Assembly (NCBI RefSeq): GCF_023856365.1
Contig: NC_064539.1
Coordinates: forward strand, 30,740,118-30,804,117
DNA length: 64,000 bases
From: Brienomyrus brachyistius
Lineage: Eukaryota; Chordata; Actinopteri; Osteoglossiformes; Mormyridae
Direction of reading: 5' to 3'
Shown here: one piece after another, positions 1 to 64,000 of the stretch
How the letters are laid out: every line of letters begins with the position of its first letter
Position numbering within the stretch: the stretch's first letter is position 1
The notes under the pieces: model-generated
The model's input: the letters and a program-made list of their open reading frames with translations, nothing else
Told to the model about the DNA's origin: nothing
The model's database searches: none
Program-made: the position numbers and the translations under genes

Positions 1-1543
1 GAAATGACCCTCAGTACCATGTGCTGTGCCGTCCGTGACACTAAATAATACAGACTAGTGGTAATGCAGATGAGTTCCTTTACCAGGAACCGTTAATTAA
101 GGTATCAGGAATAAACACACATACTGACCGTCAGTCCTAGGAAAACGCCTGATGTAAGGATACTGTCTCACATAATTCCCATATAACACATTCCCCTTAT
201 CAAGATGAAAGTTCCTGTTATTAGGGTAGCGAGACACTTAACTCTTATACGGTCCAAATACAAAACAGGATGTCCTCTACATTAGAAAGGAGTTACAGTA
301 GCATTTACTCAGCCCCTGAAAAACAATCGAAACAAAACTGACATTGTACATGAACAGAAATGCCACACTCTTGTGTTTGCTGTCGTCTCAGTGAATGTTG
401 CATCTCTTTGATTAAAACAGGTAATTTCATCTGTCATGTTGTCCGTCTCTGGGGGGGGTGGGGGGGGTTAAGGTTAGGGTTTGTATGTTAGTTATGGGAT
501 GCAGATTCCAACTTTAGCCTTTGTGTTTCCTTTCTCTGTCATTTGGGTTCAACTTTAGCCCCTTTGTCGTATTACCTCGTATTTTTGTCCCTGTTTGCCT
601 TCCAGCAAAACTTTTTTCCTCTTTTTTCATTTGAAGGGCATCAGATATGGTTGTTCTGACCATCCCATTAAACGACGCGTCTGCCGGTGACAGGCTGTTC
701 TTCAGGGGAACACAAAGATAAGGATCTCTTTGATAGTACTGCTCTCCTGATAAGTAGCCTGACTACTTTCACCCTTTTCTCCACTAACCCGTTTGACCGT
801 GGGTCGTTTGGACTTCAGATAACATGCTCTAACCCTTATTGCTATGCGGAAGCTCTAAACTCGGCACAGTCGAGCTGGGGATCCTTTGGCTGACCTTATA
901 ACTGAAGTTACGCCGTGCCACGCTAGGACTGAATTTATTCGGCTTACGATCTGAGATTCTGTGGTTTCTTGTACCACGGCTATTTCAGGAAAATGTGAGC
1001 AGAAATCAAGTGCCACTGTGGTCGCTTTTACTTTGACAGACATCACATTTAGCTTCGTTATTAAGAAGCTACATCATCTTTCTCTCGGTTCGGTCTCACC
1101 TTTCCTCTCCCACCTGACTCTGTGACTGACTGATAGCGTGGAGTCGTACTTGTGAGTCAGGAGCAGAAACAGCAGGCAAGAGAAAGGGATCAAAGTATCA
1201 AGTTTGGGAAAACTTCAAAGCTGCTTGTAATAACTGATTTTAACAATGTTGGAATTTTACAGACTGAAAGAGTGAAACGGTAAAAAATATTTCAACAGGT
1301 TACAGTGTTAGACACACAGCTACACATCAGCTCATGTAATGACTGAAAAGTCGAATCAGACGACGCGATGGGCAACATAAACATTTAACATAAACAATTG
1401 TGCAAATTCCATATACTGATTTCATGGGAAAATCTCAAAAATTTTTTACATTTTTTTTTTTTTTTTTTTTAATCATAGGATTAGATTTGTAAATTCATAC
1501 AGGAGAGAATGTGGGGCTCTGCACCTTGTCCATTTACATCTTC
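1..1543. other. 3' flank of noc4l, no gene seen
   Basis: No ORF here looks like a protein and no RNA gene was recognised. A run of about 20 T lies at 1451-1470. It is followed on the minus strand by a variant polyadenylation signal, ATTAAA (1468-1473), which is a plausible 3' end for noc4l about 75 bases after its stop. A canonical AATAAA on the minus strand at 934-939 is a more distal alternative. A short G-run is present near 450-470. Confidence 0.5.
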
Positions 1544-4500
1544 TCACTCCAAGGAAAAAAAAACACCCAGAACCTTCCCAGTTCCCTCCAGCAGCTGTGA
1601 GACTCCTTCATACTCCAGGGCTACTGGCTGTTTCTGCAGCTGCTGCAGATCCCGTTCAAAGAGCTGTGAGGAGAGAGGCAGTGTCTCACACACGCACTGA
1701 ACCCCACAGTACAGGTACACCAGTATCAAGCCAACCAACTAGGACTAGCGAGCTGCTCGTCTTCACTCATAGCTAGAGAACAGGGCAAATGGAAAGTAAG
1801 AAACAGGTGCGTGACAGCGATCACCTCATACGTCGAGAACTCGAGAAGCTCGCTGATGTCGTCCTCCTGCTCTGAAAGAGGCCTGTTGATCAGCGTGGCA
1901 GCTTTGGACACGTCGGGGTGGTAGTGTTTCTGCAGGGTCTGAGTCAGAGAAGATGGGTGAGCACAGGATTAAAGGGTCGGCGGCCTCCACTGACGACACG
2001 CACATACCTGCAGCTCCCACAGGCTGCTGTCGAGGGCATGACAGAGGGCGGGGTCCTCCTCCTCCATCAGGTAAGGGTCATCACAGGGCACTAAGCAAAA
2101 AGAATCCCAGAGGTCTTCTACCAAACACATCAACTAAGTAACGAAGTAAATTCCATGGTACAAGCACCCCTGAACCCACCCAGTAAACCCACCCCTGCCC
2201 GACTCCTACCAACCAGGGCAATTCCAGAGTGGCATAGAGTCCAGCCTTCTCCATGGGGGGCACTGAAGTGAACCCAACTACATACAGCATCTCGCTACGT
2301 CCCACAGCAGCTCCTGTTCCGTTCCATCTCCCCCAAGCCAGATTCGGCAGCTGAGGCTCAGCCCACCAAGAGCTCGGCCTTAGACTGCTGCTCGATCAGC
2401 GTCACACCAGCCGCTATGAGCTCACAGCGGTGCTGTGCTGAGCCCAAAGCAGAAACTCTACATAACCTAACATGGCCCAGATCCTTTCTTTCCTACATTT
2501 CATAAACGTTGTGAATATAGTTTACCAAATAAAATTCAGAACAATAAACGAATTAATAATTTTGATCAAGGGGAAGATTTACTATTAGGAGCATCCGGTC
2601 GGTGAATCAAGACCCGACAGGCAGGGTGACGCCGAATCAGGTTGTAGATGAAGGGCAGGATCATGAGCAGGGCAGCAGGGGGCGCTGTTAGTGCCAGTCG
2701 TGACAACCGCTTGGCAAATGCTGCAACCAGGTAGACGGGTAGATGGCTGCGGATAAACAAACGACGAGAGGGAAGTGGCTTCGGTGATCTTGTAGTGGCA
2801 CAAGGGTGATGTCGGGCTAAACAATATCACATCGCAATGCCCTCGAGATTATATGCTGCATGCACAATAATCACCAAGGCTGTACATGACGGGTGAAACG
2901 TTTGGCCAGACGGCTTTTAATCTGTATAAATTCGGCACATCCTTATGTTTATTAAATTTGGTTAGCGGAGCGCACCGCATGCTACCGTTCTGGTGCATCA
3001 TGAATCCCCAACCTGCATGGACAAAAAGGCCTAGTGATTATTGCAACTGCGCCATATAATCAGGAGTGCATCGCGATGCGATACTGCGCAGCCCTGCGGT
3101 GAAGCACGAATCAGTACTCAGGAAGTTAGCACTCCCTCTACGTTGCGGAGTCATGCTTCTGTTACAAACTGCAAAGGGAACTTGTGTTAGAACAGGGCGG
3201 ACAGGACTGACCTGGAGGAGAGGAAGAGGTCGGCCAGGTGGAAGAATCGCGCTCTGTATTTTACGTGAAACACCGACGAGTCTAGGAGGCTGTACAGCTT
3301 CTTATAAAAATCCGGATAGTCTCTAGCAGGACACAAAAGAGAAGAAAACAATCGGACATGCAGGGGGACTCGCACAAGCCTGGCTGAAGGGTTACAGCAG
3401 CAGGAGACACAGTATGAACGCAAAATCCCAGACTCACAGGTTGTGCTGGTGGATCAGCACAAAAAGTCCATTCAGTGCCAGAAGACTGATGGCACCCCCT
3501 GGAGGACAAAGAGAGAAAAGCATGCACATAAATAATAGCCCAGCATAGACCAGACAAGAATCATCCAGCCGGACATTTTAACAGCGAATTCAGTTTATTC
3601 AAGGGTAGCCACTATGCAACCATTCATTCAAGTGTCTGTAAAAATCCACACACCCAAATTAATCAAACAGCACAAATAAACTGCTTTTCAAGTTCATAAG
3701 TGCCCAGGAATGGGAGGTGGGGAGGCACCTCCAACTGACCAATGTCATAAGCCGCGGTGAGGAAGTCTATCATGAGGGTTGGCTGGCTCAGGTGGGGGAG
3801 GATGGACTCATGGAGGACCACCAGGATCTTCTTATACATGTTACTGGGTAGCTGGGAGGAGGCAGAGTGAACATTCAAGATCACGAACAGGAGCTTCTTT
3901 GGAAAATAGCAGCGCTGCAGATATTCATACCTTGTGCTTGAGGAATCCCAGCCACATCCTCTCAAAGACCCGCTTGTGGTCCTGACAGAGTGGGTACAAA
4001 ATAAAACATACTGACAATCAGAAGGTGACCAAAGAATGACCTTTACATATGCATCCATTTCATAGTGTTTATCATTTAGTTATTCATTCATTCAGGACTG
4101 TTTGCCAGCTATCACGATAAAGCCCCCCAGCACAAACCGGAGAGATAAACCCCAAGCTACAGAGCTAAAGAATTACCTTGAGTTTTGCTGGTTTCCAGTC
4201 TCCTCGATCACCTACAGACAGACACAGAGGCACAGTCTATACCCAGTGGACACAAGACTGACCAGCATGTGCTCCAATGTGCACCAATCAGAGGGCCAGA
4301 CCAGCATGTGCTCCAATGTGCACCAATCAGAGGGCCAGACCGGCATGTGCTCCAATGTGCACCAATCAAAGGGCCAGACCAGCATGTGCTCCAATACGTA
4401 ATAATCAGAGGGTCTCACTGACCGTCCATCTGGATCAGGAAGTTGGTGAGCTCAGACTCCTGGTTCGGCATGTTGATGTTGGAGAGCAAAGCGAATACGT

Positions 4501-6725
4501 TGTTTTGGTAGATGGGATGAAGAGCCTGTGAGCCAGATGGACAAAATAGTAGCCATGTGTAAATACCATACAGATACCCACAGCACAATGTGAAAGAGGC
4601 ACCTGACCGCATACCAAAGAGGGAGGACAGACACACAATGCAGGCCAAGGCCATTCTGCAGGACATCACATGCGGTCCTTTAACATAACAGGAACCGTAG
4701 GAACAAACTTCTGAGACAACAGGATCATCCAGAATGGCCCAGCTGAATAACGATATCGTTAACGATAGGTTAACGATAACCCTAATTCCAGCCTAAAGGG
4801 AGAAGGGCATTACCCCCTTGGTCCGGGCCATGACCCGGCCCACGCTGTCGCTGACCAGGCCCATAACATAATACCGCACGTCGTCCATCTCCAGGAACTC
4901 CTGGAACCTGGAGATGAGCAGAGCCATGTCCTCTTTCTCTGAAAGAAGCCCGCACACCACAGCCTGCACACAGAGAAAAACAACATCTGTCAATCATACT
5001 GAAAAGGCATCCACACCCTGCAAAGGATTGTGGTACCATCTCACAGCAGGGCGAATGGTCCACAGACCTGGGGGCGCAGAAGCAGCAAAGCTGCAACTTA
5101 TCCGTGAAAATGGGGGGAAATAAAAACATAGATGCATTACAATGACAAATACAGACCTTGCTAATCTAATTTGAACCTACCTTCAGCGTCTCCCTGGGGA
5201 AGTTGTAGTGACCGTCCCAGTCCACAGAGCTGAGGGGGCGCTGTCCTTCCGCAGAAACAAACTTCATCAGGGTGCACAGAGCACCCTCCTGCAGGCGATC
5301 ACACACACAGAGTGAGGCTTTGTTCATTTACTCACTCCCATGTCACTCCGTGAATGAAACAAGAACCCTGGAGTGACCGTGCAGATCAACATGCAGGTTC
5401 GGGAAGTCAGATTATAGCTCACATAACCATGCAGGTGCCACTCATGCAGCTACATCCAAAGCGATTCACACTCACGTTAGAATTATCATCCGCCTGTTCT
5501 GTTTAATTGAAATCAATTAGCAAGTTCATAGACAGTTCATAATAGTGTTCCCCATCCACTTGTCCTTAGGGACCCACAGACAATCCACTTTTTTGTATAG
5601 TCCTGGCTCCCAAAACACCCATACCAGCTACTGAAAGTTCCTGATTGGCTGGGAGCTGGGAGAGAGCAAAAATGTGGGCTGTCCGGGGAGACCCAAGTAT
5701 TGTGTTGGGAAACACCGATCTCGGATATGAACTTATAACCCTCTACTGTTAGGTCCAGGTCTTAAAACCACACGCAACCTACTTTTTCATGGAGTTTGCT
5801 ATGTACTCCAGTACAAAAAAAAAATGTTTCCTGAAAGGCAAACCTCACCTTGACCTGGTGGTTCCTGCTAGCCATGAGCTCCAGCAGAAGCTTGACACAG
5901 TCGTTGTACCGATGCCGCATGAAGATGCCGTACTTCTCATCAGCGCTATGCTTTCCTGCCACAGGGAGGAAACACACAGCAGTCAGTGAGCTCTGGTGGA
6001 AGGAGGCAGTCTCATCTACGAATGCTGCCATCATTCGGCTTGTAAAACCAAAATCGCTAAGCAAATCTTACTCTGCTTAGGTCTTGCGCTACCTGGCATG
6101 AAAACAACGGGTTTTGTAACTGACAGGATATTGTAGCCCAACAAAACAGAACACAAATTGCAGGTGACAGACATGTATTAGATGGAGGTTCTCTTCACAC
6201 ACCGGTCAGCAGGCTGTCCTCCTCTGGCAGCGGACCCACAGACAGGTCGCCCCGACCCATGAGCGCGCAAAATATCCGGCTGCAGGCTCCAATCGCGCAG
6301 ATAACATCTCTGTCTTTCTCTGCCTGGAGAAGAGACAAGCATCCCCTTAAACTAAAGACACGCGTAGGGCAAATACTCATTTGCTGATCTGAAAGGAAGC
6401 TGTTTTAATCGTTATCACCCATCCATTAAAAAAACATTGTATTTTCGTTTGAGTGTAAACAGAAATAACTGCTCTGTAACACGCAGAAAAGCAACTTCCG
6501 TGGTTGATAATTCTATTAACCTGCAATAAAGATTATCTATTCCGGTCGACACAAGGAGGACGTGCAACTACTCACCTGTAAATGCTCAAAAATGTCGAAG
6601 ATGTCATTGGCACATTTACGACTCTGAATAATAAGATCAGCTTTACTATTAATGCCGGTTTTAGTTGTGTTTTTGGAATCCTTTGATTTGTCTGAAGTCA
6701 CGTTGCTACTCTTAGGCGGCGCCAT
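1544..6725 (-). CDS. noc4l: Nucleolar complex protein 4 homolog (NOC4L), 15 exons
   Basis: Noc4-family protein of the 40S ribosome assembly pathway; in yeast Noc4 works with Nop14 in the nucleolus on 18S rRNA maturation. Exons read on the minus strand: 6725-6576, 6323-6203, 5955-5849, 5288-5181, 4963-4814, 4525-4423, 4211-4177, 3981-3931, 3851-3740, 3498-3438, 3322-3212, 2746-2583, 2090-2008, 1938-1825, 1663-1544. Every junction has AG acceptor and GT donor, and the phases agree, giving 529 aa against 516 in human. Landmarks shared with mammalian NOC4L include PTLMIDFLTAA, YPDFYKKLYSLLD, FHVKYRARFFHLADLFLSS and RRHPACRVLIHRP, all in the CBF/Mak21-type C-terminal half, and HYHPDVSKAA near the end. 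The start is the first ATG in a long open exon. The N-terminus is rich in Ser/Lys and poorly conserved. The splice at exon 12/13 (AAT A / TG) is the least certain. A noc4l-ddx51 head-to-head arrangement, common in vertebrates, is not seen here. Confidence 0.96.
4263..4418. repeat. 39-bp minisatellite, four copies
   Basis: Four tandem copies start at 4263, 4302, 4341 and 4380. The first three are almost identical and the fourth is diverged in its middle. The array lies in noc4l intron 6 and ends five bases from the exon 6 splice donor at 4423. A single related unit occurs at 11683-11721. The period is a multiple of three, which is why all frames stay open across it; I do not treat those ORFs as genes. 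Confidence 0.9.
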
Positions 6726-8586
6726 ATTTTATCGACACGCCGCACTCGCCAGCCAATAACTATTACACGGGCTCGAAGGGCAGTCACAGCACCACCTGGT
6801 GCCCGGAGGCCGCATGCCACGCTGGCGGATTTCATTGGGATAGGGTCCGGAATGCTTGATGCCGTCATACTGAAGGCGTAAAGACGACTAGTACCAGTAT
6901 TATCACAAAAACATAATACACTCCTGATTTTTATCATCAGCATGAACAGCAGGCAAGATTCCACAACGAACATTTAAACAGAAAAAAGGAAGATTTCAGA
7001 GGCACATATACAGCTACGGAAAAAATAAAGAAGCACTTTATATTTTTAGATCCCGGTTTGGCTGGAAGGCTACACTGAGCAGCAGGTTGCTTCCAGGATC
7101 AAAATTTCTAAGACGGCAGTAAACAAGAACAAAGTGAAGCAGAAGACACTGGGAACAACCAGAAACCAGTCAGGTAGAGGGCAGAAGTGACTTTATAATG
7201 GCAGAGATGACCGTTAACTTATCTGACAGTTTCTCATAAATCAGAGGATGACATCAAGTGACCTTCGAAAGGAATGGAAAACATTACATGCAGGTGTGAG
7301 GTGCCCTGCTGGGACAGTGTGTATCAGGCTCTGAGAAGCAGGACTGAAGTCCCATAAAGCAAGGAAGAAGCCCTTCATTAATGAAAAAAATATTATTACA
7401 CAATAATTGTATTATTCACAAATACATGCCCATAAATTGAGAAATGAATGAAACAAAACAATTCCGTGGCTGTATATTGTACAAGGATTTGTGTGCTAAT
7501 CCCTTCAGTGACAGGAACACAGCTCCTTATAAAGAGGGATGGATGTTCCGTGTTTATTAACAGCGCACTGCCAGATGCAACAAGCAGCCACACAAACAAA
7601 GGAAGTCCACAAGTTACAGAGCACTGACCATCAGGACTCTGAGCCTGGTGGACCGTGCAGGAACCACAACAGTGCACTCACTTCTGTGTCCTGGCTGCCG
7701 CAGGGCAGATAAAACCAGCGACGGCGTTTCCCCAGAGTCTTTGCTGCTCCGACGCGCCCCCCCCTTCGCATCATGCACTGCAGCAGGACCACAGCAGCTG
7801 CAGGGCACCACTGCGGTACCTCCGGAATCGGCCACCTGCAGCCGCTGGAGACTGATCGCCTCCAGCTCCTTACTGCCCATGTTCTCCTGTGGTGACTCAG
7901 GGGACGGACGTCCTCCAGCCAGTGACCCGACGTCCTCCAGCCAGTGACCCAGCTTTGTTGGGGTTGCAGAAGCTCAGCCATCAGGTGAGGGACGCAGAGG
8001 GAGGGACGTCAGTGCACAGCTGGAAGTGCTGTCCATAGCGGGAAAGACGTGGCAGAAAAACAGAATGACGTGATTATGGATGCAAGCTAAATGTATGTGA
8101 GCCACACACTGTTCTGTTTAGAGTTATTTTTTGTTTGTGCGCACTAGAGGGCTGAACTGTATTCTGCTGCAAAGAGATAATCCCATCGATGCACAAAATG
8201 AAACCCACCTTTGTTTTACTAACCGTTCGGACCTTGATATGATAGAAGAACTAATTACCAAGAAAGCTAAGCAGAGTCACAAAGGCCTAGATAGAACATT
8301 CTGCAAAGCTTAGTGCAGCTGTCTAGTGACTCTCGAAAGCCAAATAAAGATCGCGAGAAATAGTTCCTCAGTGCTCACTGCTTGCACACCTTGCTGATGT
8401 GCTAGTGTGCTCTGCTCCAGCAGTAAAGGGGAGATGGCGCGTAGAGCCGAGATGTGGCAGTTTTTCTTTACCAAGCAGAAAAACAATATTCTCTTCATAT
8501 AAGAACCAAAGTCTCCATCTAAAATTTCTAGAAGTACTTGCAGAAATCCAGGATAGTCCAAGATGACTGACCTGCTGGCGTCCAGG
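6726..8586. other. noc4l promoter side and nfkbil1 3' UTR
   Basis: No protein-coding exon was found. The 6726-6850 stretch directly upstream of the noc4l start is GC-rich and should hold its promoter. On the minus strand an AATAAA at 7553-7558 is a reasonable polyadenylation site for nfkbil1, implying a 3' UTR of about 1 kb. Several short open frames at 7600-7980 overlap on both strands and match nothing I know. Confidence 0.4.
7553..7558 (-). terminator. Candidate polyadenylation signal of nfkbil1
   Basis: AATAAA on the minus strand, 1.03 kb after the nfkbil1 stop codon. It is the first canonical signal I found downstream of that gene, but no transcript data support it. Confidence 0.4.
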
Positions 8587-9459
8587 TCACCTGACGCTCT
8601 GTGCCAGCCGATTGAGCTCCTGCGACAGCGCAGTGACCGTGTCCAGTATTCGCTGTCGCTCAGCCTCCCGCAGCCGGCCGCCGCAGCGCTGGCTGAACTT
8701 GTCAGGATGCCAGAGGGCCTGCTGGCGGCGCAGCAGCCGGCGGAAGGCGGCGGGGTCACTGCGCTCGGCGCCGTGCACCAGCACCGCAACCATGTCTGAC
8801 ACGGAGCCGTGGGGCAGAGGCCAGGGGATGTCAGCATAACCCAGCTCCTCCTGGGCGTCGCTCCCCAATGCCTCCGCACAGCGCTCCTCATACCGCTGCC
8901 TCTTCCCCCGCAGCACCTCCTCGGTCTTGCGTGCCGCCCGCTCCACATACTCGGCATGCTCGCGCTCCAGCCGTGCCTGCAGCTCCCTCCCCGCCTCCGC
9001 GTTCTCCGGCCGCCTCCTCCGCCTCACTGTCTGCTCCTTCGATTCCATTCGCCGCTGGGCTTCGGCTCTCCGCTTGCCATGATATTCCTGCCAGATCCGG
9101 TCTGCCCACTGTCCAAAATCCTCAGAGTCACCGTCTCTGAGAGAGTCATCTGCATCAAACAAATTGTTCACATAAATAGATTTTCTGCTCCACATTTGTA
9201 TGAAACAGTATTTTAATAATAACACTGTATCATGTTGTGCTGAAAATTACCATCATAATGCCCATAAGTCTCAAAAAACTCATCTTGACATTCGCCAAGT
9301 AACTTCTCCCTCCATTGAGATTCTGAGTCCAATTTAGCTTGACTGCTCCCCTCTTGTGGTAGATCATGCAACTGCAACAAAACATTACAGAATTTCTACA
9401 CATTTGAAAGCCTACAGTTCTGTTTGCGGTCTGTCAGTACATTTCCACAGCTCTCAGGC

Positions 9460-9493
<34 letters not shown>

Positions 9494-10792
9494 GCGCACA
9501 CACGCGCACGCGCACACACGCGCACACACACACGCACGCACACACACACGCACACACACACACACGCACACACACACGCACACACACACACCTGCTCTGC
9601 CTTCATCCTCCCCAGCAGATCCTGTGGTGTGACTCCAGCACAGTTTGGCATATCCATAGCAAAAGGGCAATACTTTTGCAGTGGAATCACAAGGTCGTTG
9701 TAGGCTATAGGAGAAGAGATTTGATATAATAATTAAGTTTGCACACCGGACAACATTTCTGACAAATGAGTTAACTTGTTGTTCGAATCCTGCCTCCACT
9801 GCGTGATGTTGAATTTTCTGATACAGAAGTTTCCTTAGATCAGGGGTGGCCGATCTTATCCCCAAAGGGCCGGTGTGTGTGCAGGTTTTTGCTGCAACTC
9901 CCTAATTAGATTACTAATTAGAGGACTGATTGGCTGAAGAGTCCTCACACCTAAAGGTTATCCCAAAAACCTGCATACACACCAGCCCTTTAAGGATAAG
10001 ATTAGCCACTCCTGCCTTAGATAGTCCACAGTAATGCAGTTAGACTAATGGGCCTTTGCAAACTGCCCTTCATGTGTCCCCAGTGTACCCATGCCCTGTG
10101 CAGGACTCCAGGAGCCTTTATAACAAACCTGGATTTCTTGTTTAACCAGAAAACTGGAGTACCTTAAATCAAACAAGTTACCCGGCTAAACAAAAATTCC
10201 AGTTTTATGATCCTGAGCACCCATGACCAAGATAAATTGTAGGAAGATGTGCATTGGTTAGGTTCTGCATAAACCTCAACCCTTCATGCAATTATCAGTA
10301 ATTACGGGTGTGATTCCTTCCATTATTCTCCAATTAAATGCTACTCCTACGTTAGTTTTCGGTTTTGTGTTATGATACAAAGACATGTGATTTGTGTGGA
10401 TTGCTGTATCTCAACTGCCTTTGGTATGTCCAGAGCAGGCTCTCTGCAAATGTGCATTGGAGAAGCTGTTGTAGCAAAATGAATTAAATCAGTTTTTGCC
10501 TGAACTACGTGTCATTACCCGTCTGGCCATGTTTGAGAGCCATGCTGGCCGCGATGTGCAGAGCCGTGTTCCCCCGCCGGTCCCTCTGCAGCGCGTCCGC
10601 GCCTCTCTTCAGTAGCAGTCTGAGCACCGCATCATTCCTCAGCCCACAGGCGAGGTGGAGGGGGCTCCTACGCTTCCTGCCATGTTGGAAATTCAGCTCC
10701 GTGTCCGGATGCTTCCGAAGGTAGGACTTCAGCTTCAGCAGGCTGCCCTCCTCCACGTATCGCAGGATACGTTTTTGCTTTGAGGACACCAT
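8587..10792 (-). CDS. nfkbil1: NF-kappa-B inhibitor-like protein 1, 4 exons
   Basis: Ankyrin-repeat nuclear protein; the mammalian homologue lies in the MHC class III region and is linked to control of NF-kappa-B and of pre-mRNA splicing. Exons: 10792-10519, 9704-9592, 9371-9251, 9149-8587; junction phases agree and give 356 aa (human 381). Exon 1 carries two ankyrin-type motifs ([12 protein letters not shown] about residue 43 and NTALHIAAS about 75). Exon 2 carries [20 protein letters not shown]. Exon 4 has a long Glu/Arg-rich coiled-coil-like stretch and then the family's C-terminal signature ([34 protein letters not shown]). The HPD tripeptide in the last block resembles the J-domain loop. 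An upstream in-frame TTG is not used; the first true ATG is at 10792. Intron 2 starts directly with a long GT repeat. Confidence 0.95.
9462..9590. repeat. (CA)n microsatellite with CG interruptions
   Basis: About 129 bases of CA dinucleotides interrupted by CGCG and CACG steps. On the minus strand it is (GT)n and begins at the first base of nfkbil1 intron 2, so the splice donor itself is the first GT of the array. Open frames across it on both strands are repeat artefacts. Confidence 0.95.
9841..10014. mobile_element. hAT-type fold-back MITE, 174 bp
   Basis: The ends are imperfect inverted repeats running for most of the length (CAGGGGTGGCCGATCTTATC at the left against the reverse complement of the right end). 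It is flanked by a perfect 8-bp target duplication, CCTTAGAT at 9833-9840 and 10015-10022. An 8-bp duplication with CAG-type ends fits the hAT superfamily. It has no coding capacity and sits in nfkbil1 intron 1. Confidence 0.9.
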
Positions 10793-12260
10793 AGCTGGAT
10801 GCAAGGACTCTAAAACACCGAAAAGTTGTATTTTTAAAGCATTCTAGATGGAATGGTATAAATTTGCTGTAAGATCTCTGAGCGTGAAAGTCTGAAATCG
10901 TGAGTGTCACGCCAGATTCCTGATGTAGGATTATAATTTTCCTATCAAACAGATCTAAATAAACCACTGGACCGATGTCCCGATAGGCAGTACTTCTGGT
11001 CAATTGCTAGTTGTCCAAGAATTTTACAGCACTGTCATGACAACCCTACCGTCTTGTCTTTATTCTTAATTCGAAATGTTCATCAGTCGGTTACTTCCAC
11101 TTACCCCATATGTTTGTAAACCGTATAGTTTAAACAAAATAATATTCCTCAAATCTCAATTAATACTGCACATACGTCCCTGTAAGTAAGAAGCCAGTTT
11201 TTTCTACAAAGTAAAACGTTTTTCTTCCCAAACTCTTGATTGATTGTTATTTTCCAGCATCAGCACGAATGTGGTGCAGCCAGAAAATGCATCCGGAGGG
11301 AAATTGCTTGTTTTGCTTTTTCGGTTCTCCCCCGAATACCATTGCTTTTACTATTTCTAAGAGTCTTTCAAAACTAAATAAAATTGTCATGTATGTTTAT
11401 TATATTTAGCGTGTATTTCTGAATGTGTTTTTTTCTTTCCTTCTTTGCTCTATTTATTTATCTGTTTATTATTTTTGTGTACTAGTGATGGGACACTTGA
11501 AGCCGATGCTTCGTGGCATGTATCGAATATGAAGGGCAGCTGCACGTGAAGCCTCGCGGTCTCCGAGAATCACGTGATCGGCGGGAGGTCGGCAAACTAA
11601 GACAGACAGACAGACGGTAATCAAGACGACATTAATAACACAATCAGACGACACATCAGGACAACATGCATAACGGCCAGACCAGCATGTGCTCCTCCGT
11701 GTACCAATTAGAGGGCCAGACCTCTAGAATTGCGTAGAATTTTTTTTATGGAACTCCTGGAATCGTCATATGATATTTGTTACGGAAGTACATTGTGGTA
11801 AAGGGTTGTGGATGTGTGTGTTGTGTTATTATATTCATTAATGCACAACAGAAAGTGAAGTGAAGACCCTGCTCATACGTGCATTGCCGCTGTGCCCATC
11901 CACTTACCCACAGGAAAATTAACGACGGCAGGCTTTCTTGACAGAGATACTGGCAAGCCAGGTGCACCGGATTATATCTCTTAAATTGCATTTTTTATCT
12001 GTAGCCGGTAGGTGTCAGTGTCTGACAGTTCTTTTTCCGCCACCCGATCTCTACATCAGTATCTTGTAGTCTAAATGTTTCTCAACCCAGTTGTCAGGAA
12101 TCCCCACACGCTCGATGTGTTTTCTCCCTACCAAACAGTCTAGCAACCAAAATGTGTGAACTCTGGGTTTGAGAAGTACAGTAGCGTATTACATTCATCT
12201 GATAAAACGGCACTGTTTTTCGAATTCATTAATCGTTATGTATGTCAAATTGCTATATGT
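10793..12260. other. Intergenic, nfkbil1 5' side
   Basis: No gene supported. 10866-10912 shares about 42 bases (core GTGAGTGTCACGCCAGATTC) with 32452-32495 near tbc1d10a, so this is a piece of a dispersed repeat. 11683-11721 is a single copy of the noc4l minisatellite unit. The rest is AT-rich and unremarkable. Confidence 0.4.
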
Positions 12261-12442
12261 ACCAAACTTGCACCAGATTCTCATATTTACCCCTTATTGT
12301 GCTGGAGAAATTGATTTTGGCTGGGCCATAAGGAAAAGATTCTAGCTGGGGGGGGGCATTTTATAGCAAGCCACCCTGCCACAGAAAGCAATTTCTCCAG
12401 CATAAATAAGGGACAAATATCAGTAACTGGTGCAAGTTTAGT
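12261..12442. mobile_element. Fold-back element, probable MITE
   Basis: Arms 12261-12313 and 12389-12442 are imperfect inverted repeats of about 53 bp around a 75-bp loop (left arm reads CTTGCACCAGATTCTCATAT; the right arm gives its reverse complement with a few changes). G-runs flank the arms at 12349-12357 and 12473-12484. No convincing target duplication was found, so the family is not assigned. Confidence 0.6.
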
Positions 12443-12869
12443 GCATGTGGGATTTTCCCAGCCAGATTTAGATGGGGGGGGGGGCATTGATTATCGTTAT
12501 TTACGATAGTATTTTCATTGTTAATAAGCCTCTTTTCCTCCTACCTGCTGGATACACGCACTGACCTATGAATGACACCCTATATTTGATTTGTGAAAAT
12601 ATTCACAATTGAGACGGGTCAAAATGCACCTGCTTGGACTTGTTTATATGTCGAGTGTTTTATTCGTCACTCTTGAGAATAAAAAGGCAAAGTATATATT
12701 GGGAGATATCAGGGTGGGGGGGGTGACGTCAATTCATAAAATGATGAGTAACAAATTATGGCACCGTTTACTGATGTGCACGTTACTGCACTGTAGAGAT
12801 TAATTGAATGGAACCCCGAATCTCCAACTGCAGACTATATTTACTGCGATCATGAACCATCATAAATGT

Positions 12870-13026
12870 TATCTCATTAATTTAGAAAAACAGAAAAATG
12901 TGCATATTACTCGTAAAAACAGGATGATTAGGCCTCTCGTCAATTCAGAAAAACAAAAAAAAATGCTGCTCGTTAAACCTGGATTATTACTCATTAATTC
13001 GGAAAACCATTGGCATTTTTTCAGAT
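12870..13026. repeat. Degenerate tandem repeat, AT-rich
   Basis: Three spaced copies of a short motif of the type ATTCAGAAAAACA, each followed by an A-rich run and ATG or TTG, at about 12880, 12940 and 13000. The copies are diverged. No gene is implied. Confidence 0.4.
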
Positions 13027-13696
13027 GAACAATACCCTTCCGTTGAGAAGCACAATTTAGTTTAACGTATTCACGAAATACTAAGCCGAACTCGCAAAAT
13101 CCCAAATATGTGTGCAGGGTATAATTTTATTGTGCTTTGAAATTGCTATTTTGGGCACTCGAATTAATGAAGTTGTGCGCATGTTTTGGTTATTTTTGGT
13201 TTCTACGTCGTGTGTGAAAAACAAACTGACTGTGCTTCTCTTCAGGGCTTTATAACACCAAGTAAATGCAGACAAAATACCACTGAAATCCCTAAATAGT
13301 TACTTATGTATATGATGGGTTTTTATATAGCTAATGAATATTCTAATATCACTTTAATCTATTTGGTGTTTGACTTGGGATATTTGTGAATGTCTTTTGT
13401 GCATTTCTTACCTTTTCCCAGAATCTTTCTCCTAGCCCCAGTCTCACTTCCTGAGCCCCCCTGTCAATCTCAAAGGTTTTGACTGGCTGCTCTGTGCTGG
13501 GTGGCTTTTCATCGGCCACCTGTCAGGAAGCCTGGGGCCTCGAAACAGTGGATCATGTGGCCCAGGAGTGTGGGAGCACATGCAGATGGGGTGGGGGGGG
13601 CAGCACCCTGCGCCCCCTGAAAACACTTCATGTGCTGTTTGTACCTCAGAAAAGCTATTATTGTTGCATTTCTTGGATACATAGCAAATTTCAAGT

Positions 13697-13900
13697 AAAA
13701 AAAAAGTCAAATGTCTTTATTGTCAATTGTATCATATGTACAGGGGGACTGAAATGATGTTGCTCTCAGACCCCACGGTGAGTGAAGTAACAACGACAAG
13801 AAAGACAGATACAAGTTTCAAAAATAAAATTAAACACTTTGTGGAAAAGACAATAGGACAATACAATCAAACAATACATCATATAATAACGTTGCTTTGA
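13697..13900 (-). mobile_element. LINE 3' tail, antisense
   Basis: Read on the minus strand this is a 3' UTR-like stretch ending in ACAATAAAGACATTTGAC, the kind of 3' end common to fish L2/CR1-type LINEs. No reverse transcriptase reading frame is left. The clade is a judgement from the tail alone. Confidence 0.5.
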
Positions 13901-14559
13901 ATACAAGCATTAGCCAAGTATAAACTTCACAGTAATGCCAATGAAAATGGATAAAGAAAAGGACAGGATTTCCCTAACGATTCAGGCAGCCCCCCACCCC
14001 AGTGCGGCCTTGCTCTGCCCCTCCTGTTTGGATTGTCCTGGCCTTGGACTGATTCCTCATCCTGTCTTCAATACCAAGACACTCCAACACTCACTTCCTT
14101 CTTGGTTATTTTTATTGGTCTCTTTTGTTCAAGTCAGTGGGCTTGACTGTCATACCATCCAAATACAGGTATACAATGGCCATGAATAACATTCTTACAG
14201 GACCAGGGGAGTGGTAGGCAGGGGCATGGATACCCTGACAGATTCAGGGGGCCTGGCTGTTGTCAGGGGCCCTTAAATATATAAAATTATACATAAAATA
14301 TGTGGGCTTTTTGTCAGGGGATCCAGAAAATCTAGATACTCCCCTGCCCAGGAGAAGGGGGTGACATACAAATAGTGAGTGATGGGGGGGCATCCAGAAC
14401 ATTCCCAGTGCAGGCCAGAGGCATTGTGGGATATGGTCTTTAGAAAAAGGCAGATCGGTCATGTCACTCTTGGGGCTGATTAGGCTGACAGAGTAACATG
14501 GAACCCTGCCTTTCGGGGGTGGGGGGTGTCCTTCAGCAGCGCCAAGCTCACCTTGAAAT

Positions 14560-15340
14560 GACAGTTAGACATGGCACTCAGTTTTGACGATTCTCTGGAT
14601 CATTTAATGATATCATGGACTGTAGATGATGAAATTCCCAAATTTATTTATTTATTTTTAAATTGTTGTGCTATCTGCCCATGCAGTCTTTCACAGAGTG
14701 GTGAACCTCTCCCCATCTTCACTGCACAGAGTGGTGAACCTCTCCCCATCTTCACTGCACAGAGTGGTGAACCTCTCCCCATCTTCACTGCACAGAGTGG
14801 TGAACATCTCCCCATCTTCACTGCACAGAGTGGTGAACCTCTCCCCATCTTCACTGCACAGAGTGGTGAACATCTCCCCATCTTCACTGCACAGAGTGAT
14901 GAACCTCTCCCCATCTTCACTGCACAGAGTGGTGAACCTCTCCACATCTTCACTGCACAGAGTGGTGAACCTCTCCCCATCTTCACTGCACAAACTCTGC
15001 CTCACTGGGTGGCTCTTTCCATACCCAGTTGTCTTACTGATCTGTTGCTGATTAACCTAATTAGTTGTGAGATATTCAACCAGGTGTTTTACTTTTGATG
15101 CTTATTGTCCCAACTTTTTGGAAATGTGTTGCTGGCAAAAATTCAAACTGAGCATATATTTGTCATAAAACAATTTCTCGGTTTCAACCTTTGATATGTT
15201 GTTTTTGTTCTATTTTCAATGAAATATTGGTTATGTGGTTTGTAAATCGTGGCAAATTCTGTTTTATATTTACATTTTTATACTGTTTTATATTTACAAG
15301 TGCCCCATTTTTTTGGAAATGTGGTTGTAAAAGAATCTGT
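14560..15340. mobile_element. Remnant of a fish DNA transposon with internal minisatellite
   Basis: The segments on both sides of the 33-bp array (14560-14691 and 15040-15340) look like one familiar teleost repeat with a CCCAACTTTTTGGAA-type block and an end reading TTGGAAATGTGGTTGTA. The two recurring TTTTTGGAAATG blocks at about 15112 and 15312 are visible directly. The family name is not certain, and I did not find target duplications. Confidence 0.45.
14692..14988. repeat. 33-bp minisatellite, nine copies
   Basis: Nine perfect-length copies of a 33-bp unit (begins CACAGAGTGGTGAACCTCTC), 297 bp in all, with single-base differences in a few copies. The period is divisible by three, so open frames run through on both strands (for example 14571-15098 plus and 14648-14986 minus); these are not genes. 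The single unit matches the sequence expected at this point of the surrounding transposon, so the array grew by local expansion. Confidence 0.92.
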
Positions 15341-17429
15341 GACTGCAAACGAAAACTAAAAATGTCAAAAGTCTTGTATTTTGTTTGGTTGCTTATGGTT
15401 CAGGTTCGGGCTGGGTGGGGGTCACGGTCGTCGTTGTTGAGATGAGGGTTTTGCCCATAGAAATGAATAGACAGTGCCCACAAAGATATGAATACAAAAT
15501 GGACACAAACATGTGTGTGTTCGGGGGGGGCCGTGCGTGAGTGAGAGTGGCCCTGTTTACACTTGGTTCTAAAATGCGTCTTGGACCGTCAGGTCCCACG
15601 TGGACATGTGAGACACATTAGTAAACAGACTCATTGTTTGCATTCTTATCCATTATGCATTGCCGACGCGTCTAGATGACCACTCGTGCTCAGATTTCGT
15701 TATTGCCTTCGTTACTTCCACCGGAAGGTCAAATGATCCTGCTCACAGTGATTGGGGACACATCAGGAGGCATTAATGTTTACACTATGTCTGTAATGTT
15801 TACCAGTATATGGTCAAATGCATCCCAGACCACCTTGGCAAGTGACGTCTTGGTGGTCGTTTAAACTTGTATTTAGTGCTGTGATCAGATTGCCAAGATG
15901 CAGTTTAATACCAAGCGTAAAGCGTAAAAGAGCCTGTGTGTGTGTATTGCCTTAGATGTGTATTGCCAGCCACATTGTAATGAGCTTTGGCTGGGACTCT
16001 AGTCTTCTCTGCTGGTGCTGATTAGCATTCATTAACACTCTACCAGTGTAATGATAATTACAAAGGAATTTCTCTTACCTGTTTCTTTGCTTGTGGAGTA
16101 AAGCCTCTATATTAATGTACGGGGCACTGAGGGAAATCATGAGAGCCGTTATATAGCGATAGACTGGGGTCACAGAGTAATTCCAGTTAGCAAAAACCCC
16201 GCAATGAATATGAACTCCATGACGGGCCTTCAGACAAGCACCTGCTCATTGGTCGTGGCTCGTTTGAGCAGAACACTGGGACATGTAACACAGCTCATAG
16301 TCGCATGTAGGGGGAGAAGGTGTCAGATTAAAGATCAGATCAAACGGGGAGCATGTGGGCCCCCTGGAAAGATCACACTCCAGGCACAGCGTATTCTAAC
16401 AGACCAAAAGCTGAGAAGGCAGGAACTAAAGATCAAGACACTGAATTAAGCAGCTGCTAATGTGAGGGGATACAGTCAGAGCAGCACAGCCGTCTGGAGC
16501 AGAGTGGCCACATCCTGCAGCACATCACAGGTTTCAGACAGGAGGTGCCAGCGGCTCATGCCATTGGCTACCACCGGGAGGGTGTGGCCGATTGCCCTGG
16601 CACTCTTGAGATGAGTGTGGCAGCCACTCCAGCCCGGCCAGTTGCTTGGATCCCGAATGGGGACAGACGCATACCTGCGTGGGATGGTGACCTCACCTCA
16701 AGGCGTGAGAGCGCCGCCCTGCTGGGGAAACACTCAGACCAGCATGAGCACGAGCCAAGGCCAGCAGCTTTGCACACCACGGCGATCACATTACAGCCCT
16801 AAATCCACACTGTACCTCTGTAAACATGGGGGGGGCATGAAACACCAAGGAGCAGGTCTGCAACCAAATGCTTTTGGTTCACATTTCAGGGGGTAACTTT
16901 AGGGTTTGGGCAGAGACCAATTTTTGAAAAAAATCATATGGCAAAAGAGGAAGAGGCTGATCAGAACTATGGCGGATTGACTCACCATCACTACAATTAG
17001 CCTGGGCAGAAGTGGGGGGGGGGGGGGTCCACATTTGTTTTAGGGAGACACCCAGTTGTACTGGGGGGGGGGGGGGGGGTTAAGGTGTAACAATAATAAG
17101 AAACCTAAGCTGTGGGTGCAGGCGGAGCCGTGACCCCCCCCCCCCCCCCAAATGAACAGCTGCGCTCTGTGTTGTACAACCAAAGAGGCTCTGCAGTCTA
17201 GACCAGTCTGCTGAAGGACTTTAAGCCCGGATCAGTCCTGTGGCAGGACAGACAACCCACCCAGGGGGGCCCCATGGGGGGGTAGGTACCATAGGGGTGC
17301 TTCTGGACGGCGGTGCTTCTTGGCCTAATTTTTGCCTTTAGTTTACAGTAAACAAAGCGGGCTATTTCAACCCACCTGGTGTGTGTTCAGAGCCATGCAC
17401 AGCCTGCCTGATTGTCCTAAATGAGACCC

Positions 17430-17563
17430 CGGTCCCCAGCCCTCGGCCCCCCACTCCCCAGCCCCCGGTCCCCAGCCCTTGGCCCCCCACTCCCCAGCCC
17501 TCGGCCCCCCGGTCCCCAGCCCTCGGCCCCCCACTCCCCAGCCCTCGGCCCCCTACTCCCCAG
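17430..17563. repeat. C-rich minisatellite, about 22-bp unit
   Basis: Tandem units of the form CCCCAGCCCTCGGCCCCCCA with variant spacing, about six copies. Pro-rich open frames on the plus strand are repeat artefacts. Confidence 0.8.
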
Positions 17564-17739
17564 TTGCTGTGTGGAGCTTGCAGTTATGTACATAAAGTTT
17601 TAAAAACCTACCCTGTATAATGTACATAAAATTAAACCAATTACAAAATATCCATCCTTTTCCCATCATTCCCATGGACACTGGAGCATTATAATAGTTA
17701 CTGTAAAAACTCTTTATGTAAATGGAACATTCATTCATC

Positions 17740-17975
17740 CCCGGTGGGCTTTTACATTTTCATATACCCTATCCTGCTCTCCATGAGACCAACAGGCCGG
17801 TGAGAGCAAGCTTGAGTGTCGCAGCGCAGGGGCGGGCAGCGTACCGCACTCCGGGGCTGGGGGCTCAGGACATTGCTCATGGCCCGAAATCGAAATTACT
17901 CTACCAACCCTGGGATTCAAACCAGGACCCTTCTGACCTACAGGGCAACACACAACCCTTATAAAAGAAGCTTTC
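17740..17975 (-). mobile_element. tRNA-derived SINE-like repeat
   Basis: On the minus strand a pol III B-box-like motif, GGTTTGAATCCCAGG, lies near 17915 within a GC-rich tRNA-like segment. The flanks match no gene. Only the B box is clear; the A box is degraded, so the call is moderate. Confidence 0.45.
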
Positions 17976-18461
17976 CTATTTATAGTGAAAGATAAGGCAC
18001 AGCACGAGCAGCAGGTCAAAGAATGAAGCACCAATCAGCTCTCTTTGGGTGGCAAACATTCACAGACACGCAGACAGACAGCAGCAGTCTGGACAGTAGG
18101 ACAGTGCCACTAGCAGATCCTCAGAGGCTGCTCATCCTGTTTGCACTTCCTTGGCATCGTGGCAGGCTTAGGAAACGCCTGGAACTCTCATCTCCTGCAG
18201 TGGCGGCCAAGAAATACGCTTGTTTTGTGAAGCAAAGACATAAACAGGCATTTGGAAGAACCCAGAGACAGAAACAGGCGTTTCCTGGAGACGCTGATTG
18301 TGTGCAGGAAGGGGGGGGCTGTACGGTGGGCCTGTCGTGGTACAGGAAAGGCCCTGAGGGATTCTGCAGACATCCTGCACATTTCCGAAGACATTCACCC
18401 ATATCTGCGCAACCATGACCCATGAGACTGAACGCAGCAATGCAGAGTCATGTATAAATGC

Positions 18462-18467
18462 TTTATT
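18462..18467 (-). terminator. Candidate polyadenylation signal of the apelin receptor gene
   Basis: AATAAA on the minus strand, about 575 bases after the receptor's stop codon and the nearest canonical signal downstream. Confidence 0.5.
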
Positions 18468-18979
18468 CAAAGCATCATGCACCATCTCATAATACAGCTA
18501 CATCACAAATTAATTGCTAGGCACAGCTGCCATGTGCTGATTGACGTTATCAGAGCCTGTTTACTGGGCCAGGAAACGCGCAGCTTCTCTGCTCTGGATT
18601 AATGAAGCTTCTGTTTACACAAGTGCTGAAAACATGAGCAAAAGCTCAGTACAGCAGTCTGATCTTCTCCAATATTCCATAGTCATGCACACATATACAT
18701 ATATACACTATACATGTCCGTTTCCAGCAAAGTCCTGCACTGGACGATGTTCTGCTCGAGAATGCAGCGGCCAAAGCAGGCCCCCTTTGGAAGGAGACAT
18801 TCCCCTCGGTGAGAAGGAGTAGCTGCCGGGAGCTGGTTCACAGTGCTCCTCCGTGTTCATCCTGGGTGTCGGGTCACCTTCTGTGAAGATGGTAGCACTG
18901 GTCTGGGCTCAGTCCACACGGGTCGGCAGTGCTTCTGAGTTAGGCTTGTCCACGCATGTCATCTCAGGCTAGAGAACAA

Positions 18980-19002
18980 CCCCCCCCCCCCCCCCCCCCC
19001 CC
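18980..19002. repeat. C homopolymer, 23 bases
   Basis: Uninterrupted run of C about 40 bases downstream of the apelin receptor stop codon, hence a G-run within its 3' UTR. Homopolymer length may be unreliable in the assembly. Confidence 0.9.
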
Positions 19003-19041
19003 AACCCCACCCCACCCCCGCCTCACCTGAGGCTCACCAAT

Positions 19042-20088
19042 TCACACCTTGGTAGCCACGGTGTGACCCTCACACTTCTGGCCCTGTGATGACTGGGAGC
19101 TCACAGGAGCCTCGGCATCCTTGCTCAAGCGCAGCAGCCGCAAGCACTGGGTGCGGAAGCGCAGGTCGAAAAAGGCGTAGAGGAAGGGGTTGAGGCAGCT
19201 GTTGACGTAGGCCAGGCAGGTGGCGTAGGGCAGTGCCATCAGCAGCCAGCTGAGGAAGCTGCAGGAGTTGGGCGCCAGCTGGAGGTATGACAGGGCATCG
19301 GCGGTCTTCAGCATGTGGAAGGGCGCCCAGCAGACGGCGAAGACGGCCACCAGGGCGCTGATGATCTTCAGGAGCCGCCGGCGCCGCTGGTCCTCCTTGT
19401 GCACGGCGCCGAAATGGAGGCTTATGGCACGGCCAATGAAACAGTAGCAGATGGTCATGGCCAGGAAGGGCAGCAGGAAGCCCAGCAGCGTGGACGAGAG
19501 GCTGAGGCCGGCGATCCACGCTCCCTCCTGACCTTGGTCCGTCATCACGGGACTGAAGTCCATGGCGCAGATGATACGGTCATGTGACTCACTCATAGTG
19601 GTGCGGAAGAGCAACGTGGGGGCGGCGAGGGTGACAGACAGCAACCAGATGGCCCCCAGGGAGCCCAGCATCGTCCCCTTGGAGCGCGGTCGACCGGCCG
19701 GCAGCGGTCGCACGATGGCCAGGTAGCGGTCGAAGCTCATGCAGGTGAGGCAGAAGACACTGGCGTACATGTTGAGCAGCACCACATAGCTGCTGATCTT
19801 GCAGAGAGCCACGCCAAAGGGCCAGTGGTAGCCGAAGGCAGTGTAGACCGCCCACAGCGGCAGCGTGACCACAAACGTGAGGTCAGCCAGGGCCAAGTGT
19901 CCGATGTAGACATCAGCCGCCCGGCGCTTGGACTCGGACTTCCATACAGTGATGATGACGAGCCCGTTCCCTGACAGCCCCAGGATGAAGATGACCATGT
20001 AGAGCACGGGCACGAGTGAGTAAGAAGGTCCCCACTCTGCATACTCACATGAGGTTTCGTTGTCTTCCTCAAAGTAGTCCCCCTCCAT
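19042..20088 (-). CDS. aplnrb: Apelin receptor, aplnrb-like GPCR
   Basis: Class A G-protein-coupled receptor at the plasma membrane for apelin and Elabela/Toddler peptides, which act in gastrulation movements and heart development in fish. Single coding exon, 348 aa. Visible features: N-glycosylation site N10, conserved GN in TM1 (N41), LALAD in TM2 (D69), extracellular Cys96, FDRYLAIV at the end of TM3 (DRY 120-122), CWAPFH in TM6, and NPFLY in TM7. The N-terminal CEYAEWGPSYSLVPVLYM and the C-terminal VATKV are the pattern of the fish aplnrb paralogue. Long segments are shared with zebrafish Aplnrb, such as RRAADVYIGHLALADLTFVV and CKISSYVVLLNMYASVFCLT. The frame is open upstream to a GTG, but 20088 is the first ATG. 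The tail is rich in Ser, as expected for arrestin control. Confidence 0.95.
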   Translation of the reverse strand: MEGDYFEEDNETSCEYAEWGPSYSLVPVLYMVIFILGLSGNGLVIITVWKSESKRRAADVYIGHLALADLTFVVTLPLWAVYTAFGYHWPFGVALCKISSYVVLLNMYASVFCLTCMSFDRYLAIVRPLPAGRPRSKGTMLGSLGAIWLLSVTLAAPTLLFRTTMSESHDRIICAMDFSPVMTDQGQEGAWIAGLSLSSTLLGFLLPFLAMTICYCFIGRAISLHFGAVHKEDQRRRRLLKIISALVAVFAVCWAPFHMLKTADALSYLQLAPNSCSFLSWLLMALPYATCLAYVNSCLNPFLYAFFDLRFRTQCLRLLRLSKDAEAPVSSQSSQGQKCEGHTVATKV

Positions 20089-22592
20089 CTTGGCCAACTG
20101 GAGCACTGTTGCTTTTCAAAATGAAGTGTGTCTTTTCCTTTGCTGTCTCTCTGATCAGAAAAATAAACAGGGAGAAACCACAACTAACAATGAAGTAGAA
20201 AACAAAGAGTCTTCCTGCACACAGTAAAAGCGCCTTCCGGTCACTGGACGGTGAGCTGCACCCAGAGGCCAGCAGGTACCGTGTGTGCGCGCTGGCCCCT
20301 TTTAAAGCCTGCCGGCCCCGCCCTCTGGGGCCTGCGTCACAACCCCTCCCTCTCACACATTTCACCTCATTTCAGTCATTGCTTTTATTTATTTTATAAC
20401 TATTTCATGTATTTATACTTTAACCGTATGTAATGTTTCAACTACTTTGCTTATTATTTATTTGTTTGTTTGTTTGTTTGTTTATGTCCCCACAGTAAAT
20501 AACCGTACTTCGATGCATTGTGACTGCCGCGGATTTGTTTTGCGTTGTTTAAAATCCTGTTATATGTTACATGTCGCTGACTGGATGGCACACGAGTAAG
20601 AATTCCTATGTACTGATGTGCAAAAGGCAAATTAAATATTTTGAATCTTTATGCATTTGTCTCGGGGTACTCAACCACAAAAATATTTTAGTTATTGAGA
20701 AAGTGCTCCCGGAATAATTACCACTATAAAAATGATGGTCACAAACAAGAAAAAAAAAAACATTTGGGCACATGTTTCCGCAGGTATAAAATAGTATGAC
20801 TCGCGGTTGACATCTGTCTTACTATGTTTTGGACTCAAAATGATCGATTCTATGCTAAATTTAGTGTGGTCACAAATTTAAGGCAACTTTTATTTTTATA
20901 TGAACACGTTTGTGAGGGCGAGGTACTGCTAATAAAGTAACGCGTCCCCCGAAACAAGACGCTGCGTGTCAGACGGCAAGTCGGGACAAGTTATAATATG
21001 ATTTAAATATGAATTGGCGGCTGTGGAGGGATCCTGGGCATGCCCGCATCTTAAACCCTGCAACAATTTCAGCGTGAATAGCCCAAGAATGAGATATATC
21101 AGTGCATTGTATATCTTTGGATGTACAGCTCGATTAATATGACCACTTTGTACCTTAAGTAGACTGTGATTAAATCAAGAATATAAACCACAAACTGACA
21201 AAGAACCCGTGACATTCTTTATTTGCATTGTTTACAGCGTCGTTTACAAAAAAAACTAATCAAAATAAATACAATATTAGAGTGCAAAGAGACATTCATA
21301 AATATAGAATCAGAATCTTTATTATCATTGTATAAGTACAACGAAATTGATATTTTACTAGGCAAAAAAGGAAAAATAACCGAACTGAATTTCAGTTCAG
21401 TTGAATTTTAGTCTTATCCCGATGAATTTGTTACTACCGTTTAAAGACGGAAATAAATAATAAATAGCATATTAAAGTGTTCAAGCTGTCTGTTTTTTTT
21501 AGCCCCGTCTGGTCTCTTTCTAACATCCATCGTTTAAGAAACTTCCAATGATTAGCAGCAGCAAGCCGCTGGCCGTGGCACCTCCGCTGATGCCGAACGA
21601 TCACACTGATCGTGCCGCGTATTTGTGCGTTTCTCTGTGCAGAGCGGTCGTGGTCTGTTGCGCGTTGTAGAATTTTAAAGTTGGAAAATTATTTTGTATC
21701 CTGACTGCTGCAACATTTAAGGGGCCCACCGGGAATTGTCCCCAGTCTACCAATTGGCCACTCCAGGCGTGGAGGTCGCCCGTGTGCCGCGTAATTAGGG
21801 AGAGGGCACCGCGGTACCTGTGTTTGGTGTTATATATCCAAGCAGACCAGTTTACATCACAGATTCATCGCTCATCAGTTGGCTAAATGTGGCGCCAAGA
21901 GCTGTTCAACTCAGACACAACTATCAGTCAGCACAGCGCCTCTGAGTGCCTCTGCTCTGGCCCCCAGATTTGGCGCCTCTGACCTCAGCACTCCACCACC
22001 CCCCCCCCTCAACTAAACAGGGAGCAGGAAGGATGAATGAGCTCATTCAAAATCACACTTAATTTCTTTCCCGTTTGTGAAATGACATGAGGGAGAGGAT
22101 GCAGAGCATGCAGCCGGCCTGAAGATCCCGTTTGAAAAAGCCAGCGCCGATATTTTCACAGAGATTCAGATAAAGGTTCACGAAAGACAGACCACACACA
22201 GAGCGGACAGACATCTGCTGCGTGACCAGCTGTGAGCCGGTCTGAGCTGTAATCGTCACAGGCGGTTATGTCAGCCACACTCTGCGGGGTCCTGCAGGGG
22301 GACGGGAACGCCCCTTCAGCGGGCCGTGAATTAGATGTGCTGTCTGGGGTCCGAATGCCTTGTCCACCGACCCAGATCCGGCAGGCAAAGCTGCATGTTA
22401 CGCTTCCCAGCATTGCGTTTAACTGTGAGACCTTGCATCCGGTTGAGCTGGGTCCATGAGGTCCAGCCCACCCTTTCCTTATTTGGGCATGGAATTAACC
22501 ACGCTCACATAAACCCAGTCTCCATGAGTCTCTCGAAAGCTGTGCCTGGGTTTCTGGTAGTATAACCCACAAAATGCTTCCTTCCTTTAACT
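20089..22592. other. Receptor upstream region and repeats
   Basis: 20089-20330 should hold the receptor's 5' UTR and promoter; I see no decisive TATA box. 20457-20485 contains a (TTTG)n run. 21305-21350 is an antisense LINE-type tail (minus strand ends AATAAAGATTCTGATTCT). The rest holds no gene I can support. Confidence 0.4.
21305..21350 (-). mobile_element. Short LINE 3' end, antisense
   Basis: Minus-strand reading gives CAATTTCGTTGTACTTATAC, then AATAAAGATTCTGATTCT, the typical 3' terminus of fish L2/CR1-like LINEs. Only the last 50 bases or so are recognisable. Confidence 0.55.
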
Positions 22593-22794
22593 CAGTGGTT
22601 CTCAAACTCGGTCCTCGGGACCCACTGCCCTGCTTGTTTTCCAGCTATCCCTGCCACACTCACTGCTGATTACCTGGATCCGGTGTGTTCAGTCAATCAG
22701 AAGCTGAAAGACAGCTGGGACTCGTGTGTGGGGCAGGGATAGCAGGAAAACAAGCAGGGCAGTGGGGCCCGAGGACCGACTTCGAGAACCACTG
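22593..22794. mobile_element. hAT-type fold-back MITE, 202 bp
   Basis: Terminal inverted repeats begin CAGTGGTTCTCAAACTCGGT and end with its near reverse complement. The arms pair for about 65 bases (GCCCTGCTTGTTTTCC at left, GGAAAACAAGCAGGGC at right). It is flanked by a perfect 8-bp target duplication, CTTTAACT at 22585-22592 and 22795-22802. The CAGTGGTTCTC end is typical of hAT/Charlie-type elements. Confidence 0.92.
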
Positions 22795-22802
22795 CTTTAA
22801 CT

Positions 22803-25800
22803 GAAGAGCTCCCCCGCACCCCAGCCCACGCTCCCCACGACTGACGACCTTTTTGAAGTGTGACTCCCCCAGTTTTCACAGGAAGTACTTGGGGATGAAT
22901 CGTGGGCTCCATGCGTATGATGCTGACAGACACGATATGGTGACTGTGCCCTGCTCATGTTGTGTGAGAATAAGTAATGACATCAGAGGCGGAGGGAATG
23001 TGGAGTAAATGGGGCGGATGCAGGTACCAGGGGAAACTCCCCATGTACTTAAAGGTAAAACACAGTAAAACAGGCAGTGTAGGGGCAAGGATGTCTCAAA
23101 GAGTCCGATCATTTCTGTGAGAGGGAATCTGAAACATTCATGATTCGAAAAACCAACAAGTAAGAACTGCCCGTCTGGTGTGAAGTCATTGGCCTCCCAT
23201 CATGGCTGCTCATCTTCACAGTCCGTGTGTCAGTCCTGACGTGCCTGAAGCAGCAAACGGGACCCTTCAGAAACACACAATGTCCCTGAGCCCCCCTCCC
23301 ACTCACACAGGCCCCCTCAGGGTTAGCACCACCTGATTGGCTGCTGCTTATGGGCGGGGCTGCCCAAAGCGTCTTGGGGTATACAATGGCAGGATGGGAA
23401 GTGTCCACTGTGCTCTTCCAATCAGCACATCCATCTTGCTGTGTTTTCTTTCAGCATTTTTTGCATCATAAACATTTTTGATATCTCCAAAATGCCACGT
23501 TTTGGAACTGTTTCGGGGACCTGCAAAATGCCTCTGCATCTATATTCTCTTTGTCCACCCAGAGCTGCTATCCATTAATTCTCAAATCAAAAGGACTTGC
23601 TAAAGAAGGAAGTGACACAGCCCCATGGGACTAGGAGCGGAGCAATCCTGGGTCTCTGCACGGTCCTGCTGGCCGCTCAGGCTGAACACACTCGGCTCTT
23701 ACTTTGCACGTCCATCCTCACCAAGGTGCCATCAAACCACACATCAACAAAGACACCAAAAAGAGCTTTTTACCATTGGGGCCTATTTAGATGGATGGAC
23801 AGACCTCCTGCAACGTCCCATCTAATCATCGTGTCCAAGGTGCCCTTCTTCCTTATCTGTTCATCGCATTGACATGGCCGGGGGCGACGGGCGACGTTTG
23901 TGTGTCCGTATGCGGGCAGAGCCAGAGAAGCAATCAGGAAACAAGCTGACAGCTGAACAATGATAGGAAGACGCTGCTGTTGTCACAGAGATTAATGCCA
24001 AACATAGCTCCCTCCCTCTAAAATCTTGAGCACAGCTCATAAACACCCCCCCCCCCGGGTTCTCCTGCACACTAGGTCATTTTAGATGGGGGGGGTGGGG
24101 GGGTGTGTGTATTAACTAACACACTGTTCTCCAGCCAGACCCATGCATTCATTATGTTCCTTGTGTTAGTTGAGAGAGACGGGCAGCCAGGCAGACAACC
24201 GGACAGAAGCATGACATCATAGGGTGCCGAAAAAAAAAACCTTTATTAAAATCCTTAGTCTTAACTGACAAAGCACAAGAAACGTAATATGCAGAGATAG
24301 AGAAACATAAAAGAGAATCTTTGAAAAACGTTTATATAAATAAATCGTCAGAAGAGTCAGTTTTGAGACAGGGGGGTCTCGGTGATCAGGGCAGATGCCT
24401 AAATGTGACATTTCTCTCCCCATGTGACCTCAGAGGTTTGCGGGGCAGATGAACAAACAAAGTGCCAGCAGAACTGACAGGACGAGTCTCTCCGACCAAA
24501 CTGGGAATGGGGGATATGGATGGTCAGGGGAACAGCCAATCAGATTCCTGCAGCAGTGTCAGAGTAACGGCCAGATGCACCAGCCTGCGAGTAAGAGGGT
24601 CCCTCCTGCTGCAGCGCCAGGCACCTCCAGGCTTTCCCACCTCCTGCTGCAGCGCCAGGCACCTCCAGGCTTTCCCACCTTCTGGGCTCAGATTTCACCT
24701 CCATTATTTTACCACGTAATCTGAGCATTGGCCTCCTAACGTCTGACCACTAACCGCCCCACAGCACCGTTGCTGTGTTGCAAAGGAAGTTTTGAGGCAT
24801 TTCAGAGCTTTTTACATGATGACTGGGACAGTAACTCCATGCTCCCTCTGTCCAGCACTGGGCCAGCCTGAGACTTCAGCATGGGAGCAGCAGAGCCCCC
24901 CCTCCTTCAATCTGCTCTTTCTGGAGCAGAAAGGCTGGGAGAGAGATGCAGGTGATGGGGATGATTCCATTCAGATGTATTTATATAGCGCCTTAAGCAA
25001 GTGGCCCTGCCCCATGCATGAGCTCCTCAGGGAACAGTGACAATGGCAAGGAAAGTGAGGTAACCATGGGAGGAACCAGACTCAAGGGGAATTCCATCCG
25101 TCTATGGCCTTAACTTCACTTAAGGTTCAAACTCAGTCAGTTTCCCATAATGCACCGGGAGATGCTGAACAATGTAGATCTGTAGAGTTAGATCTGAAAA
25201 TGCACAAAACAGCATCTCTGACAGAATAGAAGCCTTCACAGAGTGCTCAACCTGAGCATGTGCACACAGAGCAACATCAATGCACTGCACACAAGACGAA
25301 TATCTAAAAGTCGGCAAGCAGACCTGCCAAGCAGTGATGACGGGTTTGTGGCTGGAGTCTTAATGCAGAACATTGTGCTTAATTTATCAATAAAGTAATG
25401 GCAGGTTTCACACCAAAATGGTCAACAAGTATCTCAAGTACAAAACCCTCGGCAAAACCACACAAGTAACCTGACAACAGCACTTTCGATTATATTTCAA
25501 ACTGAGGCAACAGTAACCATTTTATGGGTCTCTAATCGCTTTGCGTACAGCAGCTTGCAGCACCAAAGGACTTCAGAAGAAAAAGGATTCCGACAGGCTA
25601 TTTAATTACCCTACCAAGGGTGGCTGTGTCTGAGGGCAGGCAGGTCGCGGCTAATGCAGAGAAGCTAGTTCTCTTACTGCACGGCGAAGCTCCCTGTGAC
25701 ACACGAGCCCCAGGCGTCACGCCACATTAAGAAGCCTCACCTGCAGAGATTAAAAGGCAGAAAGGCATGGATCCATTACCCAAAGGCACGCCGGCCACAC

Positions 25801-26409
25801 AATCACGCTCCAGCATAATGAGGGGGGGGGGGCTGCACCGCAGCTGGCCGGGCAACAGGCCAAGGTCTCGGGGAGGCAGGTGGCACAACGGCCACTAAGA
25901 ACAGATCCAAGTCTCTGGAAGGGAGCTACTGTTGGACCTTTGAACAGGAGACATGTCCCATCTGTACTGGGGTATAACATGCCAGTACATGAAACAAGTT
26001 AATCTGAAGGGACAGGGAGGTGCTGTTCTGACAGAAACAAGGGAATCTCTTGAGCAGCTTTCAAGATGCAAAGGGACAAGGGTCCCGAAGACGATGCCAA
26101 AACGCAGCCCAGTGGACGAGCTGGGGAGCGAGTCAGCACATCCCAGCACATGTGACAAGTAACACCACTATTCCGGAAACATGACGGGCGAGATCACAAA
26201 CCCAAAGCAGACTACACAGGAAGTAAAGCCCAAATGCCCATTTACGGCGAGAAGGCAGCAGGCGTCTTCCATCCGTCAGCGGGATAGCAGAGTCGGCACC
26301 CAGGCATCGATACGGCTGCATACTTCCTCCCTGCGACGGTGCAGCCAATCAAACGCGCCGAGACGGAACACAGTGAAAAGAACATGGCAGACAGACGGTG
26401 TTAATCGTT
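22803..26409. other. Intergenic, no gene seen
   Basis: No coding exon supported. A stretch at 24600-24683 contains a perfect tandem pair of a 43-bp GC-rich unit (CTCCTGCTGCAGCGCCAGGC...). 24970-25105 resembles a common fish interspersed repeat (TTTATATAGCGCC, then GGAGGAACCAGACTC). A minus-strand AATAAA at 24242-24247 followed by a long A-run could mark a transcript end of unknown origin. Confidence 0.35.
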
Positions 26410-26415
26410 TTTATT
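26410..26415 (-). terminator. Candidate polyadenylation signal of tbc1d10a
   Basis: AATAAA on the minus strand, about 1.35 kb after the tbc1d10a stop codon. Sequence between is non-coding and would be its 3' UTR. Not confirmed by transcripts. Confidence 0.4.
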
Positions 26416-27169
26416 TGAGCAAATACAAGCTTCCTGGTGCAGAAACAGCATCGAGTACATCGTTGTATTTTTTTTCCAGGTTAAAAAAGTTATTGCAATT
26501 GTTAAAAAAGTAGAAAAACGAGGTCTTTGCGTTGCCGCTGTGTCTGGCACGGCCCATTCATCACACCCTCGGTGTGAAGGGGGGGGCAGCTCTATGACTA
26601 AACGGCGCGCGAGTGAATGAGCCCCAGAGCGAGAATAAAGAGCCCTTTTAGGTCGCCTCTCCGGTCAGGACATCCGTCTCCAGCGAGGAGCCGGCGATGA
26701 TGCCCCCAAGCCCACCTGCCCCGGCTATGCCGTGGGAATGAGTCACTCGCACGCTCTGAGCACTAGGCAGACCTGAAGGTTAGTGTGTGGCCTGGAATGC
26801 TAGTGTGGAGTAACCGTGGAGGTCAGTGTTGGCATTAGCTGGAGCAAAAGCCAGGGTTATGCTTACGTAAGCAGGGAGGGATGCATATGCAGACCTGGGG
26901 TACGGGCATGTTTGAGTGCAGGTTCCCTGGCTGCGAGGGAGCCAGGATAACGTGCTCACAAGCAGACAACGGGTGGACAATCACACTGGAATGCTCTCCA
27001 CAACCCCTTCAACACAGGAATCAATGTTAAAGAGGCGTCAAGCTCACTGCATCGTAGATCAACCAAAGCACACGCACTAACCGTGGATAGAAGTCACCAC
27101 CGGCATGGTGCACAAAGTCAATCAGGCTCTGCATCCCGTGTGGTCATGTGTGGCTGTGCATGTGCCGAT

Positions 27170-27292
27170 CGGCCGTGGGGGCGTGGCCCGGGATGGGCCG
27201 TGGGGGCCGTGGCCCGGGATGGGCCGTGGCCCGGGATGGGCCGTGGGGGCGTGGCCCGGGATGGGCTGTGGGGGCGTGGCCCGGGATCGGCT
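27170..27292. repeat. GC-rich minisatellite in tbc1d10a 3' UTR side
   Basis: About five to six tandem units built on GTGGGGGCGTGGCCCGGGAT with unit-length variation. The Gly/Arg/Pro-rich frames across it are artefacts. Confidence 0.85.
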
Positions 27293-27756
27293 ACCCATAA
27301 AGCTAGGTAATATCTGGCAGATGGGAAGCTTGTGTGTCACACTGTATAATCTAACTGCTGAAGTCAATACAAAAAGACTCACTGAAGATCACTGTGTTCT
27401 GGAGTGGTCAGAAATGCTACAAAAGCAGACATGGCTAAATGGCTCCCCCTAGCAGACAAAGAAGCAGACAACAAGTTGTCCTGAGCTCTTCCTGCAGTCA
27501 TACTTGCTAAAGCAAAACCCTCAGTGATTCACATATCAAAGTTATGTGAGCCCCCGCTCCCTCCCCAGTTCCAGTGGCCAGAACCAACAGGCTTAGATCC
27601 CAACCATGCCCCATGTTGGTAGCTCCTCTAGGTTAAAGCATGGCATGTGGGGGGGGGGTCAGTTCTGTAGGAATGTAGTAGCGGTCCCAGATCTACTGCC
27701 TCAGTGGTTCCCAGTTGCAATCCCACATGCCACCAGCAGGGCGGCAGCAGGTGCAA

Positions 27757-30700
27757 CTACAGGTAGGTGTCCTGCTCGCTGCTGCTCAGACTCAGGTCAG
27801 AGCCCTGCAGCCCCGTGTCCCTTAGGATGGGCCGGGGCTCGCCCTCTCCCTCAGGGACAGCCGGGGGCATGGAGGCGCTCTGCGGCAGCCCCATGACGAT
27901 TGTGGGCAGCTGCTGCAGGTGCTGCTGGCACGGAGGCTCCATCGCCATGATGGCCCGCGCACCGTGCAGCCGGGGGGGTGACCTGCAGTGCAGCTCGCCA
28001 TGCGTCTCCTTCCAGCGGCGCAGCTGGACCTGATGCTCCTTCTCGACATCCCGCTCGGACACGGGCAGCTCCAGGACCTGGGAGACAGATGGCAGCGTGA
28101 CAGCGGGGGACAAAAGAGGGAATAACAAAGGAGAGAGAGTGGAAAGCAACAGTAAACGGAGCAGTTAGGGACATGAAAGTCAGAGTTCATCACCAAAGCT
28201 ATGACCCTGGGAAGCTATATGATACGGGGAGGCACCTAAAGCCCCCTTAAGCCCCCCTGCCAGAAGCTCATGTGTCTGTCCACAGAAGAGCTCCACATAT
28301 TTGATCTCCTCCCTGTGTCCTTTGTCTTTTTAGCAGCTGGATTTAGGCTTTTTGCTAAACACACTTTTTCTCCACTAACTTCTTCAAGTCCCTGGAGACC
28401 AGAGTCAGAAATAAAAACGGCGTATTAATCATCCACCACCAGAGGGCAGCACACACACCCCCCCCTACCTGCTGGACGAGGAAGGCCTCCTGCATGTAGC
28501 GCAGGTCTAGGGCACGAAGCCGCTCCATGGTTTCATACTGGCCCGGACATGCCCTCAGCTTCTCTGGGGTTCCCAGCATGCTCCGCAGTAAGACCAACGC
28601 CACCCGGAAAATGATCTTCACCCCTGAGGTCAGGAAGCCAAGATCGGCGTTTACGTTCCATTTCCAGACAAATCGGAGAAATTCTGGTCAAATATTTTCT
28701 TCTTATTATTGAGTTTAAAAACAATCGAAAGACAGGAAATATAAAGAATGGCATCACCAAAGCATTGTGGGAAAAAAACAGCATTTTGGTATATAATGTG
28801 TTTTTTTTTTTTTTATGAAATAAGTTTTGTCAATGGACACATTCATAAAACATGGACATATGGCAGCTACATGGGTGACAGGCTAGCGTGTGATTAGCAT
28901 GTATGGTACGTGCCCGCCCACGGCACCCTCACCCTCGCAGAAGAACATGTCCCAGACACGGAGCACGGACGCCCAGGGTAGTGTACGCGAGAAGGCACAC
29001 ATGAACCACTCGGTCATGTACAGGACGGGCTCCAGCTTGTGTTTCTTCAGGTGCCGGTGAGCTACAGGGGACAGGCGACGGAGCAGCCCGAACAGGATCT
29101 CCCCGTCCAGCTGGATCGCCTCCTGCAGGCCGGCGGAACAGCAGCACACACATCTCAACACGCAAGGAACCTGCAGTGTTCCGCGCTCCCAGTCGTGCAA
29201 ATGCCTGTGATAGATCCTGCCAGGAGTCAAACTAGAGCTTACGATTACTCGGTGAAACGAGATTACTTGATTTTTTTAAATGCATTGTTTAAAAATGTAT
29301 CTTCCCGATGATTCTGCAATACGGTGCTCGGAAGACAGAGCGAAGCGAACGAGGGTCCAAATAAAATGCGAGCGAAAGCCTCCTGCATGTGCAAGTACTT
29401 CACATCAGAATGACTGCAACGCATCTTAAAAGAAAACACAGACGCAGACATAACCACATAACAGCATTCAAACCCAGAGACTTTGTGCTTCAGCCACAAG
29501 CCACCAGTCTGTGGACGAGATCTTTTCCTTAGACTTAAGTGAAAGCTAGACAGACTAGGGGTAACACTGAAGCCACAGAGCACTACAGTAACGATGGGGT
29601 CAAAGGTCGGCCTCACCAATCCAGCGCTGTAGTACCCAGGGAGGTACTTCTCACAGATCTGAACCAGGCCCCAGAAAGCATCCTGTCAATTGAAAAAATG
29701 ATCTGTACTAAACAGTGGTGCACAGGGAATAAGAATGCCTCTGCAGCATACCGAAGTATTCCGAGTTATATAAACTATGAACGTACCATAGGGTACATTT
29801 ACCACAGTACACCGAGTTATGTATACCTACAGCGGGGTGAACATTCAGCACAGCACAGCGAGCTCTGCACACACAGGGCATTGCACTTACTTCGGCGGGC
29901 ATGTGCATGAGCAGTACAGCAGCGACAGGAGCCTGTGCCTGGCAGTAGCCCTCGTCCGGCCGGTACAGGGTGTAGGCCTTGAGGACGCGGTTCAGGTCCT
30001 GCTGGCTACACAGAGAGCAGGATGAGAAGGCAAGCGCTGGTGCAGACCGGAGCCACGGCACAGTGATGACTTCTCACCCGTGACCTCCACGCGCCATGAA
30101 CATCTCATGGAAGGGAAACTGTCGGTGCAGGTCGCGCTCGATCACGTCCAGCCACACAGGGTCCCCCGGCAGAGCATCCAGCTCCTGCACACAGCGCACA
30201 CAGCACCGAGGATGACATCATCTGCTAAACGCATAAACCCCTTTTAGGGAATTCCGGTGAAGATCACAGTGTCCTCCCAGTGCACCATGGAGAGGCTACG
30301 TGAGCGACGGTAAACATACCTGGAACTTTCCCGAGTTCTGCTCACGCTTCACTTTGGCCCCAGACAGGTAAAGCCAGGCACGTCCGCGCAGTGAGGGTGG
30401 GATTCCCTTCTGACAGCGCACCTTCACCTGGCGTGGGGGGGGGGGGGGGGGGCACACGCTGCAGTGAGCACCTACCAGCACCCTAACCCTAACTCACACA
30501 TTTATGTTCAGCAACGACTGGGTCAGGGTCACACTGGTGTAGGGAGGGAGGGACAGGCAGAGCAGCAGGGTCATATTTTGTGGGGGGGGGGGGGGGGGGG
30601 GGTACCACCAGAGGGAACAGGATGACACACCAGAGGGAACAGGCAGAGAGTCAGAGTCATGGGGGGGGTGGTGCTGTCAGAAGGGAGGGCAGCTCTGAGA

Positions 30701-32716
30701 TTCACCTTGCGGTGCCTCTTGGACATCCACTTGTCCCAGTGGTTAAGCATGTCCAGCCACTTGGCCTCCCGCTGACGCAGCACCTCTGGGGGGACGTCTT
30801 GGGTCCTGAGGAGGCAGCAGGCAGATCAGAGTCTGGATGGGGCTGGGGGGGGGGGGGGGGGGGGGGCACGAGGCCCAGACACCCAGCAGGTCCACGTGTG
30901 CAAAAGCTCATCACAGCACATTCAGTTTAGAGAGAATTCACTGACTGCAACCCCTGGGGCCACGGTGTGGATGGATGGAAACCAGGATTACATCGACGTC
31001 TGGGCCAGAATTTACAAAGCATCACGCTAGAAAACCAGCCAGCAGAGCTACCAAATTGAGAAGCACTAGCATGGAACACCGACAATCTCTTACGGCTCCG
31101 GAAGCTGCAGTCTGCGAGACCAACAATTAGTCCAAGTCACACACACAGGGAAGCCGAAATGCACGCAGGTCACTAATCCAAGGTCGGCAAGTTTTCAGAG
31201 GGAGAGGGTCACATGGGCAGGGGGGTGATTATACACTCTCGGCAGATTACTACAGATCAGCAGATTACCAGGATGGGAAGAGGGAAAGGCGGCACCAGGA
31301 AACAGGCAGCAAACTCAGCACATACAGCCAGGCAGGGAATAAGCCCCACCGGACACACGTGCTGAGCGCCACAACAGCCTGACAGGCGCACGCAGCAAGC
31401 CAAGCCCATACAAAAAAACATGCCAATAGGCCAAGCCACGCCCATCGCGCTTCCCAAACCACCTGGGTGCCTGACACTATGGTAGGATTACAGAAAGAGA
31501 CAGGCAGAACATCCTCCTGGTGTCTCAGAGGATAGTGATTAAACACAGCAAAATACTCCCCAGTGTGCTACAGCAGGCTTTTTCGCCTCTCCCACAATTC
31601 CACGCAGACTTCTCCGCAACAAAAGCAGAGCTGACTGTCAGGAAATGAGATAAAGTTTAATACCAGTCAACTTAAGCGCTCCCAGCAGAATGCTGATCTC
31701 TATCACCAGCGGGGAAAACAAACAGAGCACCGCAAACTGCACAGCCAATTAGCAATTACACACATGGCTCCGACCAATCAGGAGTGCGCGGCTGAAGAAG
31801 CAGAACCAATCCGATCACCCCTCTCACACCGACTGGCATGTGTCGGTCTCACGTGCACATATCTCGGCAAAACAATTTACCGTGATTAACCTCTCAAATG
31901 GAGGGATTAGGGCAAGGAGATGAGCAACAATAGGAACCAGTCGAAATGCATGATGCGAATACATCCTTACAGGTGGACTATGTCCCAGGACACATACGCC
32001 AATAAACCACGGCTTATGACGAGGAAACAAGAAGTCCGTACAACTGCGGGAATCAGCTGCACGGACCCCTGTTATGGCGGTTATAACTATCACACGGCCG
32101 GCCGCATGTTAATCGTTAGATAAGGTTAATGGTTAAACAGAAAAGCCTCTTACAGCAGGAGCACTGCAAGCCTTAACCACTGCCGTGCCAAATCAATCGC
32201 ATCGCACGATCCTAAAAGCGAGAGTCACTCACGGCTGTGCACAGCCGGACAGGAGCAGAAACCTCTCCCGGCCCTGGGACCAGCGAGGTCCGGCTGCGTG
32301 ATCCAGCTGATCGGAGCAGGGCGCTGTGGCCGCAGTGCAGACGACGCCTTGTTTCTAGGGGTAATAAGGTGTCCGTAAGCTGTCTTCGCTAAACCCAAGG
32401 TCGCCAACTTTGGCCAGCTTTTGATGTAGCGAATTATAGGTTTATAATGGAACGAAAAGTCCGAAAGCGTGAGTGTCACGCCAGATTCTTGAGGGCTGGC
32501 AACCCTGTAAACCGGACCCCAGCTCTTCAGAGGGACCCGCAGGAAGATACGCGGAGGACAGGCAGCAAGAGCCAGACCGGCGCCCCCTCATACTTACACG
32601 TAGTCTGAGGTCTGCTGAGGCCCGCCTACGAAACCGTATTTATCTGGGCTGAAGTCCCCGGCTTGCGGAGCCCCCTGGGAGTCTGCCTGGGGTCCGTTTC
32701 CTGGTACTCGATCCAT
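27757..32716 (-). CDS. tbc1d10a: TBC1 domain family member 10A (RabGAP), 9 exons
   Basis: GTPase-activating protein for Rab GTPases (mammalian EPI64, Rab27A/Rab35 activity), held at apical microvilli by binding EBP50/NHERF1. Exons on the minus strand: 32716-32598, 30805-30706, 30427-30320, 30184-30078, 30005-29891, 29682-29617, 29122-28933, 28623-28469, 28077-27757; phases agree and give 426 aa (human 508). The TBC domain starts at [14 protein letters not shown]. It has the arginine finger in [10 protein letters not shown] and the glutamine finger in GYCQAQAP, followed by [17 protein letters not shown] and [10 protein letters not shown]. The C-terminus is EQDTYL, with DTYL the class I PDZ ligand known from EPI64. 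This, together with the conserved RSPPRLHGA block, separates it from TBC1D10B and TBC1D10C. The first exon is short and lies in a CpG-rich region. The first intron is about 1.8 kb. Confidence 0.95.
30435..30452. repeat. G homopolymer at a splice acceptor
   Basis: Eighteen G on the plus strand; on the minus strand an 18-base C-run located five bases before the AG of tbc1d10a exon 3, so it replaces the usual polypyrimidine tract. Similar G-runs lie in the next introns at 30582-30602 and 30846-30866. Confidence 0.9.
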
Positions 32717-34299
32717 GGTGGGGCGGGTGTTACAGGGATCAGGAGGGTGGCGGAGGTTTGGCGAGTCCCCGGCAGCGGCGCGTAGCTCGCTGCCCCGGCA
32801 TCAGGCAGACGGAGGCGCGGTCCCGTCAGACGCGCCGAAAAGCACCGAGCCGGGCCGAGTCACAGCTTACAGGCGCCTACTGGGTCGGCCGGCCGGCAGC
32901 CAGCACACACTGTTCCTTGTGCCAAGATCCCGCCGAGTGTTCATCCCCTTTAAATGCTGAGGCGATGCTGCCCGGAGGTTGGGGACACCCCAGGCGCCTT
33001 AGTCTCGGCTCCGGCCGCACTTCAAACACTCTTCCCGGCGCACGTCCCGAGTCGCTAGGACCCCGTCCGATCTTCGGATTTCGGACTTGTTAAGCTTCTT
33101 TTCGGCCGATGGTTACTACATGCCACCCCTAAACCGCCGACCGAAGGCTATGGTTAACATCAAAGTAATGGTAAAGCTAAAGCTAATGGTACGCCAGTCT
33201 CTGGCGGCGCTCGGGAGGCGTGTCCGAGCATGCGCAGTAGACGTGCCGGCTGCAGGAGTATCGTGGGGTGCGGTTCGAATCCACATACTCTTACCTTATT
33301 GTCCCCGAGAGTTATAACTATCACAGAATTATCTTAAATTCTGGTATATTTGTAAAACAGAGCACGAAATTCGTGGACATTTTGATAACTAATGATCCGT
33401 TTATACACTTGACCTCGACGATTAAAAAAAAAAAAAAACATATTTTATAGTTCAAAGTGGATCTGGTTTATTTCCAGCATATTTCTGGACTCGGCAGTTT
33501 TGTGGATTGGAAAATGAATCATTGAAAAGCAGATTATCGCTGAGGAGTTTCTCAGTTTCAGACCAGAACAAGCAAGCAAGCAAACATGAAAATTTAAAAT
33601 CCATGTTCTTTTAATGTTTAAGATATAGAGAAAGAACACAACTCCGGGTTTTTTGGAAGTATAGAACCCAAAACCATTGCATGATGTGGCCAAAGACACA
33701 CACACAGCACAATAGCCGGATTCTAAGCAACATGTGCTGTCTCTTCAAATGAAACTTATATATAAATCTTTCTGTCTGTTTCAGTTTTACAGCAGGTGTT
33801 GATTAAGGTTTTTAGCTTCCAGTCAGCATAATGAAGGGAAGTTATGACAGTACAAAGTTGATGTCACACCCCTGAATTGAAGTGTTCTGCCTCTTTTTAA
33901 CTTTCCAGTGTTCATTACAGCATGAATAGCAAACACCATACCACAAAAATAATTATGTACTAAAACAGGCGAAACAAGTAAATTGTCATTGGATGCACAG
34001 CAGAATTTCAGCTAAAATGATATGTCTCACCTTAGATCTATGTTTTATTTCAAAATTTAAACAACAAAGTGAGTGTCATTCCTTCAGTAAACTGAGTGTA
34101 TCCGCTTACCCAGTCCATTTTTAATAAAGGGAAGCTTATCAGACTCGTTCCCCTGGCACTTTGATGAAAAGGTCATGCATGGTGTTGGTTTTCGGCCTTA
34201 ACGCTGGATAATCTACAGGAAATGATATGCATAATACTGAGGCGTTTCAGGTGGACAGAGAGGGATGTGCTTTTCAAATGAGGATCTCACTGACTCTAA
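32717..34299. other. tbc1d10a promoter region and AT-rich flank
   Basis: 32717-33260 is GC-rich with many CpG and lies directly upstream of the tbc1d10a start, so it is a likely CpG-island promoter. 33300-34299 is AT-rich with no gene. A pol III B-box-like GGTTCGAATCC at 33271 has no matching A box and is not called as a tRNA. Confidence 0.45.
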
Positions 34300-34945
34300 A
34301 GGCAGAAATATACTTGCTGTTAACTACGTACATATCTACGTACGTACAGCCGCGGTCCGAATCCTGCGTTCTTGGCGTCGGTTTTTGTGCAAGTACTCAA
34401 AAATTAACGGAACGTATATGGAGATGCAATACCTGCGTAATTTATAGGGCGCAGAGTTGCGAGATCTTCACTCAACAGTCAAGATGTCCACGTTTGAGGA
34501 CCTGTTTACTGAGCAAGTCCGCAATTATCCTAATTTATATGACGTGAAAGAACCTCCCTACAGTGACAAAATAGCATGTAATAATAGTTGGCAAGAGATT
34601 TCAAACATCCTGAATATTAATTCGGAAATTTGTAAAAACAAGTGGCGACAAGTGAGACGAATGTACCATCTCTGCGATTTGCGTTTTCTTCTCTGGTGCC
34701 CTCTCAGTATATTGAAGATTAATAATTCTTCAAGTGAAGACATATTTGTTCGCAATAACAGATGATGATTTTAAGATACAGGTATTCATTCATTTATTTG
34801 GTTTGTGGTGTCGACACTGATCCCTGGTGGTGAGGAGTACACACTACAGATTACGACGCACAGTACAGACGCAAGTATATCAGCACAAACGTTAACAACG
34901 CAACTGTGTACGGATACGTAGCTCACAGCAAGTGTATTTCTGCCT
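34300..34945. mobile_element. Non-autonomous PIF/Harbinger element carrying a Myb/MADF ORF
   Basis: Terminal inverted repeats of at least 30 bp: the left end AGGCAGAAATATACTTGCTG matches the reverse complement of the right end (AGGCAGAAATACACTTGCTG) with one change in the first 20 bases. A 3-bp target duplication TAA lies at 34297-34299 and 34946-34948, as expected for Harbinger (TWA). The 646-bp interior holds one ORF and no transposase. Confidence 0.88.
34484..34765 (+). CDS. MADF/Myb-like DNA-binding protein fragment of a Harbinger element
   Basis: 93 aa, ATG start with a purine at -3. Residues 8-60 form a MADF-like trihelix (FTEQVRNYPNLYD, then SWQEISNILNI, then CKNKWRQVRRMY). The family binds element ends; in Harbinger transposons a Myb-like partner brings the transposase to the DNA and into the nucleus. 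Downstream of the domain the sequence is short and looks like the product of an internal deletion. It lies wholly inside the element with the TAA duplication. Whether it is expressed is unknown. Confidence 0.65.
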   Translation: MSTFEDLFTEQVRNYPNLYDVKEPPYSDKIACNNSWQEISNILNINSEICKNKWRQVRRMYHLCDLRFLLWCPLSILKINNSSSEDIFVRNNR

Positions 34946-34948
34946 TAA

Positions 34949-35914
34949 CACTCATTCAGTCGCAGGCCAGGCCTCTCATACCTGGGAAGGGAGGTCAATC
35001 CGCCTGCTTACCCGCTGCTATTGCACTAGGCACTACCAAGTTCCCCAAATGGCAATAACCATGACAACCAGGGGTACTTTAATGCCCAGAGGGGCTCTGC
35101 TAAAATGGGGCCTCAAATTCTGACCTGCAGATATTGGTATCCCCCTCACCACAGCCCCATAACTTGCCCCCTAGTCATTGCATCGTTCCTTTGTGGCCCC
35201 CGAACCTGACGATGAGCTGCTCCACCAGCTTGGTCACTATTGTGGTGGCGCTCTAGTGCTGCACTGGGTACATCTGCTGCCAACAGCATCTGGCACCAGC
35301 ATGTCTACCCCCACCCTCCCCATGGGGGCTTCAGCATGAGGGAGCTGAACTTAAAAGACACAAGCCAGATTCACTTAGGGGAAGGAGTGACAATACCATT
35401 AATGAAGTGTGCTCTATAGAAAGATGTGTGTAGGCTGTAGTCACAGACAATGGTTTGTATTTCCTGTGCTCCTGTGCTGGCCTGAGCTTTCTTCTGGTAC
35501 GCATCCTGTCCAACCCCTGTTAAGGATTGCTGGAAGTACGTCACTAATGTTGATGTTGTTATTAATGTTGGTGCATTGTTGATAATGTTATGAGTTTGTT
35601 ATAAATCGGTAATGCCTTTTACCTGTCTAAAATAAAATTTTGTCATAAGTATGTACATGAGAATTACATTCCACGTGGGGTCCGCGGATATTTACCATTA
35701 TCCGGTCTTGGGGGGTATAGCCCGTGGATACGGGGGGGCTACTGTAATCGCTCTCTTCGACATTCTCTTTTAGTTATTTTTACATGCGTGGTGCGATGTT
35801 TCCCTTACAAATTAAAAGTCAGATAAGCGAAATATATTCATTTAGGCAAAGAAATACATGATATGACGAATTAAAACAACTTTTTTCCACGTGTGCAATT
35901 TGGCATCAGTCAGT
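34949..35914. other. Repeat-like DNA with a Tigger-type end
   Basis: No gene supported. 35640-35744 ends in a sequence whose reverse complement begins CAGTAGCCCCCCCGTATCCA and is followed by TA, as in pogo/Tigger-type termini. No left end was found, so this is a remnant. AATAAA occurs at about 35630. Confidence 0.4.
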
Positions 35915-36705
35915 AGAAAAATATATTCGGCAGAATTGGGGCGTGGCCAAGCACCGCCGACGCATGCGCAACGTTTTGCGTAACGCGTCGTTATGGTCGA
36001 TACGGCTTGGCGTCGGCAGCAAAGGAGCAGGAAAGAATACATGGGATGTTTGGTGAGTATTATGGATGGGCGATACCAAATAATGCCTAAGTTAATATCC
36101 CGGTGCCTGTTCGGGGCCCTAAACAAAAAAAATTTGGATGGCGGGCGGATTATATTTGCGGTAGGGAATAAAATCTGAACCGGGCACTAAAGGACTCTCG
36201 CACACATTCCCCGCGCCCCGCATCACTACACACTGTTTGTAAGATTTATGCTGTTGTACATATTTATTCGATATTTTACACATATTATTTATAAATTACG
36301 TTTTGTCTCGGCTTTGCACCGTTCATGGACCCTGTAGAATGTCGACAATAAAGCACTGACTTGAACTGAAGTTTGTCGACCTGCATTAAGTATATTAGAA
36401 TCGTTTCTCAAACTGAAACATGCAACCGAAAGAATCAATTGGCATCATGCACGAAAATTGCTTCAAAGTAATGAAATATACAATCAATTAGTGAGAGAAT
36501 CAGGTTTGGATAACAACAGAGTAATTGCACGAGTCCTACGACATGCCAGGACCATTCATAAATTTTGTTCGTACCTAAAAGAACATTTGAAGTACGAGAA
36601 TGTTGGTGAATATACTAAGTTATCCTAAATCACTCTTACGAGCTACATGAACGATTCTGCTCGTTCGAGTGGTTCTTACATGCGGCCCAATATTTCAGTA
36701 CTGAT
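35915..36705 (+). repeat. Interspersed repeat R, copy A
   Basis: About 745 bases are colinear with 47183-47940 at high identity with few indels, and its last part also matches 51275-51400. The first third has a conserved short frame (MVDTAWRRQQRSRKE...). The middle has a LINE-like 3' UTR with an AATAAA near 36350. The family is not one I can name. Neither copy has an obvious terminal repeat. Confidence 0.8.
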
Positions 36706-37185
36706 CTGGACATGCTTTGTGAGTAAAGTGCAGCATTAGCAAATACAGAAATTTTAATTAAAAAAAAGTTTTTTCCTAAAACCTATTCACAAAGTGGCTG
36801 AGAGCAACTTTAAGTTTGAAAAAGAGCCAACTCCTAAGATAAGAGTAAGAGTCTGTCGCTTTGGTTGATGTCATTTCTCATGCACAAGCTTGCCTGCAGT
36901 AACCAGGGGACTGGTTGATGGTGCTGGTGAAAATGTATGTGCAGCGTCCCATGAACGCAAATACGGTGGAAACCGCTTAATGATCATGGTTACAGTGATC
37001 AACTGCTTATATGGATTAAAAACTTAGTTGAAGTCTTCGTTTTGGTATTTCTTATTTCAGTTTATGGAAATGTTTTAATTAATTATTATAACCCTGCCTT
37101 GCGTGACAGAGTACACAGTTTGTCTTAGTAAAATTCATATTAATTCTTATCCGTGCAATACTTCAGAAATGAGACCAGTATGTAA
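36706..37185. other. AT-rich spacer, nothing seen
   Basis: No ORF, RNA gene or clear repeat was recognised between repeat R copy A and the start of the zinc-finger gene duplication unit. Confidence 0.5.
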
Positions 37186-38092
37186 ACACAATTTGCCAAT
37201 ATCGAGGTCATTTACATCCATATATTGTGTGATAAGCACATTATTATTGTCAAACTGTTAACTTTGTTAACTATGACTTGATTGTTTTTACTTTGTGTAC
37301 ATCAAACCAAATTCACTTTTTTTAGTTCCATCCAGGTTCACAGACTGAGGAAGTGAAAAGCATTTATTAACAAAGCAGCCTGAACCCCTGTCAGGTGAGT
37401 TCAGTTTGTTTTGTTATTTCAGGTCAGGCCATGGACATGTCAAGTAGAGGCAGATCCAGCCTCCAGGGCTGCATTCAGGAAATTTTATTTGCCATTATGA
37501 AGGAATTCTGTAGTTGTTATTGAGTGGCCCTGGAGCAGTATTTGGCATTAGGGGCTTTGCTGAAGGACCCAACACTGATATGACCACTCACCCAGCCACA
37601 GGATTTGAACCAGCAACCTTCTGATCATAGGCACAGAGTCCAATCCTGCACACACGGCTACATTAGGCAGGACAAGTTTCCCGGTGCTTCGGATCTTCAT
37701 CCTGATGACCCAGTTGGATAAGAGCTGATAGCTCAGAGCCTGAAGCTGCAGAACCGATACAGCATCTGTGTCATGATTCTGCTAAATAAACAGGATCAAA
37801 ACATGTTCATTGTTCCCTTTCTGCTCTCAGACGTCCCCCCGCAGGGCTGTGCCCAGCTGCAACATGGACCAGAAACCTCCCCAGCTAAGTGTGGCAGATG
37901 TGAAGGAGGAAGTGCAGGACGTCCTCATATCGGATGTGGACGGGGCCGGGCACAGCAGCCCTGACAAGGTGAAATGGAGCGCTGCTGGTGTGGGGCCCAG
38001 CTGCCTTCTGCACTCACAGGTTGCTCACCTTGCTTGTTAGTATCCAAGCAACTGCATGACTTTTGACCTTTCTGAAGTCATCTGGGATTTTT
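37186..38092 (+). repeat. Segmental duplication unit, copy 1 (with znf 5' exons)
   Basis: Colinear with 50141-51218 over the 5' non-coding exon, an intronic SINE-like piece and the first coding exon of the zinc-finger gene. The similarity is highest in the coding exon (105 bp with two substitutions that I see). Confidence 0.85.
37540..37680 (-). mobile_element. tRNA-like SINE piece in znf intron
   Basis: Contains ATTTGAACCAGCAACCTTCT, the reverse complement of a pol III B box region, in a context (TTAGGGGCTTTGCTGAAGGA) widespread in fish genomes. The same element lies at 50680-50790 in the duplicate, so it predates the duplication. Confidence 0.6.
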
Positions 38093-39700
38093 AACAGTCT
38101 CTGTCTGTCCTGCTCCAGCCATGTAGCTATGACAGTGAATCTGCATCTAAACATCTTCACAGGCCTGCTGTCATGTCAGCTGTGCTTTTACCCTGTAGTA
38201 CCTTCAGCAGTGAGCTGCTTAGATGGATTAGGAGTGGAGAGAGAGCAGCAGCTTGAGGGCAGCTTGTGTTCAGTATCAGTCAGGAACAATGTCTCCTGTA
38301 TGATACCTGGTTGATAGACCTGGACCTGCCTCTGTGTGTGATGCTGAAACATGTTGCTTTCAGTCCCATAGACCAGATTAATCCTTTACAAAATAATTCT
38401 ATTGACTCTGTTCTCTTTTCCTCAGAATGCAGAGAGTACAGTGTGTCCCGTCTTTAATGGGGAGGTGAAAGAAGAAACAGTGTTTCAGGACGTGACTGAG
38501 CTGGTGGATGGGAGTGTCAGACCTCTAATCCCAGGTGACTATAGAAACATCTTCCAGCTTCCAGAAAATTCCACATGATGCATTACACAGATACCTAATA
38601 CTGTCTGCAATTCAGGTTACTGAATTCTTGTTTTATTAGAATCCACTGTAATGGAGGATCTAAAGAAGCACCAGCAGATTTACACAGACAAGAGCCCTTA
38701 CCAGTGCTCAGAGTGTGCAAAGAGTTTTAGTCAGTTACATGACTTTGAGACACATCAACAAACTCACACAGAGGAAAAGCCTAGTTACTGCTGCTCCCAT
38801 TGTGGGAAAAGCTTAAGCAATTTAGGAGACCTACAGGAGCATGAGCTGATTCACACGAAGCCCTACCACTGCCACAGGTGTGGGAAAAGGTACAGTGGTA
38901 TATTAGCCCTAAATATGCACCAGCGGGTTCACACAAAGGAGAAGCCATACCAGTGCTCAGAGTGTGGAAAGCGTTTTGGTTATGTGGTTGGCTTAAAGAT
39001 GCATCAACGAACTCACACAGGAGAAAAACCTTATCACTGCTCAGAATGTGGTAAGACTTTCGGTTATCTAGCCAGCCTAACGAAACACCAACGAGGTCAC
39101 ACAGGAGAGAAGCCCTACCAGTGTTCCCAGTGTGGAAAGCGTTTCAATGATCTAGGAAACCTAAAGGCACACCACCGAAGGCATACAGGGCAAAAGCCCT
39201 ACCAGTGCTCCCATTGTGGGAAGAGCTTCAGTAATGTTGCAGGATTGAAGTTGCATCAGCGGATTCACACAGGGGAGAAGCCCTACCAGTGCTCCCACTG
39301 TGGGAAACGCTTCAGTCAGTCAGCACACCTACGGACCCACCTGCGCATTCACACAGGGGAGAGGCCCTACCAGTGCACAGAGTGTGCAAAGAGTTTTCGG
39401 CAGGTACGTGACTTAAAGAAACACCTACAAACTCACACAGGAGAAAAGCCGTATCACTGCTCAGAATGTGGTAAGAATTTCAGCCGGTCCAGCACCCTAA
39501 AGGTGCACCAGCGAATTCACACAGGAGAGAGACCGTACCTGTGCTCCCAGTGTGGGAAGAGCTTCAAAGAGATAGGAAACTTAAAGGCACACCAGTGGAC
39601 TCACACAGGGATGAGGCCCTACCAGTGCTCCCAGTGTGAGAAGAGCTTCAGTCAATTAAGACACCTCAAGACACACCAGCTAATTCACATAGGCAAGTAG
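37864..39700 (+). CDS. C2H2 zinc-finger protein, 12 fingers, C-terminally truncated
   Basis: Probable nuclear DNA-binding regulator of the large fish C2H2 families; target unknown. Coding exons 37864-37968, 38426-38534 and 38640-39700 join in phase to 424 aa. A 5' non-coding exon is likely at 37336-37394, and the first coding exon may start at 37831. The N-terminal part is acidic ([33 protein letters not shown]) and has no KRAB or BTB domain that I recognise. Exon 3 encodes twelve C2H2 fingers with TGEKPY-type linkers; finger 2 has an irregular short linker. After the stop at 39698-39700 the frame continues as two further fingers, with a second stop two codons later, so the gene has lost its last two fingers by nonsense changes. 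Confidence 0.9.
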
Positions 39701-39870
39701 CCATAGCAGTGCTCCCATTGTGGGAGGAGTTTTATTCACCTAGGACGGCAACAGATCCACCAGCGGACTCACCCAGGGGAGAAGCCCTACCAGTGCTCAG
39801 AGTGTAAGAAGAGCTTCAGTCAAGTACAAACCCTAAAGATCCACAAACAGAATCATACAGATGAGATAAT
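39701..39870 (+). pseudogene. Two lost C-terminal zinc fingers
   Basis: In the same frame as the preceding zinc-finger gene: a second stop (TAG at 39704-39706), then two recognisable fingers (CSHCGRSFIHLG...HQRTH and CSECKKSFSQVQ...HKQNH). The stops replace the AAG and TAC of the usual linker. The sequence is not decayed otherwise, so the truncation is fairly recent. Confidence 0.85.
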
Positions 39871-41224
39871 TGTTTTTGTTAGGATTTTTCTTTTATTATT
39901 ATTCTATCCCAATACTCCGACCATCTGACCCAAATCAGACAATCAGTGGGGGCACTGCACCACGCCCTGCATAGGCTGTGGCTGATATCTCCTGGCCTGT
40001 TACTCCTAGGGTCACATTTTTTTTCCTGCAGATACAGGCAGCCATGCCATACCAGCTTATTAGATTTTTGGCTAATTTGCATAGTTCGACTTCATCCGAC
40101 CAAATCGGACAAATGAGGTGTCAGATCAATCAGACCCCTGAAATGATGCATACCTGTTAAAAAAAAAAAAGGTGCATTCGACTTCATGCAGCCGCTTGCA
40201 GCGCTGGCTTAAAGCAATGCATTCTGGTCCTGACGCAATGCATCACGGTTAGATTTTTTTGTGTCCGACTTCAGCCGGCTCTGCAGAACGTCACATGTCA
40301 CATGGTACAGAAACCTCACAAGAGCAACACGACTTAAGGCAGTTCGTGCAGCACCTCTCAGCCGGCTGCACAAACTGGAACCACTTCCGTGACGACACAC
40401 CTTTGCCCTTATTGGTTAAAGATTGGCTGGAGAAAGTCAGACGCATGACGTTTGTATCCCAGGAAATTCCGATGCGTTATCTGCTATTTCTCCCGAAAAG
40501 CACCTAAAGCACTGAGAACTAGTTTTCAGTTACTTTACCTGGTAAAATAAAGTTTAACTAAATGACATGAATGCTGTAATAGTACACGTCAGTTAGTTGT
40601 TTTATTGTTAGATACTGTAATGTGCTGCTTTATTTGTTTAATCGTCTAGTCTGTGAAGAAGCCATTCAAGTAAGACTTGCATTGTACTCTGTGCATGACA
40701 ATAAAAACGTTGAATCCTTGGAATAAATGTATTTGATCTTTTTCCTGGCATCTGTCTTTTTACACCGGGCAGTTTTCACAGTTTTTTTTCCACTGCCAGC
40801 ACTTTGGATCAGGAGCTGGTTACTGTAAAAGTTATGTGCATGCAGGTGATATTTGTGTAGATTTATCTACACCCTTCTGGCAGTGCGCCTTTCCACTTAT
40901 ATTCTATGTTTGTGTTTTTAGCCAAATTGAACAATTCTGTCTGAAAGTGCACCCTCAGCAACTTGCATATATGACTACAAGTGAACTTATCACACTATAT
41001 ATTATCACAGTATCTGATACATAATATCTAACAAACTATCAAACTTCATGTTATTGAGTGAATCAGCAGTGTGTAAAGGTTTGCCAAAACAGTCTGACAC
41101 TGAGGGTGATGCTCATGTGCTCATTTTGAACAAATAAAATCACCAAAATAAACAGCCGTGCAGATTTTCCTTTTTGTATTTGTTTTATCAAAACATTTTG
41201 TTGTACAATGCGAGACCAGTTAAA
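39871..41224. other. Repeat-like DNA between znf and the Harbinger transposon
   Basis: No gene supported. 40095-40500 contains motifs such as ATTCGACTTCATGCAGCC and AAGCAATGCATTCTGG that look like a fish DNA transposon remnant. AATAAA signals at about 40545 and 40700 may serve the zinc-finger gene. I looked here for the left inverted terminal repeat of the Harbinger element and did not find a convincing one. Confidence 0.35.
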
Positions 41225-42498
41225 ATGATTATAGTTATATCTACCACATCATCTGCTCTGCCTCCTGTTTTAATTCTGCCAGCACCATCTGCATCCCCAA
41301 GACCCACTACTGCAACTCTACCTGGGCCCCTGAACCTTGCCATTCTCATCCAGCCACCAGTGACGCACACAGCAGGTCCTAGCGCTGTGGAGGACGACTC
41401 ACACCTGGACATTGCAAAAGCAGAACCAGGTATAGTGCCTATTAGAAAAATCACAGTGAAACATTTTGAACTGACATGACAGTGCGATCTTTTCCTCTCA
41501 GAGATAAAACACCGGTTCACACTTCTTCTGCTGGCAACGATAAAGAAACATCGACCCCTTTACAACACAAACAAGCCAGCTTTTTATAGAAGAGTCCATA
41601 AAGAGATGTTACAGAGGAACCACAAATTCTCAGTGGAGCAGATAAGAAAGAAAATCTCGAACATGTTGGCGACCTATAAAAGGGTCAAACACAGATGTCA
41701 GACCACTGGAGAGGCAGCAATCAACTGGGATTATTACACAGTAAGTATACTAATGTTCACCAGTCTTGATATTCATGTTAACATCATGCCATTTAACTTT
41801 ACACTACTTAATTAGAAATTTGGTGATCAGTGTTGACAGCACAGTGCACAACAAAACATGTCCTCTGCACTTAACCGTGACGTCGTGACATGCAGGGGGC
41901 AGCTAATTCAGCGTCCATGGAGTAGTGCTTGGGGGCGGTACCTTGCTGGTCAGGCATTCGAACCAGCAGTCTTTCAGTTATAAGTGTGCTTCCCTAACCA
42001 TTAGACCACCCCTGCTCACAAGGCCATATTGTGTAAGTTTTCCAACAATTACTACAGAATTTCTAGCTAATGTCACTTTGCTGGTCTTTGTTTCCACAGA
42101 TTATGGATGACCTATTTGGCCGGTCAGGAGTTGGGGCTGCCCCAGGGGGCAGAATAACCTCTACAGTCCCCTCTACCCCTCAGCCTTCAGCACCAGAGCC
42201 CGATCCTGCCGTTTTAACCAAAAAAACAGCTACGGACGGGGCCACGGGTAGGAAACCAGCAAGCCAAGCTGCATCATTCTTCGAGTCATACGAAGCCCAC
42301 GCTGAGCGGAGAACTGCTGTGCTGGAGTCCCTTGTGCGGCCGGATTTGGAGAGGTTCAGGAGGCTGAAGGAGAGCAGGAGGAGAAGCTTTGAGAAGAAAG
42401 TTCTCACAAGTCTTGGGCAAATTTCAAAGAGCATGCAGGAGATTGCTGAAGGCCAACAAGAATTTGTTAAACTCTTACAGAATTTACAGCACAAATAA
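41225..42498 (+). CDS. Harbinger Myb-like accessory protein, 3 exons
   Basis: Partner protein of Harbinger transposases, needed in studied elements for nuclear import of the transposase and end recognition. Exons 41225-41429, 41502-41740 and 42100-42498 join in phase to 280 aa. The first exon is Pro/Thr/Ala-rich. The second encodes a trihelix Myb/SANT-like domain (FTLLLLATIKKHRPLYN, then RRVHKEMLQ, then IRKKISNMLATYKRVKHR). The third ends in a Lys/Arg/Glu-rich helix that may be a coiled coil (about the last 70 residues). The ATG at 41225 is the first in frame but an upstream exon cannot be excluded. AATAAA overlaps the stop codon (about 42493). Confidence 0.75.
41935..42010 (-). mobile_element. 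tRNA-derived SINE head
   Basis: On the minus strand both pol III boxes are readable: an A box TGGTCTAATGGTTAGGGA and a B box TGGTTCGAATGCC, about 35 bases apart. It lies in intron 2 of the Harbinger accessory gene. It is not a functional tRNA because the acceptor stem does not close. Confidence 0.7.
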
Positions 42499-42918
42499 AA
42501 CAGAGAAGCAAGAAGACTTGTGTGCCATCAATCTCATAGCATTTACATTAAAGACAGCGATCACTTAGTCTGGATCTCTAGGGACCAATAGTTGCTCAGA
42601 TTCCCTGCTGATTTGGGCACGATTCGTGGCTCCCAGGTTCCATGACCTGCCCCAGGTAGGTACAGCAGGGGTCTTGAGTGTGAGACACTGCCATTAAAAG
42701 GTCAAATACAAGGTAGAACACAAAGGTTCCTGCAATGACTGCATAAAAGACAAAAAATGTGAACTTGATTTACATGTTGCCAACACCCCCTTTAAAGCAG
42801 CCAAAGTCAGTGCAAAGATCCAATAGCAAAATGGCAAATTTGTCAAAGTGAACTTTGTCATCTCAACCGTATAGAAGTGTACAGTGAGATGAAATGGCAA
42901 AAGCAGTGTGTTGAATGT

Positions 42919-44090
42919 TTAAGAACATGTGTAAACAGCTGACAGGTCAGAATGTCTCACAGCTAAAGAATAACAAAAGAAACAGTACCGTACAGAACAA
43001 TGATGATTCTTCATATCGCAGGCATGACTAAGTGACACTGCAATGTGCAAGAGATATTTAAAGGTGCTGTGTGATTTCCAGTACTTTTGGTCTATGTGCA
43101 AACTGGACAGTAAAGTGGCTGTGCATGTGCATAGTTCTGCATAGTACTTTAAGGGGGAGGGGGGCACAGCATGGTGTTGAGGAGCCTGACAGCCTGGGTT
43201 AAAAGCTGTCCTCCAACCTGGCTCTGATGCTGCAGAACCTCCTCTCCTCAGGAGAGTGAACAGTCCATGTGAGGATTCCTGCATGATTCCGCAGGCCTTG
43301 CGAACACTGCGCTTGTGAAATGTGCACTGTAGTGAAGGGGCACCCCGATGGTGTTCTCTGCTGTTTTCACTAACCTCTGCAGGCGTTTGCGATCGAATGT
43401 GTTACAGTTGATGTACCAGGTATTGATGCAGCTGCTCAGAACAATGTCGACGGTGCCTCTGTGGAACGTGGCGAGGATGGAAGGGAGGAGCCTCGCCCGT
43501 TTCAGCCGCCGCGGGAAGTGTAATCACTGCTGGGCTTTCTTGGTTAGGGAGGAGGGGGTTGTCCGTCCATGCAAGTTCCTCAGTTATGTGCACACCGAGG
43601 AACCTGGTACTCCTTACGATCTCTGAGTGGGGCATGAACAGGACAAGTCTTTCTAAAATCCATGATTATCTCTTTTGTCTTTTCAACACTGAGAGATATG
43701 TTGTCTCTGCACCATGCAGACAGCCGTTCCACCTCCTCTCTTTATGCATTCCCTGCTTATTAGTCCCAGTGCAGTTGTATCACTTGCAGACTTTATGATG
43801 TGATTGGTGTTGTGTGCTGCTACCGTATGCAGTCATAAGTCAGCAGGGTGAAGAGCAGAGGACTAAGAACGCAGCCCTGCAGACACTCCTGTGCTCCTGT
43901 ACTGTGATGGGATTGGAGGTGTTGCAACCTAACTGTTGATACTGGGGCCTCGCCGTCAGGAAATCCAAAATCCACTTGCAGAGAGTGGTGTTCAGCCCTA
44001 ACCCACTCAATTTCACAATCAGCTTTTGAGGGATGAATGTGTTTAAGGCAGAGCTAATACCTATGAACAGTTGCTTGCACATGTAAGAGG
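42919..44090 (-). mobile_element. L2-type LINE 3' fragment with broken reverse transcriptase
   Basis: Minus-strand frames show reverse transcriptase blocks in order: [20 protein letters not shown] with [13 protein letters not shown] (44040-43900), then FLGVHITEELAWTD (43610-43560), then MQESSHGLFTLLRR (43284-43240). They lie in different frames with frameshifts and stops, so the copy is dead. It starts within the RT palm and lacks the endonuclease, as expected for a 5'-truncated insertion. It separates the two Harbinger genes. Confidence 0.8.
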
Positions 44091-44121
44091 CTGAGGTGTG
44101 TGTTTGTCTGTGGTTTGGCCT

Positions 44122-45759
44122 TTATAAACTATTGCAAATAGTGTCTCTGTAATGAACTGCCTGTTCATTTAGAGGCTGAGGTGGATAAATGTCGTCATCC
44201 AGGGCCTCATCGTTCATTATGCCAGGGTGCTGATCCCCAGGGTCGTATGACAGGTTGTATAGGATGCAGCAGGCACACACTGCTGAACTGATCTTCTGAA
44301 TACTGTCCATTTGCAGGTATTTCAGTCGGCGGAACTTGGACTTTAGAATTCCAAATGCCTGTTCAATGACCACACGGGCACCATTCAGTTTCCTGTTATA
44401 GTTTTTTTGCCGGTCTGTGAGGTGTCCATTGTCCTGATATGGCTTCAGCAACTGAGGCAGGAGTGGGAAGGCGGAGTCTCCAATGATGTGCAGACCCTCC
44501 GGCATGAGGGATCGGGGGTCCTCCACCAGAGCCTCAGCAACTGCCGTGTGCCGGAAAGCTCTGGCATCATGCCAGCTGCCAGGGTGTCCCACACTCACGT
44601 GGCAAAATCTCCTCTGGCTGTCGCAAAAGCCAATCAGAATGACAGAATAAAAATTCTTCCGGTTTAGGTATGCCAGTGGGTTCTTTCGGTGTGGCTTCCG
44701 AATCGGGATGTGGCAGCCATCAACAGCCAATCCGGTCCGTGGGAAACCTGCCCTAGCAAATCCCAACTCTGACCTATGAAGAGTTTGCCCCACTGGCCAG
44801 GTAACATGATGTACCATGTGTGTGTTTATCAGCACACAAAACTGATGCAAATGAACCATCAAAGAGGACTTGCTGATATTAAAGCGGTTTGCAACAGCCC
44901 TATAGGACTCTTGATTAGCCAGGGTCCATAAGCAGGCCAGGACAATGTCTTTTAAGGGGACTTTGGTGTTCAGGGGATTTTGGTAAACAGGACCAAGTGT
45001 GGTGATGACATCCTGCGATAGTAAATATGAGAAAACAGGTCATTGGTAACATGCAAACATTGTTATAATAAACTATAACAATAAAGTAGCCATAAAATGC
45101 TGCACATACCTCCACTTGTCCTTTAGAAAGCCGGAAATGACTCCTAAACTCTGGCAGATTGTATAGAGGGATGACATCATCCACAAACCCAATCATTTTT
45201 GGAACATGCCTAGAAGGGGATAAAATAAATGCATTTTCTTCTCAACACATTATCTCACCTTATTTCAGTTATGGGCTCCTTAAAAGACACAGAAATGATT
45301 TCAATAAGAACTGATTTATTTCTTGTGAGATTTCTGGCGAACACATTTTTGAGACAAAACATTTGGGTAAGCAGCCTAGAGGAATGAATATAATGAATAT
45401 ATGTAAGAAAAAGGATGTGTGAAAAGCACGTGGATGCAGCCTGTCAGCTACTCCTCCCCTCGCAGGCTGAGCTTTCTTTACGAGTCTAGGGTAAACTCAC
45501 GCCACTTCTTATCTTAAATTTGAGTAAAAATATTTTATTACAGTAATGTAGCCTGAGTTATCGAGTTTTAGATTTTAATCTGCCCTGTTCCGTGAGCCGA
45601 AACTAGAGAGCTTAGGTTATAAATATTATATGATGCATATTTTTATGCAGTTTTAAATTACCTTCGCTGTTCGCCGAATTCTTCATGCAAAAACACGGGA
45701 ATTTCCACGATGTCGATTTCGTCTGCCACAAAAAACGCCAACGCCGCAAGATCCGCCAT
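44122..45759 (-). CDS. PIF/Harbinger DDE transposase, 3 exons
   Basis: Cut-and-paste transposase of the HARBI1-like DDE_Tnp_4 family. Exons 45759-45662, 45209-45110 and 45012-44122 have GT/AG borders and matching phases, giving 362 aa with no stop (human HARBI1 has 349). Catalytic residues are all present: D in LAVDGCHI, D in IIGDSAFP and E in VIEQAFGIL, with 37 residues between the last two. An N-terminal helix-turn-helix-like segment precedes them (SYRAVANRFNISKSSLMVHL). The frame beginning at 44862 is only part of exon 3. It faces the Myb-like gene, and the copy could still be functional. Confidence 0.9.
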
Positions 45760-45872
45760 TGCAGTCAGGTCTGATGCTGCCCGACTTGCTCTCCGGCGTT
45801 CGAATCGAACTCGGAACTTCCGAGGTGCGTGACGTCACGTCCGACATTCTCCACGCATGCATATGTGCGTGA

Positions 45873-46002
45873 ATGGTGTGTGAGTGTGCCCTGCGATGGG
45901 CTGGCCCCCCCATTCTGGGTTGTTCCCTGCCTCGTGCCCATTGCTTCCACGACCCAGTAGGATAAGCGGTTTGGAAAATGAATGGATGGATGGATGGTGA
46001 AA
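45873..46002 (+). mobile_element. Fish SINE/LINE-type tail ending in (ATGG)n
   Basis: Contains GTGCCCTGCGATGGGCTGG, a diverged middle, then ACCCAGTAGGATAAGCGG and ends in GAATGGATGGATGGATGG. This tail with a GGAT repeat is one of the commonest interspersed sequences in fish genomes. The exact family is not assigned. Confidence 0.75.
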
Positions 46003-47182
46003 GAAATTGGCCAGTAGGTGGCGTCAGTGCTTAATTTCACCAGTCACATTCAAAACTTTAGGCTTTTGCGTTTGGATCATTTCTTTCGTTTCTTTAGTTT
46101 TTAAAATGATGCATCACAGCCTACTAAGAATGTTACTGCTCTGATCCCACTTTCGCATAAAGTCTTTCAAGAAGTACAGACTGCAGAGTTATTCCTGAAG
46201 ATTCTGTTTCCATTTAATACCACAGAAAGGTCCGAAGCCTGTATTTGTAGTTATATGGAACACCCCCCTCCCCCCCCAGTATGGAATATATACTGCACTA
46301 TTTCTATGCCGTGGATGACATTTCCGACACTTTGGACCACTCAATCACTTGCAGTTACTATTTACTTATTTATTTTTTTAATTATTATTTTTTAACTTAC
46401 AATAGCCCTAATACGCCATCGTAGTGCATGAAAAATTAATAGCCAAATATGCGTAATTATTATAATAACCCCGTTGGATGTAGGGGAGGACATATTTTTC
46501 ACATTTTTGCCTGTATGTCGGAGCTCTTCTAAGGAATCGCATTCAAGTTTTGATACAAACTATCTGCATGTGTCTCCTCTTACGGGCCATAGGCAGTACC
46601 TCTGTGTCAAGGAATAGTTTAGCTTCAAGCATATAAAGGGAAATGTTACAATTTACTACATAGTCAGTGATAGTTGTGACACCGTGTTGGGTTAAATGTA
46701 AAATGATGTTTTTCACAAATTTGTTGGTTCAACAATATTTGTGAGTATGCATGCATATATGTGTACAATGTATGTCAATCACATCTAAAATCAAAGATCA
46801 TAGTGAATCCAAGCAAAATGAGCAATTGCGCACCAGTTTTAATAACTGAATAATAGTGTACATGTCTGCATGTGTGTGTGATGTTAGTCACCATCAGAAT
46901 CACAGTGGTGACGGGTGTATCGAACTCCTCCTGGACTACAAGCTTGATGGGCCCATCTTGGACAGTCTATGCCAGAGTGAATTGCTGCTCCTCTTTGACC
47001 GGCAGGTGTCGCTACTGTGCACCGTGCTGTGGAGTTTCGAATATATTGACCGCTTCCCGAGACATTTGGAAAGGAAGTTTCGATATCAAGTTTCCAGCGT
47101 CTCTTAATGTTCTCTCCCTAGTATTGGGTCGATTGCTTGATTGTTAATTATTCACACCTACACACATGTAGTATTTTACGTC
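46003..47182. other. AT-rich spacer, no gene
   Basis: No coding region supported. The short frame at 46872-47147 does not resemble a known protein. Nothing else was recognised. Confidence 0.4.
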
Positions 47183-47940
47183 ATCGGATAGAAAAATATA
47201 TTCGGCATAATTGGGGCGTGGCCAAGCACAGCAGACGCCTGCGCAACGTCTTGCGTAACGCGTCGTTATGGTCGATACGGCTTGGCGTCGGCAGCAAAGG
47301 AGCAGGAAAGAACACATGGGATGTTTGGTGAGTATTATGGATGGGCGATACCAAATAATGCCTAAGTTAATATGCCGGTGCCGATCCAAGCCTGTTCGGG
47401 GCCCTAAACAAAACTTGGATGGCGGGCGGATTATATTTGCGGTAGGGAATAAAATCTGAAACGGGCACTAAAGGACTCTCGCACACATTCTCCGCGCCCC
47501 GCATCACTACACACTGTTTGTAAGATTTGTGCTGTTGTACATATTTATTCGGTATTTTACACGTATTATTTATAAATTACGTTTTGCCTCGGCATTGCAC
47601 CGTTCATGGACCCTGTAGAATGTCGACAGTAAAGAACTGACTTAAACTGAAGTTTGTCTACCTGCATTAAGTATATTAGAATCGTTTCGCAAACTGAAAC
47701 ATTCAACCGAAAGAATCACTGGGCATCATGCCTGAAAATTGCTTCAAAGCAATGAAATATACTATCAGTTAGTGAGAGAATCAGGTTTGGATAACAACAG
47801 AGTAATTGCACGAGTCCTACGACATGACTGGAGCATTCATGAATTTTGTTCGTACCTAAAAGAACATTTAAGTACGAGAATGTTGGTGAATGTAGCAAGT
47901 TATTCTAAATCACTCTTACGAGCTACATGAACGAGTCTGT
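47183..47940 (+). repeat. Interspersed repeat R, copy B
   Basis: Colinear with 35915-36660. Differences are point changes and small indels, for example an extra 9-10 bases in CCGATCCAAGCCTGTTCGGG near 47385. Both copies carry the MVDTAWRRQQRSRKE frame, the AT-rich middle and the CTACATGAACGA end. Confidence 0.85.
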
Positions 47941-48509
47941 TCGGATGTAAAGATTTTGTGACATCAATAATCTTACAGAGGAATCGAAGAATTACGCTCC
48001 TTTGAATCTCTTTGTTAGGTTGAAGAAACTGCTAGTAATCATTTGTTATCATTTCTGTAAAATCAGCAATGAGTGTAAATATGTATATACGTTATTTTGT
48101 TTTTCTTTACCTTCATAATTTAGATTATATTAGTTTACACGTATCCTGAGCATGTGTTTAAATAGTTGTCCACCTGAGTAAAACCAGAACTACTTCTTAC
48201 TCTTACAGTCCTTTCTTTGTTCTCACTCCAAGACCCCTGCCCCCCATTGACTAAAAATAAAGGTGCCAAGGGGAACCACCCTTTGTAACACATTCCTTTG
48301 TAGCCTAGCATGCAGAGAGTGTGGTTACCCTTGTGCAAGTAAAACTCTAAGTGTGTTGTCTTGTAATTAATGGTGTGTACAGAGTTGGAGTGGAAAGCCT
48401 GTCGCTTTCTCCAACATATACTGTACTGTAGTTTGGTCCTGTGTGCAGAGTTGGAGTGGAAAGCCTGACGCTTTCTCCAACACTCTTCCTCAGAGACTTA
48501 CAGTCAGGG

Positions 48510-48960
48510 CGGGTGATGGGACGGTCCTTACGGATGACACTGCAGTTGTGACCCACTGGGCCGGCTACTTTGATCAATTGTTTAAAGCTGACCCTCCAGC
48601 TAGGATGTTGGACATCTCTGGGTCCACGGTTCTCGAAGCTGATCCTCCAATAAGCTGTTAGATGCCGTGATCTTAGTGGAGTCAAAGAAGGTTCTGACTG
48701 GGCCCCTCCAGAGACTGAGTGAGGACTCTGAGTGTCTGGGATTACGGGTGTCCTGGATAAAGACCAAGATCCAGGCATTTAGTGTCTTCTTCTGTCATGA
48801 GGTCACTGGAAAGGGGTGTGTGGCTCCCGATATATTTGCAAGAGGACGAAGGTCCATGTCTTTGGAGTTCTGGTGCTCCTCGTCTTGCTGTATGGCTGAG
48901 GGATCGCTGGCAGGGACCCTGAGGAGTTTCGCTGTGTGGTGGGTGTGGCAGCGCGCTGCA
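48510..48960 (+). mobile_element. LINE reverse transcriptase remnant with internal deletion
   Basis: Plus-strand frames show an N-terminal-side block (GDGTVLTDDTAVVTHWAGYF with DQLFKADPPARMLDISG), ending in a stop, directly followed by a block from much later in such proteins (SEDSECLGLRVSWIKTKIQAF). Then comes a frameshifted RTKVHVFGVLVLLVLLYG block. Most of the RT palm is missing between them. Clade uncertain. Confidence 0.65.
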
Positions 48961-48967
48961 TCAGCAC

Positions 48968-49018
48968 CTGCTCCCCGACCTGCTCCCCGACCTGCTCCCC
49001 GACCTGCTCCCCGACCTG
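48968..49018. repeat. 12-bp tandem repeat, four copies
   Basis: Four perfect copies of CTGCTCCCCGAC start at 48968, 48980, 48992 and 49004. They sit just downstream of the LINE remnant. Confidence 0.95.
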
Positions 49019-50586
49019 ACCTAACTGACAGAGGAGTTGTGTTGTGACCTCTGGTGGACAAACTACGTGCGACCGCACTGAAAACACGGTTGAAGGAGAG
49101 TCGTCTTCTCTGCCTCTTTAATGGTTACTTATTGCCTGTTATAAACGCTGATACAGTATATTTGCAATAAGCTCATGTCGGCCGTTAATACAGGGGCACA
49201 GATTTATCGGCTGGGCTCTGCTCAGGACTTCTGAAAATGGTGTGATATCAACAATAAAACCACTGGCCATCCTTCTGCAGTGGAAAACCGAAGTGAGCTG
49301 CACTGTAACTAGTCTCTGGGTTACTGCATGCTTGTGGAAAAGCACCACTGCTGGTGAGACACGAGAATACAGCCACAGACTGATGTATGCTGGTGAACCT
49401 GATTACATTGAGACAAATCACACAAACTTTGGCTTTTAATAGAGATTTTTTTTTGGGGAAGTGTGGTGAGCATGTGGGGGGGGTATTGGAGGAATGTAAA
49501 GGTTTGTCGAGCCTTTGCTTAGTGACACAAAAAAACCTCAGTCGTTCATTGGCCAGGGGAAAAGTAGCAGGAAATTAGAAAGGAGTTGAACCAAAGATCG
49601 TACATAAACACCTTTTCTACTCTATGATCAGAATGATAAGCAAAGTGGATGGCAGATTTCAAAAATGGTTGACTGAGAAAGGCTGGAAATACTGATATAC
49701 TGACAGATATAATTCCCTGCTACATAAAGACTCCCAGATACAAACCAAAGTAAAAAACTTTTATCCTCCAACACCAAATAGCCATATATGCTTATCTGTC
49801 AGTGTTATGGTTTTGTATTGTTTTTAAAATTTTGTTTACTTTTTACATTTTTAAAATTATGATTATAAATCTATTTTAGTTTTAGTTTTGTTTTCATTAG
49901 TTTCATTTTATTTTGAAGATGTAAATCAGTTTGTTATATATTTTTATAGGCTTTAGTAATTTTATTTCTGGGGATAGTACTGCAAAATGTTTCATTGTAG
50001 TGCCATTGGCTGTTTCATTTTATTTTAAAGATGTAAATAAATTCGTATTTTATTTCATATATGGCCACGCTTGCGACAGAGTGAGCAGACAAGTGCAGAA
50101 GCAGCACGAGTAGCTAAATTTCGGGGACATTCATTCTCACGTAAACACAATTTGCCACAATCAAGGTCAGAAATAATTTATCGAAGTTACATCCATATAT
50201 TGTGCGATAATTCGATAATGTACTTATCATGACAGGGTTAACTGTGACTTGATTGTTTTTAGTTTGATGTGTATGTCAAATCACTTCTTTTTTTTTGTTC
50301 CATCCAGGTCCACAGACCAAGGTGATGAGAAGCATTTATTAACAAAGCAGCCTGAACCCCAGTCAGGTGAGTTCAGTCTTAGTTTTGCTATTTCCGGTCA
50401 GGCTATGAACATGTCAAATAGAGGCAGATCCAGCCTCCAGGGCTGCATCCTCTTGAGAAGTCCATCCAACCATGATGATAGAAATTCATTTATCATTTCA
50501 CAAGTATAAAGGAATTCTGTAGTTTTCACTTTTCTTGTCTCTCTGCTATGCTATTTTTAGCCATTAATTGAGTGCCCCTCATTTAG

Positions 50587-50655
50587 AGCTTCAATCGTTT
50601 AGGAGCCCTGAACAAGCACCAACAAACTCACACAGGAGAGAGGCCCTACTAGTGC
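50587..50655 (+). pseudogene. Isolated zinc-finger fragment inside an intron
   Basis: Reads SFNRLGALNKHQQTHTGERPY followed by a stop: the second half of one C2H2 finger and its linker. It is placed where copy 1 has plain intron sequence between the non-coding exon and the SINE. Confidence 0.75.
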
Positions 50656-50990
50656 TGTCACTTTATGACATTAGGGGCCTTGCTGAAGAGCCCAACACTG
50701 ATATGACCACTCTGTCAGCCGCAGGATTTGAACCGGCAACCCTCTGATCACAGGCACAGAGTCCAGTCACACAGTCACACACAGCTACATTAGGCAGGAC
50801 AAGTTTCCAAATACTTCGGATCTTCATCCTGCTGACCCAGTTGGATAAGAGCTGAGAGCTCAGAGTCTGATGGTGCAGGACAGATACCTCGTGTGTGTTA
50901 TGATTCTGCTAAATGAACAACTTCAGTACATGTTCACCATTCCCTTTCTGTTCACAGACGTCCCCCCACAGGGCTGTGGCCAGCTGCAGC

Positions 50991-51095
50991 ATGGACCAGA
51001 AACCTCCCCAGCTACGTGTGGCAGATGTGAAGGAGGAAGTGCAGGACGTCCTCATATCGGATGTGGACGGGGCCGGGCACAGCTGCCCTGACAAG
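50991..51095 (+). pseudogene. Orphan first coding exon of a duplicated zinc-finger gene
   Basis: 35 codons, [20 protein letters not shown] and so on, nearly identical to exon 1 of the gene at 37864, with an intact GT donor at 51096. No second exon or finger exon follows within 1 kb, and the virus-like element begins soon after. Confidence 0.85.
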
Positions 51096-51274
51096 GTGAA
51101 ATGGAGCGCTGCTGGTGTGGGGCCCAGCTGCCTTCTGCACTCACAGGTTTCCCGTCTTGCTTATTAGTATCCTGGGAACCGCATGAACCTTGACCTTTCT
51201 GAAGTCATCTGGGATTTTACTCACTTTTTTCTACTTTTCCCAGAGGGGCTGTATGTCTGAAATGTCTGAATCAG

Positions 51275-51400
51275 TTGTTGGTACCTAAGAGAACATTAAA
51301 AATTCAAGAATATTGGTGAATAGAGCAAGTTCACCTACATCATTTGTTTGAGCAAATTACGAATCTGCTCGTTCAACTGGTTCATGCATGAGACCCAATG
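51275..51400 (+). repeat. Interspersed repeat R, copy C (3' fragment)
   Basis: Matches the end of copy A (TACCTAAGAGAACATT, GAATATTGGTGAATA, ATCTGCTCGTTC) and extends about 45 bases past the end of homology with copy B. It is the most diverged copy. Confidence 0.65.
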
Positions 51401-51519
51401 TCAGGAGATCATGTGTGAGAGAGAGAGATGCAATACCGCTTTTGTCAAAATGACAGGTCGGGTCAAAGGTCACGTTCAAAAGTTCAGTGGGCGGAGCTTA
51501 TGTTGTGGTGGGTTGAGCT

Positions 51520-51800
51520 TGGTTGTGTAACTGACGCAATAGCATGTGGATTTAATTATTTATTTAAATATTTTTTTTGTCTTCTTCCCCGGGGGTTGGT
51601 TGTGTAACTGATGCAATGGTATTTGGATTTAATTATTTATTTATTATTTTAAATGATTGTGGCTTAGGGGGCATGGGTTGGTTGTGTTAGTGATGCAATG
51701 GTATTTGGATTTAATTATTTATTATTTTAAATGCTTATTTTAAATGTTTATTATTTTAAAATGATATTGAGGAGAGTGCTTATGAGTGTGTATTATTTTA
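51520..51800. repeat. AT-rich tandem repeat, about 75-bp unit
   Basis: Three diverged units of the form GGTTGTGTAACTGATGCAAT, then TTTGGATTTAATTATTTATT, at about 51520, 51595 and 51680. Two further units of a second motif (TGATATTGAGGAGAGTGCTT) lie near 51762 and 51807. Confidence 0.75.
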
Positions 51801-51924
51801 AAAATGATATTGATGAGAGTGCTTATGAGCGTGTGTTATTTGAATAAGTTATTATTATTATTATTTTGTGGGGCGTGGGGGGGGAGTGAGCGTGGCTGGG
51901 TTACCTGATGGAGCGCGAGCGTAC

Positions 51925-52060
51925 GGTGTGCGGTAGCGTGGTAAGGTCCCCGGGCTTCGGAGAATCAGCAAAGGACTTATTCACATACTGGTGCGGTAGC
52001 GCGGAAAGGTCCGCATGGCTTTGGATAATCCTCGGAGAGAGCGATGCGGGAGAGCTGAGA
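51925..52060. repeat. Direct repeat next to the virus-like element
   Basis: Two units about 63 bases apart share GTGCGGTAGCG, AAGGTCC and GGCTT then GGA.AATC, at about 51927 and 51990. No ORF is supported here. It could belong to the element's outer end or to host sequence. Confidence 0.5.
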
Positions 52061-52256
52061 GGCGTGCTGCTGCGCGAGTCTGAGAGAGACTGTGGGATAA
52101 AATGGTAAAGTTGGAGCAAAGAATGAGAGGAGGAGGTGCAGGGTCTATCGTCCAATAAAAACGCTCGGCGCTAGTTTTGACCGTGTGTTTTTTCCTCACG
52201 CGAGCGTTTGTATCACATTGGCGTATGGCGCCAATTTGTAAAGGTCATAAGTCGAG

Positions 52257-52492
52257 ACATACATCGAGTCTGTCAATTTGTCCGCCAGTAAATTCTGCAG
52301 GGCCGTGCCACCTGGCCATCGAGGCGCCCCCCCCTGTTTAAAGTTTTGTTTTCACATACGTCCCAAATTACAGATAATTTTCTTACACAGGCACGAGTAG
52401 CATCATCAAGGCCGTACCACCTGGTCATACATCAAGTCTGACAATTTGACCGCCAGTAAATTCTGTTTATAGTTTTGTTTGTCATACATGAC
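52257..52492. repeat. Repeated leader motif upstream of the virus-like genes
   Basis: Two copies of a motif with CATACATCGAGTCTG (or CATCAAGTCTG), CAATTTG.CCGCCAGTAAATTCTG and GTTTA.AGTTTTGTTT lie at about 52257-52360 and 52428-52492. The first has a 35-base insertion. CCGT.CCACCTGG.CAT also occurs twice. Function unknown; terminal or promoter repeats are possible. Confidence 0.65.
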
Positions 52493-52599
52493 CGTGCAGA
52501 TATGGGGTGACAGAGACAATTAAATTGTATTACGTCGAGCGGGGGGCCTTTTCCTCCTCCTAGAGGCACAACGCCTTACCAAAGTTTGTACCAGCCAAA

Positions 52600-52792
52600 G
52601 AACCACAAGTTTCATCGAGACCTTACCCGGTAAGTATATTATTTCTTTTATTCCTGTTATAAAAATGCTATTCAATTAAAAAATAACATTCTAATAATAG
52701 GTATTCTCTTTTTTTTTTTCTATGTACGAGAGAGAGAGAGAGAGAGACTACGCCGACCGGTCAAGAGAAAATCTGCGAGAGAATCAACAGGT
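52600..52792 (+). promoter_or_regulatory. 5' leader with a probable intron
   Basis: A strong splice donor (CCCG/GTAAGTAT at 52629/52630) is followed by a T-rich tract at 52709-52721 and AG dinucleotides at about 52730 and again at 52789-52790 (CAACAG), three bases before the first ATG. A spliced leader for the 283-aa gene or the polymerase is likely. The (GA)n run at 52730-52747 is a small microsatellite. Confidence 0.5.
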
Positions 52793-54624
52793 ATGGACGG
52801 AGCAACACCCCCAGCGGCTATACCCGAAGCCTTATTAAATGAAATAGCCATTATCAACAATGCTAATAATGAAAATGATGCGGATTACTCTGCTCAACAC
52901 GACTCGCCACCAGCGGCGTCTGCTGAAACACTGGCCCAGGACCCCTGTTTTCTCCCATCCTTAGAGACATTAACAAGCATGTTAAATGAAAGGGGTTCTG
53001 AAGCAGAAGCGGGGCTACCCCCCACCGACGAGGTCGCATGGTCCCCCGCGGATTCTGAATTGTGGGAGGCCTTGTCAGACGTGGAATTTCTTCTCGATGC
53101 TGAGGAGATTGAAAATGAATTTGGGCTGGGACAATTTGAAAATGTTCAACAGGAAGGTGGCGGTGCCGTCGGTGACGTGGATCCCCAGCCTGACGGGGTC
53201 CTTCATCGCCGCAGATTCAATAACGTACAGATTAGGCGGATTCTAAATATCCCGCGACCTAGAAACGAAGGCAATTTCCGCGAGTACTATGAAAATGTAA
53301 TCGAGGGGTTTCAAAATATTGTGAATGAGGCGATTCCTTACGCCGTATGGGGAGCCTATATACAGGTCACCCTGCGCGCTGACTTTTTAAACGACGAGCT
53401 GTCGCAAATTGTACGGTATGGGGTGGGGGAGCTGACAGACTTGCAGCAGCTGCTGGATCGCCTGGTACAGTCTAATCAAGAGATTTTAAACGATTCCAAC
53501 CTAGAAGTAATCGTAGACGTAATAAATATCCCACGCGGCGGTGCGAACAAACGTAAACTACAGACCATGTTAGCTTCAGAAATAATTTCTAAGCCAGACA
53601 CATGTTTATCATTAATAACAACACCAACGCGTGTTTCGCCATAAACTTGGCGCACCTGCTGGACGAAAACTTTACTGTTGCCGAGGCTGAAAAGCTCGGC
53701 CTGGAGTTACAGGAGAAAGCGGGATTCACCCCCGATCACGCAGTCGCTTTGAATGACATTATCAATTTCGAGAAAATCATTGATTGCAAAGCAGTGGTGT
53801 ATTATCAACAACCTTATTCAAACAATCTCCAAATTTACCAGACACCCACGCCTAGCGACGGTAGACGGGCGGTGTATTTCTTTTTACACAATCAGCATTT
53901 TTACGGCATTAAAAGCGTAAAGGGCTTCTTAGGCGTGGGGTACGTTTGCCCGAGCTGTTTCAAAGGGTACGATTCGCCTCACTCTCATCAATGCGAAAAA
54001 TTTTGTAGCGTCTGTCAGACTAATTGCAGAGAAGGTGAAAGCACACCGGCGATACTATGTGAGCGTTGTAATTTCAGATGTTTAAATGACACCTGCTTTG
54101 AGCGCCACCGTACGCCTAGGGTCTGCCCAGTTAGGGGGGAGCTCGCTACCCCCTGTGACAAGTTCAGAAAATGCAAAGCCTGCGGGCTCAGATACTACCT
54201 CACTCCCGAGAACCCAAAACCGCACTCGTGTAAAGCGGAAAAATGTAATATCTGCGACGCTAAACTCCACACGGCCGTGTCAGACATATCCACCCCACAT
54301 CTCTGCTATCTAAATCCACCCGAGAAGCCTAACATAGGGGAACGGGCCGAAAGGGGTGAGGGGCGTAAAAAGGCCACCGAATATGTGTTTTTTGACTTTG
54401 AAACATCTCAGAGGTCGGGTACCCATATCCCGGTGTACGTCTGCGCCATCTCCGATCAGAACGAGACAATGACCGCCGAGGGGCCCAACTGCGCGCTACA
54501 GTTTCTCAGACATTTCAGGGCGCCCTGTTATAGAGGCGTCTGTTTCATTAGTCACTACGGTAAGGCATTCGATAATTACATCATACTGAACGCGATGGTG
54601 AAGGAAGGCGTGGAACCGCGTGTG
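52762..54624 (+). repeat. Inverted repeat, left arm
   Basis: Partner of 62138-64000. It contains the whole 283-aa gene and the first 341 codons of the polymerase gene. Its outer limit is set only by the window end, so the arm is probably longer and may include the leader and the element's terminus. Confidence 0.97.
52793..53644 (+). CDS. Acidic 283-aa protein upstream of PolB, left copy
   Basis: I do not recognise this protein. Residues 1-130 are acidic and Ala/Pro/Glu/Asn-rich, probably disordered (LWEALSDVEFLLDAEEIENE). A short basic patch follows (HRRRFNNVQIRRI, about residues 138-150). The C-terminal half looks folded, with conserved-looking blocks YYENVIEGFQNIVNEAIPYA, GELTDLQQLLDRLVQSNQEI and VDVINIPRGGANKRKLQTML. 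The last 43 bases overlap the start of the polymerase gene in another frame, so the two genes are expressed from one region. Position and acidity would suit an early regulatory protein or a replication partner of the polymerase (for example the terminal protein), but that is inference only. An almost identical second copy is at 63969-63118. Confidence 0.85.
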   Translation: MDGATPPAAIPEALLNEIAIINNANNENDADYSAQHDSPPAASAETLAQDPCFLPSLETLTSMLNERGSEAEAGLPPTDEVAWSPADSELWEALSDVEFLLDAEEIENEFGLGQFENVQQEGGGAVGDVDPQPDGVLHRRRFNNVQIRRILNIPRPRNEGNFREYYENVIEGFQNIVNEAIPYAVWGAYIQVTLRADFLNDELSQIVRYGVGELTDLQQLLDRLVQSNQEILNDSNLEVIVDVINIPRGGANKRKLQTMLASEIISKPDTCLSLITTPTRVSP

Positions 54625-56862
54625 GTATCGCAGGGGAATAAAATCATTCTCATCCTGGACAGCCTGTTTGAGCAGAGGTACATCGACAGTCACTCCTTTC
54701 TAAGCATGCCGTTGAGAAAAATCCCCGATGCGATGGGATGCTCGACTCAGATGCGAAAAGGCTATTTTCCGCATCATTTCACAGACGTGGAAAACTTTAG
54801 TTACGTGGGACCCTACCCCCCTCCCGATCAATTTGGGCCCGATCAAATGTCCACCAAAGAACGCGACAAGTTTTATCAATGGTACGACGCTGTAAAGCAC
54901 CAGACCTTTAATTTTCACAAAGAGATGATCGCTTACTGTAAGAACGATGTGGAGATTCTGAGAGAGGGCTGCTTGCGCTTCCTGCGGGAGTTTAAAACGC
55001 TCACGGGGTGCGATCCCTTCTCCGCGGCCACCATCGCTTCGGCCGCGTTGCTAGTTTATAGGACAAATTTCCTGCCCAGAGATACGATCGCGATCCCGGA
55101 TGTATGGGATTACAGGAGGCAATACAAAAGTTATTCGAGCGTGTCCATCCAGTGGCTGGAATTCATCGGGCGCGCGCGCGGCATCGAAATTCGACACGCG
55201 CTGCGCGGGGGTGAAGTGCGTGTGGGGCGCTTTCACTTAGACGGATACGCCGAGATTGAGGGGGAGAAATGGGCTTTCGAGTTTCTAGGCTGTCAGTTTC
55301 ACGGCTGTCCTACCTGCAACAACGAACACGATATCTGCCCCCTGACCCGCGAGAGCTTCGGTGCCCTGTACGTTAAAACAAGGGAAAAACTCGAGTCGTT
55401 GCGCCAAGAGTTTAATATGAACGTGGAATCCATCTGGGAACACGAATGGGCTCACGCTAAAACTCACGACCCACAGGTACAGCGTTTCCTGTCAGACTTT
55501 GAGCCCCCTGAGCCCCTAAGGCCGCGAGAAGCGCTGTTTGGGGGTCGGACGTCGGCCATTCGCCTGCGTTACGACGTCACGGGGCAAGAGCGCGTCCGCT
55601 ACGTGGATTTCACGTCGCTGTACCCGTACACTCTGGCTAAATGTGAATTCCCCGTGGGGCACCCGGAAATCATTCATTCGAATTTTAAGCCTCTGAATGA
55701 ATACTTTGGCCTGATCAAAGCCACGGTCAACACCCCGCGCGAGCTGTTTTTCCCCGTCCTACCCAGCAGACTGCCAAATGGGAAACTGGTGTTTACACTG
55801 TGCAGGACGTGCGCGATCGAGAACAGACAGGAGGAGGCGTGCGGGCATTCCGACGCAGAGCGGGCATTGACAGGCGTGTGGGTATCTGCGGAGCTCAATC
55901 TGGCTTTAGACAGGGGGTACTCGCTCATTAAAATTCACGAAGTGTGGCATTTTCCCCAGACCAGCGGCGACCTGTTTAGAGATTACATTAAAACCTTTCT
56001 CAAAGTGAAGCAGCAGGCTTCGGGCTACCCCGACGACGCGACCGATGACGTGGGTCGCAGGGAGTACATAAAAAACTATCTCGAGCGTGAGGGGATCGAA
56101 TTGGAGCCCGATCAGATAGTGTCTAATGAAGGGAAGCGGCAAGTGTCCAAACTTCTGCTTAACTCTCTGTGGGGTAAACTGGCGCAGAGGAGCAACATGC
56201 TCCAGACATGTATAGTGTCTGACCCGGGGGAATTATTTAATTTTTTCTGCTCGGACCTGTACGAGATTTCCAGCTTCGCGTTTGTCAACGACGAGGTCGC
56301 CCTCATCCGCTGGCGTTTCAAGTCTTCCTACAAAGTGCCGCCGGGAAAGACTAACATATTCATAGCGTGTCAAACTACCGCGTGGGGTCGGTTGACGCTT
56401 TACAAAGAACTGGAAAGATTGGGGCGGAGGGTGCTGTATCACGACACCGACAGCATCGTGTACATAAGCAGGCCTGGTGAATATGACCCGACCTTAGGCA
56501 ATTACCTGGGCGAGCTGACGTCCGAATTAGCCCCAGACGAATACATTGCTTCGTGGGGTGCGCTGGGACCAAAAAGTTACTGTTACCGACTCAACAACGG
56601 GAAAACACAAATGAAATGTAAGGGTATAACTCTAAATTACGAAACCTGTCAAAAGGTAAACTTTGACAGTATGATCGGATTGATTGAAAACTACATTGGA
56701 GGTTGTTGGAATAACCCCGCTATAATGACGCAGTACAACAAAATCGAACGCGACATGAAAAGCTTTCGCCTGTTTAATAGGCCTCTAGATAAAAAGGTCA
56801 GGGTCGTCTACGACAAACGCAGATTGCTGGCTAGCGGGGAAACTCTGCCTTTTGGTTACTGA
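53602..56862 (+). CDS. Protein-primed family B DNA polymerase, full length
   Basis: 1086 aa. Replicative DNA polymerase with proofreading exonuclease, of the kind found in Polintons and adintoviruses that copy linear genomes from a protein primer. An N-terminal region (about residues 115-235) is rich in CxxC pairs, suggesting several zinc ribbons. The exonuclease follows: motif I FFDFET (about 264), motif II around KAFDNYI (about 320, with FD in place), motif III YCKND (about 446). Polymerase motifs: A YVDFTSLYPY (about 668), B LLLNSLWGKL (about 851), C YHDTDSIVYI (about 946). All catalytic acidic residues are visible and there is no internal stop. The ATG at 53602 lies inside the preceding gene. 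Left arm of an inverted repeat up to 54624. Confidence 0.95.
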   Translation: MFIINNNTNACFAINLAHLLDENFTVAEAEKLGLELQEKAGFTPDHAVALNDIINFEKIIDCKAVVYYQQPYSNNLQIYQTPTPSDGRRAVYFFLHNQHFYGIKSVKGFLGVGYVCPSCFKGYDSPHSHQCEKFCSVCQTNCREGESTPAILCERCNFRCLNDTCFERHRTPRVCPVRGELATPCDKFRKCKACGLRYYLTPENPKPHSCKAEKCNICDAKLHTAVSDISTPHLCYLNPPEKPNIGERAERGEGRKKATEYVFFDFETSQRSGTHIPVYVCAISDQNETMTAEGPNCALQFLRHFRAPCYRGVCFISHYGKAFDNYIILNAMVKEGVEPRVVSQGNKIILILDSLFEQRYIDSHSFLSMPLRKIPDAMGCSTQMRKGYFPHHFTDVENFSYVGPYPPPDQFGPDQMSTKERDKFYQWYDAVKHQTFNFHKEMIAYCKNDVEILREGCLRFLREFKTLTGCDPFSAATIASAALLVYRTNFLPRDTIAIPDVWDYRRQYKSYSSVSIQWLEFIGRARGIEIRHALRGGEVRVGRFHLDGYAEIEGEKWAFEFLGCQFHGCPTCNNEHDICPLTRESFGALYVKTREKLESLRQEFNMNVESIWEHEWAHAKTHDPQVQRFLSDFEPPEPLRPREALFGGRTSAIRLRYDVTGQERVRYVDFTSLYPYTLAKCEFPVGHPEIIHSNFKPLNEYFGLIKATVNTPRELFFPVLPSRLPNGKLVFTLCRTCAIENRQEEACGHSDAERALTGVWVSAELNLALDRGYSLIKIHEVWHFPQTSGDLFRDYIKTFLKVKQQASGYPDDATDDVGRREYIKNYLEREGIELEPDQIVSNEGKRQVSKLLLNSLWGKLAQRSNMLQTCIVSDPGELFNFFCSDLYEISSFAFVNDEVALIRWRFKSSYKVPPGKTNIFIACQTTAWGRLTLYKELERLGRRVLYHDTDSIVYISRPGEYDPTLGNYLGELTSELAPDEYIASWGALGPKSYCYRLNNGKTQMKCKGITLNYETCQKVNFDSMIGLIENYIGGCWNNPAIMTQYNKIERDMKSFRLFNRPLDKKVRVVYDKRRLLASGETLPFGY

Positions 56863-57227
56863 AATGTAAAACTAGCAGCATCGCAAAAGGGCTTTTAAAG
56901 TTTTTTCTAAAAATCAAAGATGTTCATTTGTTTTAAAATGAAAAGTTTTTTTCAAAGATGTTTTTTAAAATCAAAGTAAGATGTACAAATGTTTTAAACT
57001 GAGAAATGTTCCTAGTAAGATGTTTTTGAAAATGAAAAGTTTTTTCCAAAGATGTTTTTTAAAATCAAAGATGTTTTAAGATGTTTTTAAAATGTTCCTA
57101 GTAAGATGTTTTTTATTTTCAAACTTGTGTACTGAAATGTTTTGTACATTTATCACAAGAGTTTTTATTAAAAACTTACTCATGCACTCTGTGTCTGTGA
57201 AAGCTGACACCCCTCCAGCAGTGGTTT

Positions 57228-57309
<82 letters not shown>

Positions 57310-57376
57310 TCGGAAAGATTTAAAAGATTAGGGCAGTATTTACCGTTTCGTCAGTGTGTTTTTTTTTTTTTGCAAA
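56863..57376. other. Spacer with degenerate repeats and a GT microsatellite
   Basis: 56880-57110 is built from partial tandem copies of AAAGATGTTTTTTAAAATCA and TGTTCCTAGTAAGATG, about 95 bases apart. 57232-57307 is an uninterrupted (GT)n of 38 repeats. No gene. The spacing is unusual, because all other genes of the element are packed tightly. Confidence 0.75.
57232..57307. repeat. (GT)38 microsatellite
   Basis: Perfect GT dinucleotide repeat of 76 bases between the polymerase and ATPase genes. The Val-Cys frame across it is an artefact. Confidence 0.97.
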
Positions 57377-58054
57377 ATGATGGGTAGCGGCGTGAGAGAG
57401 GTCGACTTTGATCACCGTTTAGAACTCCCGTTTACGGCTATAATCGCAGGGGCAAGTTCTTCGGGGAAAACCTATTTCACTAAAGAAATGCTTTTAAATC
57501 AGAGTCACTGTTTCATAGGGGGCCCCGTTAAAAAAATTGTGTGGTGTTTCGCTTCCCATCAGCCGCTTTATGATGAACTACGCGATCGGATCAGCGAAAT
57601 TGAATTTATACAAGGGCTTCCCAAAAGCTGGGAGGATGAGGAGCGCTTCCCCTCAGGCTCCTTGATAATCATCGATGATTTGATGGACAGCGCGTCTGAA
57701 AACAAACTCGTGGCAGAAGCTTTCACGAGGTTCAGACATCACCGTCAAATCTCGGTCATCTACCTGGTGCAGAACGTATTTCACCAGGGCAAGTACAGCA
57801 GGACTATAGCCCTAAATACGACTTATTATTGTCTGTTTAAGAATGTGCGAGACAGAATGCAAATCAAAGTTTTAGCTCAGCAAATGTTTCCTTGGCAGAA
57901 AAAGTTTTTTCTAGATGCCTACCATGAGGCCACAGGGCCCGCGCACGGCTATTTATTGGTCGATTTGAGAGCCACGTGCCCAGAAGAGTTCCGACTCAGG
58001 ACCGGATTATTACCGGGGTCGTTACCCATCGTCTTTCTACCGGCGAGCCATTGA
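57377..58054 (+). CDS. DNA-packaging ATPase, A32/FtsK-HerA type
   Basis: 225 aa from the ATG at 57377; the upstream GTG at 57356 is in frame but follows a T-run and is unlikely. A Walker A motif GASSSGKT (residues 25-32), a Walker B motif SLIIIDDLM (about 95-103) and a later NTTYYCLFKN segment fit the packaging ATPase of Polintons, adintoviruses and nucleocytoplasmic large DNA viruses. It is expected to drive genome loading into the capsid. It is 17 bases from the next gene. No break is visible. Confidence 0.92.
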   Translation: MMGSGVREVDFDHRLELPFTAIIAGASSSGKTYFTKEMLLNQSHCFIGGPVKKIVWCFASHQPLYDELRDRISEIEFIQGLPKSWEDEERFPSGSLIIIDDLMDSASENKLVAEAFTRFRHHRQISVIYLVQNVFHQGKYSRTIALNTTYYCLFKNVRDRMQIKVLAQQMFPWQKKFFLDAYHEATGPAHGYLLVDLRATCPEEFRLRTGLLPGSLPIVFLPASH

Positions 58055-58071
58055 TTTATCACTACTAAGCT

Positions 58072-58413
58072 ATGTCCGAACATCTCAGGAAACACCTGCC
58101 GACCCTTAAAGTTTTACAGAGGACGAGGGGGGTGAAACGTAAAAAGATTCTTACGGCTGACCCATCTAACGACATAATTTTGGCTCTCTCCGAAATCTGT
58201 CTCAATCTCATAAGAGGTCGCATACCTTTAACCGTAGCTCAATTTACCAAACTCAAGAAACAGAAAAGATTGATTAAACTTTTCGCATGTAAGAAAAACA
58301 GCGTCGCTAGGAAACGCGTGGCAATTCTTCAAAAAGGAGGATTCTTATTACCGCTCTTATCAGTGGCTCTGCCATTCGTTACAAGCCTGTTTGCCGGTAA
58401 GACGGCTAACTAG
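58072..58413 (+). CDS. Small basic protein with hydrophobic C-terminus
   Basis: 113 aa, not assigned. The N-terminal two thirds is Lys/Arg-rich (RTRGVKRKKI, KKQKRLIKLFACKKN) and the end is hydrophobic with a GG turn (KGGFLLPLLSVALPFV, about 90-105). Basic-then-hydrophobic small proteins encoded beside the ATPase are common in adintovirus-type genomes, where they are suspected virion components similar in style to adenovirus core or membrane-active peptides. That likeness is by layout and composition only. It is 14 bases from the following gene. Confidence 0.75.
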   Translation: MSEHLRKHLPTLKVLQRTRGVKRKKILTADPSNDIILALSEICLNLIRGRIPLTVAQFTKLKKQKRLIKLFACKKNSVARKRVAILQKGGFLLPLLSVALPFVTSLFAGKTAN

Positions 58414-58427
58414 CCTTTTCCAGCAAC

Positions 58428-59249
58428 ATGAGCCAAGTCAAGAAAATGTTTATGCTCAGCCCCCAGCAACTGCGTACGCTGACCCAGAGGGCGACCCCGC
58501 ATACCATCGGGGAATCGGCCCTGGGTGAACTCGAACACCAGATGCAGGGTTTAATAAATCAGCCGGCTATGCATCTGGATGAAAAAGTGAAGAGATACAA
58601 CCAATTGCTACAGAGGTATCTGAATCTAGCCCGAAAAGAGGAAAATCAGGGGCGAGAAATTGTCCTTACAGAGCGGAAAGAAAAAACGGACGAGGAGGAG
58701 GAGGGGAGACAGCCTGACGGCGGCGGCGCGACTGGGGACAAATCTGTACAGGAAGTTATCCAGCAAGTGGCGCCTAGGGCTAGAAAGAACGTGGGGTACA
58801 TCTTGCATAAACTGCTCGATTCCGACGGGGCGGTACGTTGGACCCAGTCGGGTGAACTCATCATCAGAGATAGACCCATTAAAGGTTCCCATATTTTAGA
58901 TTTGATGAAAACTTTATCGCAGCCTAAATCCCACGCCGGCGGATATCCTAAAGGCTGGGAACCCTTTTTAAACGTGATATCAGAATTAAACATCCCCCTC
59001 ACGAGCGTGGGTAACATCCAAGCCAGGAAAGCCCTAAGTCATCTTAAAGATTACGGCGGCAGGGATCCCCCGCCTCCCTCCTCCCCTCCTGTGAAACAGA
59101 ACCTCGGGAGACGTAGAAAACGTATTGTTGACGACTCACCACCACCGCTTGAGGGAACCCCTCACACACCGCGCGATTCCTCCCCAGAATATCGTTTATG
59201 GCCTTTAAAGGGTACTCCTTATGCTCCGTGGATAGATTACAACGATTAA
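58428..59249 (+). CDS. 273-aa protein of unknown function
   Basis: Not recognised. Residues 1-80 are helical with a likely coiled coil (HLDEKVKRYNQLLQRYLNLA). Residues 80-105 are a charged Glu/Lys/Gly linker. Residues 110-200 look like a folded domain (ARKNVGYILHKLLDSD, VRWTQSGELIIRDRPIKGSH, ILDLMKTLSQP). The tail is Pro-rich with a basic patch (GRRRKRI) and two GTP-Y/H-T/A-P-like repeats (EGTPHTPRD, KGTPYAPWI). The domain resembles in style proteins of unknown function found beside capsid genes in this virus group. It is the last rightward gene before the polyadenylation zone. Confidence 0.75.
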   Translation: MSQVKKMFMLSPQQLRTLTQRATPHTIGESALGELEHQMQGLINQPAMHLDEKVKRYNQLLQRYLNLARKEENQGREIVLTERKEKTDEEEEGRQPDGGGATGDKSVQEVIQQVAPRARKNVGYILHKLLDSDGAVRWTQSGELIIRDRPIKGSHILDLMKTLSQPKSHAGGYPKGWEPFLNVISELNIPLTSVGNIQARKALSHLKDYGGRDPPPPSSPPVKQNLGRRRKRIVDDSPPPLEGTPHTPRDSSPEYRLWPLKGTPYAPWIDYND

Positions 59250-59302
59250 GTGTTTTATATACGTGTGTGAAAAAGAATTAAAACGCCTGTAACGCGTCGG
59301 TT

Positions 59303-59329
59303 AATAAAATGTAAAATTTATTGAATAAA
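59303..59329. terminator. Shared polyadenylation zone for convergent genes
   Basis: On the plus strand AATAAA occurs at 59303-59308 and 59324-59329; on the minus strand AATAAA is at 59317-59322, between them. The rightward cluster ends at 59249 and the leftward at 59365, so both transcript sets can end here in 27 bases of overlapping signals. Confidence 0.8.
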
Positions 59330-59364
59330 GGGTGTCACGTTTTTATTTTTTCCCCAACATGAAT

Positions 59365-59910
59365 CTAACAAGCATAACAATCTTTAAATAGTTTTAACGA
59401 ACATACATTTTGCGGCTTTGAAAGTTTATCGGCATTAACACGGCTAATACACTTGTGATATTTCTTGATAAACTCGGATACTAGAGCGTCGTTTTTCCTC
59501 AAGTCGTCAGAGTACAACATCATAGTCTCTTGAAATGAAAGTCCCTTGAAGCGCCGGTAGAGGAAAAAGGCGACGTGGGCCCCGCACGTGGAAGAAAAGT
59601 CATGTTGAACTTGACGCGTATTATACCTTATTTCAGTAGCATGCCTCCCCAAGAAGCTCATAAAACTCTTTGGGTAGTAAGGGGAATCGGGGGGATAACC
59701 GTAAGAATCAAAGAAGGAGGCTTTACCCTCTTGGGGCTCCAAAATTATCCCGATCCAGTGTTCACCCTCTCTATTCTGGTCATGCGTGTTTGCGACCAGA
59801 AAAGCGGGCCTGGTCTCTATGCGGGTGGGTAATAAATCGCTAGGCCACACGCCTCCAAAAGCATCCCCCAGCAGGGGCCGTAAAACGCATTCCAGCTGGT
59901 GAGTGTTCAT
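59365..59910 (-). CDS. Adenain-like cysteine protease
   Basis: 181 aa. Maturation protease of the adenovirus endopeptidase/Ulp1 fold, which cleaves virion precursors. The catalytic set is visible in the right order: His51 in EHWIGI, Asp68 in FFDSYG, a Gln at 100 or 102 (oxyanion), and Cys109 in SSTCGAH. The length fits the family (about 200). The start ATG at 59908-59910 is 11 bases after the capsid gene's stop, so the leftward genes are almost contiguous. No break. Confidence 0.92.
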   Translation of the reverse strand: MNTHQLECVLRPLLGDAFGGVWPSDLLPTRIETRPAFLVANTHDQNREGEHWIGIILEPQEGKASFFDSYGYPPDSPYYPKSFMSFLGRHATEIRYNTRQVQHDFSSTCGAHVAFFLYRRFKGLSFQETMMLYSDDLRKNDALVSEFIKKYHKCISRVNADKLSKPQNVCSLKLFKDCYAC

Positions 59911-59921
59911 GATGATGATGA

Positions 59922-61235
59922 TTAAAAGTCCACCAAAACCTGTCTCTTGGCGTTTATTTCAATCACGCTGTCGAAGCAGGCGTAGACGATGAGACTCATG
60001 GTTCGAGGTAGTGGGGCTCTGAACCTTAAATCCAGACGGCACGTGCCGCTGATGGCGGGTGACAGGGCACCGCCGTCCAGCTCGTCGTCTCGGGAGAGAT
60101 TGAGAGCAAATAGCGAGTATCCGTTTTCAAAATCCTCGCGGTTGATGCATAAGGGCGAATCCTTTAAATGCCTGTTTGTAGCCAGGAAAAGGTTGTAAAA
60201 CTCTCTGACCGACTGCCTCGCTCTAAAATCGGGCTGGAACGGTTTGCTGGGTATGTGTCGCCCGTTGACTGAGAGGCTCAGAAATTCCAGGTCACAATGC
60301 TGAAACCTGAACGGGTTTCTGTTTCGCGTGCCCACGAACGCGGCGTGGTCCACGATCCCCAAAACGATGTAGCGCGGTAAGTTGCCCAGGAAGAGGTTGT
60401 CCTGCGGGCAAACCCGCGATTGTGCGGGCAGCGTATAATTTTTAACGACTACCCTGCTTATAGGGTACAGGGCGTTTGCTTTCATGAGAGCGGCCGAGTG
60501 ACCCAGTGACACCGCCGGGGAGACCTCCACTTTTTTCACAAACAGGTTGGCCCTCAGTATTTTCAGCTCGTAATCGGTGTCATTTCTACACATGAGACTA
60601 AAGTCGCTTTTAGCCTTTACAAACTTTAAGCGTATATCCACGTTGTTTAACAGCATTCGTTCGCTGAAAAAAATATCGGCGTGTATAGGACCCATCAGAG
60701 AAAACTCCTGAGAGTTTCTACAGAAGGCGGCTCGCTTCTGTAACCCCACGTTGGGGCCCTGCGCTGAGACGTCCACGCTATCCAAGTCGCCCCCGACGTC
60801 TTTGTACCAGAGCCCTGCCGAAAACTGACTCTCTAGCGTATCCGTAGAAAAATTGAGCAGGGTCTCTATGACTGACCTATAGGGGTGCGTGGCCGACGAA
60901 GAACTGATCAGGACGTCGTTCAGACTCACATCCAGCTGGGAGAATATGCCGTTTAGCGGGTACTGTATAATACCGCAGGGGTCGGCGTCAACCAGGGGGG
61001 CTCCATCGGCCCTAACGATCTTGAGCCTTAGATATAGCAGTGTAGAGTTGAGGTCCACATAGAAATTGCCCGACCCCGGTATTAGGAAATCCAAAACATC
61101 CTGATCGGTAATGGAATTTAATGGGTTGATTTCTACATAATTGGTCTGATCTATGGATAATTGCGTCATAGGGGCCGCAAACAGGTCCAATTCAGATTTG
61201 GTACATTCAGCCGAGAGCCGGTGAGCTAGAGCCAT
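59922..61235 (-). CDS. Major capsid protein, hexon-like double jelly roll
   Basis: 437 aa. The sequence has the pattern of the Polinton/adintovirus major capsid: an N-terminal ELDLFAAPMTQLSID, the PLNSITDQDVLDFLIPGSGN block, LFVKKVEVSPAV, then a second-domain PRYIVLGIVDHAAFVGTRNRN and an end with LIVYACFDSVIEINAKRQVL. The double jelly roll forms trimers that tile an icosahedral shell. Spacers to the neighbours are 11 and 27 bases. The frame is intact. Assigned by overall pattern rather than a single motif. Confidence 0.88.
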   Translation of the reverse strand: MALAHRLSAECTKSELDLFAAPMTQLSIDQTNYVEINPLNSITDQDVLDFLIPGSGNFYVDLNSTLLYLRLKIVRADGAPLVDADPCGIIQYPLNGIFSQLDVSLNDVLISSSSATHPYRSVIETLLNFSTDTLESQFSAGLWYKDVGGDLDSVDVSAQGPNVGLQKRAAFCRNSQEFSLMGPIHADIFFSERMLLNNVDIRLKFVKAKSDFSLMCRNDTDYELKILRANLFVKKVEVSPAVSLGHSAALMKANALYPISRVVVKNYTLPAQSRVCPQDNLFLGNLPRYIVLGIVDHAAFVGTRNRNPFRFQHCDLEFLSLSVNGRHIPSKPFQPDFRARQSVREFYNLFLATNRHLKDSPLCINREDFENGYSLFALNLSRDDELDGGALSPAISGTCRLDLRFRAPLPRTMSLIVYACFDSVIEINAKRQVLVDF

Positions 61236-61262
61236 TCTTGTTTACGCTGCGTTTTCTCTCTC

Positions 61263-61709
61263 TTAAAATATGTCCCCGGGGGGTTTCCTGTTTCTCTTGG
61301 CGGATGGAGACTTGGGAATCCTGACGCCTCTGCCAGATTTTTTTTTCTTTTTTTTTTTATGACCTTGCAGCAGGGCTAGAGGTGCTTGGGCTCTCTTTCT
61401 ACTCCCCCTCCTCCGAGAGAGGAACAGCAGACCCGACCCTTCCTGCTTGGGGTCACCTGTGTTTGTAAAACGGCCGCTGACTACAGAGCTGACTAGATCC
61501 GATCCTATTCCTTTGACCGCCGATTTCAAATGAGGTTTCGCTATATCGACCCCACGCTTAAGAAAGGGTAAAACGAATCTAAAAGCCCTACTGAGCATGG
61601 AGCCCAACCCACGCCCGTACATCACGGGGCTCCCCGCAAAACCGGGGAGCCCATGTCCCGCCTGACTGGTGTAATACGTAATAAATCTCTGAGGATTGTG
61701 GTACGCCAT
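61263..61709 (-). CDS. Basic virion-type protein, 148 aa
   Basis: Start taken at the ATG 61709; the in-frame GTG at 61727 is less likely. Gly/Tyr-rich N-terminus (GHGLPGFAGSPVMYGRGLG), an amphipathic segment (FRFVLPFLKRGVDIAKPHLK, about 40-60), and a strongly basic tail with an uninterrupted Lys-run (about 118-124) and SAKRNRKPPG at the end. This layout is like minor capsid or core proteins (pVI or pVII style) that lie between hexon and penton genes in related elements. No enzymatic motif. Confidence 0.75.
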   Translation of the reverse strand: MAYHNPQRFITYYTSQAGHGLPGFAGSPVMYGRGLGSMLSRAFRFVLPFLKRGVDIAKPHLKSAVKGIGSDLVSSVVSGRFTNTGDPKQEGSGLLFLSRRRGSRKRAQAPLALLQGHKKKKKKKSGRGVRIPKSPSAKRNRKPPGDIF

Positions 61710-61751
61710 GCTTCCCCCCCCCAACACCTGCGCTTTCTCTTGTTTTGTTTT

Positions 61752-62137
61752 TTAAACGGGCCGAAAGTGCAGTTTGACGATCGTTTTTCCGTAGGAGAAA
61801 TTAATCAGAGTATTCTGATCGTTCTTTATCTCGATATGCAAATTCTGTAGGCTCTGCTTGTTCACCGGTACGTACTGCAGCTTGTGGAACGGCAAAGTGA
61901 CTACGTCGCCGAACGCACCGTCTATTTTAACGGTTCTGAGGAGCGGGACTACAAATTCCCCCACGTGCTGCGGTTCCACGATGTTACAGTAGACGTACAT
62001 ATTGTAGAATCCCGCGTGAATGTCGGCCGGGTAGGGTGAGGTCGACCCGCTACCTCCTCCTAGGTTATACCAGTGACCCGGCTCAAAGCCCAGCATGTAG
62101 GCCAGAGTAGGTTTAAATTGGATCTTGTATTTATGGT
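61752..62137 (-). pseudogene. Penton-like minor capsid protein, C-terminal fragment
   Basis: The last 114 aa after an internal Met, plus about 14 in-frame codons up to the junction, form the C-terminal part of a single-jelly-roll penton-type protein (LGFEPGHWYN; GFYNMYVYCNIVEPQHVGEF; FSYGKTIVKLHFRP). The N-terminal portion is missing because the inverted polymerase copy starts at 62138. No start codon and promoter of its own are evident, so a functional penton is not made from this copy. Sequence after the break is undamaged. Confidence 0.85.
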
Positions 62138-63160
62138 CACACGCGGTTCCACGCCTTCCTTCACCATCGCGTTCAGTATGATGTAATTATCGAATGCCTT
62201 ACCGTAGTGACTAATGAAACAGACGCCTCTATAACAGGGCGCCCTGAAATGTCTGAGAAACTGTAGCGCGCAGTTGGGCCCCTCGGCGGTCATTGTCTCG
62301 TTCTGATCGGAGATGGCGCAGACGTACACCGGGATATGGGTACCCGACCTCTGAGATGTTTCAAAGTCAAAAAACACATATTCGGTGGCCTTTTTACGCC
62401 CCTCACCCCTTTCGGCCCGTTCCCCTATGTTAGGCTTCTCGGGTGGATTTAGATAGCAGAGATGTGGGGTGGATATGTCTGACACGGCCGTGTGGAGTTT
62501 AGCGTCGCAGATATTACATTTTTCCGCTTTACACGAGTGCGGTTTTGGGTTCTCGGGAGTGAGGTAGTATCTGAGCCCGCAGGCTTTGCATTTTCTGAAC
62601 TTGTCACAGGGGGTAGCGAGCTCCCCCCTAACTGGGCAGACCCTAGGCGTAAGGTGGCGCTCAAAGCAGGTGTCATTTAAACATCTGAAATTACAACGCT
62701 CACATAGTATCGCCGGTGTGCTTTCACCTTCTCTGCAATTAGTCTGACAGACGCTACAAAATTTTTCGCATTGATGAGAGTGAGGCGAATCGTACCCTTT
62801 GAAACAGCTCGGGCAAACGTACCCCACGCCTAAGAAGCCCTTTACGCTTTTAATGCCGTAAAAATGCTGATTGTGTAAAAAGAAATACACCGCCCGTCTA
62901 CCGTCGCTAGGCGTGGGTGTCTGGTAAATTTGGAGATTGTTTGAATAAGGTTGTTGATAATACACCACTGCTTTGCAATCAATGATTTTCTCGAAATTGA
63001 TAATGTCATTCAAAGCGACTGCGTGATCGGGGGTGAATCCCGCTTTCTCCTGTAACTCCAGGCCGAGCTTTTCAGCCTCGGTAACAGTAAAGTTTTCGTC
63101 CAGCAGGTGCGCCAAGTTTATGGCGAAACACGCGTTGGTGTTGTTATTAATGATAAACAT
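62060..63160 (-). pseudogene. Truncated second copy of the polymerase gene
   Basis: The first 341 codons equal those of the polymerase at 53602 apart from two amino-acid changes (Ala to Thr near residue 30, Arg to Leu near residue 168). After the junction at 62138 the frame runs for 25 unrelated codons through penton sequence, out of its frame, and stops at 62060. It keeps the zinc-ribbon region and exonuclease motifs I and II but lacks exonuclease III and all polymerase motifs. It cannot be a polymerase. Confidence 0.93.
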
Positions 63161-64000
63161 GTGTCTGGCTTAGAAATTATTTCTGAAGCTAACATGGTCT
63201 GTAGTTTACGTTTGTTCGCACCGCCGCGTGGGATATTTATTACGTCTACGATTACTTCTAGGTTGGAATCGTTTAAAATCTCTTGATTAGACTGTACCAG
63301 GCGATCCAGCAGCTGCTGCAAGTCTGTCAGCTCCCCCTCCCCATACCGTACAATTTGCGACAGCTCGTCGTTTAAAAAGTCAGCGCGCAGGGTGACCTGT
63401 ATATAGGCTCCCCATACGGCGTAAGGAATCGCCTCATTCACAATATTTTGAAACCCCTCGATTACATTTTCATAGTACTCGCGGAAATTGCCTTCGTTTC
63501 TAGGTCGCGGGATATTTAGAATCCGCCTAATCTGTACGTTATTGAATCTGCGGCGATGAAGGACCCCGTCAGGCTGGGGATCCACGTCACCGACGGCACC
63601 GCCACCTTCCTGTTGAACATTTTCAAATTGTCCCAGCCCAAATTCATTTTCAATCTCCTCAGCATCGAGAAGAAATTCCACGTCTGACAAGGCCTCCCAC
63701 AATTCAGAATCCGCGGGGGACCATGCGACCTCGTCGGTGGGGGGTAGCCCCGCTTCTGCTTCAGAACCCCTTTCATTTAACATGCTTGTTAATGTCTCTA
63801 AGGATGGGAGAAAACAGGGGTCCTGGGCTAGTGTTTCAGCAGACGCCGCTGGTGGCGAGTCGTGTTGAGCAGAGTAATCCGCATCATTTTCATTATTAGC
63901 ATTGTTGATAATGGCTATTTCATTTAATAAGGCTTCGGGTATAGCCGCTGGGGGTGTTGCTCCGTCCATACCTGTTGATTCTCTCGCAGATTTTCTCTTG
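62138..64000 (-). repeat. Inverted repeat, right arm (copy of the left end)
   Basis: Base x here equals base 116762 minus x on the opposite strand for the whole stretch 52762-54624. I compared all 1863 positions by eye and found no indel and four mismatches (three change an amino acid, one is silent). The arm continues past the window end. The spacer between the arms is 7513 bases. Confidence 0.97.
63118..63969 (-). CDS. Acidic 283-aa protein, right copy
   Basis: Same length as the left copy with one amino-acid difference (Val to Glu in YGVGELTD) and one silent change. It is complete, with its ATG at 63967-63969 and the same 43-base overlap with the truncated polymerase copy. The upstream leader is identical as far as the window goes. 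This is therefore the only complete gene of the element present twice. Confidence 0.85.
   Translation of the reverse strand: MDGATPPAAIPEALLNEIAIINNANNENDADYSAQHDSPPAASAETLAQDPCFLPSLETLTSMLNERGSEAEAGLPPTDEVAWSPADSELWEALSDVEFLLDAEEIENEFGLGQFENVQQEGGGAVGDVDPQPDGVLHRRRFNNVQIRRILNIPRPRNEGNFREYYENVIEGFQNIVNEAIPYAVWGAYIQVTLRADFLNDELSQIVRYGEGELTDLQQLLDRLVQSNQEILNDSNLEVIVDVINIPRGGANKRKLQTMLASEIISKPDTCLSLITTPTRVSP

What the first reader, a model, noticed from the sequence alone, without database searches (positions are those of the whole stretch)
52762..64000. Virus-like element whose right end is an inverted copy of its left end
Seen directly: 52762-54624 is mirrored at 64000-62138 with no gap and four mismatches in 1863 bases, and the copy extends beyond the window. 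The arms hold a full gene and a third of the polymerase, far more than the short terminal repeats usual for Polintons. Established: linear genomes copied by protein-primed family B polymerases keep an origin at each end, and adenovirus variants with left-end sequence at both ends are known. Inference: an intramolecular or panhandle event replaced the original right end (penton N-terminus, perhaps integrase) by a second left end, making a genome that could still be replicated in trans but lacks late functions. If other copies in the genome share this junction, it is a self-spreading defective lineage, not a one-off.
Basis: partly seen in the sequence, partly recalled or inferred. Interest (0 to 1): 0.88.

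Follow-up and report, generated by a model that had tools for sequence, protein, structure and literature searches.

The report
Fish Maverick with its left end twice
In what looks like a fish genome, a virus-like Maverick element has its right end, where relatives keep the integrase gene, replaced by an inverted copy of its own left end, a kind of damage known from other linear genomes; whether the altered element ever spread cannot be told from this window.

Summary
In detail: 52762-54624 is repeated, inverted, at 62138-64000 (1863 bases, 4 differences, no gap). The element is a vertebrate Maverick/Polinton; its closest protein relatives are in the fishes Paramormyrops and Brienomyrus. Its genes follow the published Maverick order, but the minor capsid (penton) gene keeps only its C-terminal half, and the inverted left end stands where the integrase is expected. 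One correction: the 'full gene' in the arms is the N-terminal part of the polymerase gene; relatives carry both parts as one protein. The same reading-frame break sits in both arms, so the polymerase gene was already broken when the arm was copied, unless gene conversion spread the break. Best reading: one end-replacement event by template-switching copy synthesis, as known for poxvirus ends and Streptomyces chromosome arms. Whether it happened on a replicating genome or later in the chromosome is open: the window stops inside the right arm, and the assembly search did not complete (15 tries). No second copy of the junction could be looked for, so the 'self-spreading defective lineage' has no evidence for or against it. 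A defective variant of a known element; moderately interesting.

The parts
52762..54624 (+). Left arm as far as its mirror image is visible (the true arm may begin further left)
62138..64000 (-). Right arm, inverted copy of 52762-54624, cut by the window edge
62137..62138 (.). Junction between minor capsid gene remnant and inverted polymerase end; no visible homology on the checkable side (3 of 20 bases)
52793..53644 (+). N-terminal piece of the polymerase gene (283 aa), in another frame than the rest
53602..56862 (+). [quoted passage not shown]
   Evidence: PF03175; 92% and 90% to P0121 and P0122
57356..58054 (+). Packaging ATPase, Pox_A32 type
   Evidence: scanned from 57380
58072..58413 (+). 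ORF of 113 aa, PM by position only
   Evidence: no family match
58428..59249 (+). ORF of 273 aa, PZ by position only
   Evidence: weak matches only
59365..59910 (-). Adenovirus-type protease (Peptidase_C5)
59922..61235 (-). Major capsid protein, double jelly-roll (437 aa)
61263..61727 (-). ORF of 154 aa, PW by position only
   Evidence: no family match
61752..62137 (-). Minor capsid (penton) gene remnant, C-terminal 127 codons; the N-terminal half is gone
62060..63160 (-). Right-arm copy of the polymerase ORF, running over the junction to a stop after 366 codons
63118..63969 (-). Right-arm copy of the N-terminal polymerase piece, with the same frame break
51400..52792 (.). Noncoding stretch in which the element's left terminus probably lies (not located)
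   Evidence: last base similar to other DNA of the window is 51399; end-motif scan

Best explanation
A young, defective vertebrate Maverick (Polinton) in which the right end was replaced in one event by an inverted copy of the left end. Shown: gene order, truncation of the minor capsid gene, no integrase match in the visible part, 99.8% identical arms, one frame break shared by both arms. Inferred: a broken or stalled DNA end inside the minor capsid gene switched, with little or no homology on the side that can be checked, to the opposite strand within the polymerase gene of the same or a sister molecule and copied outward to a left terminus (break-induced or template-switch copying, 'arm replacement'). 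This removed the N-terminal half of the minor capsid and, by inference, the integrase, the right accessory region and the original right end. The polymerase frame was already broken, so the product could replicate, be packaged or integrate only with proteins supplied by intact relatives. Stage undecided: on a replicating linear genome before integration (about 0.36), or on the chromosome after integration (about 0.28), in which case the copy would run on into the left host flank.
For: Arms and junction. Core genes in the order and orientation published for intact vertebrate Mavericks (PMC8097293 section 4 part 1). Fold matches for MCP and for a minor capsid relative. Minor capsid relatives of 254 aa have about 120-125 more residues at the N-terminus. 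TIRs of intact elements are 46-1447 bp, shorter than these arms of at least 1863 bp. Same frame break in both arms, not in P0121, P0122 or P0233: the arms are sister copies of one broken parent. Three of four arm differences change a residue, close to the 78% expected without selection. Precedents for one end replaced by the other: MVA-CR19, Streptomyces.
Against: The window ends inside the right arm: no terminus, no target duplication, no second copy of the junction seen. An assembly error is not excluded. At site 53424 the left arm shares its residue with Brienomyrus P0233 and the right arm with P0121 and P0122, which would fit two different source molecules; but the site is variable (57 of the 120 listed relatives gave a position there, with 11 residues or a gap), so recurrence is plausible. 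The shared frame break speaks against a genome that replicated itself. Microhomology cannot be tested without intact minor capsid DNA of a close relative.
Confidence: 0.64

Rival explanations
1. Two separate insertions of the same defective Maverick in opposite orientation, later fused by a deletion that removed the right part of the first and all but the left end of the second.
For: The residue split at 53424 fits two different source copies; both arms share the frame break, so both would come from one defective family.
Against: Needs two nearby insertions of a lineage with a broken polymerase plus a deletion with both ends inside elements, where one event suffices; arms differ at only 4 of 1863 sites.
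Confidence: 0.12
2. Assembly or library artefact: a chimeric read or a mis-join between two copies of the element.
For: Nearly identical arms; no reads, coverage or second assembly could be examined; the own-assembly search did not complete (15 requests).
Against: A simple fold-back read would place the arms next to each other; here 7513 nt of unique sequence lie between them and the junction joins unlike sequences cleanly. The right arm carries differences from the left at 4 sites. This is inference; it does not exclude a mis-join.
Confidence: 0.17
3. This arrangement is the normal, complete genome of a Maverick group with very long terminal repeats.
For: Maverick TIRs vary widely, 46-1447 bp.
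Against: The junction cuts the minor capsid gene in half and the arm carries about 46% of a polymerase gene with a broken frame; no integrase was found; the published layout has it at this end.
Confidence: 0.03

Closest known systems
Intact vertebrate Mavericks/Polintons (PMC8097293: outline, section 4 part 1 and passages read); adintovirus relatives such as P0133, named 'PolB [Larimichthys croaker adintovirus]' by its source
   Same: Homologous polymerase, ATPase, protease, MCP and minor capsid; same order and inward-facing modules
   Different: No integrase and no intact minor capsid in the visible part; polymerase frame broken; inverted repeat of at least 1863 bp made largely of coding sequence
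Vaccinia MVA-CR19 (PMC7198643, passages read)
   Same: One genome end apparently replaced by an inverted copy of the other, with gene loss on one side and duplication on the other
   Different: A poxvirus, with hairpin ends (recalled); a growing virus, not an element in a host genome with a broken polymerase
Chromosomal arm replacement in Streptomyces (PMC5869714, passages read)
   Same: Linear DNA with terminal proteins; a break in one arm repaired by exchange with or copying of the opposite arm; break-induced replication proposed
   Different: In the cases seen in the passages the switch points were long repeats present on both arms; here no homology is seen on the checkable side. A bacterial chromosome of megabases
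Adenovirus variants with left-end sequence at both ends
   Same: Protein-primed linear DNA; the packaging region near the left end also works near the right end (PMC5033970, passages read)
   Different: The variants themselves are recalled; no paper that describes one was read here. Nothing is known of a packaging signal in this Maverick

Membership tests
[quoted passage not shown]
   PF03175, 1.5e-41; 92% and 90% to Brienomyrus and Paramormyrops proteins. Met by homology; the gene is frame-broken. 'Protein-primed' rests on the published family name
Vertebrate Maverick/Polinton (by homology) | Packaging ATPase and adenovirus-type protease | tested here: met
   Pox_A32 5.4e-07, Peptidase_C5 6.1e-07
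Vertebrate Maverick/Polinton (by homology) | Double jelly-roll major capsid protein | tested here: met
   94% to a Paramormyrops protein, 46-61% to listed proteins named F54H12.2 or F54H12.2-like; Foldseek matches to double jelly-roll capsid proteins, TM-scores about 0.4-0.6
Vertebrate Maverick/Polinton (by homology) | Minor capsid (penton) protein | tested here: met
   127-residue remnant, 43-62% to the 12 relatives aligned; model of relative P0241 matches mavirus and adenovirus pentons. Present but truncated
Vertebrate Maverick/Polinton (by homology) | PM, PZ and PW proteins | tested here: inconclusive
   ORFs in the right places, no convincing family match
Vertebrate Maverick/Polinton (by homology) | Two gene modules in the published order, facing inward | tested here: met
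   against PMC8097293 section 4 part 1
Intact Maverick in the sense of PMC8097293 | Eight conserved intact ORFs, including integrase | tested here: not met
   No integrase domain in the 18 of 21 listed ORFs that were scanned (the other three are right-arm copies); minor capsid cut; polymerase frame broken. Filed as a defective derivative, not as an intact element
Intact Maverick in the sense of PMC8097293 | Terminal motif and 6-bp target site duplication | not testable with these tools
   The right end lies outside the window. In 51300-52800 AGTAGT is absent and AGAGAG occurs at several places; left end not located
End-replacement (arm replacement) product | One end replaced by an inverted copy of the other, with loss of the original end | tested here: inconclusive
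   Loss and inverted copy seen; that the copy runs to the terminus cannot be seen in this window
End-replacement (arm replacement) product | Duplicated arm runs to the terminus | not testable with these tools
   The genome search on the own assembly unanswered 15 times

The most novel reading that the evidence does not exclude
A two-left-ended Maverick genome, formed on a replicating linear molecule and already lacking a working polymerase and integrase, was copied and integrated with proteins of intact relatives, and persists as a defective-interfering-like lineage whose copies all carry the 62137/62138 junction.
Probability: 0.1. Interest if true: 0.75.

Novelty: new variant of a known kind. 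Interest (0 to 1): 0.42.

Why it matters
If the right arm ends at a viral terminus with a target duplication, it would be physical evidence that a vertebrate Maverick existed as a linear molecule that recombined at its ends and integrated with proteins supplied by others, as defective genomes of linear viruses do. Virus particles of Mavericks had not been observed according to the abstract of PMC8097293, so genomic traces of replication-linked end exchange would bear on whether they behave as viruses. If the copy instead runs on into host DNA, it is an inverted duplication of a piece of chromosome. A few kb of sequence beyond the window would decide this.

Tried and rejected
Tried without result: viral-contig scans with the polymerase and with an 18-sequence MCP alignment (17 of the 120 listed hits plus the window): 4 and 58 pattern matches, none confirmed as a relative. 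Phage records with the MCP: no match. PDB sequence search with the MCP: one hit at E 0.57; with the minor capsid alignment: two hits at E 0.073 and 0.13. PHROGs: polymerase families, and one weak match (0.028) of the 273-aa ORF. Own-assembly search for the junction: 15 identical requests, none answered; so the junction, full-length copies and outer ends were searched nowhere.

Rejected: a separate gene at 52793-53644 (it is polymerase N-terminus). Orthology of the window locus with Brienomyrus LOC125748000: the first 270 or so residues of P0121 have no match better than E 0.5 in the window apart from the stretch next to the viral start codon. Inference from the residue split at 53424: the site is too variable. 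A left terminus at the AG run near 52729: possible, untestable here. Papers: ten searches, of which 41 and 79 returned nothing. No listed title or abstract start (20 of 64, 13 of 13, 15 of 136, 10 of 25 papers shown) described a Maverick with a replaced end. That is no proof that none is in print: the library is open-access only and five papers were opened, one by outline, a section part and passages, four by passages.

Full report
OBSERVATION. The inverted repeat is real in the sequence given: 52762-54624 against 62138-64000, 1863 nt, no gap, four differences, 7513 nt between the arms. The window ends where the right arm is still matching, so 52762 is the mirror of the window edge and not a biological boundary. 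The identity stops sharply at 54624/62138: just inside the junction 3 of 20 bases agree.

WHAT THE ELEMENT IS. ORFs and Pfam scans give, on the + strand, a family B polymerase (PF03175, 1.5e-41), a Pox_A32-type ATPase (5.4e-07), and ORFs of 113 and 273 aa; on the - strand a Peptidase_C5 protease (6.1e-07), a 437-aa protein, a 154-aa ORF and a short last ORF. The 437-aa protein is 94% identical to a Paramormyrops kingsleyae protein, 71-74% to three proteins of unnamed source, and 46-61% to listed proteins named F54H12.2 or F54H12.2-like (215 hits, 120 listed). Its model (mean pLDDT 71.6) matches double jelly-roll capsid proteins of Singapore grouper iridovirus, Sputnik, PBCV-1 and mavirus (207 matches with E up to 0.001, 50 shown; TM-scores about 0.4-0.6). 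The last ORF belongs to a family of 27 hits, 17 of them 247-264 residues long; 12 were aligned with the remnant and 16 with each other. The model of one member, P0241 (pLDDT 89.3), matches mavirus penton at ranks 1-6 and adenovirus penton base in most rows below, with one PBCV-1 chain, among its 38 matches with E up to 0.001 (TM-scores to the query 0.47-0.65). This is the order given for intact vertebrate Mavericks: polymerase, ATPase, PM, PZ; then integrase, minor capsid, PW, MCP and protease on the other strand, both modules facing inward (PMC8097293, section 4 part 1). PM, PZ and PW are named here by position only.

WHAT IS MISSING. The minor capsid gene keeps its C-terminal 127 residues and is cut at the junction; 254-aa relatives have about 120-125 more residues at the N-terminus. 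In the published layout the integrase and an accessory region follow. Here the inverted polymerase end follows instead. No integrase domain appeared in the 18 ORFs scanned with Pfam (9, 9) of the 21 ORFs of at least 80 aa listed for 50000-64000; the other three are right-arm copies. Smaller ORFs were not scanned, and the part beyond 64000 is unknown.

THE 'FULL GENE' IN THE ARMS. The 283-aa ORF aligns to residues 1-310 of the 1388-aa Paramormyrops polymerase protein (P0122), 279-521 of the 1598-aa Brienomyrus protein (P0121) and 1-280 of another Brienomyrus protein (P0233); the 1086-aa ORF aligns to the rest of P0121 and P0122. So the two ORFs are one gene in relatives, with a frame break here. 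The same break is in both arms. The copied parent therefore already carried it, unless gene conversion spread it later. The other ORFs of the element are open; only the MCP and the polymerase were compared with close relatives.

AGE AND SELECTION. Four differences in 1863 sites are about 0.1% per arm. One is silent, three change a residue; random changes in the same stretch would change a residue in 78% of cases. At residue 27 of the polymerase ORF, P0121, P0122 and P0233 carry the left-arm residue A; T, the right-arm residue, occurs in 8 of the 77 listed relatives that align there. At residue 170, P0121 and P0122 carry the left-arm R; the right-arm L occurs in 6 of 101 rows, the rest mostly K or R. 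So the right arm looks derived at both. At residue 211 of the N-terminal piece the left arm agrees with P0233 and the right arm with P0121 and P0122, but the site is variable: of the 120 listed polymerase relatives (392 found), 57 gave a position there, with 11 different residues or a gap. No conclusion is drawn from it.

MECHANISM. One event suffices: a DNA end inside the minor capsid gene switches to the opposite strand in the polymerase gene of the same or a sister molecule and copies outward. The right end is lost and a second left end gained. [quoted passage not shown] In adenovirus the packaging region near the left end can also work near the right end (PMC5033970, passages). If the arm runs to a left terminus lying between 51400 and 52729, the rearranged element would be about 11.3-14.0 kb by arithmetic, against 12.7-24.6 kb for intact elements.

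Right: anatomy, loss of the penton N-terminus, kinship with linear genomes copied by family B polymerases. Wrong or unproven: the gene content of the arms, and 'could still be replicated in trans' as more than an assumption. The broken polymerase frame in both arms makes a chromosomal event nearly as likely as one on a replicating genome. My odds: end replacement 0.64 (replicating genome 0.36, chromosome 0.28), two insertions plus deletion 0.12, artefact 0.17, normal layout 0.03, something else 0.04. These are judgements, not computed.

LIMITS. The own-assembly search was asked 15 times in the same form and never answered. No reads, no right end, no second copy and no DNA of close relatives were available. 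The host is inferred from protein relatives only; that Paramormyrops and Brienomyrus are both mormyrids is recalled.

Noticed in passing
P0121 (Brienomyrus LOC125748000 isoform X1) against window 52781-56859: This gene model joins about 270 residues of unrelated sequence to the whole Maverick polymerase, starting a few codons upstream of the viral start codon, as if a host exon were spliced into the element. The joined part has no match better than E 0.5 elsewhere in this window.
   Followed up: partly
P0233 (Brienomyrus LOC125719075); window 54624: This gene model passes from the residues next to the arm end (VEPRV, window 54624) straight to about polymerase residue 626. It may be a prediction artefact or chance, but it breaks at the same codons as the window junction.
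   Followed up: no
window 52600-52793: A GTAAGT at about 52632, a T-rich tract and AG sites just before the polymerase start look like a leader intron (by eye).
   Followed up: no
window 52258-52297 and 52426-52465: Two 40-nt direct repeats (93%) 168 nt apart in the noncoding stretch left of the polymerase; possibly part of the terminal region.
   Followed up: no
window 56931-57113 and 57232-57307: A 94-nt tandem repeat and a perfect (GT)38 lie between the polymerase and ATPase genes.
   Followed up: no
window 36565-38091 and 50237-51399: Host-like sequence occurs twice in three pieces (76-89% identity, one piece out of order), once near a C2H2 zinc-finger ORF (38651-39700) and once left of the element.
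   Followed up: partly
window 44122-44862 (-) and 19042-20106 (-): A DDE_Tnp_4 transposase ORF and a rhodopsin-family 7TM receptor ORF.
   Followed up: partly
P0087 and P0220: Maverick-like capsid and polymerase proteins are filed under bacteria ('Candidatus Enterovibrio escicola', 'Candidatus Thiodiazotropha taylori'), perhaps host DNA in symbiont assemblies.
   Followed up: no
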